From Hypomesus transpacificus (lineage: Eukaryota; Chordata; Actinopteri; Osmeriformes; Osmeridae), in the NCBI RefSeq assembly GCF_021917145.1, contig NC_061067.1:12379856-12443855 (forward strand): 64,000 bases of DNA. Reading direction: 5' to 3'. The notes under the pieces are model-generated. The model was given only the letters and a program-made list of their open reading frames with translations. It ran no database searches and was not told the origin of the DNA. Below, in pieces: positions 1 through 64,000 of this stretch. Within the stretch, counting starts at the first letter, position 1. The number at the start of each line of letters is the position of its first letter. Position numbers and translations under genes: made by a program.

Positions 1-3000
1 TTTTGACCAATCCAAATTCTGGCATATTATCATTTACTACTTTGGCAAGGATCATTGACTTTTGAGTTATGTATTTATTGCCATAAATCACAAGCCATTT
101 GACTGATACAGCATTGTTTATTTCATCATAACCTAGAAAGTCTCTTAATTTTCCACGTAAATATTGCAGATCTTTAACCTCAGATACAGGTCCCATCTCT
201 CTTTCATTTGAAAAGATTGGGTGCATTGAAGGGTCAGCATTTTGGCAGCCTTCATACATTTGGTTCTGATTAATCAAAGACTTGCTAATATTTTTAAAAT
301 TGAGCTTAGACGCCCATTGTTTAAAGAAACAATGTTTAGACTCAAACCGCATACACATATGTCTAATCATTGGACCCAGTGACTTAATCTGTGAGGGCAA
401 ATGTAGCATATAATGCTGCTTAGGCGTGATATTGTTCTCTGGAAAAAGTTCCTTCCATTTTTTCAAATGATTTTCAATTAGTGACTTCAATCGAGAAACT
501 GTTGCAATGGTAAGAACAGGTGCAAACACTATTTGCACAATCTCTATTAGCTCAATGATCAGATGCACATATGCATTGGTTTTCAAGCTTTCCAAAACAA
601 ATTGCAATATCCTTATCAGGACAAGCATTTGACCAGACGACTGTTTTAATTTACCATCATTTGACATTAACGTACTAACTGATATTGGGGATGGCCGATC
701 TCTAACATCCAGAGGGGAATAAGGGAAACCAAAAATAGCAGAATTCAGAGAGTCTAGATCTATCTGCCCTGACTGAACAAGATGATTCAAAACATGCTTT
801 ATTTCCAAAGGAGCTATTCCTTCCAGAATTACATGCATAATATCTTGCGGAGTCTGTTGAATAATATCAAAGGCAGGGATATCAACTAATTTGCTCCTGC
901 GATTGATCCCATATGTTGTTCTTAGGCTGTTGCGAAGCAAGTCTGTGTTTGCATTTTCTATTTCATTAGTTTGTCTGATATGCTTCTTTAAGGTCCTTTT
1001 GGTAAATGAATCCTCGTTGAAGTATGACTGCATGTCCTCAAAAGTACACTCACAGTGTCTGCATTTACTATAGGCAAAGCCCACCCCCTCTTTGAACCCT
1101 GCAAGTTCATGCTTCGCCAGAGTGTCGCCACAAATAGAGAACATGGCACCATAAACAGTTTTCTGTCCATTAATAGTTTGCATTTAAACACCATTGTACA
1201 ATGCATCCATATCTTCTTTGATTCTATTCAATATTGCATCTACACCACATTGACGGAGGTCTACTGACCTAGCCAGGGCAAGTAGCCTAATAGCAGCAAG
1301 TTTAGACCTGTATTTCAAATTTATGTTTGCTAGGGTGTAATACACCATTAAATAATTTGTTTTTTGATGCAAATGATCCTAGTGGATTACAGATCTTTAT
1401 TTCATCCGTGTATACAACAATCTGTAATGCATTTGGTTTCTCTGAAAATAAGGGATGTGATTTTAGAAGGGCACCATCGACAATGTCTATAAAAAAACCT
1501 TCTCTGCACCTCTGTGGTCCCTTGTCAATCATAGACCATATCCTTGGGTGTGATAAGAACTGTTCTAGACTTTTGACTAATGGTACATAATGAAACACTT
1601 TGTCTTTGATGAAGAAGTCTTTAGATCCTCCACGTTTCGTCCTGCATATGGTTCGAGCAATTGAAATTTATTCAGCATCCACAATACTGAATTGCTTCTT
1701 AATAACACTGTTCTGTCGAAATGTTGTTGCAACACTTGCAAAAGGGTCAATAAAATTGTCAAATATGCCCATTACTTCTTTTTGAAGGTGTCCTGATGAG
1801 CTTCCTGAATGATTCTTTAATACTTGCTCCATCTGCCCCCTGAGGTTGTCCAACAATGATGACTGATACTGCTGCACTCCAGCAACAATGTCATTCATGC
1901 CTTTCTGAAAATGAAAAAAAGATTTTGATACTTGTAATATACAGTTTTGCTTATGACCTATACATTAGCATTAAGGGATCAACAAAAGTGAAGTGAATAA
2001 AATGCTACAAAGATTGACCATCAACCATAGCTGGACCATTACAAAAAAGCTATGTGTTTTTGTGTACATAAGTAAATATATACTGTGCTATTAGTAAACA
2101 AGCATCTTACCTGTGAGAGACGATGTTTGGCCCGGGCATTTATGACAAAGGCAGTGGCCTGTGTTGTCAGATCCTAAAGCAGTACAAAATGAATTAAGTG
2201 TTGTTGATGTAATGTGATCTCTTTTGATTTGTAACTACAACAGAAGAAATGGTTGTGAAGGCTAACCCTGAAGTTTATCCATAAAACAAAGTACTCAATA
2301 AGAATGTAATGAGCAAAGAAGGATACTTTAACATTCAAAAGTGTTAAACACATAAATATTTATTGTACTTTCCTAAAAGTCATTTTCAGTAGACTTTCAC
2401 TAACAGTAACTTACTGGTTGTACTGCAGCTCCATCTTCTATTTGCCTTTCATCTGTATCAGGTGTCAGTTGTTGATTGGTGATACCAGAGATACCAACTT
2501 CCTCTGGAAGTTGATTGGATTGAACGTTGTCCTGTGTGTCACATATAAGAAACTGAATATATGACATTTCACCAGTAGATTTCTGTTAGATTTAGGTATG
2601 TTCATTCATTGTCACATAAATCGAACTGATAATTTTCACATAAACAAAGTTTTAGATGCGCAGCTATTGTTGTTATAGATTAAACACACATAATAAAGGG
2701 TCAACATGATTTTTTTAAGGTTCTCAAAATTGTAAATGACAATTGTATCTTCATATCGAAGTGTTTAATCAAAAAATCTGTCTGTGAATATCAACCTGTA
2801 TTTTAGTATGCCCTTCGACCGGTTAGCTCCTGCGATTCCCACACAACCCTAGAACAACGGCGCCGAAGACAAGCAATGCATGCTAGCTAACTTTACATAC
2901 TTGTTGCTGGTGTGTTCCTTGACCCTCCTCCTGTGGTTGTTGACCTGCATGGTTGCTATCGCCTGCTCTGGTGCTTTCAAGAAGGTGTTGAGAGTGTCTT

Positions 3001-3173
3001 CTTTTCACATGATGATAGAATGAGTTATACACTCGATATACCTCGGTACATCCGTCTATACCACAGAGCAACCTGAAATCAGGGCTACGGCTGTGCATTC
3101 GATTAATATGGCTCAATAACAGTTTTAGTGAAAAACTGAGGAAACCGAGGCAGATAGCGCAGCGCCAAAGCAT
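1..3173 (-). pseudogene. CACTA-like transposase, decayed, C-terminus beyond window
   Basis: I read four exons on the minus strand: 3173-2901, 2531-2415, 2173-2111 and 1904 to below 1, all with GT-AG borders and phase 0. Exon 1 encodes two C2H2-like fingers (CAICLGF...HINRMH and CGIDGCTEVY...HVKRRH). Exon 4 encodes the transposase core: residues around VYTDEIKICNPLGS, YYTLANINLKYRS, GFKEGVGFAYSKCRHC, DIMHVILEGIAPLEIKH, KQHYMLHLPSQ and HMCMRFESKHCFFKQW. I see three lesions: a TAA at 1668-1670 where the frame expects a sense codon, a one-base frameshift near 1345-1355, and a TAA near 1180 just before a long open stretch that runs to position 1. It probably catalysed cut-and-paste transposition and now looks inactive. 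Related proteins are common in fish and cnidarians. Confidence 0.75.
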
Positions 3174-3625
3174 CTTGAAGTAAACAAAATACTTTACAAA
3201 ACGAGCGAAACATTTCCTCTGCAATCCATGAAAAACATCAGCGGGAAAGTAACTGAAAGGATGTTTCTTATGTAATTGTATTCCATTATCTAGCAGCATA
3301 GGGGACATCTGTGAATTAAGTTTTATTTATTTTTATTTATAATAATATTCAATGGAAGTAACGTGGCGTGTGATGAATCTTTTAACATATTATACGAATT
3401 GTAAATAATGACAGTTAATTAACCACATTCTCCGTTTGTACAACGCTTCAAGTATTAAACTCACCCCCATTTTATGACATGGTACATTCCATGGTAACGC
3501 GGTAAAATTGTCAAGGCCGGGTGGTGGGTGGTCAGTTGCATTTGCAGCCATCACCGTACGTAAGCTTTTCTCTGTTGTGCAGTTATACTCTCGAGCCTTT
3601 GCAAATCGTCTGAACACTTTAAACT
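3174..3625. promoter_or_regulatory. Divergent intergenic region of the CACTA-like gene pair
   Basis: These 452 bases separate the two divergent start codons (ATG at 3173 on minus, ATG at 3626 on plus). They must hold the promoters of both transposon genes unless there are further upstream exons. I see no clear TATA box next to either start and no other gene. A bidirectional promoter is inference from geometry only. Confidence 0.45.
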
Positions 3626-6600
3626 ATGGATGAAGATGGAAGGGCTTATCCGGGTATGGATCCTACTACAATTTCAGTATTAAAAGGTAATTGTTTTTAT
3701 TTTATCTAACCTTATTGATTTGTTTTGGCCTGTTTTTTTTAACTAATCTAGCTCTAACAGCCAATTGTGAGGCTGGCTAACCAGTCATACCATGCTAATT
3801 TTAGAATCGTGTTAATTTTGGCTATAAGCTAACCACACGAAAAGCCATGTCTTGAAAATGTATTAATAGTAGTTACTTTATTGCTGTACCGGCACCTTAA
3901 CTTTAAGTTAGTCAGTTCGCTAACAAAGTAGTTAGAGCTACCTTCATTTTAGCTTTGTTTTAGCTTGGCCTAACGCTAGCTACTGTAGTTGGCGCCCTTT
4001 TGACTTGACGTTATCAGCAGGCCCAAACGTAGCTAACTAGCAAGCGCTGAATTCCAACGAAAACCCGCGGAATTAGGAATTACGTTTGGGCCTGGTTATC
4101 AGTCAACAGCCTTCTCATAGCCTATTTTGGGGGGTTAATGTCAGAATAGTTGGTGTTTCAAAAAACGATTCATGAACTTACGTGAAAGGGCAGGCAGACA
4201 GTAGCCTGGCTGCCAGCCCAACTTCTCCCCGCCCAAAAGAAATTTGTTCGGGAAATTGGGTCTGGAGGGTCTCGTATTGGGGACCAACTACAGAAAACCA
4301 GAATCTGGGCGAACCAATGAAATTGCCAGGGCGGGCTTTATACGATGATGGACAGATGATCAACAGTAACGTAATCACCCACGTCACAAAAGAGCGCTTA
4401 AGTTGAATTCGTTTTGAACAAACATGGCTACCGCTGGAGATCTGGGATGTTGTGATTCTGCCATCGAGTCTGTTTTAGAAGACATCGACAGCGCATTAGT
4501 TTTGAAAGAGGAATAGAGAGACGCAATCAAGGCATTTGTCGATGGAAAATATGTTATTGCCGTCCTTCCTACGGGATTCGGTAAAAGTTTAATTTATCAG
4601 CTGGCCCCGATGGTTGCGAAGAAGATGGGACACAATGGAAACCCAGTGGCCATTGTGGTTTCTCCTTTGTTTGCTCTCATGGAGGACCAAGTGAAAGAGG
4701 CGACCGAATTGGGAATCACGGCGATGCAACTCGGCGAGCACGATGAGGAAGCCCGGAATCCTGGCTGCTGAACAAGAAGTGGAGGGACATGCTAGGCTCC
4801 GATGTTTTTCAAGCCAACGTAATGGGTATCGTCGTGGATGAAGTTCATCTAACTTACAAATGGTAAGAGATAGTCTGAGTGAGTGTCGTGATATGAATCA
4901 AATGTTGTAAACATAGTACCATAGGTGTCAATGTACGTTCGCTAGACTTAGTACTATCATAACGTTAGTTTCATTGTAGCAAAATAACTAACAGTTCAAA
5001 CATTTTAATGTGCGCTTATATTTCTATCAGGGGTCAGGGTGCAAAAGGGCAGACGGCATTTCGCGAAAGCTTCGACAAGTTGGGAGAACTAAGATCCCTA
5101 GTTTAAGCTGGTAAGTCTGTACAAAACCATAGACTTCTTGCATGATTAGTCGATGTTTTATACACTTTATGTAATTAACCACTTTAATTGAAATCAGTTG
5201 CATAGTTACAAGAACCTAGTTACAGTCCACTTTAAACAGTTCTAATAACCACTCTCCTCTTTGTATGTACCCACACACCATACCGGTAGTCACTGTACCC
5301 CTTATAAGTCAGTACGGTCATTAAAAAGTAATAAATGACACTACTTCTCACTTCTTATTTTACTGTTACTTATTGGATTCTTATTGTTCTGCCATATATT
5401 CCAGGTACACCTGTGCTGGCATTTACTGCTTCTGCTGATCGGCAATCCATAGCCATGGTTATGAAACGGCTTCAGATGGACAATCCAACTGTTTTGGCTC
5501 GGAGCCCAAACAGACCAAACATCAGACTGGGTCTGATTAAAGTACCTGTTCATGCACTGGACTGCCTAGACTGGATTGTGAGGGATGTTAAAGAAAAGGG
5601 TATCTCCATATTGCCAGTTATTATCTACTGCAAAACTGTGAAGGCAGTTGGCAGAGTGTTCTGCCATTTGAAGGGGGAACTCGGTGAAGATTCCTGGGTT
5701 GACCAAGACCCTGAGAAAAAGACTGAAAACCTGCTGATAGGTATGTTCCACAGCCAGACACTCCCTCAGAATAAGAACTGAGTGCTGTCATCTCTGAGTG
5801 GACAGGGTAGCTGCCGAGTTGTCGTGGCAACTACTGCTCTTGGGATGGGCTTAAATTTTCCCAACGTAACACACATTGGGATGTATGGGTTACCAGACGA
5901 TGTGGAAGCCATGGTTCAGCAGGTCGGGAGGGCAGGCAGAGGTGGGTTGCAGGCACATGCGATTGTTTATGCTGTCAAACAGCATACAAAGCTAGACCCA
6001 GCAGTTAAGACAGTACTTGAGACTGGAGTCAATAGTTGTCTGCGGAAAGCTTTGTACTGCCATTTCGAGGAAAACACCACATCTGTTGATCCAGGACATC
6101 TGTGCTGCACCCACTGCCATTCTGTTTGTTCTTGTGAACCTGAAGGTTGTGGGGAGCCAATCCCTAAATATGAACACTTTCAAGGGGAGGTCACATCACC
6201 TGACAAACACCGAATGATCACACCTGAGGACAAACTTGTAATCAGGGACCTGTTACAAACCTACAGGAGTAGTTTACTTCGGGACCATACAAACATGCAA
6301 CTTTACACAGTCGACACAGCCTGCACTGGTTTTGGAGATGAACTCATTGATGCGGTTTTAGAAGAGTGTACACAGATATTTGATCTGGACTTCATTATCC
6401 ATAATCTCCCTATATTCAAACTGGAACATGCAAAAGAAATACTAAGAATTATGCATGAGGTATTTGATGACATCGAACTGAGTCAAACTAATTTGTTGGA
6501 TGACAGTGTTGTTCAGGATGACTGTGTTCAGGTTGACATGTACTACACTGGTTACTTTGATGAAGAGGATGAGAATGATGAGATACAATCATCACCAAGT

Positions 6601-9600
6601 AGCTCAGTATCAGGCTTGTCAATGTTGAAGATCTCAGATTAGCTTCAAATTAAGCCTCTAACTTCTAGCTTCAGGGTCCTGTTGTTGAGCAAAAGCCTCG
6701 TATTTTTTATCCCTGTTATAGTAACATTTTGAATAAACTGTACATTGTTTATACTTTTATACTGGTGGTTGTTTTTGAATTTACAAAGAAACAATAATAC
6801 ATAAGTCAAGAAATGTTTTTAATATCTCCACATAATAGGTAATTTTTTAACATACTTTGAACATTTTACCAATAAGAAAAGACACAAAAAAATGTTGACA
6901 TTCAAGAATGTCGACACAAAAGAAGAAAAAAAAAGATTTAGAATGTCACTTATGAAAGCATTATTTACAAATGTAATGCCATCAACATCACCATTTCACA
7001 TTGACATAATTATTTAAAGAGGGACATTTCTCCAGTCCATAACTTTGGACTTCATCCACTGCCATAATTCACGGTAATTCAGCTTTACCAAGAGGTTTTT
7101 CTGGAACTTTGGGAACGCGTGAAACTGCCTGCCTGGTTGAGTTTTAAAAAGTTGAGTCTCCCGGAAAACGTTGATCAGGGTTAAAATGTCCTCCTGTTCT
7201 TGGGCTACATGGTGAATGCCAGTCGGCCGTGTCCGCTTCAGCTCTGTGTCTGTTTTCTCCATCATTTCCTTGAGGATTCCAATGGACTTGCTTATTCTGG
7301 CTGCTGACATTTCTGACAGGTTTGGTCCCAAGCCTCTCATTAAAGACTTAAAAAAATTGTTCAGGTGTTCTAGATGGAGGTCAAGAGGAATATTTACCCC
7401 TTTGCACCCCCAACCATTCCAAAACCGGTTCCATATCACACTGTGTGCCATGCGTGGGGACAGTGTGACGTTAACCTGCAGTGTTAGTAGGAAGGTGCTG
7501 TAGGCATATTGGCTGTGTCCATACGCTTTATAGAAAAGCAGGGCAACTTTATAAAGTCGCATTAGCCTGTCACCATCCCCTTCTCTTACTGCGTCCTGAA
7601 TGTTTAGCAAGAAGAAGCCAAAGCCAAGTCTAGCTTCTGTGTGTTCTTTTTTGTGATCTTGGTTTGCTGTACTCGGATGTTCGAGAGAAGAGTCTAAGGG
7701 AGCCACAAGATTGTGTTTCTTTTTCTCATGTGTTTCCCTTGCCTTGACGTATGTATACACAATACCACACCCGTCTGCACAACACGGATATTGCTGCTTT
7801 TGCTGTGTCGAAGCCTGCCTTTGACTTTCTGCGTCTGTGACGCCTGTCATCATGACAAAGGTGTCCACAACCAGTCCAACCTTCTCATGTAGCCAGCTCC
7901 TCCTCACTTGTGGCAATCCGTCCTTGACATCTACTGGGACAAACCCATCTGGAATTTCTGTTAGCACACAGAACAAAATGTTTAACTTCTCACCACCAGA
8001 AGTGTAAATGCAGATTTTAGTCAAATAATATTGGGTACAAACTTTTATGAAAGTGAATTACAATTTTAACATTTAACTATAACAGTAGTAACATATAGAT
8101 CCATGTATTTATGTGATAAATGCTAGTTCTCAACTATGAATGTGATGCCAAGTGCCAATTTACCTGTGACATCCTGCAACCCAAAGTGCTCCATTGCAGC
8201 AGCTAGGAAGAGTGCAGTTGTGTCCTTGCGCAAAAATTCCTTATAGGCATTGTAAGCTGCATGGGGACCTTGTTTGGCATTGCTGCACCTATATAACAGA
8301 AATATGTAGTTTAGAGAATGTCTGACATAGTATTCTCAGTGTTAGTCTGTCCATCGCTCACAGTTATTTGCATTAATTAATTTAGCAGACACCTTCATCC
8401 AAAGTAATGTATTAGGTCAATTATATAACAAGGGTAATGAATAAGGGCATTGAACCCACAACTTTTTTGCATGCCGAACATGTCCTTAACCTGTACGCTA
8501 CAACTACTTTACTCACACACGCACGCTACCGTCGGTATGTTTAAGTGTGATTATGAATGTGTGAATGACAGGCAAACATTGTAAAGCGCTTGGAGTGCCG
8601 CTAAGGTTGAAAAGTGCTATATAAATGCAGTCCATTTACACACACACGCCCGCATGCACACGTGTTAAAAACTGTCTTTCACACAGGGACAGTAAGAGTA
8701 CTGTGCGTCCAGTGTTCTCTTTAGCACTGCCGAAAGTAAACAACTAAACAACTATCTTGACATAGCCTCAACTGCCCACATGCAGTTATAGAAAACATGT
8801 AATAAGTTGAAAACATACCATACCAGTGCATGAGTAGAAATAATGCCCCGGAGAACAGCAGGGCTGCGTTCATAATAGCAGGACTGTGTTCCCCATCCCA
8901 TAACAACCCAATTCATGAATTATCCAAACTGGATATCTGTGAAACTACTGTTAAAAGCATGGTAAACAAAAAGTACTTTTAATAATTGTAGTTAACAACA
9001 ATAATGTTTAGACTGTAAAGACAAGCTTAATAACTGTAATAATTGTACAGCATGTATTCATGGTATTGCAGATAGCAGACGTTGTACCTCAACTTCGTCA
9101 TGTTAGCAAGAAGTGTGCCATGGTCTTTTGAGGATGCACCATCATAGAAAATCCGATGATAGATCTTAATAAACATTGAAGACTGGTGATTAACAAAGGA
9201 TAAACATAACTTGACACACAAGCACTTGAAGTAATCTATCAAAAAAATCATCTAAGGTAGTGGTGTAATACTTTCATTTTGTTACTACTCAACATTCTTC
9301 TATAGTTTGTTACTCACTTCAAAGAGGTTTCTGATGGCATGCCAATCCTCAAACTTAAAGATGAGACCTTCCAGTCGGTCTTCCTTTGTAGCACCATCTG
9401 AGAGGGCCCACTGTATGTTTCTGCAGTTCCCCTCAGTCAGCCGGTCACCTCCTACTAAAACACTTGACAACCCGTCCGGTCCCTTTGGCACATACCTAAA
9501 TGTATTACACACAAACGGTGGAATTATACATTTAAATAAAGCCCTTCTCCTGCCAAAGACTGACAGTGGAGCCAGATTATATTCTTACTCTTTCTGAAGG

Positions 9601-12600
9601 TGGCGAAGTGTGTCTACCAAATCTGCTGTTTTGTTCTCGTTTTTGAAGAGCAGTCCCAGAGTGTACTTAGGGAATAAAATAATAAGATGACATTGCAGTA
9701 ATGTTTGAGTTCAAAGTACGTGTATTAACTTTTGTTGTTGTTGCAGATTTAACTCATTACTTACATCGGTGGAGCACTTAGTCATGTCCTCTGTATATTG
9801 ATGTGGCATGTGGTGAACCACTAATTTCTTGAAGGGTTTAAAAACAGCCAGGTACTGGGTAACGATGCGGCTCCCAAGAACAATGAACTCACGTCGTATA
9901 TAGTCCTGGGTTTCTAGTCCGGGGAGTGAGTTGCAAAGGTCGTACTGAACAATGTCATGGTGTGGTTTGTCACTGCTAAGGTGATATGTTGAGATTCTAT
10001 CTTGGACTGCAATATGATGAATCCAGTGTATGGATTTGTTGCTGTGGAGGGTGGACTGATGATGTGCACGCACGAAAAAGTCAAAATTATCAAATATTAT
10101 GGAATATGTTGGTGGAGGAGTGGGGTGTGCGATTGGAAAAGCCGAGGAGCTCAAGCCCAGCTCTGCTGCTTCAGAGTCACTTAAGCTGCTGAAAGGCAGC
10201 ATAGCTATTTCAGAGTCATTTATGCTTTGAGCCATTTCATCTGCTGGGGGAAAAAAGGTAATAACAATTACAAGACTTATTATTATTATTCAAAAGATAG
10301 ACACATAACATTCAAGGTAACATAGCATGTGATTTGTTTGTTGTGTTTCTATATCAGTCATATGGCATCTCACCTGACAAGTGAAGCTCTTCCATGCTCT
10401 CACGAACAGTGTTAAGTGGCCCCTTCGGATCACTTGTGCTTTGGTCTTCGCTGGTGTCCACTCTCTGACCACCATCAATGTTCCCTTCCACTTCAGAGTT
10501 GAGGGAAACCTCATTCTGGACCTTTAACATGTTTAAAGAACCCGCACATAGGAGTGCCAACTCTTTCTGCTTCTCTACATAACATTTGTGAGTAGTTGTT
10601 AAGGCCATTTTGCTCAGCCTTTCAAACACTGCTTTTTTCGCCCCACCATAATGTAGTATACTACATAGGTAGTATGCAAAGGCTGACAGGCGTGCCTCTC
10701 TCCCTCTCAAAGCAATGGAAGCTGCTGCACAAGTTGCAGTTAGAGAGTGGTTGGTGACAGTGAAAATGGAGAAAAGGAATGGTGAAATACATTTTAGGTC
10801 TGCCTCTATGCCTGAAAATGATAAGGCTTTCAGATGATCCGGAGATGCCTTCCACAGGATGAAACCATTTTTGGGGTTACAGATTTCTTTGCATTCGTTG
10901 CTTATTAGCTCCAGGATGTGCTCCTTTACTTCCTCAAGTAGGTGTTTATGCTTCAATATTAACTTTGTTGCCGTTTTCCAGTTTTTTTGTTTAATGGTGT
11001 TCACTATTGAGGCTTCTTCTGAATGAAGTACCTTAGCACGAGTCTGTGATGGGTAATGGATGACTACCTGAAATATAAGATAATGTATCAGTGTGAATAT
11101 TTACAGTATAGCCTAATAAGTATAATGTACGTTGACAATACATAGGAATATACAGACAGTTAAACATGGGGACCCCAGATGCAATTGCAGAGCTAGTTTA
11201 GTGGAATACTGCCCAACCCCCAAAGAGGTGCAGTGCGCAGAGATGGGGGTTGGGTAACATACTACTCCATTACAAAATGAAGTTCCTACATCAGGTGCAA
11301 GTTTATCTTGGTAACATTTGCTCACAGTACACCTGGCCAGACTCAAATTCGAGCTTGCTTCCAGAATACACAGTAGGCTACCATATCGGTAAATATGACT
11401 AAGCTGGTTTAATCATAGGTAAATAACACTGTAATGAGGAGTGTGGGAATGCACGTATGTTCATCAACATTGGACAATAAACACGACTCACTATTCACCT
11501 AGACAAAAATGGCAATCGAGGTTATTGTCATAGTCATATCATAAGAAGTAGACATTTATCAACAACAAGCTTACCTCTGTAATGCTTTTTCACGTTTTTG
11601 TACCGATTGGAGTTGACGGATTGGGGCAGAACTTCTTCAGAGCCCTGGGCGTCTTGGAGGGAGTAGGCTCCCGGTCTCTTTTTTCTGAGGCCTCAGATGA
11701 ACACGCTTCTTCAGCCTGGTCTCCTTCGTCGTCTGTCCATTTTTTAAACACGGGCATGTCGCGTTCCAACCGTGTTACTACGTTCTGACAGGACCGACAA
11801 ATGCGATACGATTTGTCTGATCTTTTGTGGAGTTGTACTCCTAAACGGAGAACTTGTTCGGATATGCATTGCCCTTTATTGTTTCTCTCAAAAAGGTTGA
11901 CTGTGTGAACAAGTGCTCCCCGTACCCTTAAATTAATTTTACAACACCGGCAAAAATCGTTGGTATTCATTCTTCAAGCATACTTCTAGTCTGCTTGCAG
12001 TTTAGTTCTGTTGACAACAACTATGCGGCGCTTAACATACGTCACATACTCTGTTGCTCTGATTGGTTGTAGATCTATCCAATTGAGCGAAGAGGCATTT
12101 GTTTTCCAGGCACGCCCTGTAGTCAAAGCCCAATGGAGAGTTCTCAGACTCATATTCTGACTAGAATTATGAGTATGACAACGTCAGGCTAGGCAGACAG
12201 TAGGCCTTTACTAGATGCGTGAGTTTCAAAACGGACTCTAGCTACCTTTAGTTAGCTTCCGTTACCTAGCAACCAAGCATAATACTCGTAGCAATGCTAC
12301 TACCTGCTAGTGTTACTTGTTAGCCTCCTATTTGTACATTTTGAAGTCATAGTATAGCGTTTGTCATATAGTTTTTGTCTATGGAAAATAGTCAATTGCA
12401 ATGTTCTAAATCGCACATGTGCGACGTGCTGTGAGACCCGCATTCAAACGACCACATTTGTGCGACGCTACTTCTTAACGGCTTGATAATTAGTTTTATG
12501 TTTATGTTATCAGATTATATATTTACAGTGTGGTTGAATGTGTTTTCCAGCTGCTAGTATAAGCGCAGACATGCTTCCTAGTCTCTCCAAGGAGGACTTG

Positions 12601-15600
12601 CGTGATCTCTTTCCGGGGCCTGAGCAGTTCTTCAGAAGGAAAGACATTTGGAGAATTTCACATGATGAAAATGAGGTAATGTTCAATTTAAACATTGTGG
12701 AGTAGCGTTAGATAATCATACTGTGATATCAATCTGATATCAACGTAGCATTTCCTGGCCCTGTTGTGGTTCAATGCTCTTCACTTGAAATGATAATGAA
12801 ATACATGTTTGCCCTTTTTTAGGGTGAAGAGTCAGGTCAGCTTAGACCAGGCACCTCCTCTGGAACCTGTGATTCCAGCCCTGTTCCCTCAACCCCATTG
12901 TCCTCCTCATCCTCCTCCACCCCTCTCCTCTCTTCTTACCCAAGAAACCAACATGGTAACAGCAGAACCGTACAACTTGTAAGCCCACAGTATGTTGTAT
13001 ACACAGACACCGAGCTGGAGCAGTCAAGAAGTGTATTTTTTGAGAAACAGCGGGCTGGACAAGAAGGAAACTATACACTCTCCAAAGATCTTCGTTGTCG
13101 CCTAATAAGGAATACGGTAACAAGCATGATTGCCATCAAGAGAGCTGCAAGGGATGACTTCCAGTATCCATGCATCCGTGAACTATCTGTAATGGCTAAG
13201 CGTCTCATAGAGTACTACCCAATGTTGCAGGACAAATCTCCAGCCGGTGGAGCTGAGTGGGTATGTCACTACTCAGTTAATTCAGATCAGTGCTTGTATG
13301 GCTTAATTTCCACATCTATTTTTATTAATGTGTGTTGTGTTTTTGTCAGGAATCTGTGAAAAAGCAGCTTTTGAAGAGGGTCCAGAATGTGACAACCCCC
13401 AAAAAGAAGCAGGGAGCGACTCCTTTGAGAAAGAGGCGTTGGGCCCTTAGCTTTGAGAGCAGCAGTCAGGAAACATTTACTGATGACACTGATGAGTCCA
13501 CTGCTTCAACTTTGATCTTGGAAAGACCAAGATGCAGTTCCCCGGAGGCTGAACAGGTGGATGGTAAGAACACATATAAGATTGTGTTTTGGTATCAATG
13601 CAACGTTTACTGTTAACAATGGAGAATACCATCTCTTTAAATGAGTTCATCTAACAATAATGTCATACCTCTTAAACCCTATGGGGTCTGGGAGCTGTGG
13701 CTAACCTTAAAGAGAGAGAGAGCTTCAAAACTAATCTTGGTCTTTTTGGTTAAACCTCATATTATCTATTGTCAGTAACAGTTACAATGTTAGTAAGTTA
13801 AATGGTCTCCAAATGAAGTAGTTTTATTGTTATCAAAAGTGAAAGAGAAAAACCTGGATATGGACTGATGTTGCATTAAAGCCTTGTCCTTAAGAAACCT
13901 TTAAAACAGACCAAACTAATACCAGACATGAAAATCCCTCACCTTTCTGCGAAAATCGCCGTTTTGAAATCAAAATAAGTGACCTACGTGAATCGTGTAG
14001 ATTCGATGAGAAATTGTTTTTGGGGGGGGGGGTTGGTATTCATATTCAGTGAACTGCGAACAGGTGCGCGTGTCAGAAGGGAGCGCGAGTGCATGGAAAT
14101 ATTAACGCAAAGGTCCTTGCGTCACCAGTGCAGACTAGCCTGACGTTGTCATACTCATAATTCTAGTCAGAATATGAGTCTGAGAACTCTCCGTTGGGCT
14201 TTGACTACAGGGCGTGTTTCAAACGAGCCTGAAAAACAAATGCCTCTTCGCTCAATTGGATAGATCTACAACCAATCAGAGCAACAGAGTATGTGACGTA
14301 TGTTAAGCACCGCATAGTTGTTGTCAACAGAACTAAACTACAAGCAGACTTGAAGTATGCTTGAAGAATGAATACAAACGATTTTTGCCGGTGTTGTAAA
14401 ATTAATTTAAGGGTAGGGAGAGTACTTGTTCACACGGTCAACCTTTTTGAGCGAAACAATAAAGGGCAATGCATATACGAAGTTCTCCGTTTAGGATTAC
14501 AACTCCATCGGGGCCAGCTGATAAATTAAACGTTTACCGAATCCCGTAGGAAGGACGGCAAAAACATATTTTCCATCGACAAATGCCTTGATTGCGTCTC
14601 TCTGCTCCTCTTTCAAAATTAATGCGCTGTCGATGTCTTCTAAAACAGACTCGATGGCAGAATCACAACATCCCAGATCTCCAGCGGTAGCCATGTTTGT
14701 TCAAAACAAATTCAACTTAAGCGCTCTTTTGTGACGTGGGTGATTACGTTACTGTTGATCATCTGTCCATCATCGTATAAAGCCCGCCCTGGCAATTTCA
14801 TTGGTTCGCCCAGATTCTGGTTTTCTGTAGTTGGTCCCCAATACGAGACCCTCCAGACCCAATTTCCCGAACAAATTTCTTTTGGGCGGGGAGAAGTTGG
14901 GCTGGCAGCCAGGCTAAGTGCAGACCACCATCAGACGCTGAAAGCACTCCTGGCCTCGGCGATTTACTTGACTGAATTTGGTGAATGTTTCAATCATTTT
15001 TATATTTTCGGTTATATTTAAGTTTAGTTACCCAGGAGCTCTGTTGACATAGACTTAGCTAACACGGAGAAGAAGAGAACGCAACGTTAGCCAGCTAGCT
15101 AAAGCTCTAGTGGAAAATTCCAAATGAACGTATGCAGCCTTTGATGCCGCTTACACACAACAGTGACACTGACAGAAAAGCTAATTTGAGACAATATAAA
15201 GATGGATAGCCAGGCTAAGAAACGTAAACGTAATTACCTTCAGTAGACAACGGTTTACCAATTGGACAAACGGCTATGTTTGTTTCAAGCTCCAAAAACT
15301 ATTTTTCGCTCAAATCAGGCAAAAAAAATCGCTCGCACGCAATGCGCGCTCGCATTAACCATGGAAGTCCCTAACTAGCATCACATCAGATGGAATTTGC
15401 ATGCATTAGCAAGGCGCTCAGTGTGGTGGCGTATACGGGACCGGTTCTTGTGGGCCGGTCTGGATCAAAGTCCAGCGCCTATTTTTACTTCCAGTCCGTC
15501 CCTGCCGTTCTATCAATAAGCATACCTACCAACCTGTACGCAATTTGTGTAGCAGATATGCATTTTGACTCCAAAATACGATGGTACTTGTATTGGCTGT

Positions 15601-17963
15601 CAATCATGATGGAAGAGTAGACAAGTTAAGTTACAGCATGTCCACCATCTTTTGGGGGGTTATGCATTAAGCCATTTGTGGTGCCCTTACCACATTGTGC
15701 CTCATATACTGTAAATGTTAGACCCAGTGATAGGCTGGCATGAAATGGCTTGCATAATACTTAGTAAGGAGGCCATAATAATTTTTGACTCATGGCTTAA
15801 GTTACGTTTCTCCAGTTCTCCCCAGGTTGGCAAAAAAGTATCTCAAAATGCATCAGATAGATGCTTTAAAATATGGAATATTCAAATTTTCCTTTTGGGG
15901 TAGCATGCACCCGGACCCCCTTAGAGGGGTAATATCCTTCTCACCTTTTTCACCCCTGACCCGTTTTAATGCCTGTAATACATTTAGCCTGGTACTGGGC
16001 GTATCGGACTTAACAGTTTTTATCCTGTATGTTTTTGTATGGTTCCATCAAACTGTAATAATAGAAACTGATTGTAATTTCATTACATCATGATAAACGT
16101 TAAACTGTGTTTTTTAGGATCTGAAACTACTACTGATAGCACACAGAACCAGGCAAGACATTACAAACTTCTTCAGGAGCTGTACAAATCCAAGCTCAGA
16201 CCGAATAAGAAAGATGTTGCCCAACTGTTGGACCTTGAGTACCAAGCAAGACGGAAATTCATCGACTCTGATGCTCTTAGGGAGCAGGACAGGCCTACCA
16301 AGATTCTTCAAGCATATCCCTGCTTCAGAGAACTGGATCATGTAAGCATATATTGGGTTATTGGCTAAGTTCTATTTTGCACATTCTGTTTCAAGTTTTG
16401 GGACTTGATAGATGTTTTTACATAACTTTGTGTGGAAAGTGATCATTTTGTCCTGTTAAGTCAAATACATTTAGTCCACAAATTCCACTTCCACAGTGGT
16501 TCAAGAAATTGATACAAATTAAGAGGTATATTAGTTTGATTTTAACTGGAATGTAGATTGTAATATTTATTTTCTTTACATATTTAATTATCTATTTGTG
16601 TCTGTCTCTCTGTACCAGGTAATGGATGAACTCTGGAGGATCCTCAGTCAGGAAAACGCTCACTACTTGTCTGAACTAAAGAACCGCTGGGAAACCTTTT
16701 TTGAGACGGCACAGTTTTATGGAGTTTTTAAAAAAGTAATGAGGCCTCCGTTGTCAGATAAAGGTAATTGCAGTTTATTGAGAATCCCATGTTAGTAAAA
16801 ATCCTACGTCAGTGAAAAACAAATCTAATACCGTTAATCATGAGTTCGTAATTACAATGGTGAATTATGTTATTGTAGTTATCTGTAGTCTGTTGTTTTT
16901 ACTATTTCGGTTCTTGAAGTGGTATTTACTAAAAAGAGACACTCTTGCATAGCTTTAGTGGTTCTGTTCATACATGGGAGACTAACAGAACACTATCTCT
17001 GTAGCACTCCATCCACTCCAGAACCCGGGGTCCTGAAGTCTCGACTCATACGATACTCAAACGATGTTAATATACCTCTCTGATCAAACGAGTCTGACTA
17101 GCTGTCGTGACCTCAGATGGGCTTTGGCTAAGATGGAGAGCTGGTTGTTCTGTCAGTTCTCCTGGAACTGTAGCTCTTTTGCAGTGCCCAATTAAGTAGC
17201 CTACCTCACTGACCAGTTCTGATATTACGTGCATTATGCGTCATTTATGCAAATAATATACATTTAATTTGTTTGTCATCAATTTTGACATATCATTAGA
17301 CATAATGCTTAATTGTGTTAATTACTATATTTTGCAGTGAATGGTGCTATCAGAATCCCATGTCAGACTCCCATGTTAGTATAAGGTTTTTTGTGTGTTT
17401 TTACCGATTGCAGTAAAGATAATGAGACTATTTTTCTTTTTCACAGTAAAGCAATCTGTTGCCGTGATTAAGGCTTTGCCAGACTTGTTCCCATCACCTG
17501 TGGCTCACAAGAAATTAAGACATGCAAGTGCGGCTATGCTTCACATCCTTAAGGTAAGAAATGTATGCATGTATTTTTCATATTACTTGATCATATTCTC
17601 TTAACAGTGACTTGTTTAAGTGATCATTTTTGTTTTCTATTCTTGTTTCAGTCTGCAGAAGACCCCAACACCTTTCTTCAGGCAAGACCACTCTCCAGCC
17701 CTGTTGTGATTGTCTGTGAAACCAACTGCATACTGGCCATTGGAACCATGCCTGTGCTGACCTTCCCAAAGGAAAACCTCTCTGTCAGTGTGATGTACAT
17801 TCTTGCATGTTACTACACCTTTCACCTTACATATCCCAAGTGCATTGCCACACTCCTCTCTGTGCTGCAGACAGAAGTCCTCATGGACTCCATCCATGAC
17901 CGAGATATGACTTTGTCATATAAAAAAGCTATGGCTGAGTGGAAGACGTTCATTGCCGAATAG
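3626..17963 (+). CDS. Transposon accessory protein, SAMD3-like family, 541 aa, 8 exons
   Basis: I join eight exons: 3626-3686, 12551-12675, 12823-13260, 13350-13563, 16118-16341, 16619-16763, 17447-17553 and 17652-17963. All have GT-AG borders and the phases agree throughout, giving 1626 nt with no internal stop. Residues 20-55 form a SAM-like segment (SLSKEDLRDLFPGPEQFFRRK), followed by a serine/proline-rich linker. Next is a helical domain around LSKDLRCRLIRNTV and LIEYYPMLQD, then a basic stretch (KKKQGATPLRKRRW). The C-terminus (VVIVCETNCILAIGTMPVLTF to the end) resembles the tail of fish proteins annotated as SAMD3-like. An AATAAA lies at 18147-18152. It shares a divergent promoter region with the transposase, which suggests a helper role in transposition; its biochemical function is unknown. 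The gene has stayed open although a 7990-bp element sits in intron 1 and another element sits in intron 4. Confidence 0.7.
4193..4201 (+). repeat. Left 9-bp target site duplication GGCAGACAG
   Basis: An exact match to 12192-12200 directly abutting the opposite end of the 7990-bp element. The boundary is fixed by the TAGCCTG/CAGGCTA inverted repeat. Confidence 0.85.
4424..6642 (+). pseudogene. RecQ-like superfamily 2 DNA helicase of the Academ-type element, decayed
   Basis: I read exons 4424-4862, 5031-5110 and 5405-6642. Helicase motifs in order are: LPTGFGKS (Walker A), VVDEVH (motif II), LAFTASAD (III), VIIYCKTV (IV), ATTALGMGLNFPNVTHIG (V) and QQVGRAGRGG (VI). A RecQ-type zinc-binding segment follows (CLRKALYCHF...CCTHCHSVC). 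Lesions: TAG at 4514-4516 (the sister copy at 14.6 kb has CAG), a frame-breaking internal deletion near 4752 before the segment starting ESWLLNKKW, TAA at 5104-5106 and TGA at 5779-5781. An AATAAA lies at 6732-6737. It would unwind DNA, presumably during transposition. It converges on the transposase gene, with 371 bp between the two stop codons. Confidence 0.85.
7014..11970 (-). pseudogene. DUF6589/Academ-type transposase, 8 exons, one premature stop
   Basis: Exons on minus: 11970-11575, 11067-10374, 10243-9765, 9665-9589, 9495-9318, 9182-9088, 8288-8164 and 7957-7014. All have GT-AG borders and consistent phase, for 996 codons. The only break is TGA at 11592-11590 (codon 127), most simply a CGA to TGA change. 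The N-terminus has a CxxC...CxxC zinc knuckle (FCRCCKINL and RICRSCQNV). The middle carries the core: VLVGGDRLTEGNCR, TKEDRLEGLIFKFEDWHA and DGASSKDHGTL, where the D of GGD and the D of EDWH are candidate catalytic acids. Exon 8 has a C2H2 finger (CADGCGIVYTY...H....H). The DUF6589 and Academ assignments are from memory of those motifs. This is the likely DDE enzyme that moves the element and its deleted relatives. Confidence 0.8.
8340..8645. repeat. Dispersed fish repeat remnant in transposase intron
   Basis: It holds the widespread fish motif TTTAGCAGACACCTTCATCCAAAG at 8389-8412, a following segment reading ATTGAACCCACAAC, and a tail of the form AAAGCGCTTGGAGTGCC...GTGCTATATAAATGCA. It lies between exons 6 and 7 of the DUF6589 transposase. 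The exact family is not recognised. Confidence 0.45.
12192..12200 (+). repeat. Right 9-bp target site duplication GGCAGACAG
   Basis: The partner of 4193-4201. The match continues three more bases (TAG) by chance, because the element also starts with TAG. Confidence 0.85.
14127..14135 (+). repeat. Left 9-bp TSD AGTGCAGAC of the 781-bp element
   Basis: Identical to 14917-14925 on the other side of the element. Confidence 0.85.
14136..14916 (-). mobile_element. Internally deleted Academ-type element, 781 bp, with 9-bp TSD
   Basis: It starts TAGCCTGACGTTGTCATAC (the same as the inverted right end of the 7990-bp element) and ends ...GGCAGCCAGGCTA (the inverted left end). Exact 9-bp repeats AGTGCAGAC flank it at 14127-14135 and 14917-14925. 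It keeps only the first part of the transposase gene (ATG at 14368 on plus) fused near 14510 to the first part of the helicase gene (ATG at 14694 on minus). The helicase start here reads CAG where the large copy has TAG, so it descends from a less decayed parent. It lies in intron 4 of the CACTA accessory gene. Confidence 0.85.
14917..14925 (+). repeat. Right 9-bp TSD AGTGCAGAC of the 781-bp element
   Basis: Identical to 14127-14135. Confidence 0.85.
15380..15495. repeat. Repeat remnant ending CCAGTCCGTCCCTG
   Basis: The segment GGCCGGTCTGGATCAAAGTCCAGCGCC...CCGTCCCTG resembles one end of a fish element whose opposite end looks like CAGGGACGGCCTGGCC, seen near 34405. Only a fragment is present here. 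The rest of 14926-16117 is intronic sequence in which I see no gene. Confidence 0.35.
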
Positions 17964-18389
17964 GCTTGAACATTAGTAATAACGTAGATGCCTGACCCCA
18001 ATACAATGTTTTGGAGGAGCTGTTGTTGTTTTTTCAGCCTCCCAGAAAATGTATGACGTTTCTCTGTCAAATAATACTGTTTAATTTTGCCCCTTCAGCT
18101 TTTCAGCCTTGGGTCTTATGCTTTGCTGATGTGCACCTAAACAAATAATAAAGAGGTGATAAGAAATTCGACTCGTATCTTAATTTTTTAGGCAAGCCTT
18201 TTACATTTTCTATTATGTCAGGATTACAGATTTTTTAACTTTAATATGACATGTATATTTCAGGGATTTTGCCTTATTTCAAGAATTGTGTAGAGAAGTA
18301 TATGCTAAATTTAAGCATATTATACTACACATTGAGAAAAAACTACTTACATTGTATTGTATCAAGAAAATAAAACCTAGTGTGTAGCT

Positions 18390-18692
18390 TTATGACAAGA
18401 TTATGACACTAGTATTTTCTTAATTTAAGAACATTTTCCAACATATTGAGAAAAGAAAGCTTATATATTTTAATCGTATTAAGGTAAACGCACTCGTTAT
18501 TAGTGAGAACACACTAGTTTTAAGGTATCTGTAGGTTTGTTGAGGTTAGATATTTTTTCTTGTTTTAAAAAATCTTGGCAAGTCAAATTTTCTTGTTCTG
18601 TTGGCAGATAATTTAGCTTATTTTAAGTAATATTCACTTAAATTTGGTACTTTTTTTCTTGTTTTTTTGAGCCCGCTTTTTGCAATGTAGTG
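18390..18692. repeat. Right subterminal region of the CACTA-like element
   Basis: It is AT-rich with recurring short words such as ATTGAGAAAA, TTCTTGTTTT and AATATTCACTTAAA, and ends GAGCCCGCTTTTTGCAATGTAGTG at 18692. Such subterminal repeats are typical transposase-binding regions of CACTA elements; the binding role is inference. Confidence 0.6.
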
Positions 18693-18707
18693 TGTCTCGC
18701 GTACAGC

Positions 18708-18945
18708 GTTGCAGTGAGCTACACTGGTTTGAAACCACAGGTAATTATAATTTAACCAACAAATCGTTTACTTATATCTAATGTCATAATAAATCCAGCA
18801 GCTTTGCTGCTTGGCCCCTAATAAAACTAACAATAACAATAGGTGCCTCGCAGCTTCGCTGCTTGGCCACCAATAATAATACTAATAATACGTAGAAACC
18901 CTCTACGTGGCTTCACAGCGTCTCTGCTTGGCCACCAAAAACATA
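18708..18945. repeat. Inverted fragment of the 46.9/47.9-kb repeat, then GCTGCTTGGCC units
   Basis: Bases 18708-18795 (AGCTACACTGGTTTGAAACC onward) are the inverted complement of about 46890-46975 and 47930-48015, with few mismatches. After it come three degenerate units containing CAGCTTTGCTGCTTGGCC, CAGCTTCGCTGCTTGGCC and CAGCGTCTCTGCTTGGCC. The remainder of 18946-19420 shows no gene and is probably twsg1 3' flank or UTR. Confidence 0.55.
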
Positions 18946-19459
18946 TGGCAAGGTTATTTTATGTTGATACATGTTGAGATGACATGAGACGGGTTCCTTG
19001 AACCGTGTTAGGTGTCATGTTTGGTCCAGCACACCCAGGTGTTACCAATCATGACATAAAATGTTCTCCCTGTTCCAGCCAGGTGGGATGTGACTGGGCC
19101 AGAAAACCATCCGTTCAGGGGATCACATCCAGGCATATCCCAGGACAAAATGTACAGTCTCAAGACTTGAGACTTCATTTGAAAATGTTGAAGGATACAA
19201 ATGAAATAGATAAACCACAAATATCATAAGTAATAAGTATTTAGTATGAATGTCAGTAACAAAAATAGCAACACAAAATAACATAATAAAAAAATATTTT
19301 GACACAGGTTTATGACGGAATATAAAACAAAGCAGTTCTCTGGAAAAATCTTCTATAAAACATTTAAAAAGGCAACATCAGAACAGTTCATATGAGGTTT
19401 ATCACAATACGAAAGTCCCTTCATCCAGTCAGACAACAGCCCCTGCTGAGTTTGGCACA

Positions 19460-19570
19460 CTGACTGTTACAGTTGGGGCAGTCAGGATAGACAGAGGTGA
19501 GAGGTGGGGCAGATAGGAGAGACAGAGGTGAGAGAGGTGGGGCAGTCAGGAGAGACAGTTGGGGCAGCGA
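19460..19570 (+). repeat. Minisatellite derived from the twsg1 stop-codon region
   Basis: Degenerate units of about 30-35 bp (GGGGCAGTCAGGATAGACAGAGGTGAGAGGT-like) repeat about three times. The unit on the gene side contains the final codons and stop of twsg1, so the array seems to have grown from the coding end into the 3' UTR. Confidence 0.6.
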
Positions 19571-22500
19571 ACACTCCTGCTCCCGTAGTCGACACACTCT
19601 GGCCCGATGCACTGACAGCAGGCGTTATGGAACCAACGGTACTTGGAGCCGCCCATGGCCTCACAGTACTGCTTACACTCGCGGATGGATACACACTCGT
19701 CGAAGTACACCACTGTGCACATGTTGCCTACAAGGGAAAAATACAGTACCAGGTCAGGAACTACACACATAACACTACACAAAAGAAAATAGACTGAGCG
19801 TAAGCTCGTTTGGCTCTCAGGGAGTATACAAACACCTGTATTTATGCACACACACATATACACACTTGTATAAATGTATACACTCAGACACATACACACA
19901 GCGGCAGTCCCAGAGATCCCACGGCCAGTTTGGGTACCGTCCCTTTAAGACAATCAGTGACCTGGTCCACTAAAGGTAAGCCGACATGGCTAAGAGGAGG
20001 GAATGGACAGCCTCAGTTCAGCTGTGACACAAGTGTCACCAGCTGATCACGTAGGCTAAAAGCTGACCCGGGGTGGAGTAAGGTTCCCTTGAAGTCCCTC
20101 TAGTTTTGTTTTTATTTGTAAATTAAAACGCACGTAAGTGCTTTAATGCTCTGTTTGGTCGTCAGTCTCCTGAGTTGTGGCCTGGGTCTCTCTGTAGCTT
20201 GCCACAACTCCTGCACGGACACGTATCTTCACACTTTCACGTGAATGTGTATATACACACACAATCCTACACGTATGTACACACCAGTGGCAGCTGCTGG
20301 TCTTTCAAATAGGGGAAGCTCATTTTCGGCCTACATCATAAACATTTTTCCATGTATTTTGCTAGTTCACTGGCTAGTTCACCCCTACGACACTAGCCTA
20401 GCCTACTGTATGAATGAATGAATGAATGAACGATCTAACGAAACACTATTAAACTCAAAGGAAATGTGGGAATTAGGTTAAATTGAAACAAGGAATGTGG
20501 TGTATAATGTATGATACTAAGGTCCATTTCGCCAAGCAAATACTAAGAAATAGGTTTCAGCAGTTGGCCTTTCCACAACACTTGCAAAAATCCGCGATTG
20601 GACTGAGCTCGAATAGCTTCGGTGACTTTTTATGGTACAAAATCGCTGTCAATCAAAAGGAGATGCAGTCTTTCGACAGATCCTTCAATCATCATGCGGA
20701 AGCCCAGCATCCAGGCCAGCCCACTCCTCCATTTACCCACAGAGACGCTGAGCGCCCAGTGCGGGACATGATCGCAGCATTTATCCAATGACCGTATAGT
20801 TTCGAAGCACTGAAAAAAACTGTTCAAAGCAGCCACATTGAAGTCCATGGAAGCTGAGCTTCAACAGGGAAATGCAGTGTGGCGCTACGGGAATGTATGA
20901 GAAGGAAATCAGTCAGTCAACCTGCTAATACAGTGCCCTCCAAAAGTATTGGAACAGTGAGGCCAATTCCTTTATTTTTGCTGTAGACTGAAAACATTTG
21001 GGCTTGACATCAAACGATGAATGTGAAACCAGAGATCAACGTTTCAGCTTTTATTTCCAGGTATTTACATCAGGATCTGATGCACAAATTAGAAAATATC
21101 ACCTTTTTGTTCGAACCCACCCATTTGTCACGTGAGCAAAAGTATTGGAACATATGACTGACAGGTGTGTTTTGTTGCCCAGGTGTGTCCTATTACATAC
21201 ATTATTCAATCAATAAATACCACTGAATGTCTACACTCAGGTTCAGATTGGGTAAGATAGGTTTTGTCTATGCAGACTGTATTCAGAGGTGAAAACAACA
21301 TGAAAACCGGAGCGCTGTCTTTGGGTGAAAAACAAGCAATTGTGAGTCTTAGAGAAGATGGAAAATCAATCAGAGCCATTGCAGAAACATTGGCCATAGC
21401 CAGTACAACCATTTGGAATGTCCTGAAAAAGAAGAAAACTACTGGTGTACTAAGTAACAGACGTCGAACAGGTAGACCAAGGAAAACATCAGCAGTTGAT
21501 GACAGAAACATTGTGAGAGCTGTAAAGAAAGACCCTAAAACAACTGTTAGTGAGATCAGCAACAACCTCCAGATGGCAGGAGTGAAGGTATCACTATCTA
21601 CTGTTCGCAGAAGACTTCATGAACAAAAGTACAAGGGCTACACCAGAAGATGCAAACCACTCATTAGCAAGAAGAATAGGAAGGCCAGGCTGGAATTTGC
21701 CAAAAAGTACAGAGATGAACCTCAAAAATTCTGGGACAAAGTTTTATGGACTGATGAGACAAAGATTAACTTTTACCAAAGTGATGGAAAGGCTAAAGTT
21801 TGGAGAAAGAAAGGAACTGCTCATGATCCCAAACACACAAGCTCATCTGTGAAACACGGTGGAGGTAATGTCATGGCTTGGGCTTGCATGGCTTCTTCTA
21901 GGACGGGCTCATTAATCTTCATTGAGGATGTAACACATGATGGCAGCAGCAAAATGAACTCGGAAGTCTACAGAAACATTTTGTCTGCCAATTTAAGGAA
22001 AGATGCAACCAAACTGATTGGCAGAGCCTTCATCATGCAGCAAGATAACGACCCAAAACACACTGCCAAAACAACAAAGGAGTTCATCAGGGGCAAGAAA
22101 TGGAAGGTATTAGACTGGCCAAGTCAATCTCCAGACTTAAACCCTATAGAGCATGCATTTTACCTGCTTAAGAGGAGACTGAAGGGAGGAACCCCACAAA
22201 ACAAACAACAACTGAAAGAGGCTGCAGTGAAAGCCTGGGAAAGCATCAAAAAGGAAGAATGCAAAAGTTTGGTGACGTCAATGGGTCACAGACTTGCTGC
22301 AGTTATTGAAAGCAAAGGATTTGCAACTAAATATTAAGTCTTATTCACTTAAATATGTTTTAAGTATATCTGTTCCAATACTTTTGCTCACATGACAAAT
22401 GGGTGGATTCAAACAAAATGTGATATTTTCTTAGTTGTGCATCAGATCCTGATGTAAATACCTGGAAATAAAAGCTGAAACGTTGATCTCTGGTCTCACG

Positions 22501-23657
22501 TTCATTATTTGATGTCAAGCCCAAATGTTTTCAGTCTACAGCAAAAATAAAGGAATTCGCCTCACTGTTCCAATACTTTTGGAGGGCACTGTATATGTAG
22601 CTGATTCTGAACGAACTCGCCTTAGATATGAAAGTGTTCTAACACATTCAGAATGTGAACACAATAGTAAATATTTGACCGTGAATTTTTCGAAAGGGGA
22701 AGCTGAACTTTCCTTGCAGTCTTAAGAAATCGCCACTGGTACACACACATTATCTTGCGTGTGCGAGGGACAACTGGAAGGCATGAAGTACATTCCACTC
22801 CTTGCTTTTGTCATAGCCACTTACCATGGGTGTTGTCATAACTGGCATGGATACTGTTGCCAGGCAGTGACACATTGTTGTGCTGATCGTCCATGGTTTC
22901 CAGGAAGGACACCAGGTTTTCGTGGTAAGCTAGTTCCTCCGACACAGGGAAGGTTACCACCATCATGTTGATAGGTGCTTCACCCTCAGTGAGAGCACGG
23001 AAGAGCGATGGGATTGGTCGATACAGCTCCTCTACCGTGCTCTTAGAAGTGGGGGGGGTGTCGCTGTAGTTCTTAGGGTTACACATGCCTGGGGAGGGGG
23101 AGGTACTCCAGTTTAAAAGGTGATGGATTCCCTGCGCGCTCTGATTGGCTAGCAGGAAGCATGTGACTCACCTACGCAGTCGCAGCACTCCTCCCAGAGG
23201 TGGCCCAGACACAGCATGCACTCCTTACAGCAGGAGCAGTTCCCTTCTAATGGCCTGCACTGGCACAGCTCCTGCACAAACGCACACCTTTATTTTCTGG
23301 AGGAATTCCCAAGGAGCGTGTGTTTGTGTGTGACCCCAAGATGCCTGGTTCCTCCACAGTAAGTTTAAAGGTGAAATTCCAGATATGCAGGGAGGCAGAT
23401 AAATCTGATCTGACCAACCATAGAGCCCTTGGAGACAGAATAGAGCTCTACCCCCTAACTAACAGACATCTGATAGACACGCACAGGTGAACCTGGATAA
23501 TAGATACACACAGGAGTACCTAGATGATAGACACACACAGGTGTACCTGGATAAGACACTTGCTGACATCGCTGGCACAAAGAGCTTTGTTGCAGCAGGA
23601 GGTCTGGGACAGTCCTGTTAAGAAAAGGAGGAGCGGGAGGCAGATATGCAAGGACAT
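19546..23657 (-). CDS. twsg1: Twisted gastrulation BMP modulator 1, 218 aa
   Basis: Secreted cysteine-rich protein that binds BMPs and chordin and tunes dorsoventral BMP signalling outside the cell. Coding exons on minus: 23657-23547 (exon runs to 23676), 23271-23172, 23088-22825 and 19727-19546. Sum 657 nt including the stop TGA at 19548-19546. Residues 1-20 are a signal peptide ([20 protein letters not shown]). Then come the N-terminal cysteine domain ([29 protein letters not shown]), a linker ([20 protein letters not shown]) with possible N-glycan sites NYS and NVS, and the C-terminal domain ([36 protein letters not shown]). The length fits the family (human about 223 aa). The last intron (19728-22824) holds nested hAT and Tc1 insertions. 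The gene looks intact. Confidence 0.95.
20931..22591 (+). mobile_element. Full-length Tc1-type transposon, 1661 bp
   Basis: It is flanked by TA (20929-20930 and 22592-22593) and starts CAGTGCCCTCCAAAAGTATT, with the inverted match at the right end. The inverted repeats run about 230 bp and each arm holds an inner direct repeat (GTGAGCAAAAGTATTGGAAC near 21133), the IR/DR layout of fish Tc1 elements. It encloses one uninterrupted transposase ORF and is nested in the hAT element in twsg1 intron 3. Confidence 0.92.
21264..22337 (+). CDS. Tc1-type DDE transposase, apparently intact
   Basis: Cuts and inserts the element at TA sites. The ORF is 357 aa from the first ATG; the more usual start is probably the ATG at 21300 ([15 protein letters not shown]), giving 345 aa. 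The N-terminus has paired helix-turn-helix domains ([40 protein letters not shown]) separated by GRPRKTS, an AT-hook-like element. The catalytic triad appears as [18 protein letters not shown] and [10 protein letters not shown]. The region between motifs includes [14 protein letters not shown]. No stop or frameshift is present, unlike the Tc1 fragment near 32.4 kb. Activity cannot be judged from sequence alone. Confidence 0.93.
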   Translation: MSMQTVFRGENNMKTGALSLGEKQAIVSLREDGKSIRAIAETLAIASTTIWNVLKKKKTTGVLSNRRRTGRPRKTSAVDDRNIVRAVKKDPKTTVSEISNNLQMAGVKVSLSTVRRRLHEQKYKGYTRRCKPLISKKNRKARLEFAKKYRDEPQKFWDKVLWTDETKINFYQSDGKAKVWRKKGTAHDPKHTSSSVKHGGGNVMAWACMASSRTGSLIFIEDVTHDGSSKMNSEVYRNILSANLRKDATKLIGRAFIMQQDNDPKHTAKTTKEFIRGKKWKVLDWPSQSPDLNPIEHAFYLLKRRLKGGTPQNKQQLKEAAVKAWESIKKEECKSLVTSMGHRLAAVIESKGFATKY

Positions 23658-24227
23658 ATCCACACTCAGATGTGACCTGGATAACAACAACAAGGCCAGT
23701 TTAACATCGCATAATAACAAATACTTTAACAAGAACTTGGTATACTGCACACCATCAGTCTATCTGCTCTGTTTGTTAAATCACTCAACAGCTTCAACCC
23801 TGAGTTTGTTCCCTGAATCCACATTCCCCGTCTACACACTGATTTCCCTCCATCCTTCAATTCTATCAAGATTCACTAATAGGTTTCACATGCCAGTGTG
23901 CTAGCGGGCGAGGCATAGCCTTCCTGAGGTAGCTATAGCTAGCTCTACCAGAGAATGTCTATCTTAAACCGGCTCTGGCTCTACCTAACAGGGATGCAAA
24001 CTGAGCTCGTCAGCGAGGGTTTGTTGCGCCGACTGTCTAAGCTAGCAGTCATTTAAAGTCGGGTGCCAGCTCGAATGGTTCAATTTGATAATCTTGAAGG
24101 ATATTTAAGGGAATTCGAGGTTCAACTTCGCTCAAAACAGTCGTTTTTTCTCGTTATATATAAACACACATTTAGTAGGTATCTGTTCTATTAGTTTCAT
24201 ATGCAATGTAAAATGTGTATGACTCAC

Positions 24228-24300
24228 CGTGTCCACATGGAGCGAGCGCTGTCCCCGGCAATATTACTGTCTTCGTTGTTTTCCAGAGTTCAGTAAAGTA
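24228..24300 (-). other. twsg1: Possible 5' UTR exon of twsg1
   Basis: A strong splice donor (ACACG|GTGAGT on minus, exon edge at 24228) lies upstream of the first coding exon, whose acceptor is at 23677. The presumed exon abuts directly at 24301 a repeat that begins CGGTGGCCCTGAA, so its upstream limit or promoter may lie inside that repeat. No expression evidence can be seen in sequence. Confidence 0.4.
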
Positions 24301-25192
24301 CGGTGGCCCTGAAATGCAAATCACACACCCTAATATGAGTACATCCCCCAAATGAATACACTCCCCCCCAATACGAGTCAACTCCTCCCAAATAGGATGA
24401 CTTGTTCACCTCCCCCAATACAAAAACACGCTCCCCCAAATGGAAAACGACATTACATTAACTCAAAAACACATAACAATAACTCTGAACGGAAAGGGTA
24501 GGTACTACACTTTAGCGCTGATTGGATGCAGTAAGCTAACTAACAAGAAATAAGAAATTGATCGACAGAAGTACAAAAAAAATAGCCTGACAGAGTTACG
24601 TGCGCCAGGACATTTATTTGGGTATCATGTAGGCTACAGAGCTGCCAACTCTCACGGTTTCGCCGTGTGACACACGCATTTCAACCATTTCTCACGCTCT
24701 CACGCCGCACCTTGTATATCTCACGCTGAAAAGGCAACGCAAAACAAGTAGCCAATCTAACGTTGTAAACAGTAACGGACGACGCGCAGGTTAACGGAGT
24801 GAAGCAACATTGACGCGCAAACAGCCGTGTAAACTTGCATTGTCTCTCCCCCCACTCCATGGCGAGTTACATTGAGGGGGGGGGGGGGGGGGGGGGGGGG
24901 TTGTGGTGAAGCTCGCGAAAGCTTGCCCCTCACACCAAATCTCACGCCAAGGTTTTGGAAAAAGTTGGCAGCCCTGAGGCTACATGGTCAGGGTATATCG
25001 TGGCCAATCGGTTTTCCATCACATTTTGCAATATTTGAGCCATGCGCTACCAACGTTTGAGCCATGCGCTACCAATGGACGCTTGGCAATTCGCAAGACA
25101 CACCTACAACTGTTTTCGTTCCCCAATTCCCATCACAAAATCAGCAAAGGGGAGACAGATGATACGTAAGGGGGTGAAAGGAGGGGCCAACA
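24301..25192. mobile_element. GGTGGCCC-ended repeat element, copy 1
   Basis: It starts CGGTGGCCCTGAAATGC at 24301 and ends ...GAAAGGAGGGGCCAA near 25192. It matches the inverse of 34788-35696 over both ends, including the words CCCCCAAATGAA, CGAGTCAACTCC, TCAGCGCTAAAG (inverted) and the region of GATACGTAAG. The middle is replaced by the nested element 24637-24976. No coding capacity seen. Confidence 0.65.
24637..24976. mobile_element. 340-bp CAGRGCTGCCAAC-ended MITE with poly-G tract
   Basis: Ends CAGAGCTGCCAACTCTC and ...AAAGTTGGCAGCCCTG (13-bp inverted repeat with one mismatch), flanked by a 6-bp direct repeat AGGCTA (24631-24636 and 24977-24982). It contains a run of about 24 G near 24877-24900. 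A second partial copy lies at 39411-39606. Confidence 0.7.
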
Positions 25193-26001
25193 GCCAAATG
25201 GCCCGGGTGCTGTTCTATGCCCTCTGACAGATCCTCTGAAATGTTCCCGGTAAAAAACACTAGCTTTTCTCCTTTTATGGTATGCTCATTAATATTTAGA
25301 TAAGCTGTGCGCTGATTGGTTGGTTATCAACGAGTGAAGCTGGGAGCAAAAACGCAACACGGCCAACAGCAGCACTCGCTGAAACACTGAAGTTGGAGAC
25401 TTGAAATAAAAACACACAAATAAATCTATTGTGTCTACACAAAACTGTTTGCAACAGATTGACAATATATCATTTGAAATGATAACATTACTTGTTTCCA
25501 CTTCTGTTGTTGAAGCAACCTGGATTGACTTAGGTGGGTAGAACCTTAGGCTACAGCTTAGCCACCAAACCATATCGTGATTCTACTCGGCTTCAGTTAG
25601 CTAGCTAGGCTAGCTCTAGATATCTTGCTGTAAAATAACATCACAAAGATCTGGACAAACATGCATCGTGAATTGTAGATTTTCATTACACAGGTTATTT
25701 ATTTGAATGAAACACAGTCAGGAACGTGAATCAACGTCAGCCCCATTGCCAATAAACTAGGCTAAATTATCACACATTCTACCTATGCTCTTGCGTTAAC
25801 TAGCAAGCTAAACTTGTTTACATGCCTACAGTCTAGGTGTTACTAGTAACAGTTACTAGCAATGCTAACATATCCTGTAATCTAGAACCTGCCTTTCTCC
25901 AGTTCTTTCAAATAGATTATCTAGACAGGCGTTAGCAATAAGCCAGACTGCTGTTCGTTTTCTGGCTATTTTTCGGAAGCTTCCCTTCTAATGCCGACTA
26001 C
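25193..26001. other. Intergenic stretch without recognised gene
   Basis: No reading frame with a recognisable domain. It holds AT-rich sequence with scattered AGCTAGCTAG words. It may include distal promoter sequence of twsg1. Confidence 0.4.
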
Positions 26002-26007
26002 AGCTAG

Positions 26008-29000
26008 GGTCCGTGTACCTTGTGGCCATTGGTTTTTCTATTTTGCAACCCGTGTTGACAAACGCAATATAGGGCCGTAATATAGTTTTGTCATTTTAGT
26101 AACTCAAACACACATTTAAGTATTACGGCTTGTTTTTGGTTGTTTCGTTTTTTTTTTAAATAATGAAATAACCATATAACACAAATGGTATAACGAGCCA
26201 TTAATCGTTGTTTTGATTATTCCATATCCTTTATGCTAATATCTGCAACAACAAAAAAATAGCCTCGTAATATCGATTTGTTCATTTTGGATGTCAGAAC
26301 CAGATTATGGGGAAAGGCTTGTTTTCCGTTGTTTTGTTTCATTTTGGAATTACGGAATATCCATATAACACAAACGGTATAACGAGCCATTTAGCCTACT
26401 CGTTTGTTTGATCGGCCGTATTGTGCATACTGGCACAAGTGAAAAAGAGAGGGAGAGATGCTAAACGATTGGGAGTGTTTTTACTTCCGAACACCAGAGG
26501 GCAGCAACGACCTGTGATCTGTAGGCCTACACTCTTGACGACATAGCAGCAGGTTCTTTAGCAGAAGACCCACACCAAACTGGAAGCACATGTTGACCGA
26601 GTTTGCTACTTGCTACTTAGTTAATAAATCTTTGATGAACCCAAGTTTCTTTAATATATATTAGAAACATTACAAGACGGGGCTCCAGTGTGTGTTCAAA
26701 CAAGGCCAAAAGGGCCCGATGGTATCAGTTGAAAAAGACAATCACACCTGTGCAAGAAACCCTCCTCAACCATCCCTCCCCCCACCTAAATTACCTTTCA
26801 GCTCTGTTGTACGTTTTAATGAAGTGCATTGAGGCAATCAGTGAGGAAATCTTCCCTTTTAAAAATAAAAAACATAATATTTTCCATCAATGTACAACAC
26901 TACACTTGTTTAGCCAACATCAATGCATTCCCGCTGTTACACACCATTTTAAAATGTCCTGAGAAAGGAAATTACTGTTCTGCTTGTGACGATTCGTATA
27001 GTAGCCTATACTTCTGTGCTTAAAGTTAGTATACTAGCTTGAGACCACCGTAGCCACAGGAATGAGAATGAATGCAATTAGAGGGGCGGCTGTGTCTACA
27101 TACAATTTTTCTTGTTGTTTGTTCGTAATTTAAATATTAAGTTAGTTCCAACCAAGTAGGCCTACTTTAATTGTACAGGAGGCATTCCATGAGTGCTGAT
27201 ATTTGACAGCCTCAGACAGCATGTCTGCCACTGGGCCTTATGAAAAGGCTCTTGTCTTGATTTGCAATGTAGCTAGGCGAGGTTCTAGACCATGAGGGGG
27301 GGGGGGCAGTTACATTGGGGCCAGTGGTGCTGTTAGAGGGGCCAGTTACATTAAACATTATTGTTGTCATATCGTTTTCTTCATTGCAGTGCAAGCATAA
27401 ACAGGCAAAAGCAATGGCACCCCCAGAAATGTTTTATAGGAGTGGCCAGATGGGGCCACTGAAATCTTGGGGTGGCACTCCAAAATCAAAAGCCATATCT
27501 GAATTTCAGGGATTGTATTATGCTGTTGTAGTATATAAATTAGTTGAAAACAGCAGTGGGCTGGGAAAGGGTGATGGGATCTCAGTGTGGAGAGATATAT
27601 GGATTGATATGCCGGATTGTTTTGATATACAGTACACAGTCATCTTTTATGCAGGATACAGAGAGAATAGAGTATAGAGACTTAAACAATTGGAAAGCGT
27701 GAGAAGGTAAAGTGAGTGGAGAAAAAGAGAAGCAGAAAAGTGCAACACCCTCCCATTACCATTATCTCTAATTCACTCTCATCTGTGTTGTATGTCTGCA
27801 ACCTGCTATAGCATGGGCCTACACACACGTTATTAAAGTCATTGGACTTGTGTGGGGAGGATTTGACAAGTGTGATGACTGTATTCCTCCACAGATACCA
27901 TGGGCTTGGATATGGAGTTGGACCAGTTACTATTCACTTTGACTTGATGCCTGTGACCTGTGAAGAATGAATGGCACCATTCAATGGTGAAGGGCTATAA
28001 CCCAGGGTTGATTGCAACTGGTGTTGGAAAACACATGTAGTAGGGCAGAATAGAGGAACTGGTTGGGTCCCTGGTTAGTCCTCAAAAATGTTGCAGAAAC
28101 AGCTGAAAATATGACATAGCATTGCATCAAGGCCCAATTGGAGCAGAATTCATAGGTTATTTACAATTGTAGTAGGCCAAAAGATTTGTTTTAAAAGTTC
28201 AGGGGTGTAATTTGTTGGATATAAAAGGTGTAGCACAGACAAATGAAATCTGATTTTCCTGGGAACCCTCTCGTTGCTGCTCCGTGTTGTTTATGGACTT
28301 TGAAGAAGTTGAATTTGGACATTGAATATGTTCAGAACTTTGAAAACAATATCCACAACAGTGCCTCTGTCAGTTGTGTGTCTATGTAAAATGCAAAGGT
28401 AGCCCTCATCACCTCAACTTGCTCACTATGATTGCGTGGAGTGTTTCTTGCAAGGGTATGATTATCTTTTTCAACCGATGCCGTCTGACACTTTTGGCCT
28501 TGTTTGAACACACACTGGAGCCCTGTCTTGTAATGTTTCTAATATATTTTAAAGAAACTTGGGTTCATCAAAGATTTATTAATTAAGTAGCAACTAGAAA
28601 ACTCGGTCAACATGTGCCTCCAGTTTGGTGTGTGTCTTTTACTAAAGAACCTGCTGGTAATTCTTCAAGATTGTAGGCCTACAGATCACAGGACATTTTT
28701 TTTTTTTTTAGCTAGTCGTTGCTGCCCTCTGGTGTTCGATAGTAATAACACCCCCAATCATTACACGTCTCTCCCCCTCTCTCTCTCTTTCACTTGTGCC
28801 AGTGTGCATAATACGGCCGGTCAAACAAATGGGTAAATGGCTCGTTATACCGTTTGTGTTATATGGATATTCCGTAATTCCAAAATTAAACAAAACAACG
28901 GAAACCAAGCCTTTACCCATAATCTGGTTCTGACATCCAAAATGGACAAAACGATATTACGAGGCTATTATTCATGTTTTGCAGATATTAGCATAAAGGA

Positions 29001-29218
29001 TATGGAATAATCAAAACAACGATTAATGGCTCGTTATACCATTTGTGTTATATTGTTATTTCATTATTCCCAAAAAAACAAAACAACCAAAAACATGCCG
29101 TAATACTTAAATGTGTGTTTGAGTTACTAAAATGACAAAACGATATTACGGCCCTATTTTGCGTTTGTCAACACGGGTTGCAAAATAGAAAAACCAATGG
29201 CCACAAGGTACACGGACC
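26008..29218. mobile_element. 3.2-kb foldback element with ~0.7-kb inverted arms
   Basis: The left arm (26008 to about 26715) starts GGTCCGTGTACCTTGTGG. The right arm (about 28495-29218) ends CCACAAGGTACACGGACC and is its inverted complement over roughly 700 bp with small differences. A 6-bp repeat AGCTAG flanks it (26002-26007 and 29219-29224). Each arm contains an internal repeat with CCATATAACACAAA(T/C)GGTATAACGAGCCATT. The central 1.8 kb (26716-28494) has short frames only and no domain I recognise. The superfamily is unknown. Confidence 0.75.
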
Positions 29219-29328
29219 AGCTAGTCTAGCTAGAGTCATTTGATGTGTGTGTAGAAACGTATTTAGCATTCTACCTGGTATGCTATATACAGGAAACGTT
29301 AGCATTGCTAATAACTATTAGCACAACA

Positions 29329-29618
29329 TCATACTGTCCTTATAGCTTGCGGTTGCAATGAGCATACGGTCGGAACAGCACCCCTTTCCAGGTTCAGCTT
29401 CCTAGCAAATCCTGCTTGAAATTGACCAAGGTTGTCAAAACTGTCTTGGGTGAAATGTTCAGAGCAAATGAATGATTGAGTGTCGAACTTGACCGGGATC
29501 TTCTCATAGACAACAGCAGCCATGCCTGTTGAATGTTTGGCTCCTTGGGAAGACTGTGAGTGTTAGCCTTCCCTGTACAGCCTGGAACACAGCATTTACG
29601 ACCGTGGTCCGTTTTCAA
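29329..29618 (-). pseudogene. THAP-domain fragment with frameshift
   Basis: The first frame gives a THAP start (KCCVPGCTGKANTHSLPKEP). A one-base shift around 29520 moves to the frame with CSEHF, DSFDNLGQ and the terminal ERGAVPTV box. Together these supply the C2-C-H zinc ligands and AVPT motif of a THAP DNA-binding domain of about 90 residues. No downstream domain follows before a stop, so it may be a transposon-derived remnant or a broken THAP gene exon. Confidence 0.65.
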
Positions 29619-29787
29619 TATCCTTGTTATAATTCAAAACGTTCTTCTTTGTAATTCCTTATAAGTAGCCTACACAGAGCAGCGCGCAGCTAAACTAGTA
29701 TCGGAGACAGACGTTACCTCGGGCTGGTCTGGATGTAAATTCTGGGGCGTGACAAAGATACAGACCAGAGCCAATAAGAGGGCGATC

Positions 29788-29809
29788 ACCGGTCCTACGT
29801 AGGACCGGT
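29788..29809. repeat. Perfect 22-bp palindrome centred on TACGTA
   Basis: ACCGGTCCTAC followed immediately by its exact inverted complement. It lies between the THAP fragment and a possible plus-strand exon start at 29883. It could form a cruciform or be a dimeric binding site, or be chance. Confidence 0.9.
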
Positions 29810-29988
29810 AGCTTTGTTGAAAAGCTAGCATTTTACAGCCACATTTTTTCTTTGTGAGATTTGAATAGGAAAGAGGTGTCAATGGACTTTGATATTCACG
29901 GTATGTTCAGTTTACCCACAGAACTGTCGTTATTCAACTATGACAAGGTAAAATCGGTTTTGCAGTCAATTGCCCCTTTGACAGTCTG

Positions 29989-30922
29989 TTATAGACCAAT
30001 TATTTGTTTGTAAACAATCGGGATGCGCGCGCACTGTGGCTGCAGAAAACTGGGAAAGGATAGCATTTTAAATGGAAAAAGGACCACACGGATAATACAA
30101 ATATTTAGATTTAAAAAGACCAAAAGCGTCGAGGAGGACATGCCTATAGGAGAGAAAGCGATTACCCAATGATCTGTCGCATCAGAATTTTGATTTGGGT
30201 CACGAAAGTCTTGAAATTTGAGTGAGAATGTCGCCCGGTACAGACCGCATAGTCGAGCGGCAACCATGTCTTCACGTCATGTCACAAAGTTCATAATTTT
30301 ACACTTTTACAGTCAATTCTACATTTAAAAAGTCGAGCAGGGCAGCTTTCAAGAGATATGGGAATTCTGCTTTTAGTCAGCTGGTCCAACTATTTTTCTG
30401 ATTTGTTTAAACTGGCAATCTGAGTGAGACTACATCCCAGTTACACTGTTTTGACGTTAGCCTCAGTCAGACTCCCTCACTGGCAGTGTGCACAATGTTG
30501 TATTTCACTCCATTCTACACCAGAAACGTCAGGGAGGACTGCCTAATGTAGATACGAGTCTGGTGAAGATAGCCAGAATCTCGGATTTCTTTAACCTCTC
30601 TGTTTCATTCGTCATTTGCCTGAGAAAGCGACCTCCGTTAGCCAGGCTAGTTTTGCCCGATCACTTGGACAGGCTATTTATTTAAGGGTATCGGGGTCAA
30701 GTGACTTTTGAGCATAGACAAGTGAACGTAAATGTATTTGTCCAAAGGCCAAGAGCCTCAACAAGTTAATATCAAGCCCTGCAATCCAGTGGCCAGAGAT
30801 ATATGATGACCTGAACGACACTCCAAGAGTAATAGAACGGGGAGAAGTTTGTCTTTTGCAACCCACATGCGCAGTTGAGCCTGCTTGACAGTTGTGTGAC
30901 GTAGGGTGATAATTGGTCTATA
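29989..30922. mobile_element. TATAGACC-ended non-autonomous element, 934 bp
   Basis: Ends TTATAGACCAATTAT and ...ATAATTGGTCTATA (inverted repeat of about 13 bp). Flanks are GACAGTCTG (29980-29988) and GACAGCTG (30923-30930), an imperfect 8-9 bp target duplication. No gene inside. A second element with the same TATAGACC ends lies at 58594-60033. The superfamily is uncertain; an 8-bp duplication would suit P-type or hAT elements. Confidence 0.55.
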
Positions 30923-31351
30923 GACAGCTGGGGTTGAGTTGGTGCTTGGTATTGGCCCCGGTACATCATCACCCATCACCTGGAAGGCGACCCCGTCATC
31001 CAGGTCTAGAGAGCTGAAAAATCCAGCTTCTAGTGGGAACACAGACACTCCATTCTGATTTGTCAAGTAAAGACTTGATTGCGTGATCTGAAAAAAGTTA
31101 TTGAGAAATAATGTTAGCCAGGAACGTCAGAAGAACCGTTCGTTAGCTATTCTCATAGCTAGCTACCACGTGGAGGATCAAGCTCGGCTATCTAGCTAGC
31201 TAGCTTTAGGTTGCCAAATTTAACATTCATGAAAGTGACAAACCTTGAAGATCTTTGCCAAATTGTCCACTGTGATGTCTTCACTCCGCAAGATGGCAGA
31301 TTTTGTGCCTCGAGTCATCGTGTGCGTTGACATAATAGGTGCTTTCGACAT
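30923..31351 (-). CDS. Unknown small gene, first two exons, cut by a transposon
   Basis: Exon 1 (31351-31244, 36 codons, ATG at 31351) and exon 2 (31087 down to about 30923) join in frame across a GT-AG intron. The joined product has a beta-grasp-like look (SAILRSEDITVDNLAKIFK, then SSLYLTNQNG, then DLDDGVAFQVMGDD), which could be a small ubiquitin-like or PB1-type fold; this is a guess. Exon 2 runs into the TATAGACC element at 30922. Beyond the element the same frame would reach a stop within about 15 codons (near 29935). GC-rich sequence at 31340-31400 may be its promoter. I do not recognise the gene. Confidence 0.4.
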
Positions 31352-31399
31352 GACCCGACTTCATGCGGCGCCGCAGCCGGCTGCAGGCGGCTGACTTGA

Positions 31400-32260
31400 A
31401 CCTTCAGTTTCGCCAACGCTCAAAAAAGTTTAATTGAATAAAAAATGTGTTGAACAAAGGGTTTTAGTCAGCCTCTTCACTAACGGAAAGACTAAGTTAA
31501 ATTTTAAATAAAGTAAAGTAAGCAAACAGCGCTTGATCGGCCATGACTGACATCAACGCAGCAAACCACAAGAAGCTGGAATGTCCGACTTCACACAGCC
31601 GTTTTCAACTCCTCCCCGACTGCAATCGGCTACTCTCGCCGGTCGTTTCATGCAGCCGCAGTCCATGTCGAACGCACCTATTAACTTGCAGCAATGCAAA
31701 AGTTTACAATAAATCACATGTGATTTGTGCGCAAACCACGCGTAGCCTACATACGTCACACTTTGCTTTAGAAACACGGCACAGGTTTTTTTTAAATATT
31801 ATAATTAATATGTAATAAAAAATATATTCATGGGGTCAATCTCCAATTGGTTCCATGGCATCTCCCCAGCAATTGGGCTTACTATTTGGACGACTACCAC
31901 AAAACTTTGGCTAGGTGGGCCTATAATGAGTTGGGCAACATCTTCATCCTCATAAATATTTTACCCATTCTGAAAAATTACTAGTGAAGACGTATTAGAT
32001 AATACCCAATTGCAATGAAAGTACCAAGTCAATGAAAGGAATAGTTAAGATGAGTTCAAGACCAGTTCAAGACAAAATTAATGTATTTATTACACAAATG
32101 TGAGTTGCAGGTGCACTGTTACACTTCAGTTGAGTATCACAGGCATATTTCTCTCCTGGACATAAACAAGGGTTATGTGCTCATGAGATTAACATTGCAA
32201 GGTATAGATCAATCAATCATTGTTTATTATATTCAGAACATTGTATTTGTCACATAATAC
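31400..32260. other. Intergenic stretch, no recognised gene
   Basis: No frame with a domain I recognise. It may contain upstream control sequence for the unknown minus-strand gene that starts at 31351. Confidence 0.4.
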
Positions 32261-32267
32261 ATCGGGG

Positions 32268-32300
32268 TGGGTGTGTCTGTGTGTGTGTGAGAGAGAGAAG
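32268..32300 (+). repeat. (GT)n/(GA)n microsatellite
   Basis: GTGTGTCTGTGTGTGTGTGA followed by GAGAGAGA. Confidence 0.85.
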
Positions 32301-32318
32301 GGGGGTTGTGAGGTCAGA

Positions 32319-32490
32319 CACTGATGTTGGACGAGAGGGTCTGGCTCGCAATATGCATTCTAGTTCATCCCAAAGATGCTCAATAGGGTGGAGGTCAGGG
32401 CTCTATGAAGGCCAGTCAAGTTTTTTCACACCCGACTCAACAAAACATTTGTCTAAGGACCTCACTTTGTGCATAGGAGCAACATCAAGC
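32319..32490 (-). pseudogene. Tc1-type transposase C-terminal remnant
   Basis: On minus the frame reads VAPMHKVRSLDKCF, then KLDWPS, a stop, SPDLHPIEHLWDELE and RARPSRPTSV. This is the third catalytic acid region (NPIEHLWDE) of a Tc1 family different from the intact copy at 21 kb. No inverted repeats remain. Confidence 0.75.
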
Positions 32491-32520
32491 CAAAACACAA
32501 AAGGGCCTTCCCCCAAATGT

Positions 32521-32600
32521 ATGCATTTAGCAGACGCTTTTATCCAAAGCGACTTCCAAGAGAGAGCTTCACAAAAGTGCATAAGTCACTGAACATAACA
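32521..32600 (+). repeat. Short dispersed repeat fragment
   Basis: Contains GCATTTAGCAGACGCTTTTATCCAAAGCGACTTCC, a very common motif of fish short interspersed repeats, also present in diverged form near 8389. Confidence 0.5.
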
Positions 32601-33289
32601 ACGAGATAGCCCCAAACATTGTGGGTAACCAAACATGAAGCATACATTGTGAAAACCAAATAAGTCCCTAAGGGAAGAACCATAAGAGCATGTAGTTAGA
32701 CAAGTTACAATGAAACAGCATTGAACCTCAAAAGTGCAAGAGTGTACCTGTGGAAAAAGCAAGCAACACTAATATATTTCACAGCGAGTACAATCATTTT
32801 AAGTCAGTTACAACTAAGAGCAACAAGTCTCTCAGTCATTGTGATCCTGGAGGAAACTATCAGGTCCAGCCAAACATTCTTAAGTACCGTTGTACTCCTA
32901 CTAGTATATAGTAACATGTTCTACTCAAGCATAAATGAATTCATCAGTAGAACTAAGGTTCCAGCCCAAAACCATGAAAAGAACGCCTCCATTCTATTTG
33001 GCTTGATATTAGCCCAACAAACAAAGCAGAAGTCCATACAGATTGCATGACATCACAAATACTCATACTTTTGGCTAGGTATACTTGAGGAGTGAGTTTA
33101 GCCATTTCAAACATCGGCTGCACGTTGTATTTGACCCAATAGAACCCTGGTAGAGAATGTCGTATTCCAACTATGGCTTGTCTCATATAAAGACTGTCAA
33201 CTTTCACTCTTTGCAACACTTACTAGCCCAAGATGAGCCTGTTCTGCTGCCTATAAGTCTGGGGACCCTGATCAGTAGAGGAAGGCCAG

Positions 33290-33945
33290 ATTCAACCTTT
33301 GAATGCCATCAAAGCAGCGTAAAGGGGTTACAGAACCAAGGTGGAGTCCAGCTACAGTTGGCTCTGACCCCAGGCGCATGTGCAGTGGACTTAGAGCCAT
33401 CACAGACGACAAAGGGAGAGGCTACAGTGAGACCTAGTCCTCTGTCCTGCTACCAGACAAGCTGAATGCCCTCTACGCTCGCTTTTAAAAGGACAGTGAC
33501 CCCCCCGCAGTGGAGTTACCTGAAGGCCAAGCCAGTGGTGTGCCTACATTAACTGTAGCTGAGGTGAGGCTTTGCATCCAAAAGAACAACCCTCGCATGG
33601 CACCTGGCCCAGATGGTATATCAGGTAGGGCCCTCAGGGGCTGTGCTGACCAGCTAGCAGGGGTCTTCAGTGACATCTTCAACCTCTCCCTCAGCCTGTC
33701 TCCCTCAGCCACCTTCTTGAAGAGAACCACCATCATCCCTGTGCCCAAGAACACCAAGGTCACATGTTTGAACGACTATTGCCCGATAGCACTGACCTCT
33801 GTCATCATGAAGTGCTTCGAGCGGCTAGTCAAATCATTCATCTGCTCCTCGCTGCCCCCCACCCTGGACCCTATGCAGTTTGCATACCGGTCCAACAGGT
33901 CTACAGACGATGCCATCGCCTTGACTATGCATATTAGGCAACCTT
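33290..33945 (+). pseudogene. L2/Rex-type LINE reverse transcriptase fragment
   Basis: The frame from 33510 gives the start of a non-LTR reverse transcriptase: KNNPRMAPGPDGISGRALR, TFLKRTTIIPVPKN, VIMKCFERLVK and LDPMQFAYRSNRSTDDAIA. It breaks off near 33945, before the FADD catalytic motif. Sequence upstream to about 33290 looks like the decayed linker ahead of the transcriptase. This is a truncated, dead copy. Confidence 0.8.
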
Positions 33946-33975
33946 ATAGTGGGCCTATTCAGAACCAACTCAACT

Positions 33976-34787
33976 AACCAGTAAACCAGATTCCACATCA
34001 ACATCCCATACTAAGCAGTGATGTTCCCTATCAAAATCACACTTCTAATGTCTAAATTGAATTAGTCCCTCATCATTATTGTATGTCACAACAGCTTGGT
34101 GCTGTTAAGCAATTAACTAAGAGTTTTGAGTTAACTAAGTTTATTCGGTATGGAGAAAAAAACGATTGAAGCCTAATATTTTGCAATAGCCTACATAGAG
34201 TTAAACAAATGCGTTCTGTTACAGTAAGCATATCTACAGGGGAGCATGTTGGTTATCATGATTAAAAAACCTTGTCACCATACATGTGTGTGTAGTGTAC
34301 ACAGAAATAGCAAATAAAAGATTCCACAAATCCATCTTCTTCTATAGGCTAAAGGATATAGATATATGATATCATAGTGTTATAATTGTTTAGTCTATAT
34401 GTAGCCCAGGGACGGCCTGGCCATGGGGAGAGTCGGGAGATGTCCTGAACGGCCGAAAACGGCCGCGGCATAATGCAACAAGAAAATATATAGCCTATAA
34501 TAATACACGGTCGCAGGCCGGTCTGCGTTTTAAAGAACCGGGCGGTTTTTCAGTCTCAGTCCAAACCTGTAAGCTTATGTATTTTTGTAAAAATATTTTC
34601 CTTGATTTTAATACAACTGTCAGATCACTATTTGGTCAACATTTGTCCATAAATAGGCCTGCTATAGTTGTATGATGCTCTGGTAACTTAAAAGCGATAG
34701 CCTATATTTTTTTACGATCTGGTAACTGAAAATAAAAAATATATATCTGACACCTAGGCTACAGCTCTTACTTTGAAATATATTTAA
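33976..34787. other. Repeat-rich stretch without gene
   Basis: Contains CAGGGACGGCCTGGCCATGG at 34408-34427, an end-like motif of a fish repeat also hinted at near 15.4 kb. No gene is recognised. Confidence 0.35.
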
Positions 34788-35696
34788 TGGTGGCCCCTCC
34801 TTTCACCCCTCTTACGTATCATCTGTCTCCCCTTTGCTGATTTGTAGGTGTGTCTCGCGAATTGCCAAACGTCAATTGGTAGCGCATGGCTCAAATATTT
34901 GCTTTGCCGATTGCAAAATGTGATGGAAAAACGATTGGCCACAATATACCCTGACCGTACATATGCAAAAGCATAAATTGCGTGTTAAACGTAAACATCG
35001 ATAGCCAAACAACTAGTCCACGTAACTCTGTCATTATCATGAACTTGATCGTTTTGGTTGGAAGGAAAGAGGAAACATTAATGTTTACAATTCAGAGTCA
35101 TGACACTACTCTTTATTTTAATAAGGGTCATTCCTATGAAATAATCTCAGATATGCTGTTAACGTTTCACCATATAAGTAGCCTATGCGCACGCTATAAA
35201 CGCAGTTGAAGGAAGCAGGACTTTTCAGCAGAAAAAACTAATAGTCCACTACAGAAGAACGAAATGACAGAGTAACGTGGACCAGGATAGTTGTTTGGCT
35301 ATCGATTTTTACATTTAACACGAAATACTTTTGCCTAAGTAGCCTACTATTTGCTACATTCTTCTATAGCCAAACACATTTTCTGGTGCACGTAACTCTG
35401 CCAGGCTATTGCATTTTGTACTTATGTCGATCAATTTCATATTTCTTGTTAGTTAGCTTACTGCATCCAATCAGCGCTAAAGTGTAGTACCTACCCTTTC
35501 CGTTCAGAGTTAATGTAATGTGTTTTTGAGTTAATGTAATGTCGTTTTCCATTTGGGGGAGCGTGTTTTTGTATTGGGGGGAGGTGAATAAGTCATCCGA
35601 TTTGGGGGGAGTTGACTCGTATTGGGGGGGAGTGTTTTCATTTGGGGGATGTACTCATATTAGGGGGTGTGATTTGCACTTCAGCCTGGGCCACCG
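34788..35696. mobile_element. GGTGGCCC-ended repeat element, copy 2, just upstream of napg
   Basis: Ends TGGTGGCCCCTCC (34788) and ...GGGCCACCG (35696). The interior has inverted pairs such as GTAGCCAAACAACTAGTCCACG / ACGTGGACCAGGATAGTTGTTTGGC. The right third is full of GGGGGA words (TTTGGGGGGAGTTGACTCG). It lies 240 bp upstream of the napg start codon, so the napg core promoter must be in or next to it. Confidence 0.65.
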
Positions 35697-35936
35697 TAGT
35701 AAAGGCATGTTCTTCTCGTCGCTTCTACTCGTGTGCTTCTTTCTCCACCACACAACGCAAGAGGGAGGAGGACAAAGCGCATGTGAAAGTGTGTTAAACG
35801 GGCTTCCGTAGACAACAAGTCTACAGAAAAATAGGACCGCTATCATCATCGATCTAGTCAGCAGCAAACAAAGCCTGAATGTCCTGTAGATTACTGCGAC
35901 TCCAAGTTAGTTATAGTGTTGCAGGAGCACAATCTT

Positions 35937-38900
35937 ATGGCTGCCCAGAAGATCAACGAGGCGCACGACTACATAGCGAAGGCCGAGAAATAGTAAGGAA
36001 CCCTGCCTAGCTTGCTAGCTTTCTGTTAGCACAATTACCCAGTTTCATTCTGACAGATGGACTGCCTACTTTTTCTACACAGAATACTTTCAGTCGGTTG
36101 CTACAGTCTCTGATTTCGCCACTGTATATGTGGGCAACTATGTTGCTAACCTCTGTATGCCTGCCTATCTATCTGATTATCTGTTTACAGTTTAAAAACC
36201 AGTTTTATGAAGTGGAAACCTGACTATGACAGCGCTGCGTCAGAATACTCCAAAGCAGGTATGGTAGGCTGCCTACCTAGCTACTGTGGTATGCAGGTGA
36301 TTCTGCTGTGACTACACTGACCTAGAGCTGGCCGGTTCTATGACTAGTATACACTAGCATACAGCTGTCTCCGCTTTGACTAGTATACACTAACTTACAG
36401 CTGGCTCTGCTGTGACTAGTACACACTAGCATACAATTGGTTCTGCTGTGACTAGTAAACACTAGCAGGGCTCCAGACCAACTTTTTCCCTTGGTTGCAC
36501 TGGTGCGCCTAACTTTTTTATTTAGGTGCACCAGCACAAAATTTAGGTGCAGCCAAGTTTCGTTAGGATTAATTAGGTTCGCCACAATTTCAAGGTTACC
36601 TTTTTATCAGTAAACAACTTTTTTTGCAACTAAAACATTGCAAGCAAAATAAAACATTTCAAAATAGAAAGTGCTACTGACCTAACATTTCATGGCTCAA
36701 AGTCTAATAGCGGGTCTCCCCTTGCTGTCGCATGCCCTTCTGATGGCCAACACATGTAATTTGGCTTTCTTGGCCTTGGCTAAACCAGCTTTCCACACTC
36801 TCCCTAGCATCAATATCCCAGCTCCATGGGTTAGCTCCATGGCCCAGCTCCGTAACTCAGGGGTGGACAATTAATTTTGACAAGGTGCCACATGAGAAAC
36901 CTGAAATGTGTTGGAGTTATCAACAATAACTTTAACTTAATTCTGCTCACTATTCATTACTTCTATCGAAGTAACAGAAAAAAATAAAATAATCATTACA
37001 TCAGTGTTTCATTTTATTTGTAACTAGTTTATCTTCACAAACACTGAAAAGTTGTTTTGCAATGTTAAAGATATGTAATTGATCAACTTTATACAAAAAG
37101 CAATACTTTTTTTCCCCAGTTCATTTTGTTCTGTGAGAGGAATCCAGTGAGCTTGAACAAGTGCATTGAAATCTGGCTGAATGTCTGAGGTGGATATGCG
37201 AAGGACAGCTGACAGGTGATGATCTATGGAACGCCGAGTTAGTCACAATTAAATAAAGAAATAAGTAAATGAATAGATAAATACATACATAAACAAATAT
37301 AAAATAAACTCTGAAATAAAAAAAAGATGGCAATAAATATATAAATATAGCATTATATAGTTATATAGCTGAATCCATTTACCGACATCAATAAATAAAT
37401 ACATTTATTTATTTCAAAATGACGCTTTTGTAAAGACAACATTTATTTATTTCATGGGACTTTTATTTCCTAATGCCACATTTATTTATTTTTGGAGACT
37501 TTTACGCACCACATTTATTTCCACATATATTTCCGCACCACATTTATTTCTGTGCTGTATTTATTTCCGATCTCACATGCAAAAGAGAGGGGCATGGTAA
37601 TCTTCAGAACAACGCAGCTGCACACAAGATTGAAGGCAGATAGGGACACCTAGATTCGGTAGATAATGGAAGACATTAGCCGTGTCAGAGATCGCATGCT
37701 TATAGATCAAACCATGGCTGGTGAAAATAATTCTAGGTGGGGCTGTGAAATATTCAGTCAATTCGGTACCCATCCAAATACAATTGAACACAAACTGCAT
37801 GATACGAGTTTTCTGTGAAATGGTAATTATGTAATTAATGCACACAGCTATAGGCAAATGTCCACATTTGTTGACTTTAAATATCATTACACTCAGAAAC
37901 TCACACTTCAGAAATATTGACAACCACGGACATCTGGGCGCTTGAGCCACTCTCCCTGGTATTATTAGGAAACACAACACATCTAGCTTGATTGTATTCT
38001 TCATGTCTGCCTTTGTGCACTTGTTTTGTGTTCTCAGATAAATGTTTAATGTCCTTAACTCCTGTAACAGTCCATGCTGTATCTGTTCCGAATGTTATAA
38101 AAAGTAAGCACGGGAAGCAAAGAAAGGCATTGACATGACTGCATCCAGCTACCCAGGCCTTTCTGTTGTAGCTTACCAATCGTGGGAGAAACCTCTGTGT
38201 ATGATTTACCTCTACCCTTTTCGCTCGCCTGTTGTGTAATTTTGATGTCAGGTTGGGCCAAACTCTTTTATTTTTATTTTCTCCACTAAAGTTCTCCTCT
38301 CAAAGGGATTTTGGAAAGGATATGTGACAGAATTTGAGAAATTAGAACGTCTGAAGTCCGGTCCGGAGTCATTCATTTTCAATAACGTTAAGTAGGCCCT
38401 ACAGTGGCAAAATCACTTCTATACTTTAACTCTGCTTGGGGCGCTAATTCCAGCGCCCTTTAGGCATAATTTTTGAGGATGCTGATTGGCTAAATATGTG
38501 TTTCTTGTTAGCAACGGTCAAAAATTCACCTATCGCCAGCAGGTTGGTAGGCGTTTCGATGGGCGCTTTTTTTAGCGCCCCAGATGTCAAGCATGAAGTA
38601 TATTTATCCCAAAACAGAATTTTAGTATATATATATATATACTCAACACTTTATTGTGTATTTTTCAACACAGTCATGCTTAAAATGAGCAGTTATTGTT
38701 TAGAAAATATATTACATGGAAAAACAAAAATCTAAAACACTTTTCACCAGGGAGGGCGACACCCTCTTTTGACCAGCCGCCACTGAGATCAAATTGATCA
38801 GCATGGCTTGTCAGGATATATTATTTTGGCACACATAGTAGATTTTGTAGAGGTACTTGGGCGAATAAGTGCTCTACAGAACATAGATATTGAAGTCTTA

Positions 38901-41900
38901 AATAGTTTGAGACTTATCGAGCACTGTTCGTGTGCAGGATGTACTGGTAGTGGGGGTTGATTAGTGCCAGGTAATGTTAGCTAACACAGCTAGCAACCGT
39001 TGCTACGCCTAACAAAGAAGACCATCACTGCCACCGCTTCATCACTCTGCTATTATGTGGAAAGCTAGGTCGATAAGGCACCCGACTATAACTATCTAGC
39101 CTCACGAGACGAGACCTGAAGTGAAGCCAGACCATTCCAGACATTACCCATACCTTTGTATTTACAATACTGCTTTTATTGAAGTCAAGTTTCTTAGTGC
39201 TTTGTTATTATTGGCAATTTAAAGTTGCAACTAACCAAGACATGTCCAGACCAAGACCCATTCAAAACGGTACACAATACCCAAACCCAGATATTATAAT
39301 TTATGGAATTATTCTATATTAAATCAAACCACTACCACTTGTTTTAATGACCATTCAGTGACAAAATGGGTTTGGCTGTTCAGGTATGGCCAATACAGCA
39401 CAACACTACTACAGAGCTGCCAACTCTCACGGTTTCGCAGTGTGACACACGCATTTCACCCATTTCTCACGCTCTCACGCCACACCTTGTATATCTCACG
39501 CTGAAAAGGTAACGCCAAACAAGTAGCCAAATTAACGTTGTAAACATTAACGGACGACGCGCAGGTTAACCGAGTGAAGCAACATTGACGCGCAAACAGC
39601 CGTGCATGGCCGCGGGAACAGGGGTGCTCGAGGGTGCTGCAGCGCCCCCTGACAGCACGAGAATTTAAAATGATTTGACTTAAAAATCCACCACCGTGGC
39701 ACTATGGAGTTAGATTAGTTTCATAATTCAAACAAACAAACGCAACACGATTCAAACAAATTTAACACGATCCAAACAAACGTAACACGATTCATACAAA
39801 CATAACACGATTCAAACAAACGTAACACGATTCACAAATGTATTTCGTGATTCACAATTGTAACGCGATTCACAAATAAATGACCCTATTACATTCGTTT
39901 GCAACCTGACAAACACAAGTTACAAATCCCTGCATTCGTTGGTGTGAATCCTTGCATTCGTTCGTGTGGATTTTTGGAACTTTCCTGACGCGCTTTGATC
40001 CACAAATGCATTTTTTCTAAAAGATATCCTCAGCAGCCTCAGATCGTCTCTTCCAATTTTAGCCAATCACCGGAGAATGTCTAATATGGGTAGACGGGCT
40101 CTGCGTTAGAACCCGGAAGTTTCCAGAGAGTGGCAGTTCTCTCTATATTAGACATTTAAGGTGGCCCTGAAGTGCAAAACACACCCCTTAATATGAGTGC
40201 ATCCCCCAAATGAAAACACTTTCCCCGAATACGAGTCAACTCCCCCCAAATCGGATGACTTGTGACTGACTCGGATGACACCTCCCCCCAATACAAAAAC
40301 ACGCTCCCCCCAAATGGAAAACGACATTACATTAACTCAAAAACAAATTACATTAACTCTGAACGGAAAGGGTAGGTACTACACTTCAGTGCTGATTGGA
40401 TGCAGTAGGCTAACTAGTAGGCTAACTAACAAGATAAGAAATTGATCGACAGAAGTACAAAATGCCATAGCCTGACAGAGTTACGTGCACCAGGACATTT
40501 ATTTGGTTATCGAAGCATGTAGCATAGGCTACTAATGCCAGTGTTTCCCCTAGGATTTTTTTTTGCAGTGGGGACAGGTCAGGTCTAACACCACCCCCCC
40601 CCCCCCCCCCCCCCCCCCCCCCTGCCAAAACAAAGTGCTAACCCTATATTTCGGAGCAGCTTAATGTAATAGTCTAATAGCTAATGTAATATTGCACATA
40701 TTTTCGTCCTATTTCCCCTAAATAAATAAAATGTGCATACTTAAAGACACCTTACAGTATGTTCGAAATGGCATAAATGCTGCCAATTAATAATTGACGT
40801 AACAACTTATTGTAAATGCAGTGGCCTACAGATTAAGGTAGGCCACTCGGAAGCATGTACACTGTCTGCTTCAGTTGATCTTGATAGGCTAAGCATTCTG
40901 TAGCAAATAATAACAATATACTCACTATTTATTCATTAAAACTAGGCTACTTAAGCATAATAATGCACCTAAAATACAAAAGTGAGCAAGGGCAGCAATC
41001 GCTATCGAATCAACAGACGTGCAATTTCGCTAGCAGGGGAAGAATACAAACAACAAAAATCACCAGTTTACTTAATTTAAATTTGCAAGAACTATAGACT
41101 AATACAATAACAGGCTTAAATGAACTGACAACATAAATTATACGACTTTCAGTTCTCAAGGATGCACACGCGCAATCTCAACTGCGCTGTGAAGCGCGTC
41201 TGTGCTATTCTCCGACATGCGCTCTAACAATCACGGCTGATAGACGGCCTAAACTTTTGTACAGCTTCTGATACCGTGCGGCAGAAATTTTTACAGAAAT
41301 TACAGAAATTTTACTGTGGCGGGCCGCCACGGTAAAATCAACATAGGGGGAAACACTGAATGCAACAGCATAAATTGCGTGTTAAACGTAAACATCGGTA
41401 GCCAAACAACTAGTACACGGAACTCTCATTATCATGAACTTGATCGTTTTGGTTGGAAGGAAAGAGGAAACATTTGTGTTAACAATTCAGAGTCATGACA
41501 CTACTCTTTATTTTAATCAGGTTCATTCCTATAAAATAATCTTAGATCTGCTGTTAACGTTTCACAATATTAAAATAAGTACTATGCGCACGCTAAAAAC
41601 GCAGTTGAAGGAAGCAGGACTTTTCAGAAGAAAAAACTAATAGTCCACTACTAGAACGAAATGCCACAATGACAGAGTAACGTGGACCAGGATAGTTGTT
41701 TGGCTATCGATTTTTACATTTAACACGCAATACTTTTGCATAAGTATTGCTACATTCTTCGATAGCCAAACAAATGTCCTGGTGCACGTAACTCTGTCAG
41801 GCTATTGCATTTTGTACTTCTGTCGATCAATTTCTTATCTTGTTAGTTAGCCTACTGCATCCAATCAGCGCTGAAGTGTAGTACCTACCCTTTCTGTTCA

Positions 41901-44900
41901 GAGTTAATGTAATGTGTTTTTGAGTTAATGTAATGTCGTTTTCCATTTGGGGGAGCGTGTTTTTGTATTGGGGGGGGAGGTGAACAAGTCATCCGATTTG
42001 GGGGGAGTTGACTCGTATTTGGGGGGCGTGTTTTCATTTGGGGGATGTACTCATATTAGGGGGTGTGTTTTGCACTATAGGGCCACCGTAGACATTCTCT
42101 GGTGCACCGGTCCGGTGCGACGTAGGATTTTTCTTTTCGCACCGGTACAAATTTTGTCCGTATATGCAACCAAATTGGTCGCACTCTAGAGCCCTGACCA
42201 GCATACAGCTGTATCTAGATGTGTCTGTGTAGTTTAGCTCCTCCCCCTCTCTCCAGCCGTTGCCTTCAAGAACGCCAAAATGTTGGAGGAGGCCAAGGAG
42301 GCGTACCTGCAGGAGGCAGAGGCACACACCAACAACAAGACGTATCCTACTGACAACCCTGACCCTAGCCTCTAACACTGACCCTAGCCTCAAACCCTGA
42401 CCCTAGAACCCTAGCCAGCTACCCTGACCCTAGCCTCTAACCCTGACCCTAGAACCTTAGCATCAAACCCTGACTCCTGACCTTGGCCTAAAATCTGACC
42501 CTAGAACCCTAGCCTCTAACCCTGACCCTAGAACCCTAGAGATCAGATCCAACTGTGAAACAGTCCTTGACTCTGAGTTGCAGTCTTTTCCACGCTGCCA
42601 AGTGAGTATCTTCCTCTTTAGGACAACATGCTGATGATAGCTGTGCTGGTGAAGATAGCATAGCTGCTGGTCTGATGAGGTTGGCATAGCTGCTGTGCGA
42701 GTGAAGCTAGCGTAGCTGCTGGGCTGAGGAAACTGGCATAGCTTCTGTGCTGAGGAAACTAGCATAGCTGCTGTGCTGAGGAAGCTAGCCTTGCTGATGT
42801 GCTAATGAAGCTAGCATAGCTGCTGTGTTAATTAAGTTAGCTGCTGTGCTGAGGAAGCTAGTATATCTACTGTGCTAGTGAAGCTAGCGTAGTTGCTGTG
42901 TTAATGAAGTTAGCGGCTGTGCCGAGGAAGCTAGTGTATCTGCTTTGCTAGTGAAGCGAGCTTAGCTGCTGTGCTAGTGAAAATAGTGTAGCTGCTGGGA
43001 TGATGTTGCGTGTCTATTTCCAGAGCCTTGGAGCAAGCTGGCATGATGCTGAAGGTACGTCTGTCTGCTGCCTAGGCAGATTCTGCTTGAAATTGCTGCC
43101 TTTATCTTGAGATCCATTGCTGTTACTGTGTGTATTGTTTGTTTTCTGTAATTGTGCACACAGTGTTACCTGAAGGATTGAATTTCCTTCCGGATCAACT
43201 AGATAGTTAACTAGAATGTTCTGGTTATCATTCCTAGTTTGAGAAGTGTTTGTGTGTGTCTTAGGACATGCAGCGGCTACCTGAGGCTGTCCAGTACATC
43301 GAGCGTGCCAGTGTCATGTATGTGGAGAATGGCACACCTGACACAGCAGCACTGGCTCTGGATCGAGCTGGGAAGTATGTACAGTAGGGCATTGCTAGTA
43401 GACCATAGTAGTGTTACAGACATTTTTAGGGAGACTCAATTTATCGTTAAACTGAATTGTGTGAATTATAAAGTCATGTTTATTGAACTGCAGCAACACA
43501 ACCATTACACCAGCATGACACAATCTTTGAAACACAAACATCAGACAATTACACAAAACCATCTGGCCATGGATCAGAAGTAAAGGCCCTTGCACACTGC
43601 CTCCGAAACTTTCGTCCGTCAAAAAAAAGTTTCGATCGGGTTCGATTTTCAGCGTTTTTCGCATCCGTAGACAGCATTTTGATAGTTTTTTTGGCAATTC
43701 AGAGCCACCGTACAAGCGACCGACAAAATCCAGAATGGCGTCTGACAAGTTGATACACTTGGTCTCGCAGCACAGAGCAATGTATAACAAGACAAGTGTG
43801 GATTATAAAGACAAAGGGTGTACGAAGGTTTATATAGTATTGTCTTCAAGTTAGCTAAACAATAGCTTGTTGCTAATGTCATTCATTCATTCGTTGTCAA
43901 AAGTGATAACGTCGTCCCAACTAGGGTGTATTCATTCAGTTCCTAGTATACTTGGACTTTTAATAGAATACATGCAATGCCCTGGTCACCTAAATGACTG
44001 CAATAAACTACACAACAATATATCTGTTAAGTTAAAATATATGACATTAGATAATCAAACTGATCCACTGACATTCTGAGGTAAATTGTATATTTCTCCG
44101 GATAATTTCTGAGCTCCTTAAGGGAGATGAAACTCTCCTTCCTCTCTGTGCAACTTCAGGATTGGATGGACCCAATAGGCTATTTCCTATTTCTCCAAAT
44201 CTTTCTCTTTTTTATAAGAGAGGGCCATAAAACCATCCGCACTGCTTGACAATCCGTGTACCCTTCGTTCTTTTATTTTTCCGTTTCAAAACCGGAAAAC
44301 CGAAAAACCAAGTTCTGTAGCAGATTTTGTGTTTTAAAACCAAAAAGGGAAAGGGAAAATCAAGGCATATAAATTAACTTCAAGTTTGATTTTCCCCATA
44401 AATGCAATGCGTGGAACTTTTTCCGCCAAAATCCCCAAAGTCCTATCCTATTCACGTCTACATGCTGCTGAAAACGACATATAAGCAGCCTAACTTTGTC
44501 AAATTGTTATTAATTGTTTTGTTATTTAAATTGTGTCCTCACGCATGCACTGAAGGACCGAATCAGCGTTAAGCATATTCCTCTTCTATTTAAAGGGTGT
44601 CGTAATCTAAATCTCATCCCCTACCATGCCGAATACATGGGCCATAAATTACACATGGACCAAAATGAAAAAATGTGCATGTTTGGGGCCACCCACGTGG
44701 CCAGAATTGTAGCAATTGCAACCATGCCCATTAAAAATAATTTGATTATTTATGATGAGGTGTACAGGTGAGTACTATACTATGCAAAGCAAAAGTAATA
44801 TTGTTTCTCTTAACAAAGGAACACAGAGGGATGATTGACAGCTATCACTCACCCCATTTCTGCTTTGTATAACATTTTAGCCCTCCTTACCTGTCATCAC

Positions 44901-47900
44901 ATGCTTCAGCGCTGCAGAGAGTCTCACCACTTCCCCTTTCTCCTCCATGTTACTATGTCTAAACTCACGTTACCCTTTATCCACAGGGGGTGTCTGCGGA
45001 CATCACTTACACGCAGTACCCCTCTCCGCAATTAGTAGGCACCCCTTTAGGCATTGGCCAGCTACCAAGCCGGACATGCTTATTATCAAAGCTCCATTGA
45101 AAACATGCTTTTTAATGCTCCCTATCAAGCACTGAATTAGTGAATTTGAAATTGTGTTTTGCAAATTAAATGCATCTTCAGTATGTCTGGTCTATGCATT
45201 GTATATCATTGAGTCTAATGCATTTAATGGATTTGTGTATGACTGTTGCACCAACTGGTCATGTTATATTAACATATAGGCCTACATTCGTTCCAGATGT
45301 GCAGTAGTCAACAATGGGATGTGGGAACAGGTGAGGGTCGACCATGGAAAGGAGTTTTACCTGTGCCTGTACATGCAGGAAATACCCCGAAAACAATGAA
45401 GGCTTGCAGCCATCTTGAACTGTGCACTAGATGCGGCTGCACCTACACATTTCCACCAGAATTCCACGATCAAAATATTACAATAACAAAACAATCAAAA
45501 ACTTCATTTTCCCGTTTTTCAGTTTTGGTTTTGAAACACAAAAACCGCTACAGAACTAGTGATTTCTGTTGTTCTTTTTCCCTGTTTTACCGTTCTGGTT
45601 TTAAAACAGAAAAAACTAAAAACTAGTTTGTTTTTCGGTTTTTCCGATTTGGTTTTGAAACGGAAAAATGAAAGAACGAATGGTACACGGATTCTTGACG
45701 AATCCAATTATTATTTGTCCTTTTTTTCCCGCAAACGTTCTAATAAATACGCATCGGGACTCAGTGTGCACAGTGGCGGAACTAGAGTTTTATACATGGG
45801 GTGGCCAAGGCTACTTTAGGGGGTCCTGAGTCTTGGGTCACTGTTTTCATTCATATATATACAGTATAATATGGGTCTATAAGTGTTAGAACATCCACAA
45901 AAAAAAATGGAAAAAAAGCTCTAGCACCAGGGACTTATATTAGCATTTCTGTGTTACAGAAATAACACAGTGCATTGTTTATTTACAAAACAAAGTGAAT
46001 TCACACACCAAAAAAACTCTGCAATTTCACATGACAGGTATCGAGCAGAAATGGAATTGAAAAATATAAACAACTTTGGTGCCCAACATTACAAATCTAC
46101 AGTATCATATTTATGTTATGTATATTATGTTAACTAACATGAAAAAAAGAACTGTTTTGGAATTGGCCTAAACAACACCAAATGATATGTGTGATAAGAA
46201 ACCCTTTCAGTGTACTAGCGCAGGTATTATTGGGTGTGCTTTGCCTTCGGCAAGCACAACCATCGTTATCTCACATATGTATTATTATTATTATTAATTT
46301 TCTTTTTGCCCCCCTAAAACCTTGTCAATATTTGGACTACATACACAATGCCTGTGTCAAAATGTTTGTCTTGGTCGAGAATGAGTTGCTTTTATTGGGA
46401 TTTATGTTCCGTTGCACGGTTTAAGTAGAAATTACGTTTTTGTGGCGAAAAGTGAAGCTAACGGTGGCTAACTTGCTAGCCACAGTCACTGACGCCACTA
46501 ACGTCACCACGTCACGACAACTCGCGTGATTATCTCTAGCAGAACATTAGTTTAGCAGCTGTTAACTTCTGGAAGATGGCTAGGCTAACTGCTTTACTGC
46601 AAGGCAGCTGCAGAAACGCCACAAGCAAAGAGTCCTGGGTGATAACTATTTGCTCATTTTACTTCGTGATATGACACACAATTGTAATGTGTATTGTACA
46701 ATACAAGCTAATATCATTAAGGAAGTACATCTACTTTCGGAAACAGTAGTCTACTATTTCACTGAAGCATTAGCATCATGACATTAGCCTCTGTTGCCCG
46801 GGCAACACATACTACAGCGGTCTATGATGCATCTGTTTTCAATCGTTAAAATAAACATGCCTCACAAATACATTTTCGTTGTAGGATTTATTATGACATT
46901 AGATTACAAGTAAACGATTTGTGGGTGAAATTATCATTACCTGTGGTTTCAAACCAGTGTAGCTCACGGCATTGCTGTAGCCTAGTCTAGTAGCTAACAA
47001 AAACATCTCCACAGCTGTTTACAGTACTAGTAGGAAGTTAAACGGCGGCACATGTTTGCCACTAACCTTACTTAAATAAAAAGTCTTTCAATAGGTGAAA
47101 CTATCTGACTAGTCACTACTAACCTGAACTCCATTGCTACAGCCTAAACCTTGTCAATCTGTTAATGAAATAATTCATTTCAGCCTAGACCGTACAACGG
47201 AAGTAATGTTAAATCGAATTCAACCAACGCAATCGCTACCAAGACAGTCTAGCAGTAGTTGTAGCCTACAATTTACCGGGGCAGCATTCTCCACACAGCA
47301 GGGCTATATCGCATTTTGCCTCGTTACTGACAATGATCGCTACCACTGACATTTTTATGAATGAGTGAATTTCCCCTATATAAATGTCAAGCTTATTTAC
47401 GTTTTTGGGGGCATATTTTCAGTTAGCCTATGGTACTATTTGGATCGCGATTCCATCTGAGATAGCTACTGCTGGTAACATCGTCGTTGAAATAAGCTTC
47501 AAAGGTGGTTCTTTATTAATGAATGAATGCAATATGAGTAAGCTAAATGCCTGAAAATATCACAAGACGGGAAAAACCATACAGGAGCCTGGTGGCAAGG
47601 TACAGTGAGGTAGCTACAGTAGTGCAATGTTACTGATAGTGCAAACAGTAGCTGAAAGTGACAGTATAAGTGACTAGTGTGCAGTAAATCAATGTCCATA
47701 TCAGTGTCCATTCAGAAGCCTGATGGCCCTTGGGTAGAAACTGTTGTCCAGTCTGCGTGTACGCGACCGGATGCTGCGGTAACGCCTGCCAGAAGGCAAC
47801 GGGGTAAAGAGACCGAAGGATGGGTGGGAACAGTCTCTTAGAATCCTGCCGGCTTTCCTTAGGCAACGTGTGTGGTAGGTGTCCTGTAGGGCTAATAAAC

Positions 47901-50900
47901 TAAATAAACATTCCTCACAAATACATTTTCGTTGTAGGATTTATTATGACATTAGATTACAAGTAAACGATTTGTGGGTGAAATTATCATTACCTGTGGT
48001 TTAAAACCAGTGTAGCTCACGGCATTGCTGTAGCCTAGTCTAGTAGCTAACAAAAACATCTCAGCTGTTTACAGTAGGAAGGCACTACCCTTACTTAAAT
48101 AAAAAGTATTTCAATAGGTGAAACTATCTGACTAGTGACTACTAACCTGAACTCCATTGCCACAGCCTAAACTTTGTCAATCTGTTCATGAAAATAATTC
48201 AATGCAGCCTAGACCGTACAACGAAAGTAATGTTAAATCGAATTCAACCAACGCAATCGCGACCAAGACAGTTTAGTAGTAGCTAGTAGTAGTAGCCTAC
48301 AATTTACCGGGGCAGCTTCTCCACACAGCAGGGCTATCTCGCATGTTGCCTTGTTACTGACAATGATCGCTACCACTGACATTTTGTGAATGAGTGATTT
48401 TCCCCTAAATAAATGTCAAGCTTATTTACGTTTTTGGGGCCATATTTTCAATTAGCCTATGGTATTATTTGAATAGCGATTCCATCTGAGATAGCTACTG
48501 CTGGTAATGTCGTTGTTAAAATAAGCTTCAAAGGGGGGTTCTTTATTAATGAATGAATGCAATATGAATAAGCTAAATGCCTGAAAATATCACGAGAAGG
48601 GAAAAACTTACAATGGCCTGGTTTCCCAGATTTGTTAAGAAGCTCTTAACGCTAAGAGCGTCTTAAGAACGTTCCAAGGACGATCTCGAACGCTCTTAGA
48701 ACGTTCTTAAGAAGATCTTAGCGTTAAGAGCTTCTTAACGAATCTGGGAAACCCGGCCAATGACGTTTATTGGCTTAATGCTAAGAGCTTCTTAAGAGCG
48801 TTCTAAGAGTGTTCTACAGCGCTCTTCGAACGTTCTTAAGAAGTTCTTATGAGCTTCTGAATCTGGGAGACCTGGCCAATGACGTTTAAGTCATAGAGAT
48901 TAGGTCAATTTTTACACCGGTCTGCCAAATGTATTCGTTTTGATTCAACTATGAGGTTGCTGATCACCATTCCCTCTTGCAGGGGAAGAAACAACTTTGT
49001 TTCACGAGCAGTCTTTGTTAGCTACAAACTTCTGCTGGGCGTCTAGCATATGGTGTAGCTGGCTAACTGTTACTAAGTAACAACTTTGTTGCAGGAGCAT
49101 TCTTTGTACATTGCGAGCTAACAATGTCCGGTAGGCTTCTTCGCTATCAATAATGATGTCGCTATAAATAATGATGTTAAACCGAGACCACTAAGCCCTC
49201 AAAGAAAATGTATGGTCAAAGAAACAAAAGAAAGGTTTGAGGTTACTCTGAATATTATTAATAAAATAGACTAATGTAATAATAAAACTGCTAAATCCTT
49301 CTCTAACTAGGCTACTCTATCTTGCATGATGAAACATTAAGTTTATTAAGTAATCAATAAGCCTGCGCTTGCCCTCATTACTCAAATGATGCCGATCAGG
49401 GCGGTAAAATTACAAAATAGGACGCGAGTGTCTCAGAAATAATATAGAGCTATTTGTCTTCAAGGCCAACCAATGAGAATATTGTGAATAAAAACAACAG
49501 ACACAGGTGGCAAATAAACAGGCAGATGTTAGCCTTGCATTGTTTGAAAAAGAAGAAGCGGGAAGCCATCTAGTATATAAGAGGCAGATGTTGGATGTTG
49601 GATCATATCACACCATGGAAAACCAAAGTCGTTCGCACGTCTGGATCGTTGGCAGCTCGTTGGTCTACTGGCTTGCGCGGCACGTGGAGGTCGGACTGTA
49701 CCCCGACCTTGCACTGGAGAGCCATATTGAATGGGTAGGGGTGAGGGGCATGAGGTGGGCAACACCAGGGGCCTCATGTACAAAGGATTGCGCAGCTTTC
49801 ATACCAGAAGATGGCGTACCGCCAAAACTCGAAAAGTACCTACGCACAGAAATATTCACATGTATAAAACCGGTTGTACGCCAGGTCCTGCGCACCTTTC
49901 CTTTATAAATCACAATCAACGTGAGCTTGACCGCACGTGAACGAGCCACTGACCCCGTTTTGCCTCCTCCCATAAATTAATATGCAGATGGCCTATAAAT
50001 GCGCTCCTGAGGTCATTTTGTTGTCTGAATTACCATATTTCCTCGAAGAAACGCCGCACCAAAAATGAATGTTAAACGCTGCGGCGTTTATTCGAAGAAA
50101 TACGGTGACTGTGAGATCGAGGTTCTGACAACAGAGGTGGAGACGAGAAAATGTGTCCTGTTTGGCGGCCTGTCATCAGGTATTAGTGACAAAAGAAAGT
50201 CGGCAGAGTGGAAAACTGTCACTATTTGCGCCCTTTCTTGTTTTTAACCTGCAACACTTTGAGATTTAGCTAAATGTAAAGTGCATTACAAATAAAATTA
50301 TCATTATTATTATAGGGCCATCAATGCTGTGGGTTCAGAGAACCGGACCAGGGCAGAAATTAAGAAGAAATGTTCCGATATAAAACGAAATTAAGAATTT
50401 AAATGAAGAAACGAAAGGTGGCGCATCGTAACAGCATGGCAGCTATAGGGTTAGCGTAACATGCATTTCCTGAGTGATTTTGTCGTTCATTTGAAAGCCT
50501 CAAGTTTAACAGAAGTCATTATGTGGTGGCGGTATAAACAGAAGGCTATATAGCATTTACCGTTTCGGGTTTCGGCATTTTGATGTGATCATCCACATTA
50601 ATGATCAAACTTTTATTTTTATGTTTTTTGAATAGTCAATGTCATAAACGTACTAGTAAAAACTTTATTTTGTAATGTTTGGTGAGTCTCTGCACTTTTC
50701 GGTTAGAATTCGCCATGTTACAAAGCCAGACAAGACTTTGCGGACGGTCCGCACATTCTCACGTCTGCTCAAAAGTTTCTGTGACGGCCCGCACATTCTC
50801 ACGTCAAGTAAATCTTTATACATCACAAAGTGTGCGTGAAAACCAGCGTACGCAAGGATTTTGTGCGTACGCAACGTTTATATGAGGTCCCAGGAGACTA

Positions 50901-53900
50901 TGGGCAGCTGGGGCAGCCGTAAGCACACCCTCACAATTTCCCCAGAAATTGTATGCTCTCTAGTTTATTATATGATTTAGCATTTTAGAATGTCAGCTAG
51001 TACAGAGTGGAGGTATTAATCATGGCCAGAACGACCACCTAACTCCCTCATTTTCCTTATTAGATTTAAGATAAGATAATTCTGCGGTTCTGGTGAGAAC
51101 TGGCAAAATGTTTTACAAACGCATCCATGTTGATGGAGCATGCCCTCCTTGACTCAACACTGAGAATTCCAAGGTGACTTAACCTGTCATCAGCCATTGT
51201 TGTCCTAAGGTGGGTTTTGTTCAGTTTTAAAGCTGAGAAGCTTCTCTCGCAGGAAGCACTGCTGACTGGTGTATCAACAGAAATCTTACATAGTCGAAAC
51301 AGCTCATGGAAGACCTCTTTATATGGTTCTAAAAACACAACAAACTCAAGGAGAGTAGACGGTCTGTCCCTGCCACTTTTCTCTCTCCTATCAAAAGCCG
51401 ATTGGTTTGATGAACCTCATGTTTGAGGTCCTCTGCTCAGACCTTTGAGTCAGATTTAAAGGCAAACAGAGGCTCCTCTTCCAAGAATGTTGTACTCTTT
51501 GGGTTGAGAGACTGAACCCCTTGCATTATCTCGCAATTCTTATTTGAAAAACGTCTTTGCAGCTCAGCTGTGAGACGGTCAAGCACCTGATAAAAATAGC
51601 TCTTTGGAAGCTCTCACCATCACGTTGGTCACTACTTTTCTGTCCTACAGTGCTCATCATCAATGAGTAATGGAATCTTAAGCTAGTTTTAGGCTGTCTT
51701 TTACACACTGTGTGTACACTTATTTTGCAGTGCTCTGCAATCTTTTCAACTTCTTTCCATAGTTCTCCAAAGGAAACCTCACTTCTTTTGTCCTGTAAAG
51801 TGTTTGTAAGAGCACCTACAAGATCCATAGCTCTTGCTAGATCAAGAGAGCTTGATTGTAGCATTTCAGAAAGAGACTTGGCATCACCAAGCACTTTACA
51901 AAAGGTAACCAAAAGCCCTATGAAATGCATATCTATCTGAGAAAGAAGTCGCCTTGCCTCGACTGATCTATCACCACTGTTTTCAAGTGCAATATCTTGC
52001 AGCACTCTCAGAACTGCTGGAAGCGTGTCCCTTAGATTACGGCATGCCATGTATCTGCATGCCCACCTTACATCCAAAGGTCTCTGTAGTTCCCTGGGCT
52101 GCTGCTATGGATATAGCTATTTCTGAACTGCAAGCCAATTGAGATGAACGTACGAGCCAGACACAAAGTTATAAAGCTTCTGCAGGAGAGCTTCTGCCTC
52201 AGGCACTGTTTTCACAGCATCGACAAGAACCAAATTCAAACAATGTGCATTACAGTGCACATAAAATGCTAATCTTGCTCTGTCCCTAATCCGTGCAGAC
52301 ACACCAGAATGCTTTCCACTCATGACGGATGCACCGTCATAGCCTTGCCCCACAAGATTATTTTTGTAGTCCAAACCATGTATTTCAAGGCAGTCAACTA
52401 TCATTTTTGTGAGACCTGCTGCATTTAAGCTTTCAGCTGACTGAAAGTGTAAAAAACGTTCGTGGACGGTCCTATTGTAGTAGTACCTCACAACTACAGA
52501 CATTTGTTCTTTTTTTTCTTTTTTTTTTCTTTGGTTTCATCTGCAATTACACTAAACACTTCACTTTCTTTTACTTCTCTTATTATTTCACTTTGTACCA
52601 TCTGAGCTAAGCCCTCAAGAACTTCATTCTGGATTTGGTGCCTTGTGTACTTAGCATTGCCAAATGCATGCATCCTTTTCTCTATTAGAGGGTCATGTTT
52701 TGCTATTTCTTCTAATATTGTTAAAAAATTACCCTTGTTGCGACAGTCCTCAGGCTCTCGATGACCTCTTTGAGCTATGTTTTGAGTGGCAGTTAATAGG
52801 AGCACATCTGCTATTGTTTTAATGTAAGCACAGTTTTCCTCTACTTTCTTTTTCTGGTCCTCATTTATGGTATCTAACATTGATGAGTTGGTGTCAACAC
52901 CCCTTTTATGCTGATTCCAGGCATACATAGCATTGATATAATGCTCTGCCTACGAATGGGGCTTAAACCCAGAATCTTTAAACAGTGCCTTTTTCCAGTT
53001 ACAAAAACCTGACTGTGATGTGAAGGCAGATTCAGGTACACTGGGCAGAGAAAAATGCCTACAGGCAAAACAATAAGTCGAATCTTGATTTACAGAATAT
53101 ACAACCCATGAATTTTCCTTACAGAGCTGTTGAAAGCCCTTTTCCTGGTACCATGCTGAGTTCTGGGAAATATCTTCAAACACGGCTGTACAGGACCCTC
53201 TTCTCTGGATTTTGATATGTCTGAAACACACATAAAATAATATGTCATCTCTCTATGGAAATGTATAATTAAGAGCTCCAAAAGATGAGATATTAACAGC
53301 TGATAATTAAAATGTGTAGTTTTAAGTATAGGCCTGGCCTACCACTGGGTCCTTTTGGAACAGCGTATCTGGTGCTTGATGCAGTTGGGAGGGGCTGGAT
53401 GACATTTCCTGGCTCACTGTCTTGCTCAGAGCCAGAGGACTCTGTGTCATCCCTTGATATCTATTACATTAAAATAACACAAGAACCATTAGTGTATAAT
53501 CACAATAACAATGCCACAGCCATTAAAACAAATTAATCAAAAACCAACATTTAAAATGAGGCAAATCTGATAAAGTAATCTATTACAAGCTGCCTGGTAG
53601 ATGCTCTGACCTGGTGGTGGGAGACTGGGTCCTTGTGAAGTCTGACCACTCTGACTAGCCTCAGCAGGTTGGGAGCTGCTTTGGGGATCAGTAGTGATGC
53701 AAGGGCTGGGGTCTACTTGCACCTCATCTGGCTGTTTAACCTTCTTTAAAAAGAAGCCTGATATCTCTCCCTGTCTTTTCATGCTTAATTGACCCTATGC
53801 AAAAATAAGACGTTGTGAACAAATCACAATATCCCAGCATCTATTCAAGGCTAGTACAAGTAATGGCTCAATGTTTTGAGAGTGCAGCCGCAGCACACTT

Positions 53901-56900
53901 ATTTGACACAACTTTTAGGTTTATATGGTTAGGCTAGATTAGTTCGCTATTAAACGCAGGTTACGCAGCAGTAGCCATTTCCACTTGTACTGTATGAGAC
54001 TGGAACACCAATTCTCTGCTAACGACTCTGCTTCTGTCCGGAGAGGCCTCAGGCAGATCACCAACTTCAAAGAGACAGAACCCCCCGCAAAGCAGCTGGG
54101 CCGGACTATGTCTCTCCAGCCACCCTCAAGAACTGCGCTGACCAGCTGTCTCCGGTGTTTACCTACATCTTTAACACCTCCCTGGAGACATGCCATGTGC
54201 CAGCCTGTCTCAAATCCTCCACCATCATCCCTGTGCCCAAAAAGCCCAGGCCAACTGGACATAATGACTACAGACCTCTGTGGTAATGAAGTCTTTTGAG
54301 CACCTGGTGCTGGCACATCTTAAATCCATCACTGAACCTCTACTGGACCCCCTGCAGTTTGCCTACAGAGCCAACAGGTCTGTGGACGATGCAGTTAATT
54401 TGGCCCTCCACTTCACCCTACAGCACCTGGACTCCCCAGCATCCTACGCCAGGATCCTGTTTGTGGACTTCAGCTCTGCCTTCAACACCATCATCCCTGC
54501 TCTGCTTCAGGACAAGCTGTCCCAGCTGAACGTGCCTGATTCCACCTGCATGTGGATCACAGACTTCCTGTCTGACAGGAAGCAGTGCGTTAAGCTGGGA
54601 ACACAAGTCTCTGATTCCCGGTCCATCAGCACTGGATCTCCCCAGGGCTGCGTCCTTTCTCCTCTGCTCTTCTCCCTGTACACCAACAGCTACACCTCCA
54701 GCCATCCGTCCGTCAAACTCCTGAAGTTTGCGGACGACACCACCCTCATTGGGCTCATCTGTGGTGGAGACGAGTCCGACTATAGGTGGGAAGCGGACAA
54801 CCTGGTGACCTGGTGCAGCCAGAACAACCTAGAGCTCAATGCTCTCAAGACAGTGGAGATGGTTGTGGACTTCAGGAAGAACATAGCCCCACTCACCCCC
54901 ATCACCCTGTGTGACTCCCCAGTCAACACTGTGGAGTCCTTCCGCTTCCTGGGCACTATCCTCTCCCAGGACCTCAAGTGGGAACTGAACATCAGTTCCC
55001 ACCAAGAAAGCACAACAGAGGATGTACTTCCTGCGGCAGCTGAAGAAATTCAACCTGCCAAAGACAATGATGGTGCACTTCTACACAGCCATCATTGAGT
55101 CTATCCTCACCTCCTCCATCACCATCTGGTACGCTGCTGCCACTGCCAAGGACAAGAGCAGGCTGCAGCGTATCATCCGCACTGCAGAGAAGGTGATTGG
55201 CTGCAATCTGCCTTCCCTCGAGGACCTGCACACCTCGAGGACCCTGAGACGAGCGAAGAAGATTGTGGCGGACTCCTCCCACCCTGGTCACTCCCTGTTT
55301 CAAACACTCCCCTCCGGCAGAAGGCTGCGGTCCATCAGGACCAAAACCTCACGCCACACAAACAGTTTCTTCCCTACCGCTGTTGGCCTCCTCAACAAGG
55401 CCAAGAGCTCACACTGACTCTAATGACTTAATGTCTAAAAACTTTTTACTTTTGCACTACATTCAATTCCTGTAATATTTGTATTTTATATTGTATTTCT
55501 TATTGTAATTTGTCAACTTATATTTTATTTTATGCCCACTTTTATTCAATTTTAGTGTATTCCACTTATTACTGCTAGTTTTAGTATAGTTAGACCACAT
55601 ATTTAAATTTAAGATTCCTATATGTTTATTGTATGCACCTTCCTGCCAAAGCAAATTCCTTGTCAGTGCAAACTTTCATGGCGAATAAATCTAATTCTGA
55701 TTCTGATGATGTGACTAATAGGTGGCTGGTTAGATGCAGCTACACAGATAGTTAATCACTAGAGCTAACTCGTTTCATGACTAAAACAATCGTTCGTTTT
55801 GAGTTTTATGTACGAAAATGAAATCAGTTAATAGATTTTACATTTGTAAATAAATGTTAACTTGCTGAATGTTAACTTGCTGAATACTGACAACTGAGAA
55901 CTGATCTCGTCTGATTACTGACTGACTCCGTTTTTAATGGAGTCGAAGTTCTACCGTTAACTTACACAGCTAGCTATCTCTAGGCTAATCACCATTCGTA
56001 AAAAATGTTCAGGAAACCTAAACCCGATGCAAACCTTAATACCTATTTCAAATATTATGCCCTTTTCATTCGCGAAAAGAGCTTGTGGAGTTGTGGAAAT
56101 ATTCTATCTTCAGCTGTATATTCTTTGTAATCTTCTGTATCTTCCAACGTCTCTCCTCGATTTGAGTAATGGTTCTTTATGCACCGCAACGCGGCAAAAT
56201 AAATGCTTCTTTCAACAAGAGGTCAAATGAGATGTCAATCAGCATCAAATTGCCAGCAGCCAATGACATTTTGGCGTGGCACCTGGGTTGGCCAATCAGA
56301 TGTCAGGGGTGTCCAGTGCCACCCCGGACACCCCTTTGGCTCCGCTACTGAGTGTGCAAGGTGTCTGTGCGTGACGAATTTTAGGCTGACAAATACGAAA
56401 AAAACGCATACGAAAATTTCGGACTCAGTGTGCAAGGGCCTTAATGCATGGCCAAACAGCAACACAAGTTCTGATCTCCATACAGCTCCATCCAACATAA
56501 TAGTAAGACTTACATACAACTCCATCTAGCATTCTAGAACAGAACTTGAGAATCCAGTAGACACCAGCACAACTCAGCAGACGGCCCTGGACTCTGAAGA
56601 ACATCCTTCAGCAGACCATTTTATAGGACTCAGTTCTAAAGTCATTGGTCCATTCACAATGGATTTCTGATCAGAAAACAGTCATACAATGCCTCAGGCT
56701 CCTTCCCTTCATCAGCGCATTCCGAAAACACATTATCACTTGTTGAATATATTGATCCCCCCAGACTTGTGACTCCAAGCTTCCTCCTTAAGTCAAAACC
56801 ACTCTCCTTAAGGCCAAACATCCTCAATCACAAGACCTTGGAAAATGCCCATCCCTAAAGGCCATTGTCCGAAATTCGTATCCGAAATGTTCGCACGTAA

Positions 56901-59900
56901 AAAAATAAATACGACCTCACGTGATGTCAATCGCGCTTGCACACTGCCTCCGAAACTTTCGTTCGTCAAAAAAAGTTTGGATCGGGTTCAGTTTTCTGCG
57001 TTTTTCGCATCCGTAGCCAGCATTTTGAGAGGTTATTTGGCAATTCAGAGCCACCGTACGAACAAAAATATTCAGAATGGCGTCTGACAAGTTGATACAC
57101 TTGTTAGCGACAGTCCATAAACTGCAGCCAGATTTGGTCACAGGTACGGTGTTCATTTTAGGACATCCTCAGATCTCAGACTCAAGTGTCAGACTCAAAC
57201 AAAAAGGCTTCAAGTCTCAGACGAAACGGCTTCAGTCTCAGAAAAACCTCTGTCATTCTCAGACAAAACGTTCTCAAACCAAACGCCATCATTCTCAGAC
57301 AAAACGCTCTCAAACTAAACGCCATAATTCTCAGACAAAACGCTCTCAAACTAAAAGGCGTCATTCTCAGAAAAAACGCTCTCAAACTAAACAGCGTCAT
57401 TCTCAGACAAAACGCTCTCAAACTAAACTTTGTCAGAATTTTTTCGTCAAAGCTAGCTAGATGAGGGAGCTGTTGACTAGATTTCTGAATTAGCTTAAGT
57501 ACCAGCCAAAGTGAATACCATGGTGTTGTAACTGTTAAAGTTCGGTAAAGTTGGCATGACATTCACAGATTCAAACTTCCGGGTAGTTAACTGGTACAGC
57601 AAGAACACTTACTTTTGATTTAATACTAAATAGTTGTTTACTGTAAGTTATTTGATTGTACTGGCGGAACAGTTGTTCAGATCGTCGCACGACGTTGATG
57701 ACGTTTATGATTCTTTAGCAAAGTTTGTTTGTATTGTCCATGGCAACCAGAGGACTACACATGGGTTTACTTTGAGTGAACTAGCTTACAGAAAACAACT
57801 ATTTCGTATGATATCAAAAGTTTTCTTGCTGTACCAGTTAACAGAAACAACACCATGGTATTCACTTTATAAGCTGCTACTTTAGCTAATTCAGAAATCT
57901 AGTCAACAGCTCCTTCATCTAGCTAGCTTTGACAAAAGTTTAGTTTGAGAGCGTTTTGACTGAGAATGATGGCGTTTAGTTTGAGAGCGTTTTGACTGAG
58001 AATGATGGCGTTTGGTTTGAGAGCGTTTTGTCTGAGAATGACGCCGTTCAGTTTGAGAGCGTTTTGTCTGAGAATGATGGCGTTTGGTTCGAGAGCGTTT
58101 TGTCTGAGAATGACGCCGTTTAGTTTGAGAGCGTTTTGTCTGAGAATGACAGAGGTTTTTCTGAGAATGAAGCTGTTTCGCCTGAGTCTGACGACTTTTG
58201 GTCTTGAGACTTGACACCTTTTTGTTTGAGTCTGACACTTGAGTCTGAGATCTGAGGATGTCCTAAAATGAACACCGTACAGAGGTCTCCCTCACAATCT
58301 TCCCTACAGTGCTTTTGCCCAAATGAAAACTGCTGGCGATGGTGGTGAATGATAGCCTGGCTCTGCCCTCCTTCGTACTTCCGCTCAATTTGGATTTTGC
58401 TTCTGTACTAGGTCTGGGAGCTCGGCTCTGAAGTCGGTTTCCAGAAACAATTTTTTTGTAGGTCCACTCAGCGAACAGAGGGAGTGGCTGAGAACGATGA
58501 CGTTAATGTCGTGCACTTGTTTGAGTAGTTCAGTAATGGCGGCGGAGAAAGATGCGAGCGAAACTATTCTGCAGTTGTGGGAATGCTGCCGAATATAGAC
58601 CTTTTTTGATGAACATTCTAGAATTTTCATTCTTCAAGTTTGGCCCTTGAAAGCTTCCGGTTTCAGACGCGCAAATGATTGTTTTGATGGAAGTCAGCTA
58701 GTTTAGTAAGTGAGCAAGTTACGGTGGCAAACATTTTTTTTAAACATTGTCAATTGTTGCTGTGTTTGGCTGTTCGTCGAGATTGGGGAAGAACAAGTTG
58801 TCAACAAGTTTAAATTTCCCATAAAAACGGGACTACGAGATGACTGGGTTTCTGCTTAGCGTGTTGATCTTTCGACGTTGTTGAAAGTAGCTAGTAATAT
58901 TGGTGGAAATACCGTTAGAATAGCGTTGATTTTGGTAGTTTTTTCAACGTTGTTTCAATTGTAATATTGGTGGAAATACCGTTAGAATCGCGTTGGTTTT
59001 TTTATCGTTGTTTCAATATTAAATAAGGGTGCAAAATGATGATGGGTCAACATAATGACGTTGGTTCAATGAAATTAGCGTTGAAAATGGAATGTTGATT
59101 CAGCGTAGTTTCAATTAAGTTTGCTATCTGGGTTAGTGCTTTAAAAAGGTGGTTTGGGGTGCCATAACTTGTCATGGAAGGGAATTTCCAATTATGCCTA
59201 GCATCAGTGGCGATGTGTCCTGGCTTAGGTTACTGAAACGAATTTGCGCAACAGGCCATGGATCCACCTGAACAATAAATATACTTCAGTAGAGATAACG
59301 GTTGTGGATCTGACACTGCATACGTAGTCCTAGGCTATTGCTAACTTTCATATCCACCTTTTGTTTAACCGTCGCCCATACACTGGGTTCAAAAATGACT
59401 GGTGGGAGATGTAAAAACAGCAGATCATATTGAACATTTATCGGTGCATTTATTAATTACTACAATTTCACAGCAGTTATTCAACAACTAACCAGCAGAT
59501 ACAGCCCGCTGCACACCTCCCCGACCGTTGCATTTAGTATGCAGCGATCAGCTGGTCTAAGTATTTTTAAGCCGTCTCTATCTTAATATGTACATTATTT
59601 GTTGACTCCCATTAAAAAAAATAGTTGTAGGCATTAGACCTTTAGGCTCCAATAACCTCTTTACTGACAGTGAACGCACTTTACCAAATAGTATTTGGTA
59701 GGCTAATGTAGCTACTATTTGAAATAGTTAGTGGTAGACATCGGGATAGATTAGCTCTAGCTCTACCTTACGTAGGCTATCAATTTTAGATCAGCCTAAA
59801 ATAAATTATAGCCTAAAATAAATAACGTTCTGATCCAGTGGGTCGGTTATGGACACTATTCGATGTACCTCTGCTATTCACAGCCAGTTAATTGATGGTA

Positions 59901-62101
59901 ATATGCGCTAGTCATGTTAACGCGATGGTAAAGTAGCTAGCAACTAATGTATGAGATGCGCTAACCGGATGTAGTTCAGGGCCTTGCGTTCTAAACTGGT
60001 CTGTTATTGTTTACGTTTCAAAAAAGGTCTATAGGTCAAAGCCGGAGCAAGAACATTCCTTGCTGAGTTTTGTTGGTGGCCATGATGTTGTGGCCCTCCT
60101 TCCCACGGGGTTAGGCAAAGTTAGATTTTCCAGCTACGGCAGCTAGCTCCGTTACAGTAGTGGTGAAGGAGTTGGCTAAGGCGAACGCTCGCGATTGGTT
60201 ATGGCAAATCCGAGTGGCTCTGGGTGGATCCAATAGTTTTAAACTTCAACAGAGGACCCGCCTTCAAGGAAGTTAACGTTTGTCAATGGAGAGATCCCAG
60301 ACCCTCTGTACAAATGAAATGTACGAGGGTCTGGTTAAGACCAGGCTAGGTGAATGAGTCCCTAGTGCTCAGATACCTAAAATGATACATATAGCCTATT
60401 ATTATAGCACTCAAAATAATTGTGTTGTATTGAATGTTTGTTTCAAAAGTGCGTGTGTGTGTCCTATGTTCTAGCAAATCATCAAACTGATCCACTGACA
60501 TTCGGAGGTACATTTTAAATTTCTCTGGATAATTTCCTTGATAAGGAGATGAAACTCTTCTTCCTCTCTGCGCAACTTCAGGATTGGATGGACCCAATAT
60601 TTCCTATTTCTCCTAATTTTTCTCTTTTTAATGAGAGGGCAACAAAACCATCCTCACTGCTTGACAAATCCATTTAGTATTTTTTCTTTTTTTGTTTTTC
60701 TCGCAAACGTTTAATAAATACGCATCGGACTCAGTGTGCAAGGTGTGCGTGACGAATTTTAGGCTGACGAATACGAAAAAAACGCAAACAATTTTTTTTG
60801 ACTCAGTGTGCAATGGCCTTAAGAGTCCATTTCCCTGCAAGTGTGGTCAGCACCCTCAGATTAGCCATTTGGACTAACATCCTTCACCACCTCTTGACCT
60901 ATCTCTTTTCCTGCAAGATGTAAGTTTGTCACAGGATGTTTCTTATCAATGAACACAGAAGCCTTAAAAATCAAATCATACTAAAACCAAATAAATTTAA
61001 CATACAGCCTAAAATTGTATTACAGTAGAACACACTAGACTACACTGGCATGTACGATTGTGAAAAAAAATTATATTTTTTTTGTTAAGGAGCGATATCC
61101 GGCATGTTACTCTGTCCTGTTTTCTCCCTCATTCTAAACTGTAAACAACGCCAGTCTCCCTTCTCTGCAGAACCCCCCCCCCCCCCCCGGTAAACACCAT
61201 ACTATGCCCCCGGGCCGCCGGCAAACTTCACCCTACCACCTTAACTAACACATTTTCTGCGGAAAACCCTGAATAGAAATACACAACTGCTAAAATAGTT
61301 TCCTGTCTCAGGTTGATCGAGCCCCAGGACCTGGACAAGGCTGTGGACCTCTATCAGAAAGCTGCTTCTGTGTTTGAGGTACACTGAGGACACCATGGCT
61401 GTCACATGGTGAAACATGGACTTCACACTGCTTCTTTACATGCTATGCTACAGTGCTGTGGTCCAACTGATAAATGGATAGATGGGTTGATAGACATGGC
61501 TAGCTGTGTGTAGCTGTGTGACTAGCTGTGTGTCTGCAGAATGAGGACCGCCTGCGCCAGGCAGTGGAGATGCTGGGGAAGGCATCACGCCTGCTGGTCC
61601 GACAGCAAAAGTATGTCTGTCTCCTGTTAATCTGTCATCACAACCTCTCAACTTGTTCCTGTAATACTGCTGTAATAATGCTGATGGTGTGTGTCCGTCT
61701 CAGGTTGGATGAAGCAGCAGTCTCTATCCAGAAAGAGAAGAGCATGTACAGAGAGATAGAGAACTACCCCACCTGCTTCAAGGTACAGACACAGCGCTCC
61801 TGTCCAAACCCTGATTAGGTTCAGAGGACGGATCACTCAGTGGGTGTGTGAAGTTGTCCAATGTCTGCTTCTCTCTTCTCCCTCCCACTCCAATTTTTTT
61901 TTTCTGCCTTTTGGTCACTTTCTCTTCCAGAAAACCATTGCGCAAGTGCTAGTTCATCTCCACAGGAATGACTTTGTAGCAGCAGACAAGTGTGTGAGAG
62001 AGAGCTACAGGTAATCATGTCTACACCCACCCACTACAAAGGCACTGTGATGCTGTTTTTTGGACCTCTACACCCTGTAGTAAGAGACAACAATGCACCC
62101 A

Positions 62102-62136
<35 letters not shown>

Positions 62137-62592
62137 GGGGGGGGGGGTTGTGTGTGTGTGTATGGGTGCGGTGTGGGGTGTGTCTAGCCTGCCAGGGTTC
62201 AGTGGGAGTGAGGACTGCATAGCGTTGGAGCAGCTGCTGCAGGGGTACGACCAGCAGGACGAGGACCAGGTCAACAGGGTCTGCACCTCCCCCCTCTTCA
62301 AGTACATGGACAATGACGTAAGGATGTCTGTGTGTGTGTGTCCAAGTACATACTTAGAGGTGATCTGTGTGTGTTGAATGAACTTCTTAGTAAATGCTAC
62401 ATTCATTGTGTGACCCTTTTAATGTCTCCCACTCCCGGACCCTCTTGTCTGTTCCCCCAGTACGCCAAGCTGTCTCTCAGCCTGCGGGTTCCAGGAGGGG
62501 GGAAGAAGACCAAGGCTGGGGGGTCAGAGGTCACGGCCGGGCAGACTGGGCCTGGTGAGGAGGAGGATGAGTATGCTGGCGGGCTATGTTAG
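35937..62592 (+). CDS. napg: Gamma-soluble NSF attachment protein, 308 aa, 12 exons
   Basis: Adaptor that recruits NSF ATPase to SNARE complexes for membrane-fusion recycling. Coding exons: 35937-35992, 36191-36258, 42257-42341, 42584-42601, 43024-43054, 43265-43374, 61312-61378, 61540-61610, 61704-61782, 61931-62010, 62188-62317 and 62461-62592. Every junction is GT-AG and phases agree, for 927 nt with stop TAG. Signatures include [132 protein letters not shown] and an acidic [11 protein letters not shown] end. Exon 4 is an 18-nt microexon coding the LFHAAK core. AATAAA lies at 62754-62759. Introns 2 (6.0 kb) and 6 (17.9 kb) are swollen by nested transposons, but no coding lesion is seen. 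Confidence 0.95.
36298..36465 (+). repeat. ~42-bp minisatellite in napg intron 2
   Basis: About four units of the form TTCTGCTGTGACTAGTATACACTAGCATACAGCTGG. The array ends where a CAGGGCTC-ended element begins at 36466. Confidence 0.75.
36870..39410. other. Intronic AT-rich repeats, no gene
   Basis: Includes a TTTATTTATTTC-rich tract (about 37380-37580), an (AT)n run near 38625-38642 and a GGGCGCT/AGCGCCC inverted pair near 38437-38582 ending in ...GACCAGCCGCCACTG at 38786. No domain seen in any frame. Confidence 0.45.
39411..39606. mobile_element. Partial copy of the CAGRGCTGCCAAC MITE
   Basis: CAGAGCTGCCAACTCTCACGG onward matches 24637-24830 in the same orientation with few changes, then stops after GCAAACAGCCGTG. 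The right end is missing. Confidence 0.75.
40157..42088. mobile_element. GGTGGCCC-ended element, copy 3, with ~380-bp inverted arms
   Basis: The left arm (about 40157-40538) is the inverted complement of the right arm (about 41740-42088): both carry CCCCCAAATGAAAACAC, CGAGTCAACTCC and ACATTAACTCTGAAC in matching order. A TAGACATT repeat flanks it (40149-40156 and 42089-42096), an 8-bp duplication. It is interrupted by the nested element 40539-41358. Confidence 0.72.
40539..41358. mobile_element. CAGTGTTTCCCC-ended hAT-type MITE with poly-C tract
   Basis: Ends CAGTGTTTCCCCTAGG and ...TAGGGGGAAACACTG, with direct repeat AATGC on both sides (40534-40538 and 41359-41363). Contains a run of about 30 C near 40593-40622. 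No coding region. Confidence 0.7.
42352..42540 (+). repeat. CCCTGACCCTAG-type minisatellite in napg intron 3
   Basis: Degenerate tandem units with ACCCTGACCCTAGCCTCTAA and ACCCTGACCCTAGAACCCTAG. It begins 11 bp after exon 3 and ends just ahead of the 18-nt microexon. Confidence 0.8.
42625..43010 (+). repeat. ~26-bp minisatellite between napg exons 4 and 5
   Basis: About fourteen degenerate units like GCATAGCTGCTGTGCTGAGGAAGCTA, filling almost the entire intron between the microexon and exon 5. Confidence 0.85.
43736..43830 (+). pseudogene. Harbinger MADF/Myb-like protein, N-terminal fragment
   Basis: ATG followed by [20 protein letters not shown] and VDYKDK, the start of a MADF DNA-binding domain found in the second gene of animal Harbinger elements. 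The frame is lost after about 30 codons. The same start occurs at 57077 in copy 2. Confidence 0.65.
44080..44215 (-). pseudogene. Harbinger nuclease N-terminal fragment (copy 1)
   Basis: On minus, [19 protein letters not shown] then NYPEKY and [11 protein letters not shown], the conserved beginning of PIF/Harbinger nucleases. The catalytic part is deleted. Confidence 0.65.
44251..45693 (+). mobile_element. IS3EU-like transposon, 1443 bp, with 6-bp TSD
   Basis: Ends AATCCGTGTACCCTTCGTTC and ...GAACGAATGGTACACGGATT, with inverted repeats of at least 50 bp. Flanking CTTGAC at 44245-44250 and 45694-45699. The second Harbinger copy has the unoccupied site (CTGCTTGACAAATCC at 60656-60670). It contains an integrase-like gene remnant. 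The IS3EU name is from memory of a family with integrase-like transposase and 6-bp duplication. Confidence 0.72.
44581..45415 (+). pseudogene. Integrase-core (rve-like) transposase remnant
   Basis: Exon part 1 (44581-44768) encodes [35 protein letters not shown] and [11 protein letters not shown], then GTGAGT. Part 2 (from 45297) encodes [21 protein letters not shown] residues in HMDQNE and VRVDHGKEF sit like the first two acids of a DDE integrase core. A deletion removes the strand between ATHVA and RIVA, and the frame ends early. It probably moved the enclosing element once. Confidence 0.65.
46855..47560. repeat. 0.7-kb repeat unit A
   Basis: Direct duplicate of 47895-48605 (both run from CTCACAAATACATTTTCGTT to CTGAAAATATCAC...GGGAAAAAC). 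Part is also present inverted at 18708-18795. No coding frame with recognised domain. Confidence 0.8.
47600..47890 (-). pseudogene. 3' end fragment of an L2/Rex-type LINE
   Basis: On minus the frame reads [20 protein letters not shown] then [11 protein letters not shown] and stop, the conserved C-terminus of the L2/CR1-like reverse transcriptase ORF. It is wedged between repeat units A and B. Confidence 0.65.
47895..48605. repeat. 0.7-kb repeat unit B
   Basis: Direct copy of 46855-47560 with scattered substitutions and small gaps (for example TTTAAAACCAG against TTTCAAACCAG). Confidence 0.8.
48613..48885. mobile_element. Hairpin-rich MITE with CTTAAG/GTTCTTAAG palindromes
   Basis: GGCCTGGTTTCCCAGATTTG... 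folds onto ...GAATCTGGGAAACCCGGCC at about 48742-48761, with inner palindromes AAGAGCGTCTTAAGAACG and GTTCTTAAGAAGATCTTAGC. A second, diverged half-copy follows to about 48885, ending GAATCTGGGAGACCTGGCC. No gene. Confidence 0.7.
49600..49767 (+). pseudogene. SGNH-hydrolase-like fragment of a retroelement
   Basis: The frame gives [18 protein letters not shown] then [15 protein letters not shown]. The GSS near the start and GxxGMRW resemble the SGNH-type esterase found in some fish retroelements. Only about 55 residues survive before the next element begins. Confidence 0.4.
49768..50891 (+). mobile_element. Second Harbinger-type element inside the hAT
   Basis: Ends GGGGCCTCATGTACAAAG and ...CGTTTATATGAGGTCCC form an imperfect inverted repeat. 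It encloses a Myb/SANT-like gene remnant. The target duplication is unclear. Different family from the GGCCCTTGCACACTG Harbinger copies. Confidence 0.55.
50065..50393 (+). pseudogene. Myb/SANT-like protein of a Harbinger element
   Basis: Part 1 reads [38 protein letters not shown]. After an intron-like gap (about 50247-50318, acceptor TTATTATTATAG) part 2 reads [23 protein letters not shown] and a stop. These are the helices of the Myb/SANT-like domain used by Harbinger accessory proteins. The rest is lost. Confidence 0.6.
51066..53782 (-). pseudogene. hAT transposase, TTF zinc finger type (ZMYM1-like), multiply broken
   Basis: The start at 53782 ([17 protein letters not shown]) is followed by a spliced serine-rich linker (53340-53460) and a TTF-type domain near 53230-52960 ([21 protein letters not shown]). 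The core follows: [25 protein letters not shown] (first acid), [31 protein letters not shown] (second acid), [15 protein letters not shown] and [10 protein letters not shown]. The hATC dimerisation end is [20 protein letters not shown] to the stop at 51066. Breaks: an in-frame stop after PHS at about 52950, a frameshift in an A/T-run near 52500-52535, loss of frame near 52100-52140 and again near 51340-51540. Confidence 0.85.
53999..55712 (+). mobile_element. 5'-truncated L2-like LINE with broken reverse transcriptase
   Basis: Frames run in order: [103 protein letters not shown] (catalytic FADD), then [10 protein letters not shown] and [21 protein letters not shown] short deletion near 54283 and a shift near 55015 break the ORF. 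The 3' tail is GAATAAATCTAATTCTGATTCTGATG. It sits upstream of the hAT transposase start, inside the hAT. Confidence 0.85.
57148..58276. mobile_element. 1.1-kb foldback with 30-bp tandem repeats in each arm, GTAC duplication
   Basis: GGTGTTCATTTTAGGACATCC at 57148 and its inverted complement ending at 58276 are flanked by GTAC (57144-57147 and 58277-58280). The arms of about 400 bp each hold 5-6 units of CATTCTCAGACAAAACGCTCTCAAACTAAACG-type repeat. The frames through these repeats give lysine/serine-rich peptides ([10 protein letters not shown]) on one strand, with no sign of being real genes. The centre is also partly inverted (CCATGGTGTTG against CAACACCATGG). Confidence 0.85.
57956..58160 (-). 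repeat. ~30-bp tandem repeats of the foldback right arm
   Basis: Repeated unit GAGAGCGTTTTGTCTGAGAATGATGGCGTTTG; inverted relatives occupy 57250-57430. Confidence 0.85.
58594..60033. mobile_element. TATAGACC-ended element, 1440 bp
   Basis: Ends TATAGACCTTTTTTGA and ...TCAAAAAAGGTCTATA (an inverted repeat of about 15 bp). It splits the helicase fragment of the third Academ copy. Includes two tandem ~70-bp units with GTAATATTGGTGGAAATACC (58893-59010). No transposase recognised. Confidence 0.6.
58893..59010 (+). repeat. Two tandem ~70-bp units
   Basis: GTAATATTGGTGGAAATACC GTTAGAAT then AGCGTTG or CGCGTTGG, each followed by a TTTCAATTG/TTTCAATAT tail. Confidence 0.7.
60358..60620 (-). pseudogene. 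Harbinger nuclease N-terminal fragment (copy 2)
   Basis: ATG at 60597 reads [44 protein letters not shown] and [10 protein letters not shown] up to the Academ insertion. It is the same region as 44080-44215 in copy 1 but more complete. Confidence 0.7.
62104..62165 (+). repeat. (GT)n(G)n microsatellite beside napg exon 11
   Basis: About 14 GT units followed by a run of about 13 G, ending some 20 bp before the exon 11 acceptor (TGTCTAG at 62187). Confidence 0.9.
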
Positions 62593-62753
62593 CCCCTCCC
62601 ACAGGACAAAACACTTCCTGCTTCTTTTCTGGGGCTGGGCGACTTCGTGCTATGAGGACATTTGAGCATGTCTAGAGGGTTATAATCTCACCAGCTGTAT
62701 TTCGGGTTACGCAGCACCAGAATCACGGTGCCATGAGCATGGCAGTGTTTGAC

Positions 62754-62759
62754 AATAAA
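62754..62759 (+). terminator. napg: napg polyadenylation signal AATAAA
   Basis: The canonical hexamer lies 162 bp past the napg stop codon. The following 62760-63700 holds purine-rich tracts and no gene; it separates napg from the convergent piezo2. Confidence 0.75.
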
Positions 62760-63702
62760 GTAACCCAGTGGCCTATCATCTTTTAGTAAATCAACATGGT
62801 CTGCCGCTGCCTTGCGTACATGTAAATGTACAGTTATCTGTATCTGAAACGTAATCATGTTTTTGATTTCTAAACATAATTATGTCTCTGATTTCTAATG
62901 ATGCCGTGTAAATTCATTTTTATTTGCCTTAATGAATCTGTGTTCTGTTAAGTCTGACTGATTGTGTAACATAAGCAGGAATATGAAGGGTGGCCTGTCT
63001 CTGCTGCCTTGTGTAGTGTTTTCTTTTGCCTATTCTATATTCTTTCAGCATGTTGACTTTTAAGGGAGCATGCAGTCTGTGAGAAGGGGGAAGGGAGGGG
63101 GTATGGAGATTCTATATTACCTGGAGGAGGGGGGTGGGGGGTTAGGGCATGCCTACTGAACTGTGTCGCTGTGTCTGTGTCTCTTAAGTAAACCCAAATG
63201 TATGAAGTAGTCATGTTTCAGACATGTTTATTCTCAGACAAACCACATGTACACCTTTTAACACAACACCAGTCTGGATGGTACACACTACAGGCACACA
63301 CAGTAGATTTGGTCTATGCATAGGTGGAGACGATCACATTATGAATGACCTTGACACACGAAACAAGCACAGGGGAGAAGAGAGGAAGGGAGAGAGGAGA
63401 GGAGGAAGAGCAGGAAGTGGGGAAGAGGTGATGAGAAGAGCGACCACATAATTTGGCTTCACTGTCACCTCTGACCTCACTTCTCTCCTGGCCAAATAGG
63501 GTATTGCACAACCCAGGGGTTGTGCTTTTAATGGAGCACAGCCAACTAGGGAACAGCAGATCACAACCTCATATCCAGACCATATGACAGGCAGATCCAC
63601 AATGTAGAACATGTCTTCCAGTCCTTGTCTGACTGAGCTTCTTCAAACGATCTACCAGGCTCCAAAATGGTAAGTTCCTGAGAAGACCTCTGGGTGGCAG
63701 TG

Positions 63703-63955
63703 TCACTTGTTCTTCTCCCTGGTCCACTTGATCATGGTCTCTGGTGAGCGGTAGAGGAAGATGAGCTTGGCGTAGAGCTCCTCCTCCAGCTCCAACTCTC
63801 CGGTCTCACGGACCAGGAAGATGTCCGTGCATAGCTTCAGGATGCGGTCCACACACTGTAGCTCCTCAAACATGATGGAGTGGGAGATCCCGCTAAAGAA
63901 CTCTCGTACAAACTTCCCAATGACGAGAACCACAGAGGCATATAGACCCATGATG
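63703..63955 (-). CDS. piezo2: Piezo-type mechanosensitive channel 2, last coding exon
   Basis: Large trimeric mechanically gated cation channel of the plasma membrane. The exon begins after an acceptor (CTCTGCAG|C at 63955) and reads [60 protein letters not shown] and [20 protein letters not shown], with stop at 63705-63703. This is the inner pore helix and C-terminal domain that close every vertebrate Piezo2. The rest of the gene lies beyond the window. It converges with napg, as in human 18p11. Piezo1 is a weaker alternative because its C-terminus differs at several of these positions. Confidence 0.92.
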
Positions 63956-64000
63956 CTGCAGAGCGGAAGGAAAGATGAGCACTGGCATGCAAAACATACT

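What the first reader, a model, noticed from the sequence alone, without database searches (positions are those of the whole stretch)
4193..12200. Near-complete helicase-plus-DUF6589 transposon with 9-bp target duplication
Two exact 9-bp repeats and a TAGCCTG/CAGGCTA terminus bound a 7990-bp unit with exactly two convergent genes: a RecQ-like helicase with a zinc-binding C-terminus and an eight-exon DUF6589-type transposase. A helicase-bearing Academ lineage (AcademH) has, as I recall, been described. This copy fits and shows full structure, exon map and duplication length. The transposase has a single premature stop in 996 codons, so the family was recently active in this lineage.
Basis: partly seen in the sequence, partly recalled or inferred. 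Interest (0 to 1): 0.85.

Follow-up and report, generated by a model that had tools for sequence, protein, structure and literature searches.

The report
Helicase-carrying AcademH-type transposon in smelt
The stretch is one inactivated full-length copy of a cut-and-paste DNA transposon that carries its own helicase, in a smelt genome that also holds over a thousand ends of short relatives of it; the kind of element is already known, but this family shows its insertion rules very clearly and may have jumped between smelts and herrings.

Summary
Confirmed. Window 4202-12191 is a 7,990-bp DNA transposon with TAGCCTG/CAGGCTA ends, an exact 9-bp duplication, a RecQ-type helicase gene and, converging on it, an eight-exon DUF6589 gene. 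The host is a smelt, nearest Osmerus. What I could read about AcademH (a helicase, 9-10 bp duplications) fits; Repbase and the original paper could not be consulted. Corrections: the helicase has three in-frame stops and a frameshifting deletion, besides one stop in the DUF6589 gene, so this copy is dead. The coding part is single-copy at high identity, but 1,240 left and 1,580 right ends of the family lie in the 437-Mb genome; those sampled are mostly internally deleted copies from four founder deletions. Of 60 sampled left ends, 45 have an exact 9-bp duplication, one an exact 10-bp one, 6 differ by one base, 2 by two, 6 show none. Insertion sites show a palindromic preference. A second, divergent family in the genome has both genes, TAGCCTGG ends and a 9-bp duplication. 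The window holds two more insertions (14136-14916, 58353-60348). The helicase is 90% identical to one of the herring Alosa pseudoharengus, which suggests, without DNA-level proof, horizontal transfer. A new, well-resolved member of a known kind.

The parts
4193..4201 (.). left 9-bp target-site duplication GGCAGACAG
   Evidence: sequence; identical to 12192-12200
4202..12191 (.). full-length AcademH-type transposon, 7,990 bp, inactivated
   Evidence: termini and duplication; the same termini recur genome-wide
4202..4208 (+). left terminus TAGCCTG (7-bp inverted repeat)
12185..12191 (-). right terminus CAGGCTA
4424..6642 (+). RecQ-type helicase gene, three exons (4424-4862, 5031-5110, 5405-6642), cysteine-rich C-terminus; broken by stops at 4514, 5104 and 5779 and a frameshifting deletion near 4747
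   Evidence: Pfam DEAD 3.3e-11 and Helicase_C 4.9e-16; 90% identical to Alosa P0025
7014..11970 (-). DUF6589 gene (presumed transposase), eight exons: 11970-11575, 11067-10374, 10243-9765, 9665-9589, 9495-9318, 9182-9088, 8288-8164, 7957-7014; one premature stop at 11592-11590
   Evidence: introns GT-AG; Pfam DUF6589 4.1e-33; homologues; stop position
12192..12200 (.). right 9-bp target-site duplication
14136..14916 (-). 781-bp internally deleted derivative of the same family (element 1-412 joined to 7627-7990), with its own 9-bp duplication AGTGCAGAC at 14127-14135 and 14917-14925
58353..60348 (+). 1,996-bp derivative of the second AcademH-type family (C374), 9-bp duplication GGTGAATGA at 58344-58352 and 60349-60357

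Best explanation
A cut-and-paste DNA transposon of the AcademH kind in a smelt (Osmerus or a close relative). Shown: 7-bp inverted termini, a target duplication of 9 bp (once 10), two convergent genes, a coding region that is single-copy at high identity, more than a thousand ends of other copies, the sampled ones mostly internally deleted in four founder classes, and a two-fold symmetric target preference. Inferred: the DUF6589 protein is a DDE/D-type transposase that binds the element's ends, cuts it out and joins it to target DNA with strand transfers 9 bp apart; repair fills the gaps and makes the duplication. The helicase probably helps by unwinding or remodelling the ends or the gapped product. 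Internal deletions, probably from aborted gap repair, made short copies that the proteins mobilised in trans; these multiplied while coding copies were lost or, like this one, inactivated.
For: Ends and duplication. Gene models and Pfam. 1,240 left ends (24-mer, up to 1 mismatch) and 1,580 right ends (30-mer, up to 2 mismatches), reversed-pattern controls 0. Sample of 60 left ends out of the 100 places that one search lists: 45 exact 9-bp, 1 exact 10-bp, 6 with one mismatch at 9 bp, 2 with two, 6 without; control, left flank of another copy against the right side, 0 of 40 exact. Self-nested insertion in L083: CTCGTATTG occurs once in the uninterrupted element stretch and is doubled around the insertion. 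Derivative classes with shared breakpoints 412|7627, 467|7620, 223|7843, 394|7847. Palindromic target preference, seen separately in the two copy sets. Second family in the same genome with both genes converging, TAGCCTGG ends and an exact 9-bp duplication. Library passage: AcademH makes 9 or 10 bp duplications, AcademX 3 or 4 (PMC10045372).
Against: No sequence comparison with Repbase AcademH was possible; the 2020 paper is not held. DUF6589 as the catalytic transposase is not shown: the structure model was too poor to use (pLDDT 47.6) and no solved relative was found. 6 of 60 sampled left ends showed no duplication within the roughly 1.7 kb fetched; of 39 top-scoring short-copy loci, 5 lack a recognisable right end and 3 with both ends show no duplication. 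No excision or polymorphism data. No helicase match at the C25 locus.
Confidence: 0.9

Rival explanations
1. A KolobokH transposon: a Kolobok element that carries a RecQ helicase.
For: RecQ-type helicase next to a transposase-like gene.
Against: [quoted passage not shown] the same passage notes a rhodophyte Kolobok with a RecQ helicase on the complementary strand); here the duplications are 9 bp of varied sequence.
Confidence: 0.02
2. An AcademX-type (nuclease-bearing) Academ element, or a new superfamily that merely shares a helicase with AcademH.
For: Membership could not be tested against Repbase; DUF6589 is labelled unknown function in Pfam and no held paper mentions it.
Against: AcademX makes 3-4 bp duplications. 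Here, scored for any length, 30 of 43 end pairings (some of the 43 are false pairings of nested copies) have an exact duplication, each of 9 bp; in the sample of 60 the longest exact match is 9 bp in 45, 10 bp in 1, 4 bp in 2, none in 12. Among the open frames of the element I recognised only these two genes; Pfam was run on those two only.
Confidence: 0.06
3. A composite of unrelated repeats whose flanking 9-mers match by chance, or a host gene pair between chance repeats.
For: Helicases of this kind are often annotated as ordinary genes (for example 'putative ATP-dependent DNA helicase Q1').
Against: The same termini occur over a thousand times and the sampled copies carry independent duplications; the same two genes recur convergently in a diverged family.
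Confidence: 0.01
4. The helicase and DUF6589 genes of this locus were co-opted by the host and are kept for a cellular role.
For: Single coding copy at high identity in the genome.
Against: Helicase carries three stops and a frameshifting deletion and the DUF6589 gene one stop; intact termini and duplication look like a plain insertion.
Confidence: 0.01

Closest known systems
AcademH lineage of the Academ superfamily (Kojima 2020, Mob DNA 11:15; known here only through citing papers)
   Same: Encodes a helicase; target duplications of 9 and, once, 10 bp, as reported; its title places it in animals and fungi.
   Different: Over a thousand ends of short derivatives here, whereas one paper calls fungal AcademH low-copy (PMC10799480). 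Whether the 2020 paper describes derivatives, target preference or smelt families is not known to me.
AcademX
   Same: Same superfamily by name; presumed common transposase (recalled).
   Different: Associated with a nuclease instead of a helicase and 3-4 bp duplications.
KolobokH
   Same: Transposon with a RecQ helicase.
DUF6589 and RecQ-like proteins of Alosa, Engraulis, Siphateles, Branchiostoma and others
   Same: Homologous proteins, listed as uncharacterized or as helicase Q1/RecQ-like.
   Different: Names shown do not call them transposon proteins; Alosa is the closest named species outside Osmerus over the whole helicase query (90%).

Membership tests
AcademH | encodes a helicase in addition to the transposase | tested here: met
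   Pfam DEAD and Helicase_C in the window's pieces and in the Alosa homologue, whose nearest solved structures are RecQ, WRN and BLM
AcademH | 9 or 10 bp target-site duplication | tested here: met
   sample of 60: 45 exact at 9 bp, 1 at 10 bp; 28 of 39 top-scoring short-copy loci exact at 9 bp; all three window insertions; second family 9 bp
AcademH | Academ-type transposase | not testable with these tools
   DUF6589 found; that DUF6589 is the Academ transposase is recalled; no Academ reference sequence was available
AcademH | very short terminal inverted repeats (recalled) | tested here: met
   7 bp in the window family, 8 bp in the C374 family; the next bases differ
AcademX | 3 or 4 bp target-site duplication | tested here: not met
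   9 bp is the rule
KolobokH | TTAA 4-bp duplication | tested here: not met
   definition
Helitron | no target-site duplication, Rep/helicase fusion (recalled) | tested here: not met
   9-bp duplication; Pfam finds no Rep domain in the Alosa homologue of the helicase or in the window's pieces

The most novel reading that the evidence does not exclude
The window family was exchanged horizontally between the smelt and alosine-herring lineages (directly or from a shared third source) long after they split, the same pair of fish groups for which transfer of an antifreeze gene has been published; in the smelt it spawned more than a thousand short copies. Evidence: helicase 90% identical to Alosa pseudoharengus over the whole query, while other named non-Osmerus fish with at least half the query covered reach 66% at most; the Alosa DUF6589 model reads into what is intron 6 here, and the first 11 residues of that read-through (YNVCYLQYHEY) are identical in the smelt intron. 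A conserved host gene in this window, twisted gastrulation, is 79% identical to the one clupeiform I recognised among 120 of 238 hits, Denticeps. Weaker or against: the DUF6589 protein is 82% identical over 59%, and a short Pleuronectes piece is 88% identical over 9%, so more lineages may be involved.
Probability: 0.45. Interest if true: 0.55.

Novelty: new member of a known kind. Interest (0 to 1): 0.4.

Why it matters
Why a cut-and-paste transposon needs a helicase is, as far as I know, open. This family supplies what an experiment needs: exact termini, a 9-bp stagger, a palindromic target preference, short substrates (down to 69 and 89 bp, one copy each, which may instead be later deletions) and a second family in the same genome for comparison. 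It also identifies a repeat family with over a thousand copies' ends in a smelt genome, and the close Alosa match offers a clean test of horizontal transfer between two fish groups already linked by a transferred antifreeze gene.

Tried and rejected
Structure: AlphaFold2 on a DUF6589 homologue (P0003, 19-row alignment) gave pLDDT 47.6 and was not searched further; a profile search of solved structures gave two hits at E 1.8 and 1.9. Viral contigs: 34 pattern matches, none a relative of the helicase. Shared subterminal motifs between the two families: only the terminus itself, one 8-mer against a shuffle mean of 0.15 and maximum 3, so no transposase-binding repeats are claimed. C1 locus: both genes but no convincing ends. 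Idea that this element carried the antifreeze gene: dropped as unsupported; passages of PMC3499448 report no evidence for a transposon vector at that gene in smelt. A first count that scored only 9-bp matches had put L112 among the copies without duplication; scored for any length it has an exact 10-bp one. The tree used 24 of the 120 helicases listed, picked by hand, plus three smelt sequences; the Osmerus eperlanus fragment was left out. The divergence groups were hand-picked by size and breakpoint from the 37 copies. Left unanswered because the machine stayed busy: copy number of the C374 family's ends, recurrence of the 69-bp form, genome search with the 58353-60348 element.
Full report
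WHAT IS THERE. The 9-bp repeats, termini and length are as reported: GGCAGACAG at 4193-4201 and 12192-12200 around a 7,990-bp unit with TAGCCTG and CAGGCTA ends. Beyond the seventh base the two ends differ. A spliced model of the minus-strand gene gives eight exons with GT-AG introns from 11970 to 7014 and 996 codons, final stop included, with one premature stop at 11592. Pfam assigns DUF6589 at E 4.1e-33 over residues 474-928. The plus-strand gene, 4424-6642, is a RecQ-type helicase: DEAD 3.3e-11 and Helicase_C 4.9e-16 in its two pieces. It contains stops at 4514, 5104 and 5779 and lacks the equivalent of residues 109-120 of its Alosa homologue with a change of frame. So the copy is structurally complete and genetically dead.

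HOST. The window lies in a 437-Mb genome of 376 contigs. The twisted gastrulation gene in the window (pieces between about 19550 and 23600, minus strand) is 98% identical over its whole query length to Osmerus mordax, the next listed proteins being 87-88%, so the host is a smelt of that genus or very near it.

OTHER COPIES. The whole element as a query found one full-length copy, itself, and short copies; the tool scored only 40 of 1,867 candidates. The helicase stretch 4700-6645, the 3' exon stretch and the stretch 9700-11070 each match only themselves at high identity, with distant relatives at 67-74%. The 24-base left end occurs 1,240 times with up to one mismatch and the 30-base right end 1,580 times with up to two; the reversed patterns, used as controls, occur 0 times.

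DUPLICATIONS. Of the 39 short-copy loci fetched from the top of the first search, 34 have both ends; 28 of these show an exact 9-bp duplication, 3 differ by one base and 3 show none. Because those were picked by similarity, I also took 60 of the 100 left-end places listed, on contigs C1-C5 and without looking at the right side; I left out places already in the first set and most closely spaced neighbours, and the C6 places could not be fetched. The result: 45 exact at 9 bp, 1 (L112) exact at 10 bp, 6 with one mismatch at 9 bp, 2 with two, 6 without. Scored for any length from 4 to 15, the longest exact match is 9 bp in 45, 10 bp in 1, 4 bp in 2 and none in 12. Pairing the left flank of another copy with the right sides gave 0 of 40 exact and 1 of 40 with one mismatch. 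In L083 a copy sits inside another copy: the uninterrupted element stretch reads CTCGTATTG once, the interrupted one carries it on both sides of the insertion, so the repeat arises on insertion.

DERIVATIVES. 37 sampled copies were aligned to the full element. By my reading 34 of them are its two ends joined at one of four shared breakpoints, some with further gaps or insertions: 412|7627 (about 781 bp), 467|7620 (about 850-880), 223|7843 (about 382) and 394|7847 (about 558). Shared breakpoints mean amplification from single founders. Mean pairwise differences in hand-picked sets are 2.0% (10 copies, the window's own 14136-14916 included), 3.2% (3), 5.3% (6) and 2.2% (3). As a rough scale, a paper passage gives 0.15 synonymous substitutions for Osmerus eperlanus against Hypomesus nipponensis and about 24 million years for the split of these smelts (PMC12083275); 2% would then be some 3 million years. 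Two copies of only 69 and 89 bp keep both ends, one with an exact duplication and one with one mismatch; later internal deletion cannot be excluded for single copies.

TARGET PREFERENCE. Over 73 non-nested sites, measured outward from the 9-bp duplication, G at -3 mirrors C at +3 (42 and 43 of 73), and T at -15 mirrors A at +15 (45 and 45 of 73), with weaker symmetric positions at 4, 14 and 16. The strongest positions score 0.49 and 0.34 bits against a shuffle maximum of 0.126 in 200 trials. After collapsing similar sites the pattern is present both in the similarity-picked set (26) and in the sample (44). The symmetry axis is the centre of the duplication, as expected if two like subunits act 9 bp apart.

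SECOND FAMILY. At contig C374, 884286-891565, a 7,280-bp unit has TAGCCTGG at both ends, an exact 9-bp duplication GCTATGCTT, and both genes converging; aligned pieces match the window element at 65-77% in DNA. A protein search of the genome with a Branchiostoma DUF6589 homologue matched only this locus, the window, a decayed locus on C1 where both genes also converge, and 5' fragments on C25. The window itself contains a 1,996-bp derivative of this second family at 58353-60348 with duplication GGTGAATGA.

MECHANISM. Shown: termini, 9-bp stagger, target symmetry, and a pattern of many defective copies with a single coding copy. Inferred: trans-mobilisation, and DUF6589 as the transposase. In an alignment of the window protein with 24 homologues, D566, D599 and H601 (window residue numbers) are invariant in 25 of 25 rows and D415 is kept in 21 of 22; a C2H2-like pattern lies at 740-763 and an LHLEH motif near 874-879. 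I suggest D415, D566 and the LHLEH glutamate as a DDE triad; this is a guess that the failed structure model could not test. The helicase's part is unknown; one author relates the different duplication lengths of AcademH and AcademX to helicase and nuclease (PMC10045372 passage).

KNOWN OR NEW. The original AcademH paper is not in the library. Seven held papers carry the word; of these I saw passages of three, PMC10799480, PMC10045372 and PMC12210899, and one of them gives the 9-10 bp rule. Of other papers I saw passages of PMC9587614, PMC12083275 and PMC3499448. No held paper mentions DUF6589, and searches combining Academ with MITE and target terms or with Osmerus listed none that, by title and abstract start, concerns this family in smelt. 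The element is therefore a new member of a known kind; its derivatives and target symmetry may or may not have been described in the 2020 paper.

HORIZONTAL TRANSFER. In a tree of 27 helicases the window protein joins Alosa pseudoharengus and two metagenome proteins with full support (100/100), path length 0.098 to Alosa, while the next named fish is at 0.79. In the search list the named fish after Osmerus eperlanus (97% over 33%) and Alosa (90% over 100%) that cover at least half the query reach 66% at most (Leuciscus, 54% covered); unnamed metagenome proteins reach 82-88%, and a Pleuronectes piece 88% over only 9%. The Alosa records lie on contigs of 40 and 60 Mb, so contamination is unlikely. 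The Alosa DUF6589 protein is 82% identical over 59% of the query; its model continues past the sixth exon into sequence whose first 11 residues are identical to the smelt intron read in frame, with later pieces matching in other frames, though the tblastn scores for those later pieces are weak (E 0.21 and 4.1). Against: no Alosa DNA was available, no substitution-rate test was run, and the only clupeiform comparison for a host gene is one protein of Denticeps (79%).

Noticed in passing
58353-60348: A further AcademH-type insertion (second family) with a 9-bp duplication; about 1.4 kb between its positions 244 and 1686 has no counterpart in the C374 element, perhaps a nested repeat.
   Followed up: partly
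20928-22594: A Tc1-like transposon with an open transposase frame of at least 342 codons (HTH_Tnp_Tc3_2, DDE_3) and inverted repeats next to TA, within the span of the twisted gastrulation gene; it may be recent.
   Followed up: partly
19549-23600: Host twisted gastrulation gene (TWSG1), minus strand, 98% to Osmerus mordax.
   Followed up: yes
1-3326: Remains of another transposon-like gene set on the minus strand (weak DUF4218 and C2H2 matches below Pfam's cut-offs).
   Followed up: no
4020-4092: Short inverted repeat (GGCCCAAACGT...ACGTTTGGGCC) just upstream of the element.
   Followed up: no
54268-55092: Reverse transcriptase fragment (RVT_1, E 1e-24), probably of a non-LTR retrotransposon.
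   Followed up: no
57029-58262: Repetitive frames ([10 protein letters not shown]...) on both strands, a tandem-repeat-like stretch next to the second-family insertion.
   Followed up: no
L025, L083, L087: Three self-insertions at the same position (base 78/79) of the element's left end, L087 in reverse orientation, and L072 one base off: a possible self-targeting hot spot.
   Followed up: partly
L112: The one sampled copy with an exact 10-bp duplication, of the usual 781-bp length.
   Followed up: no
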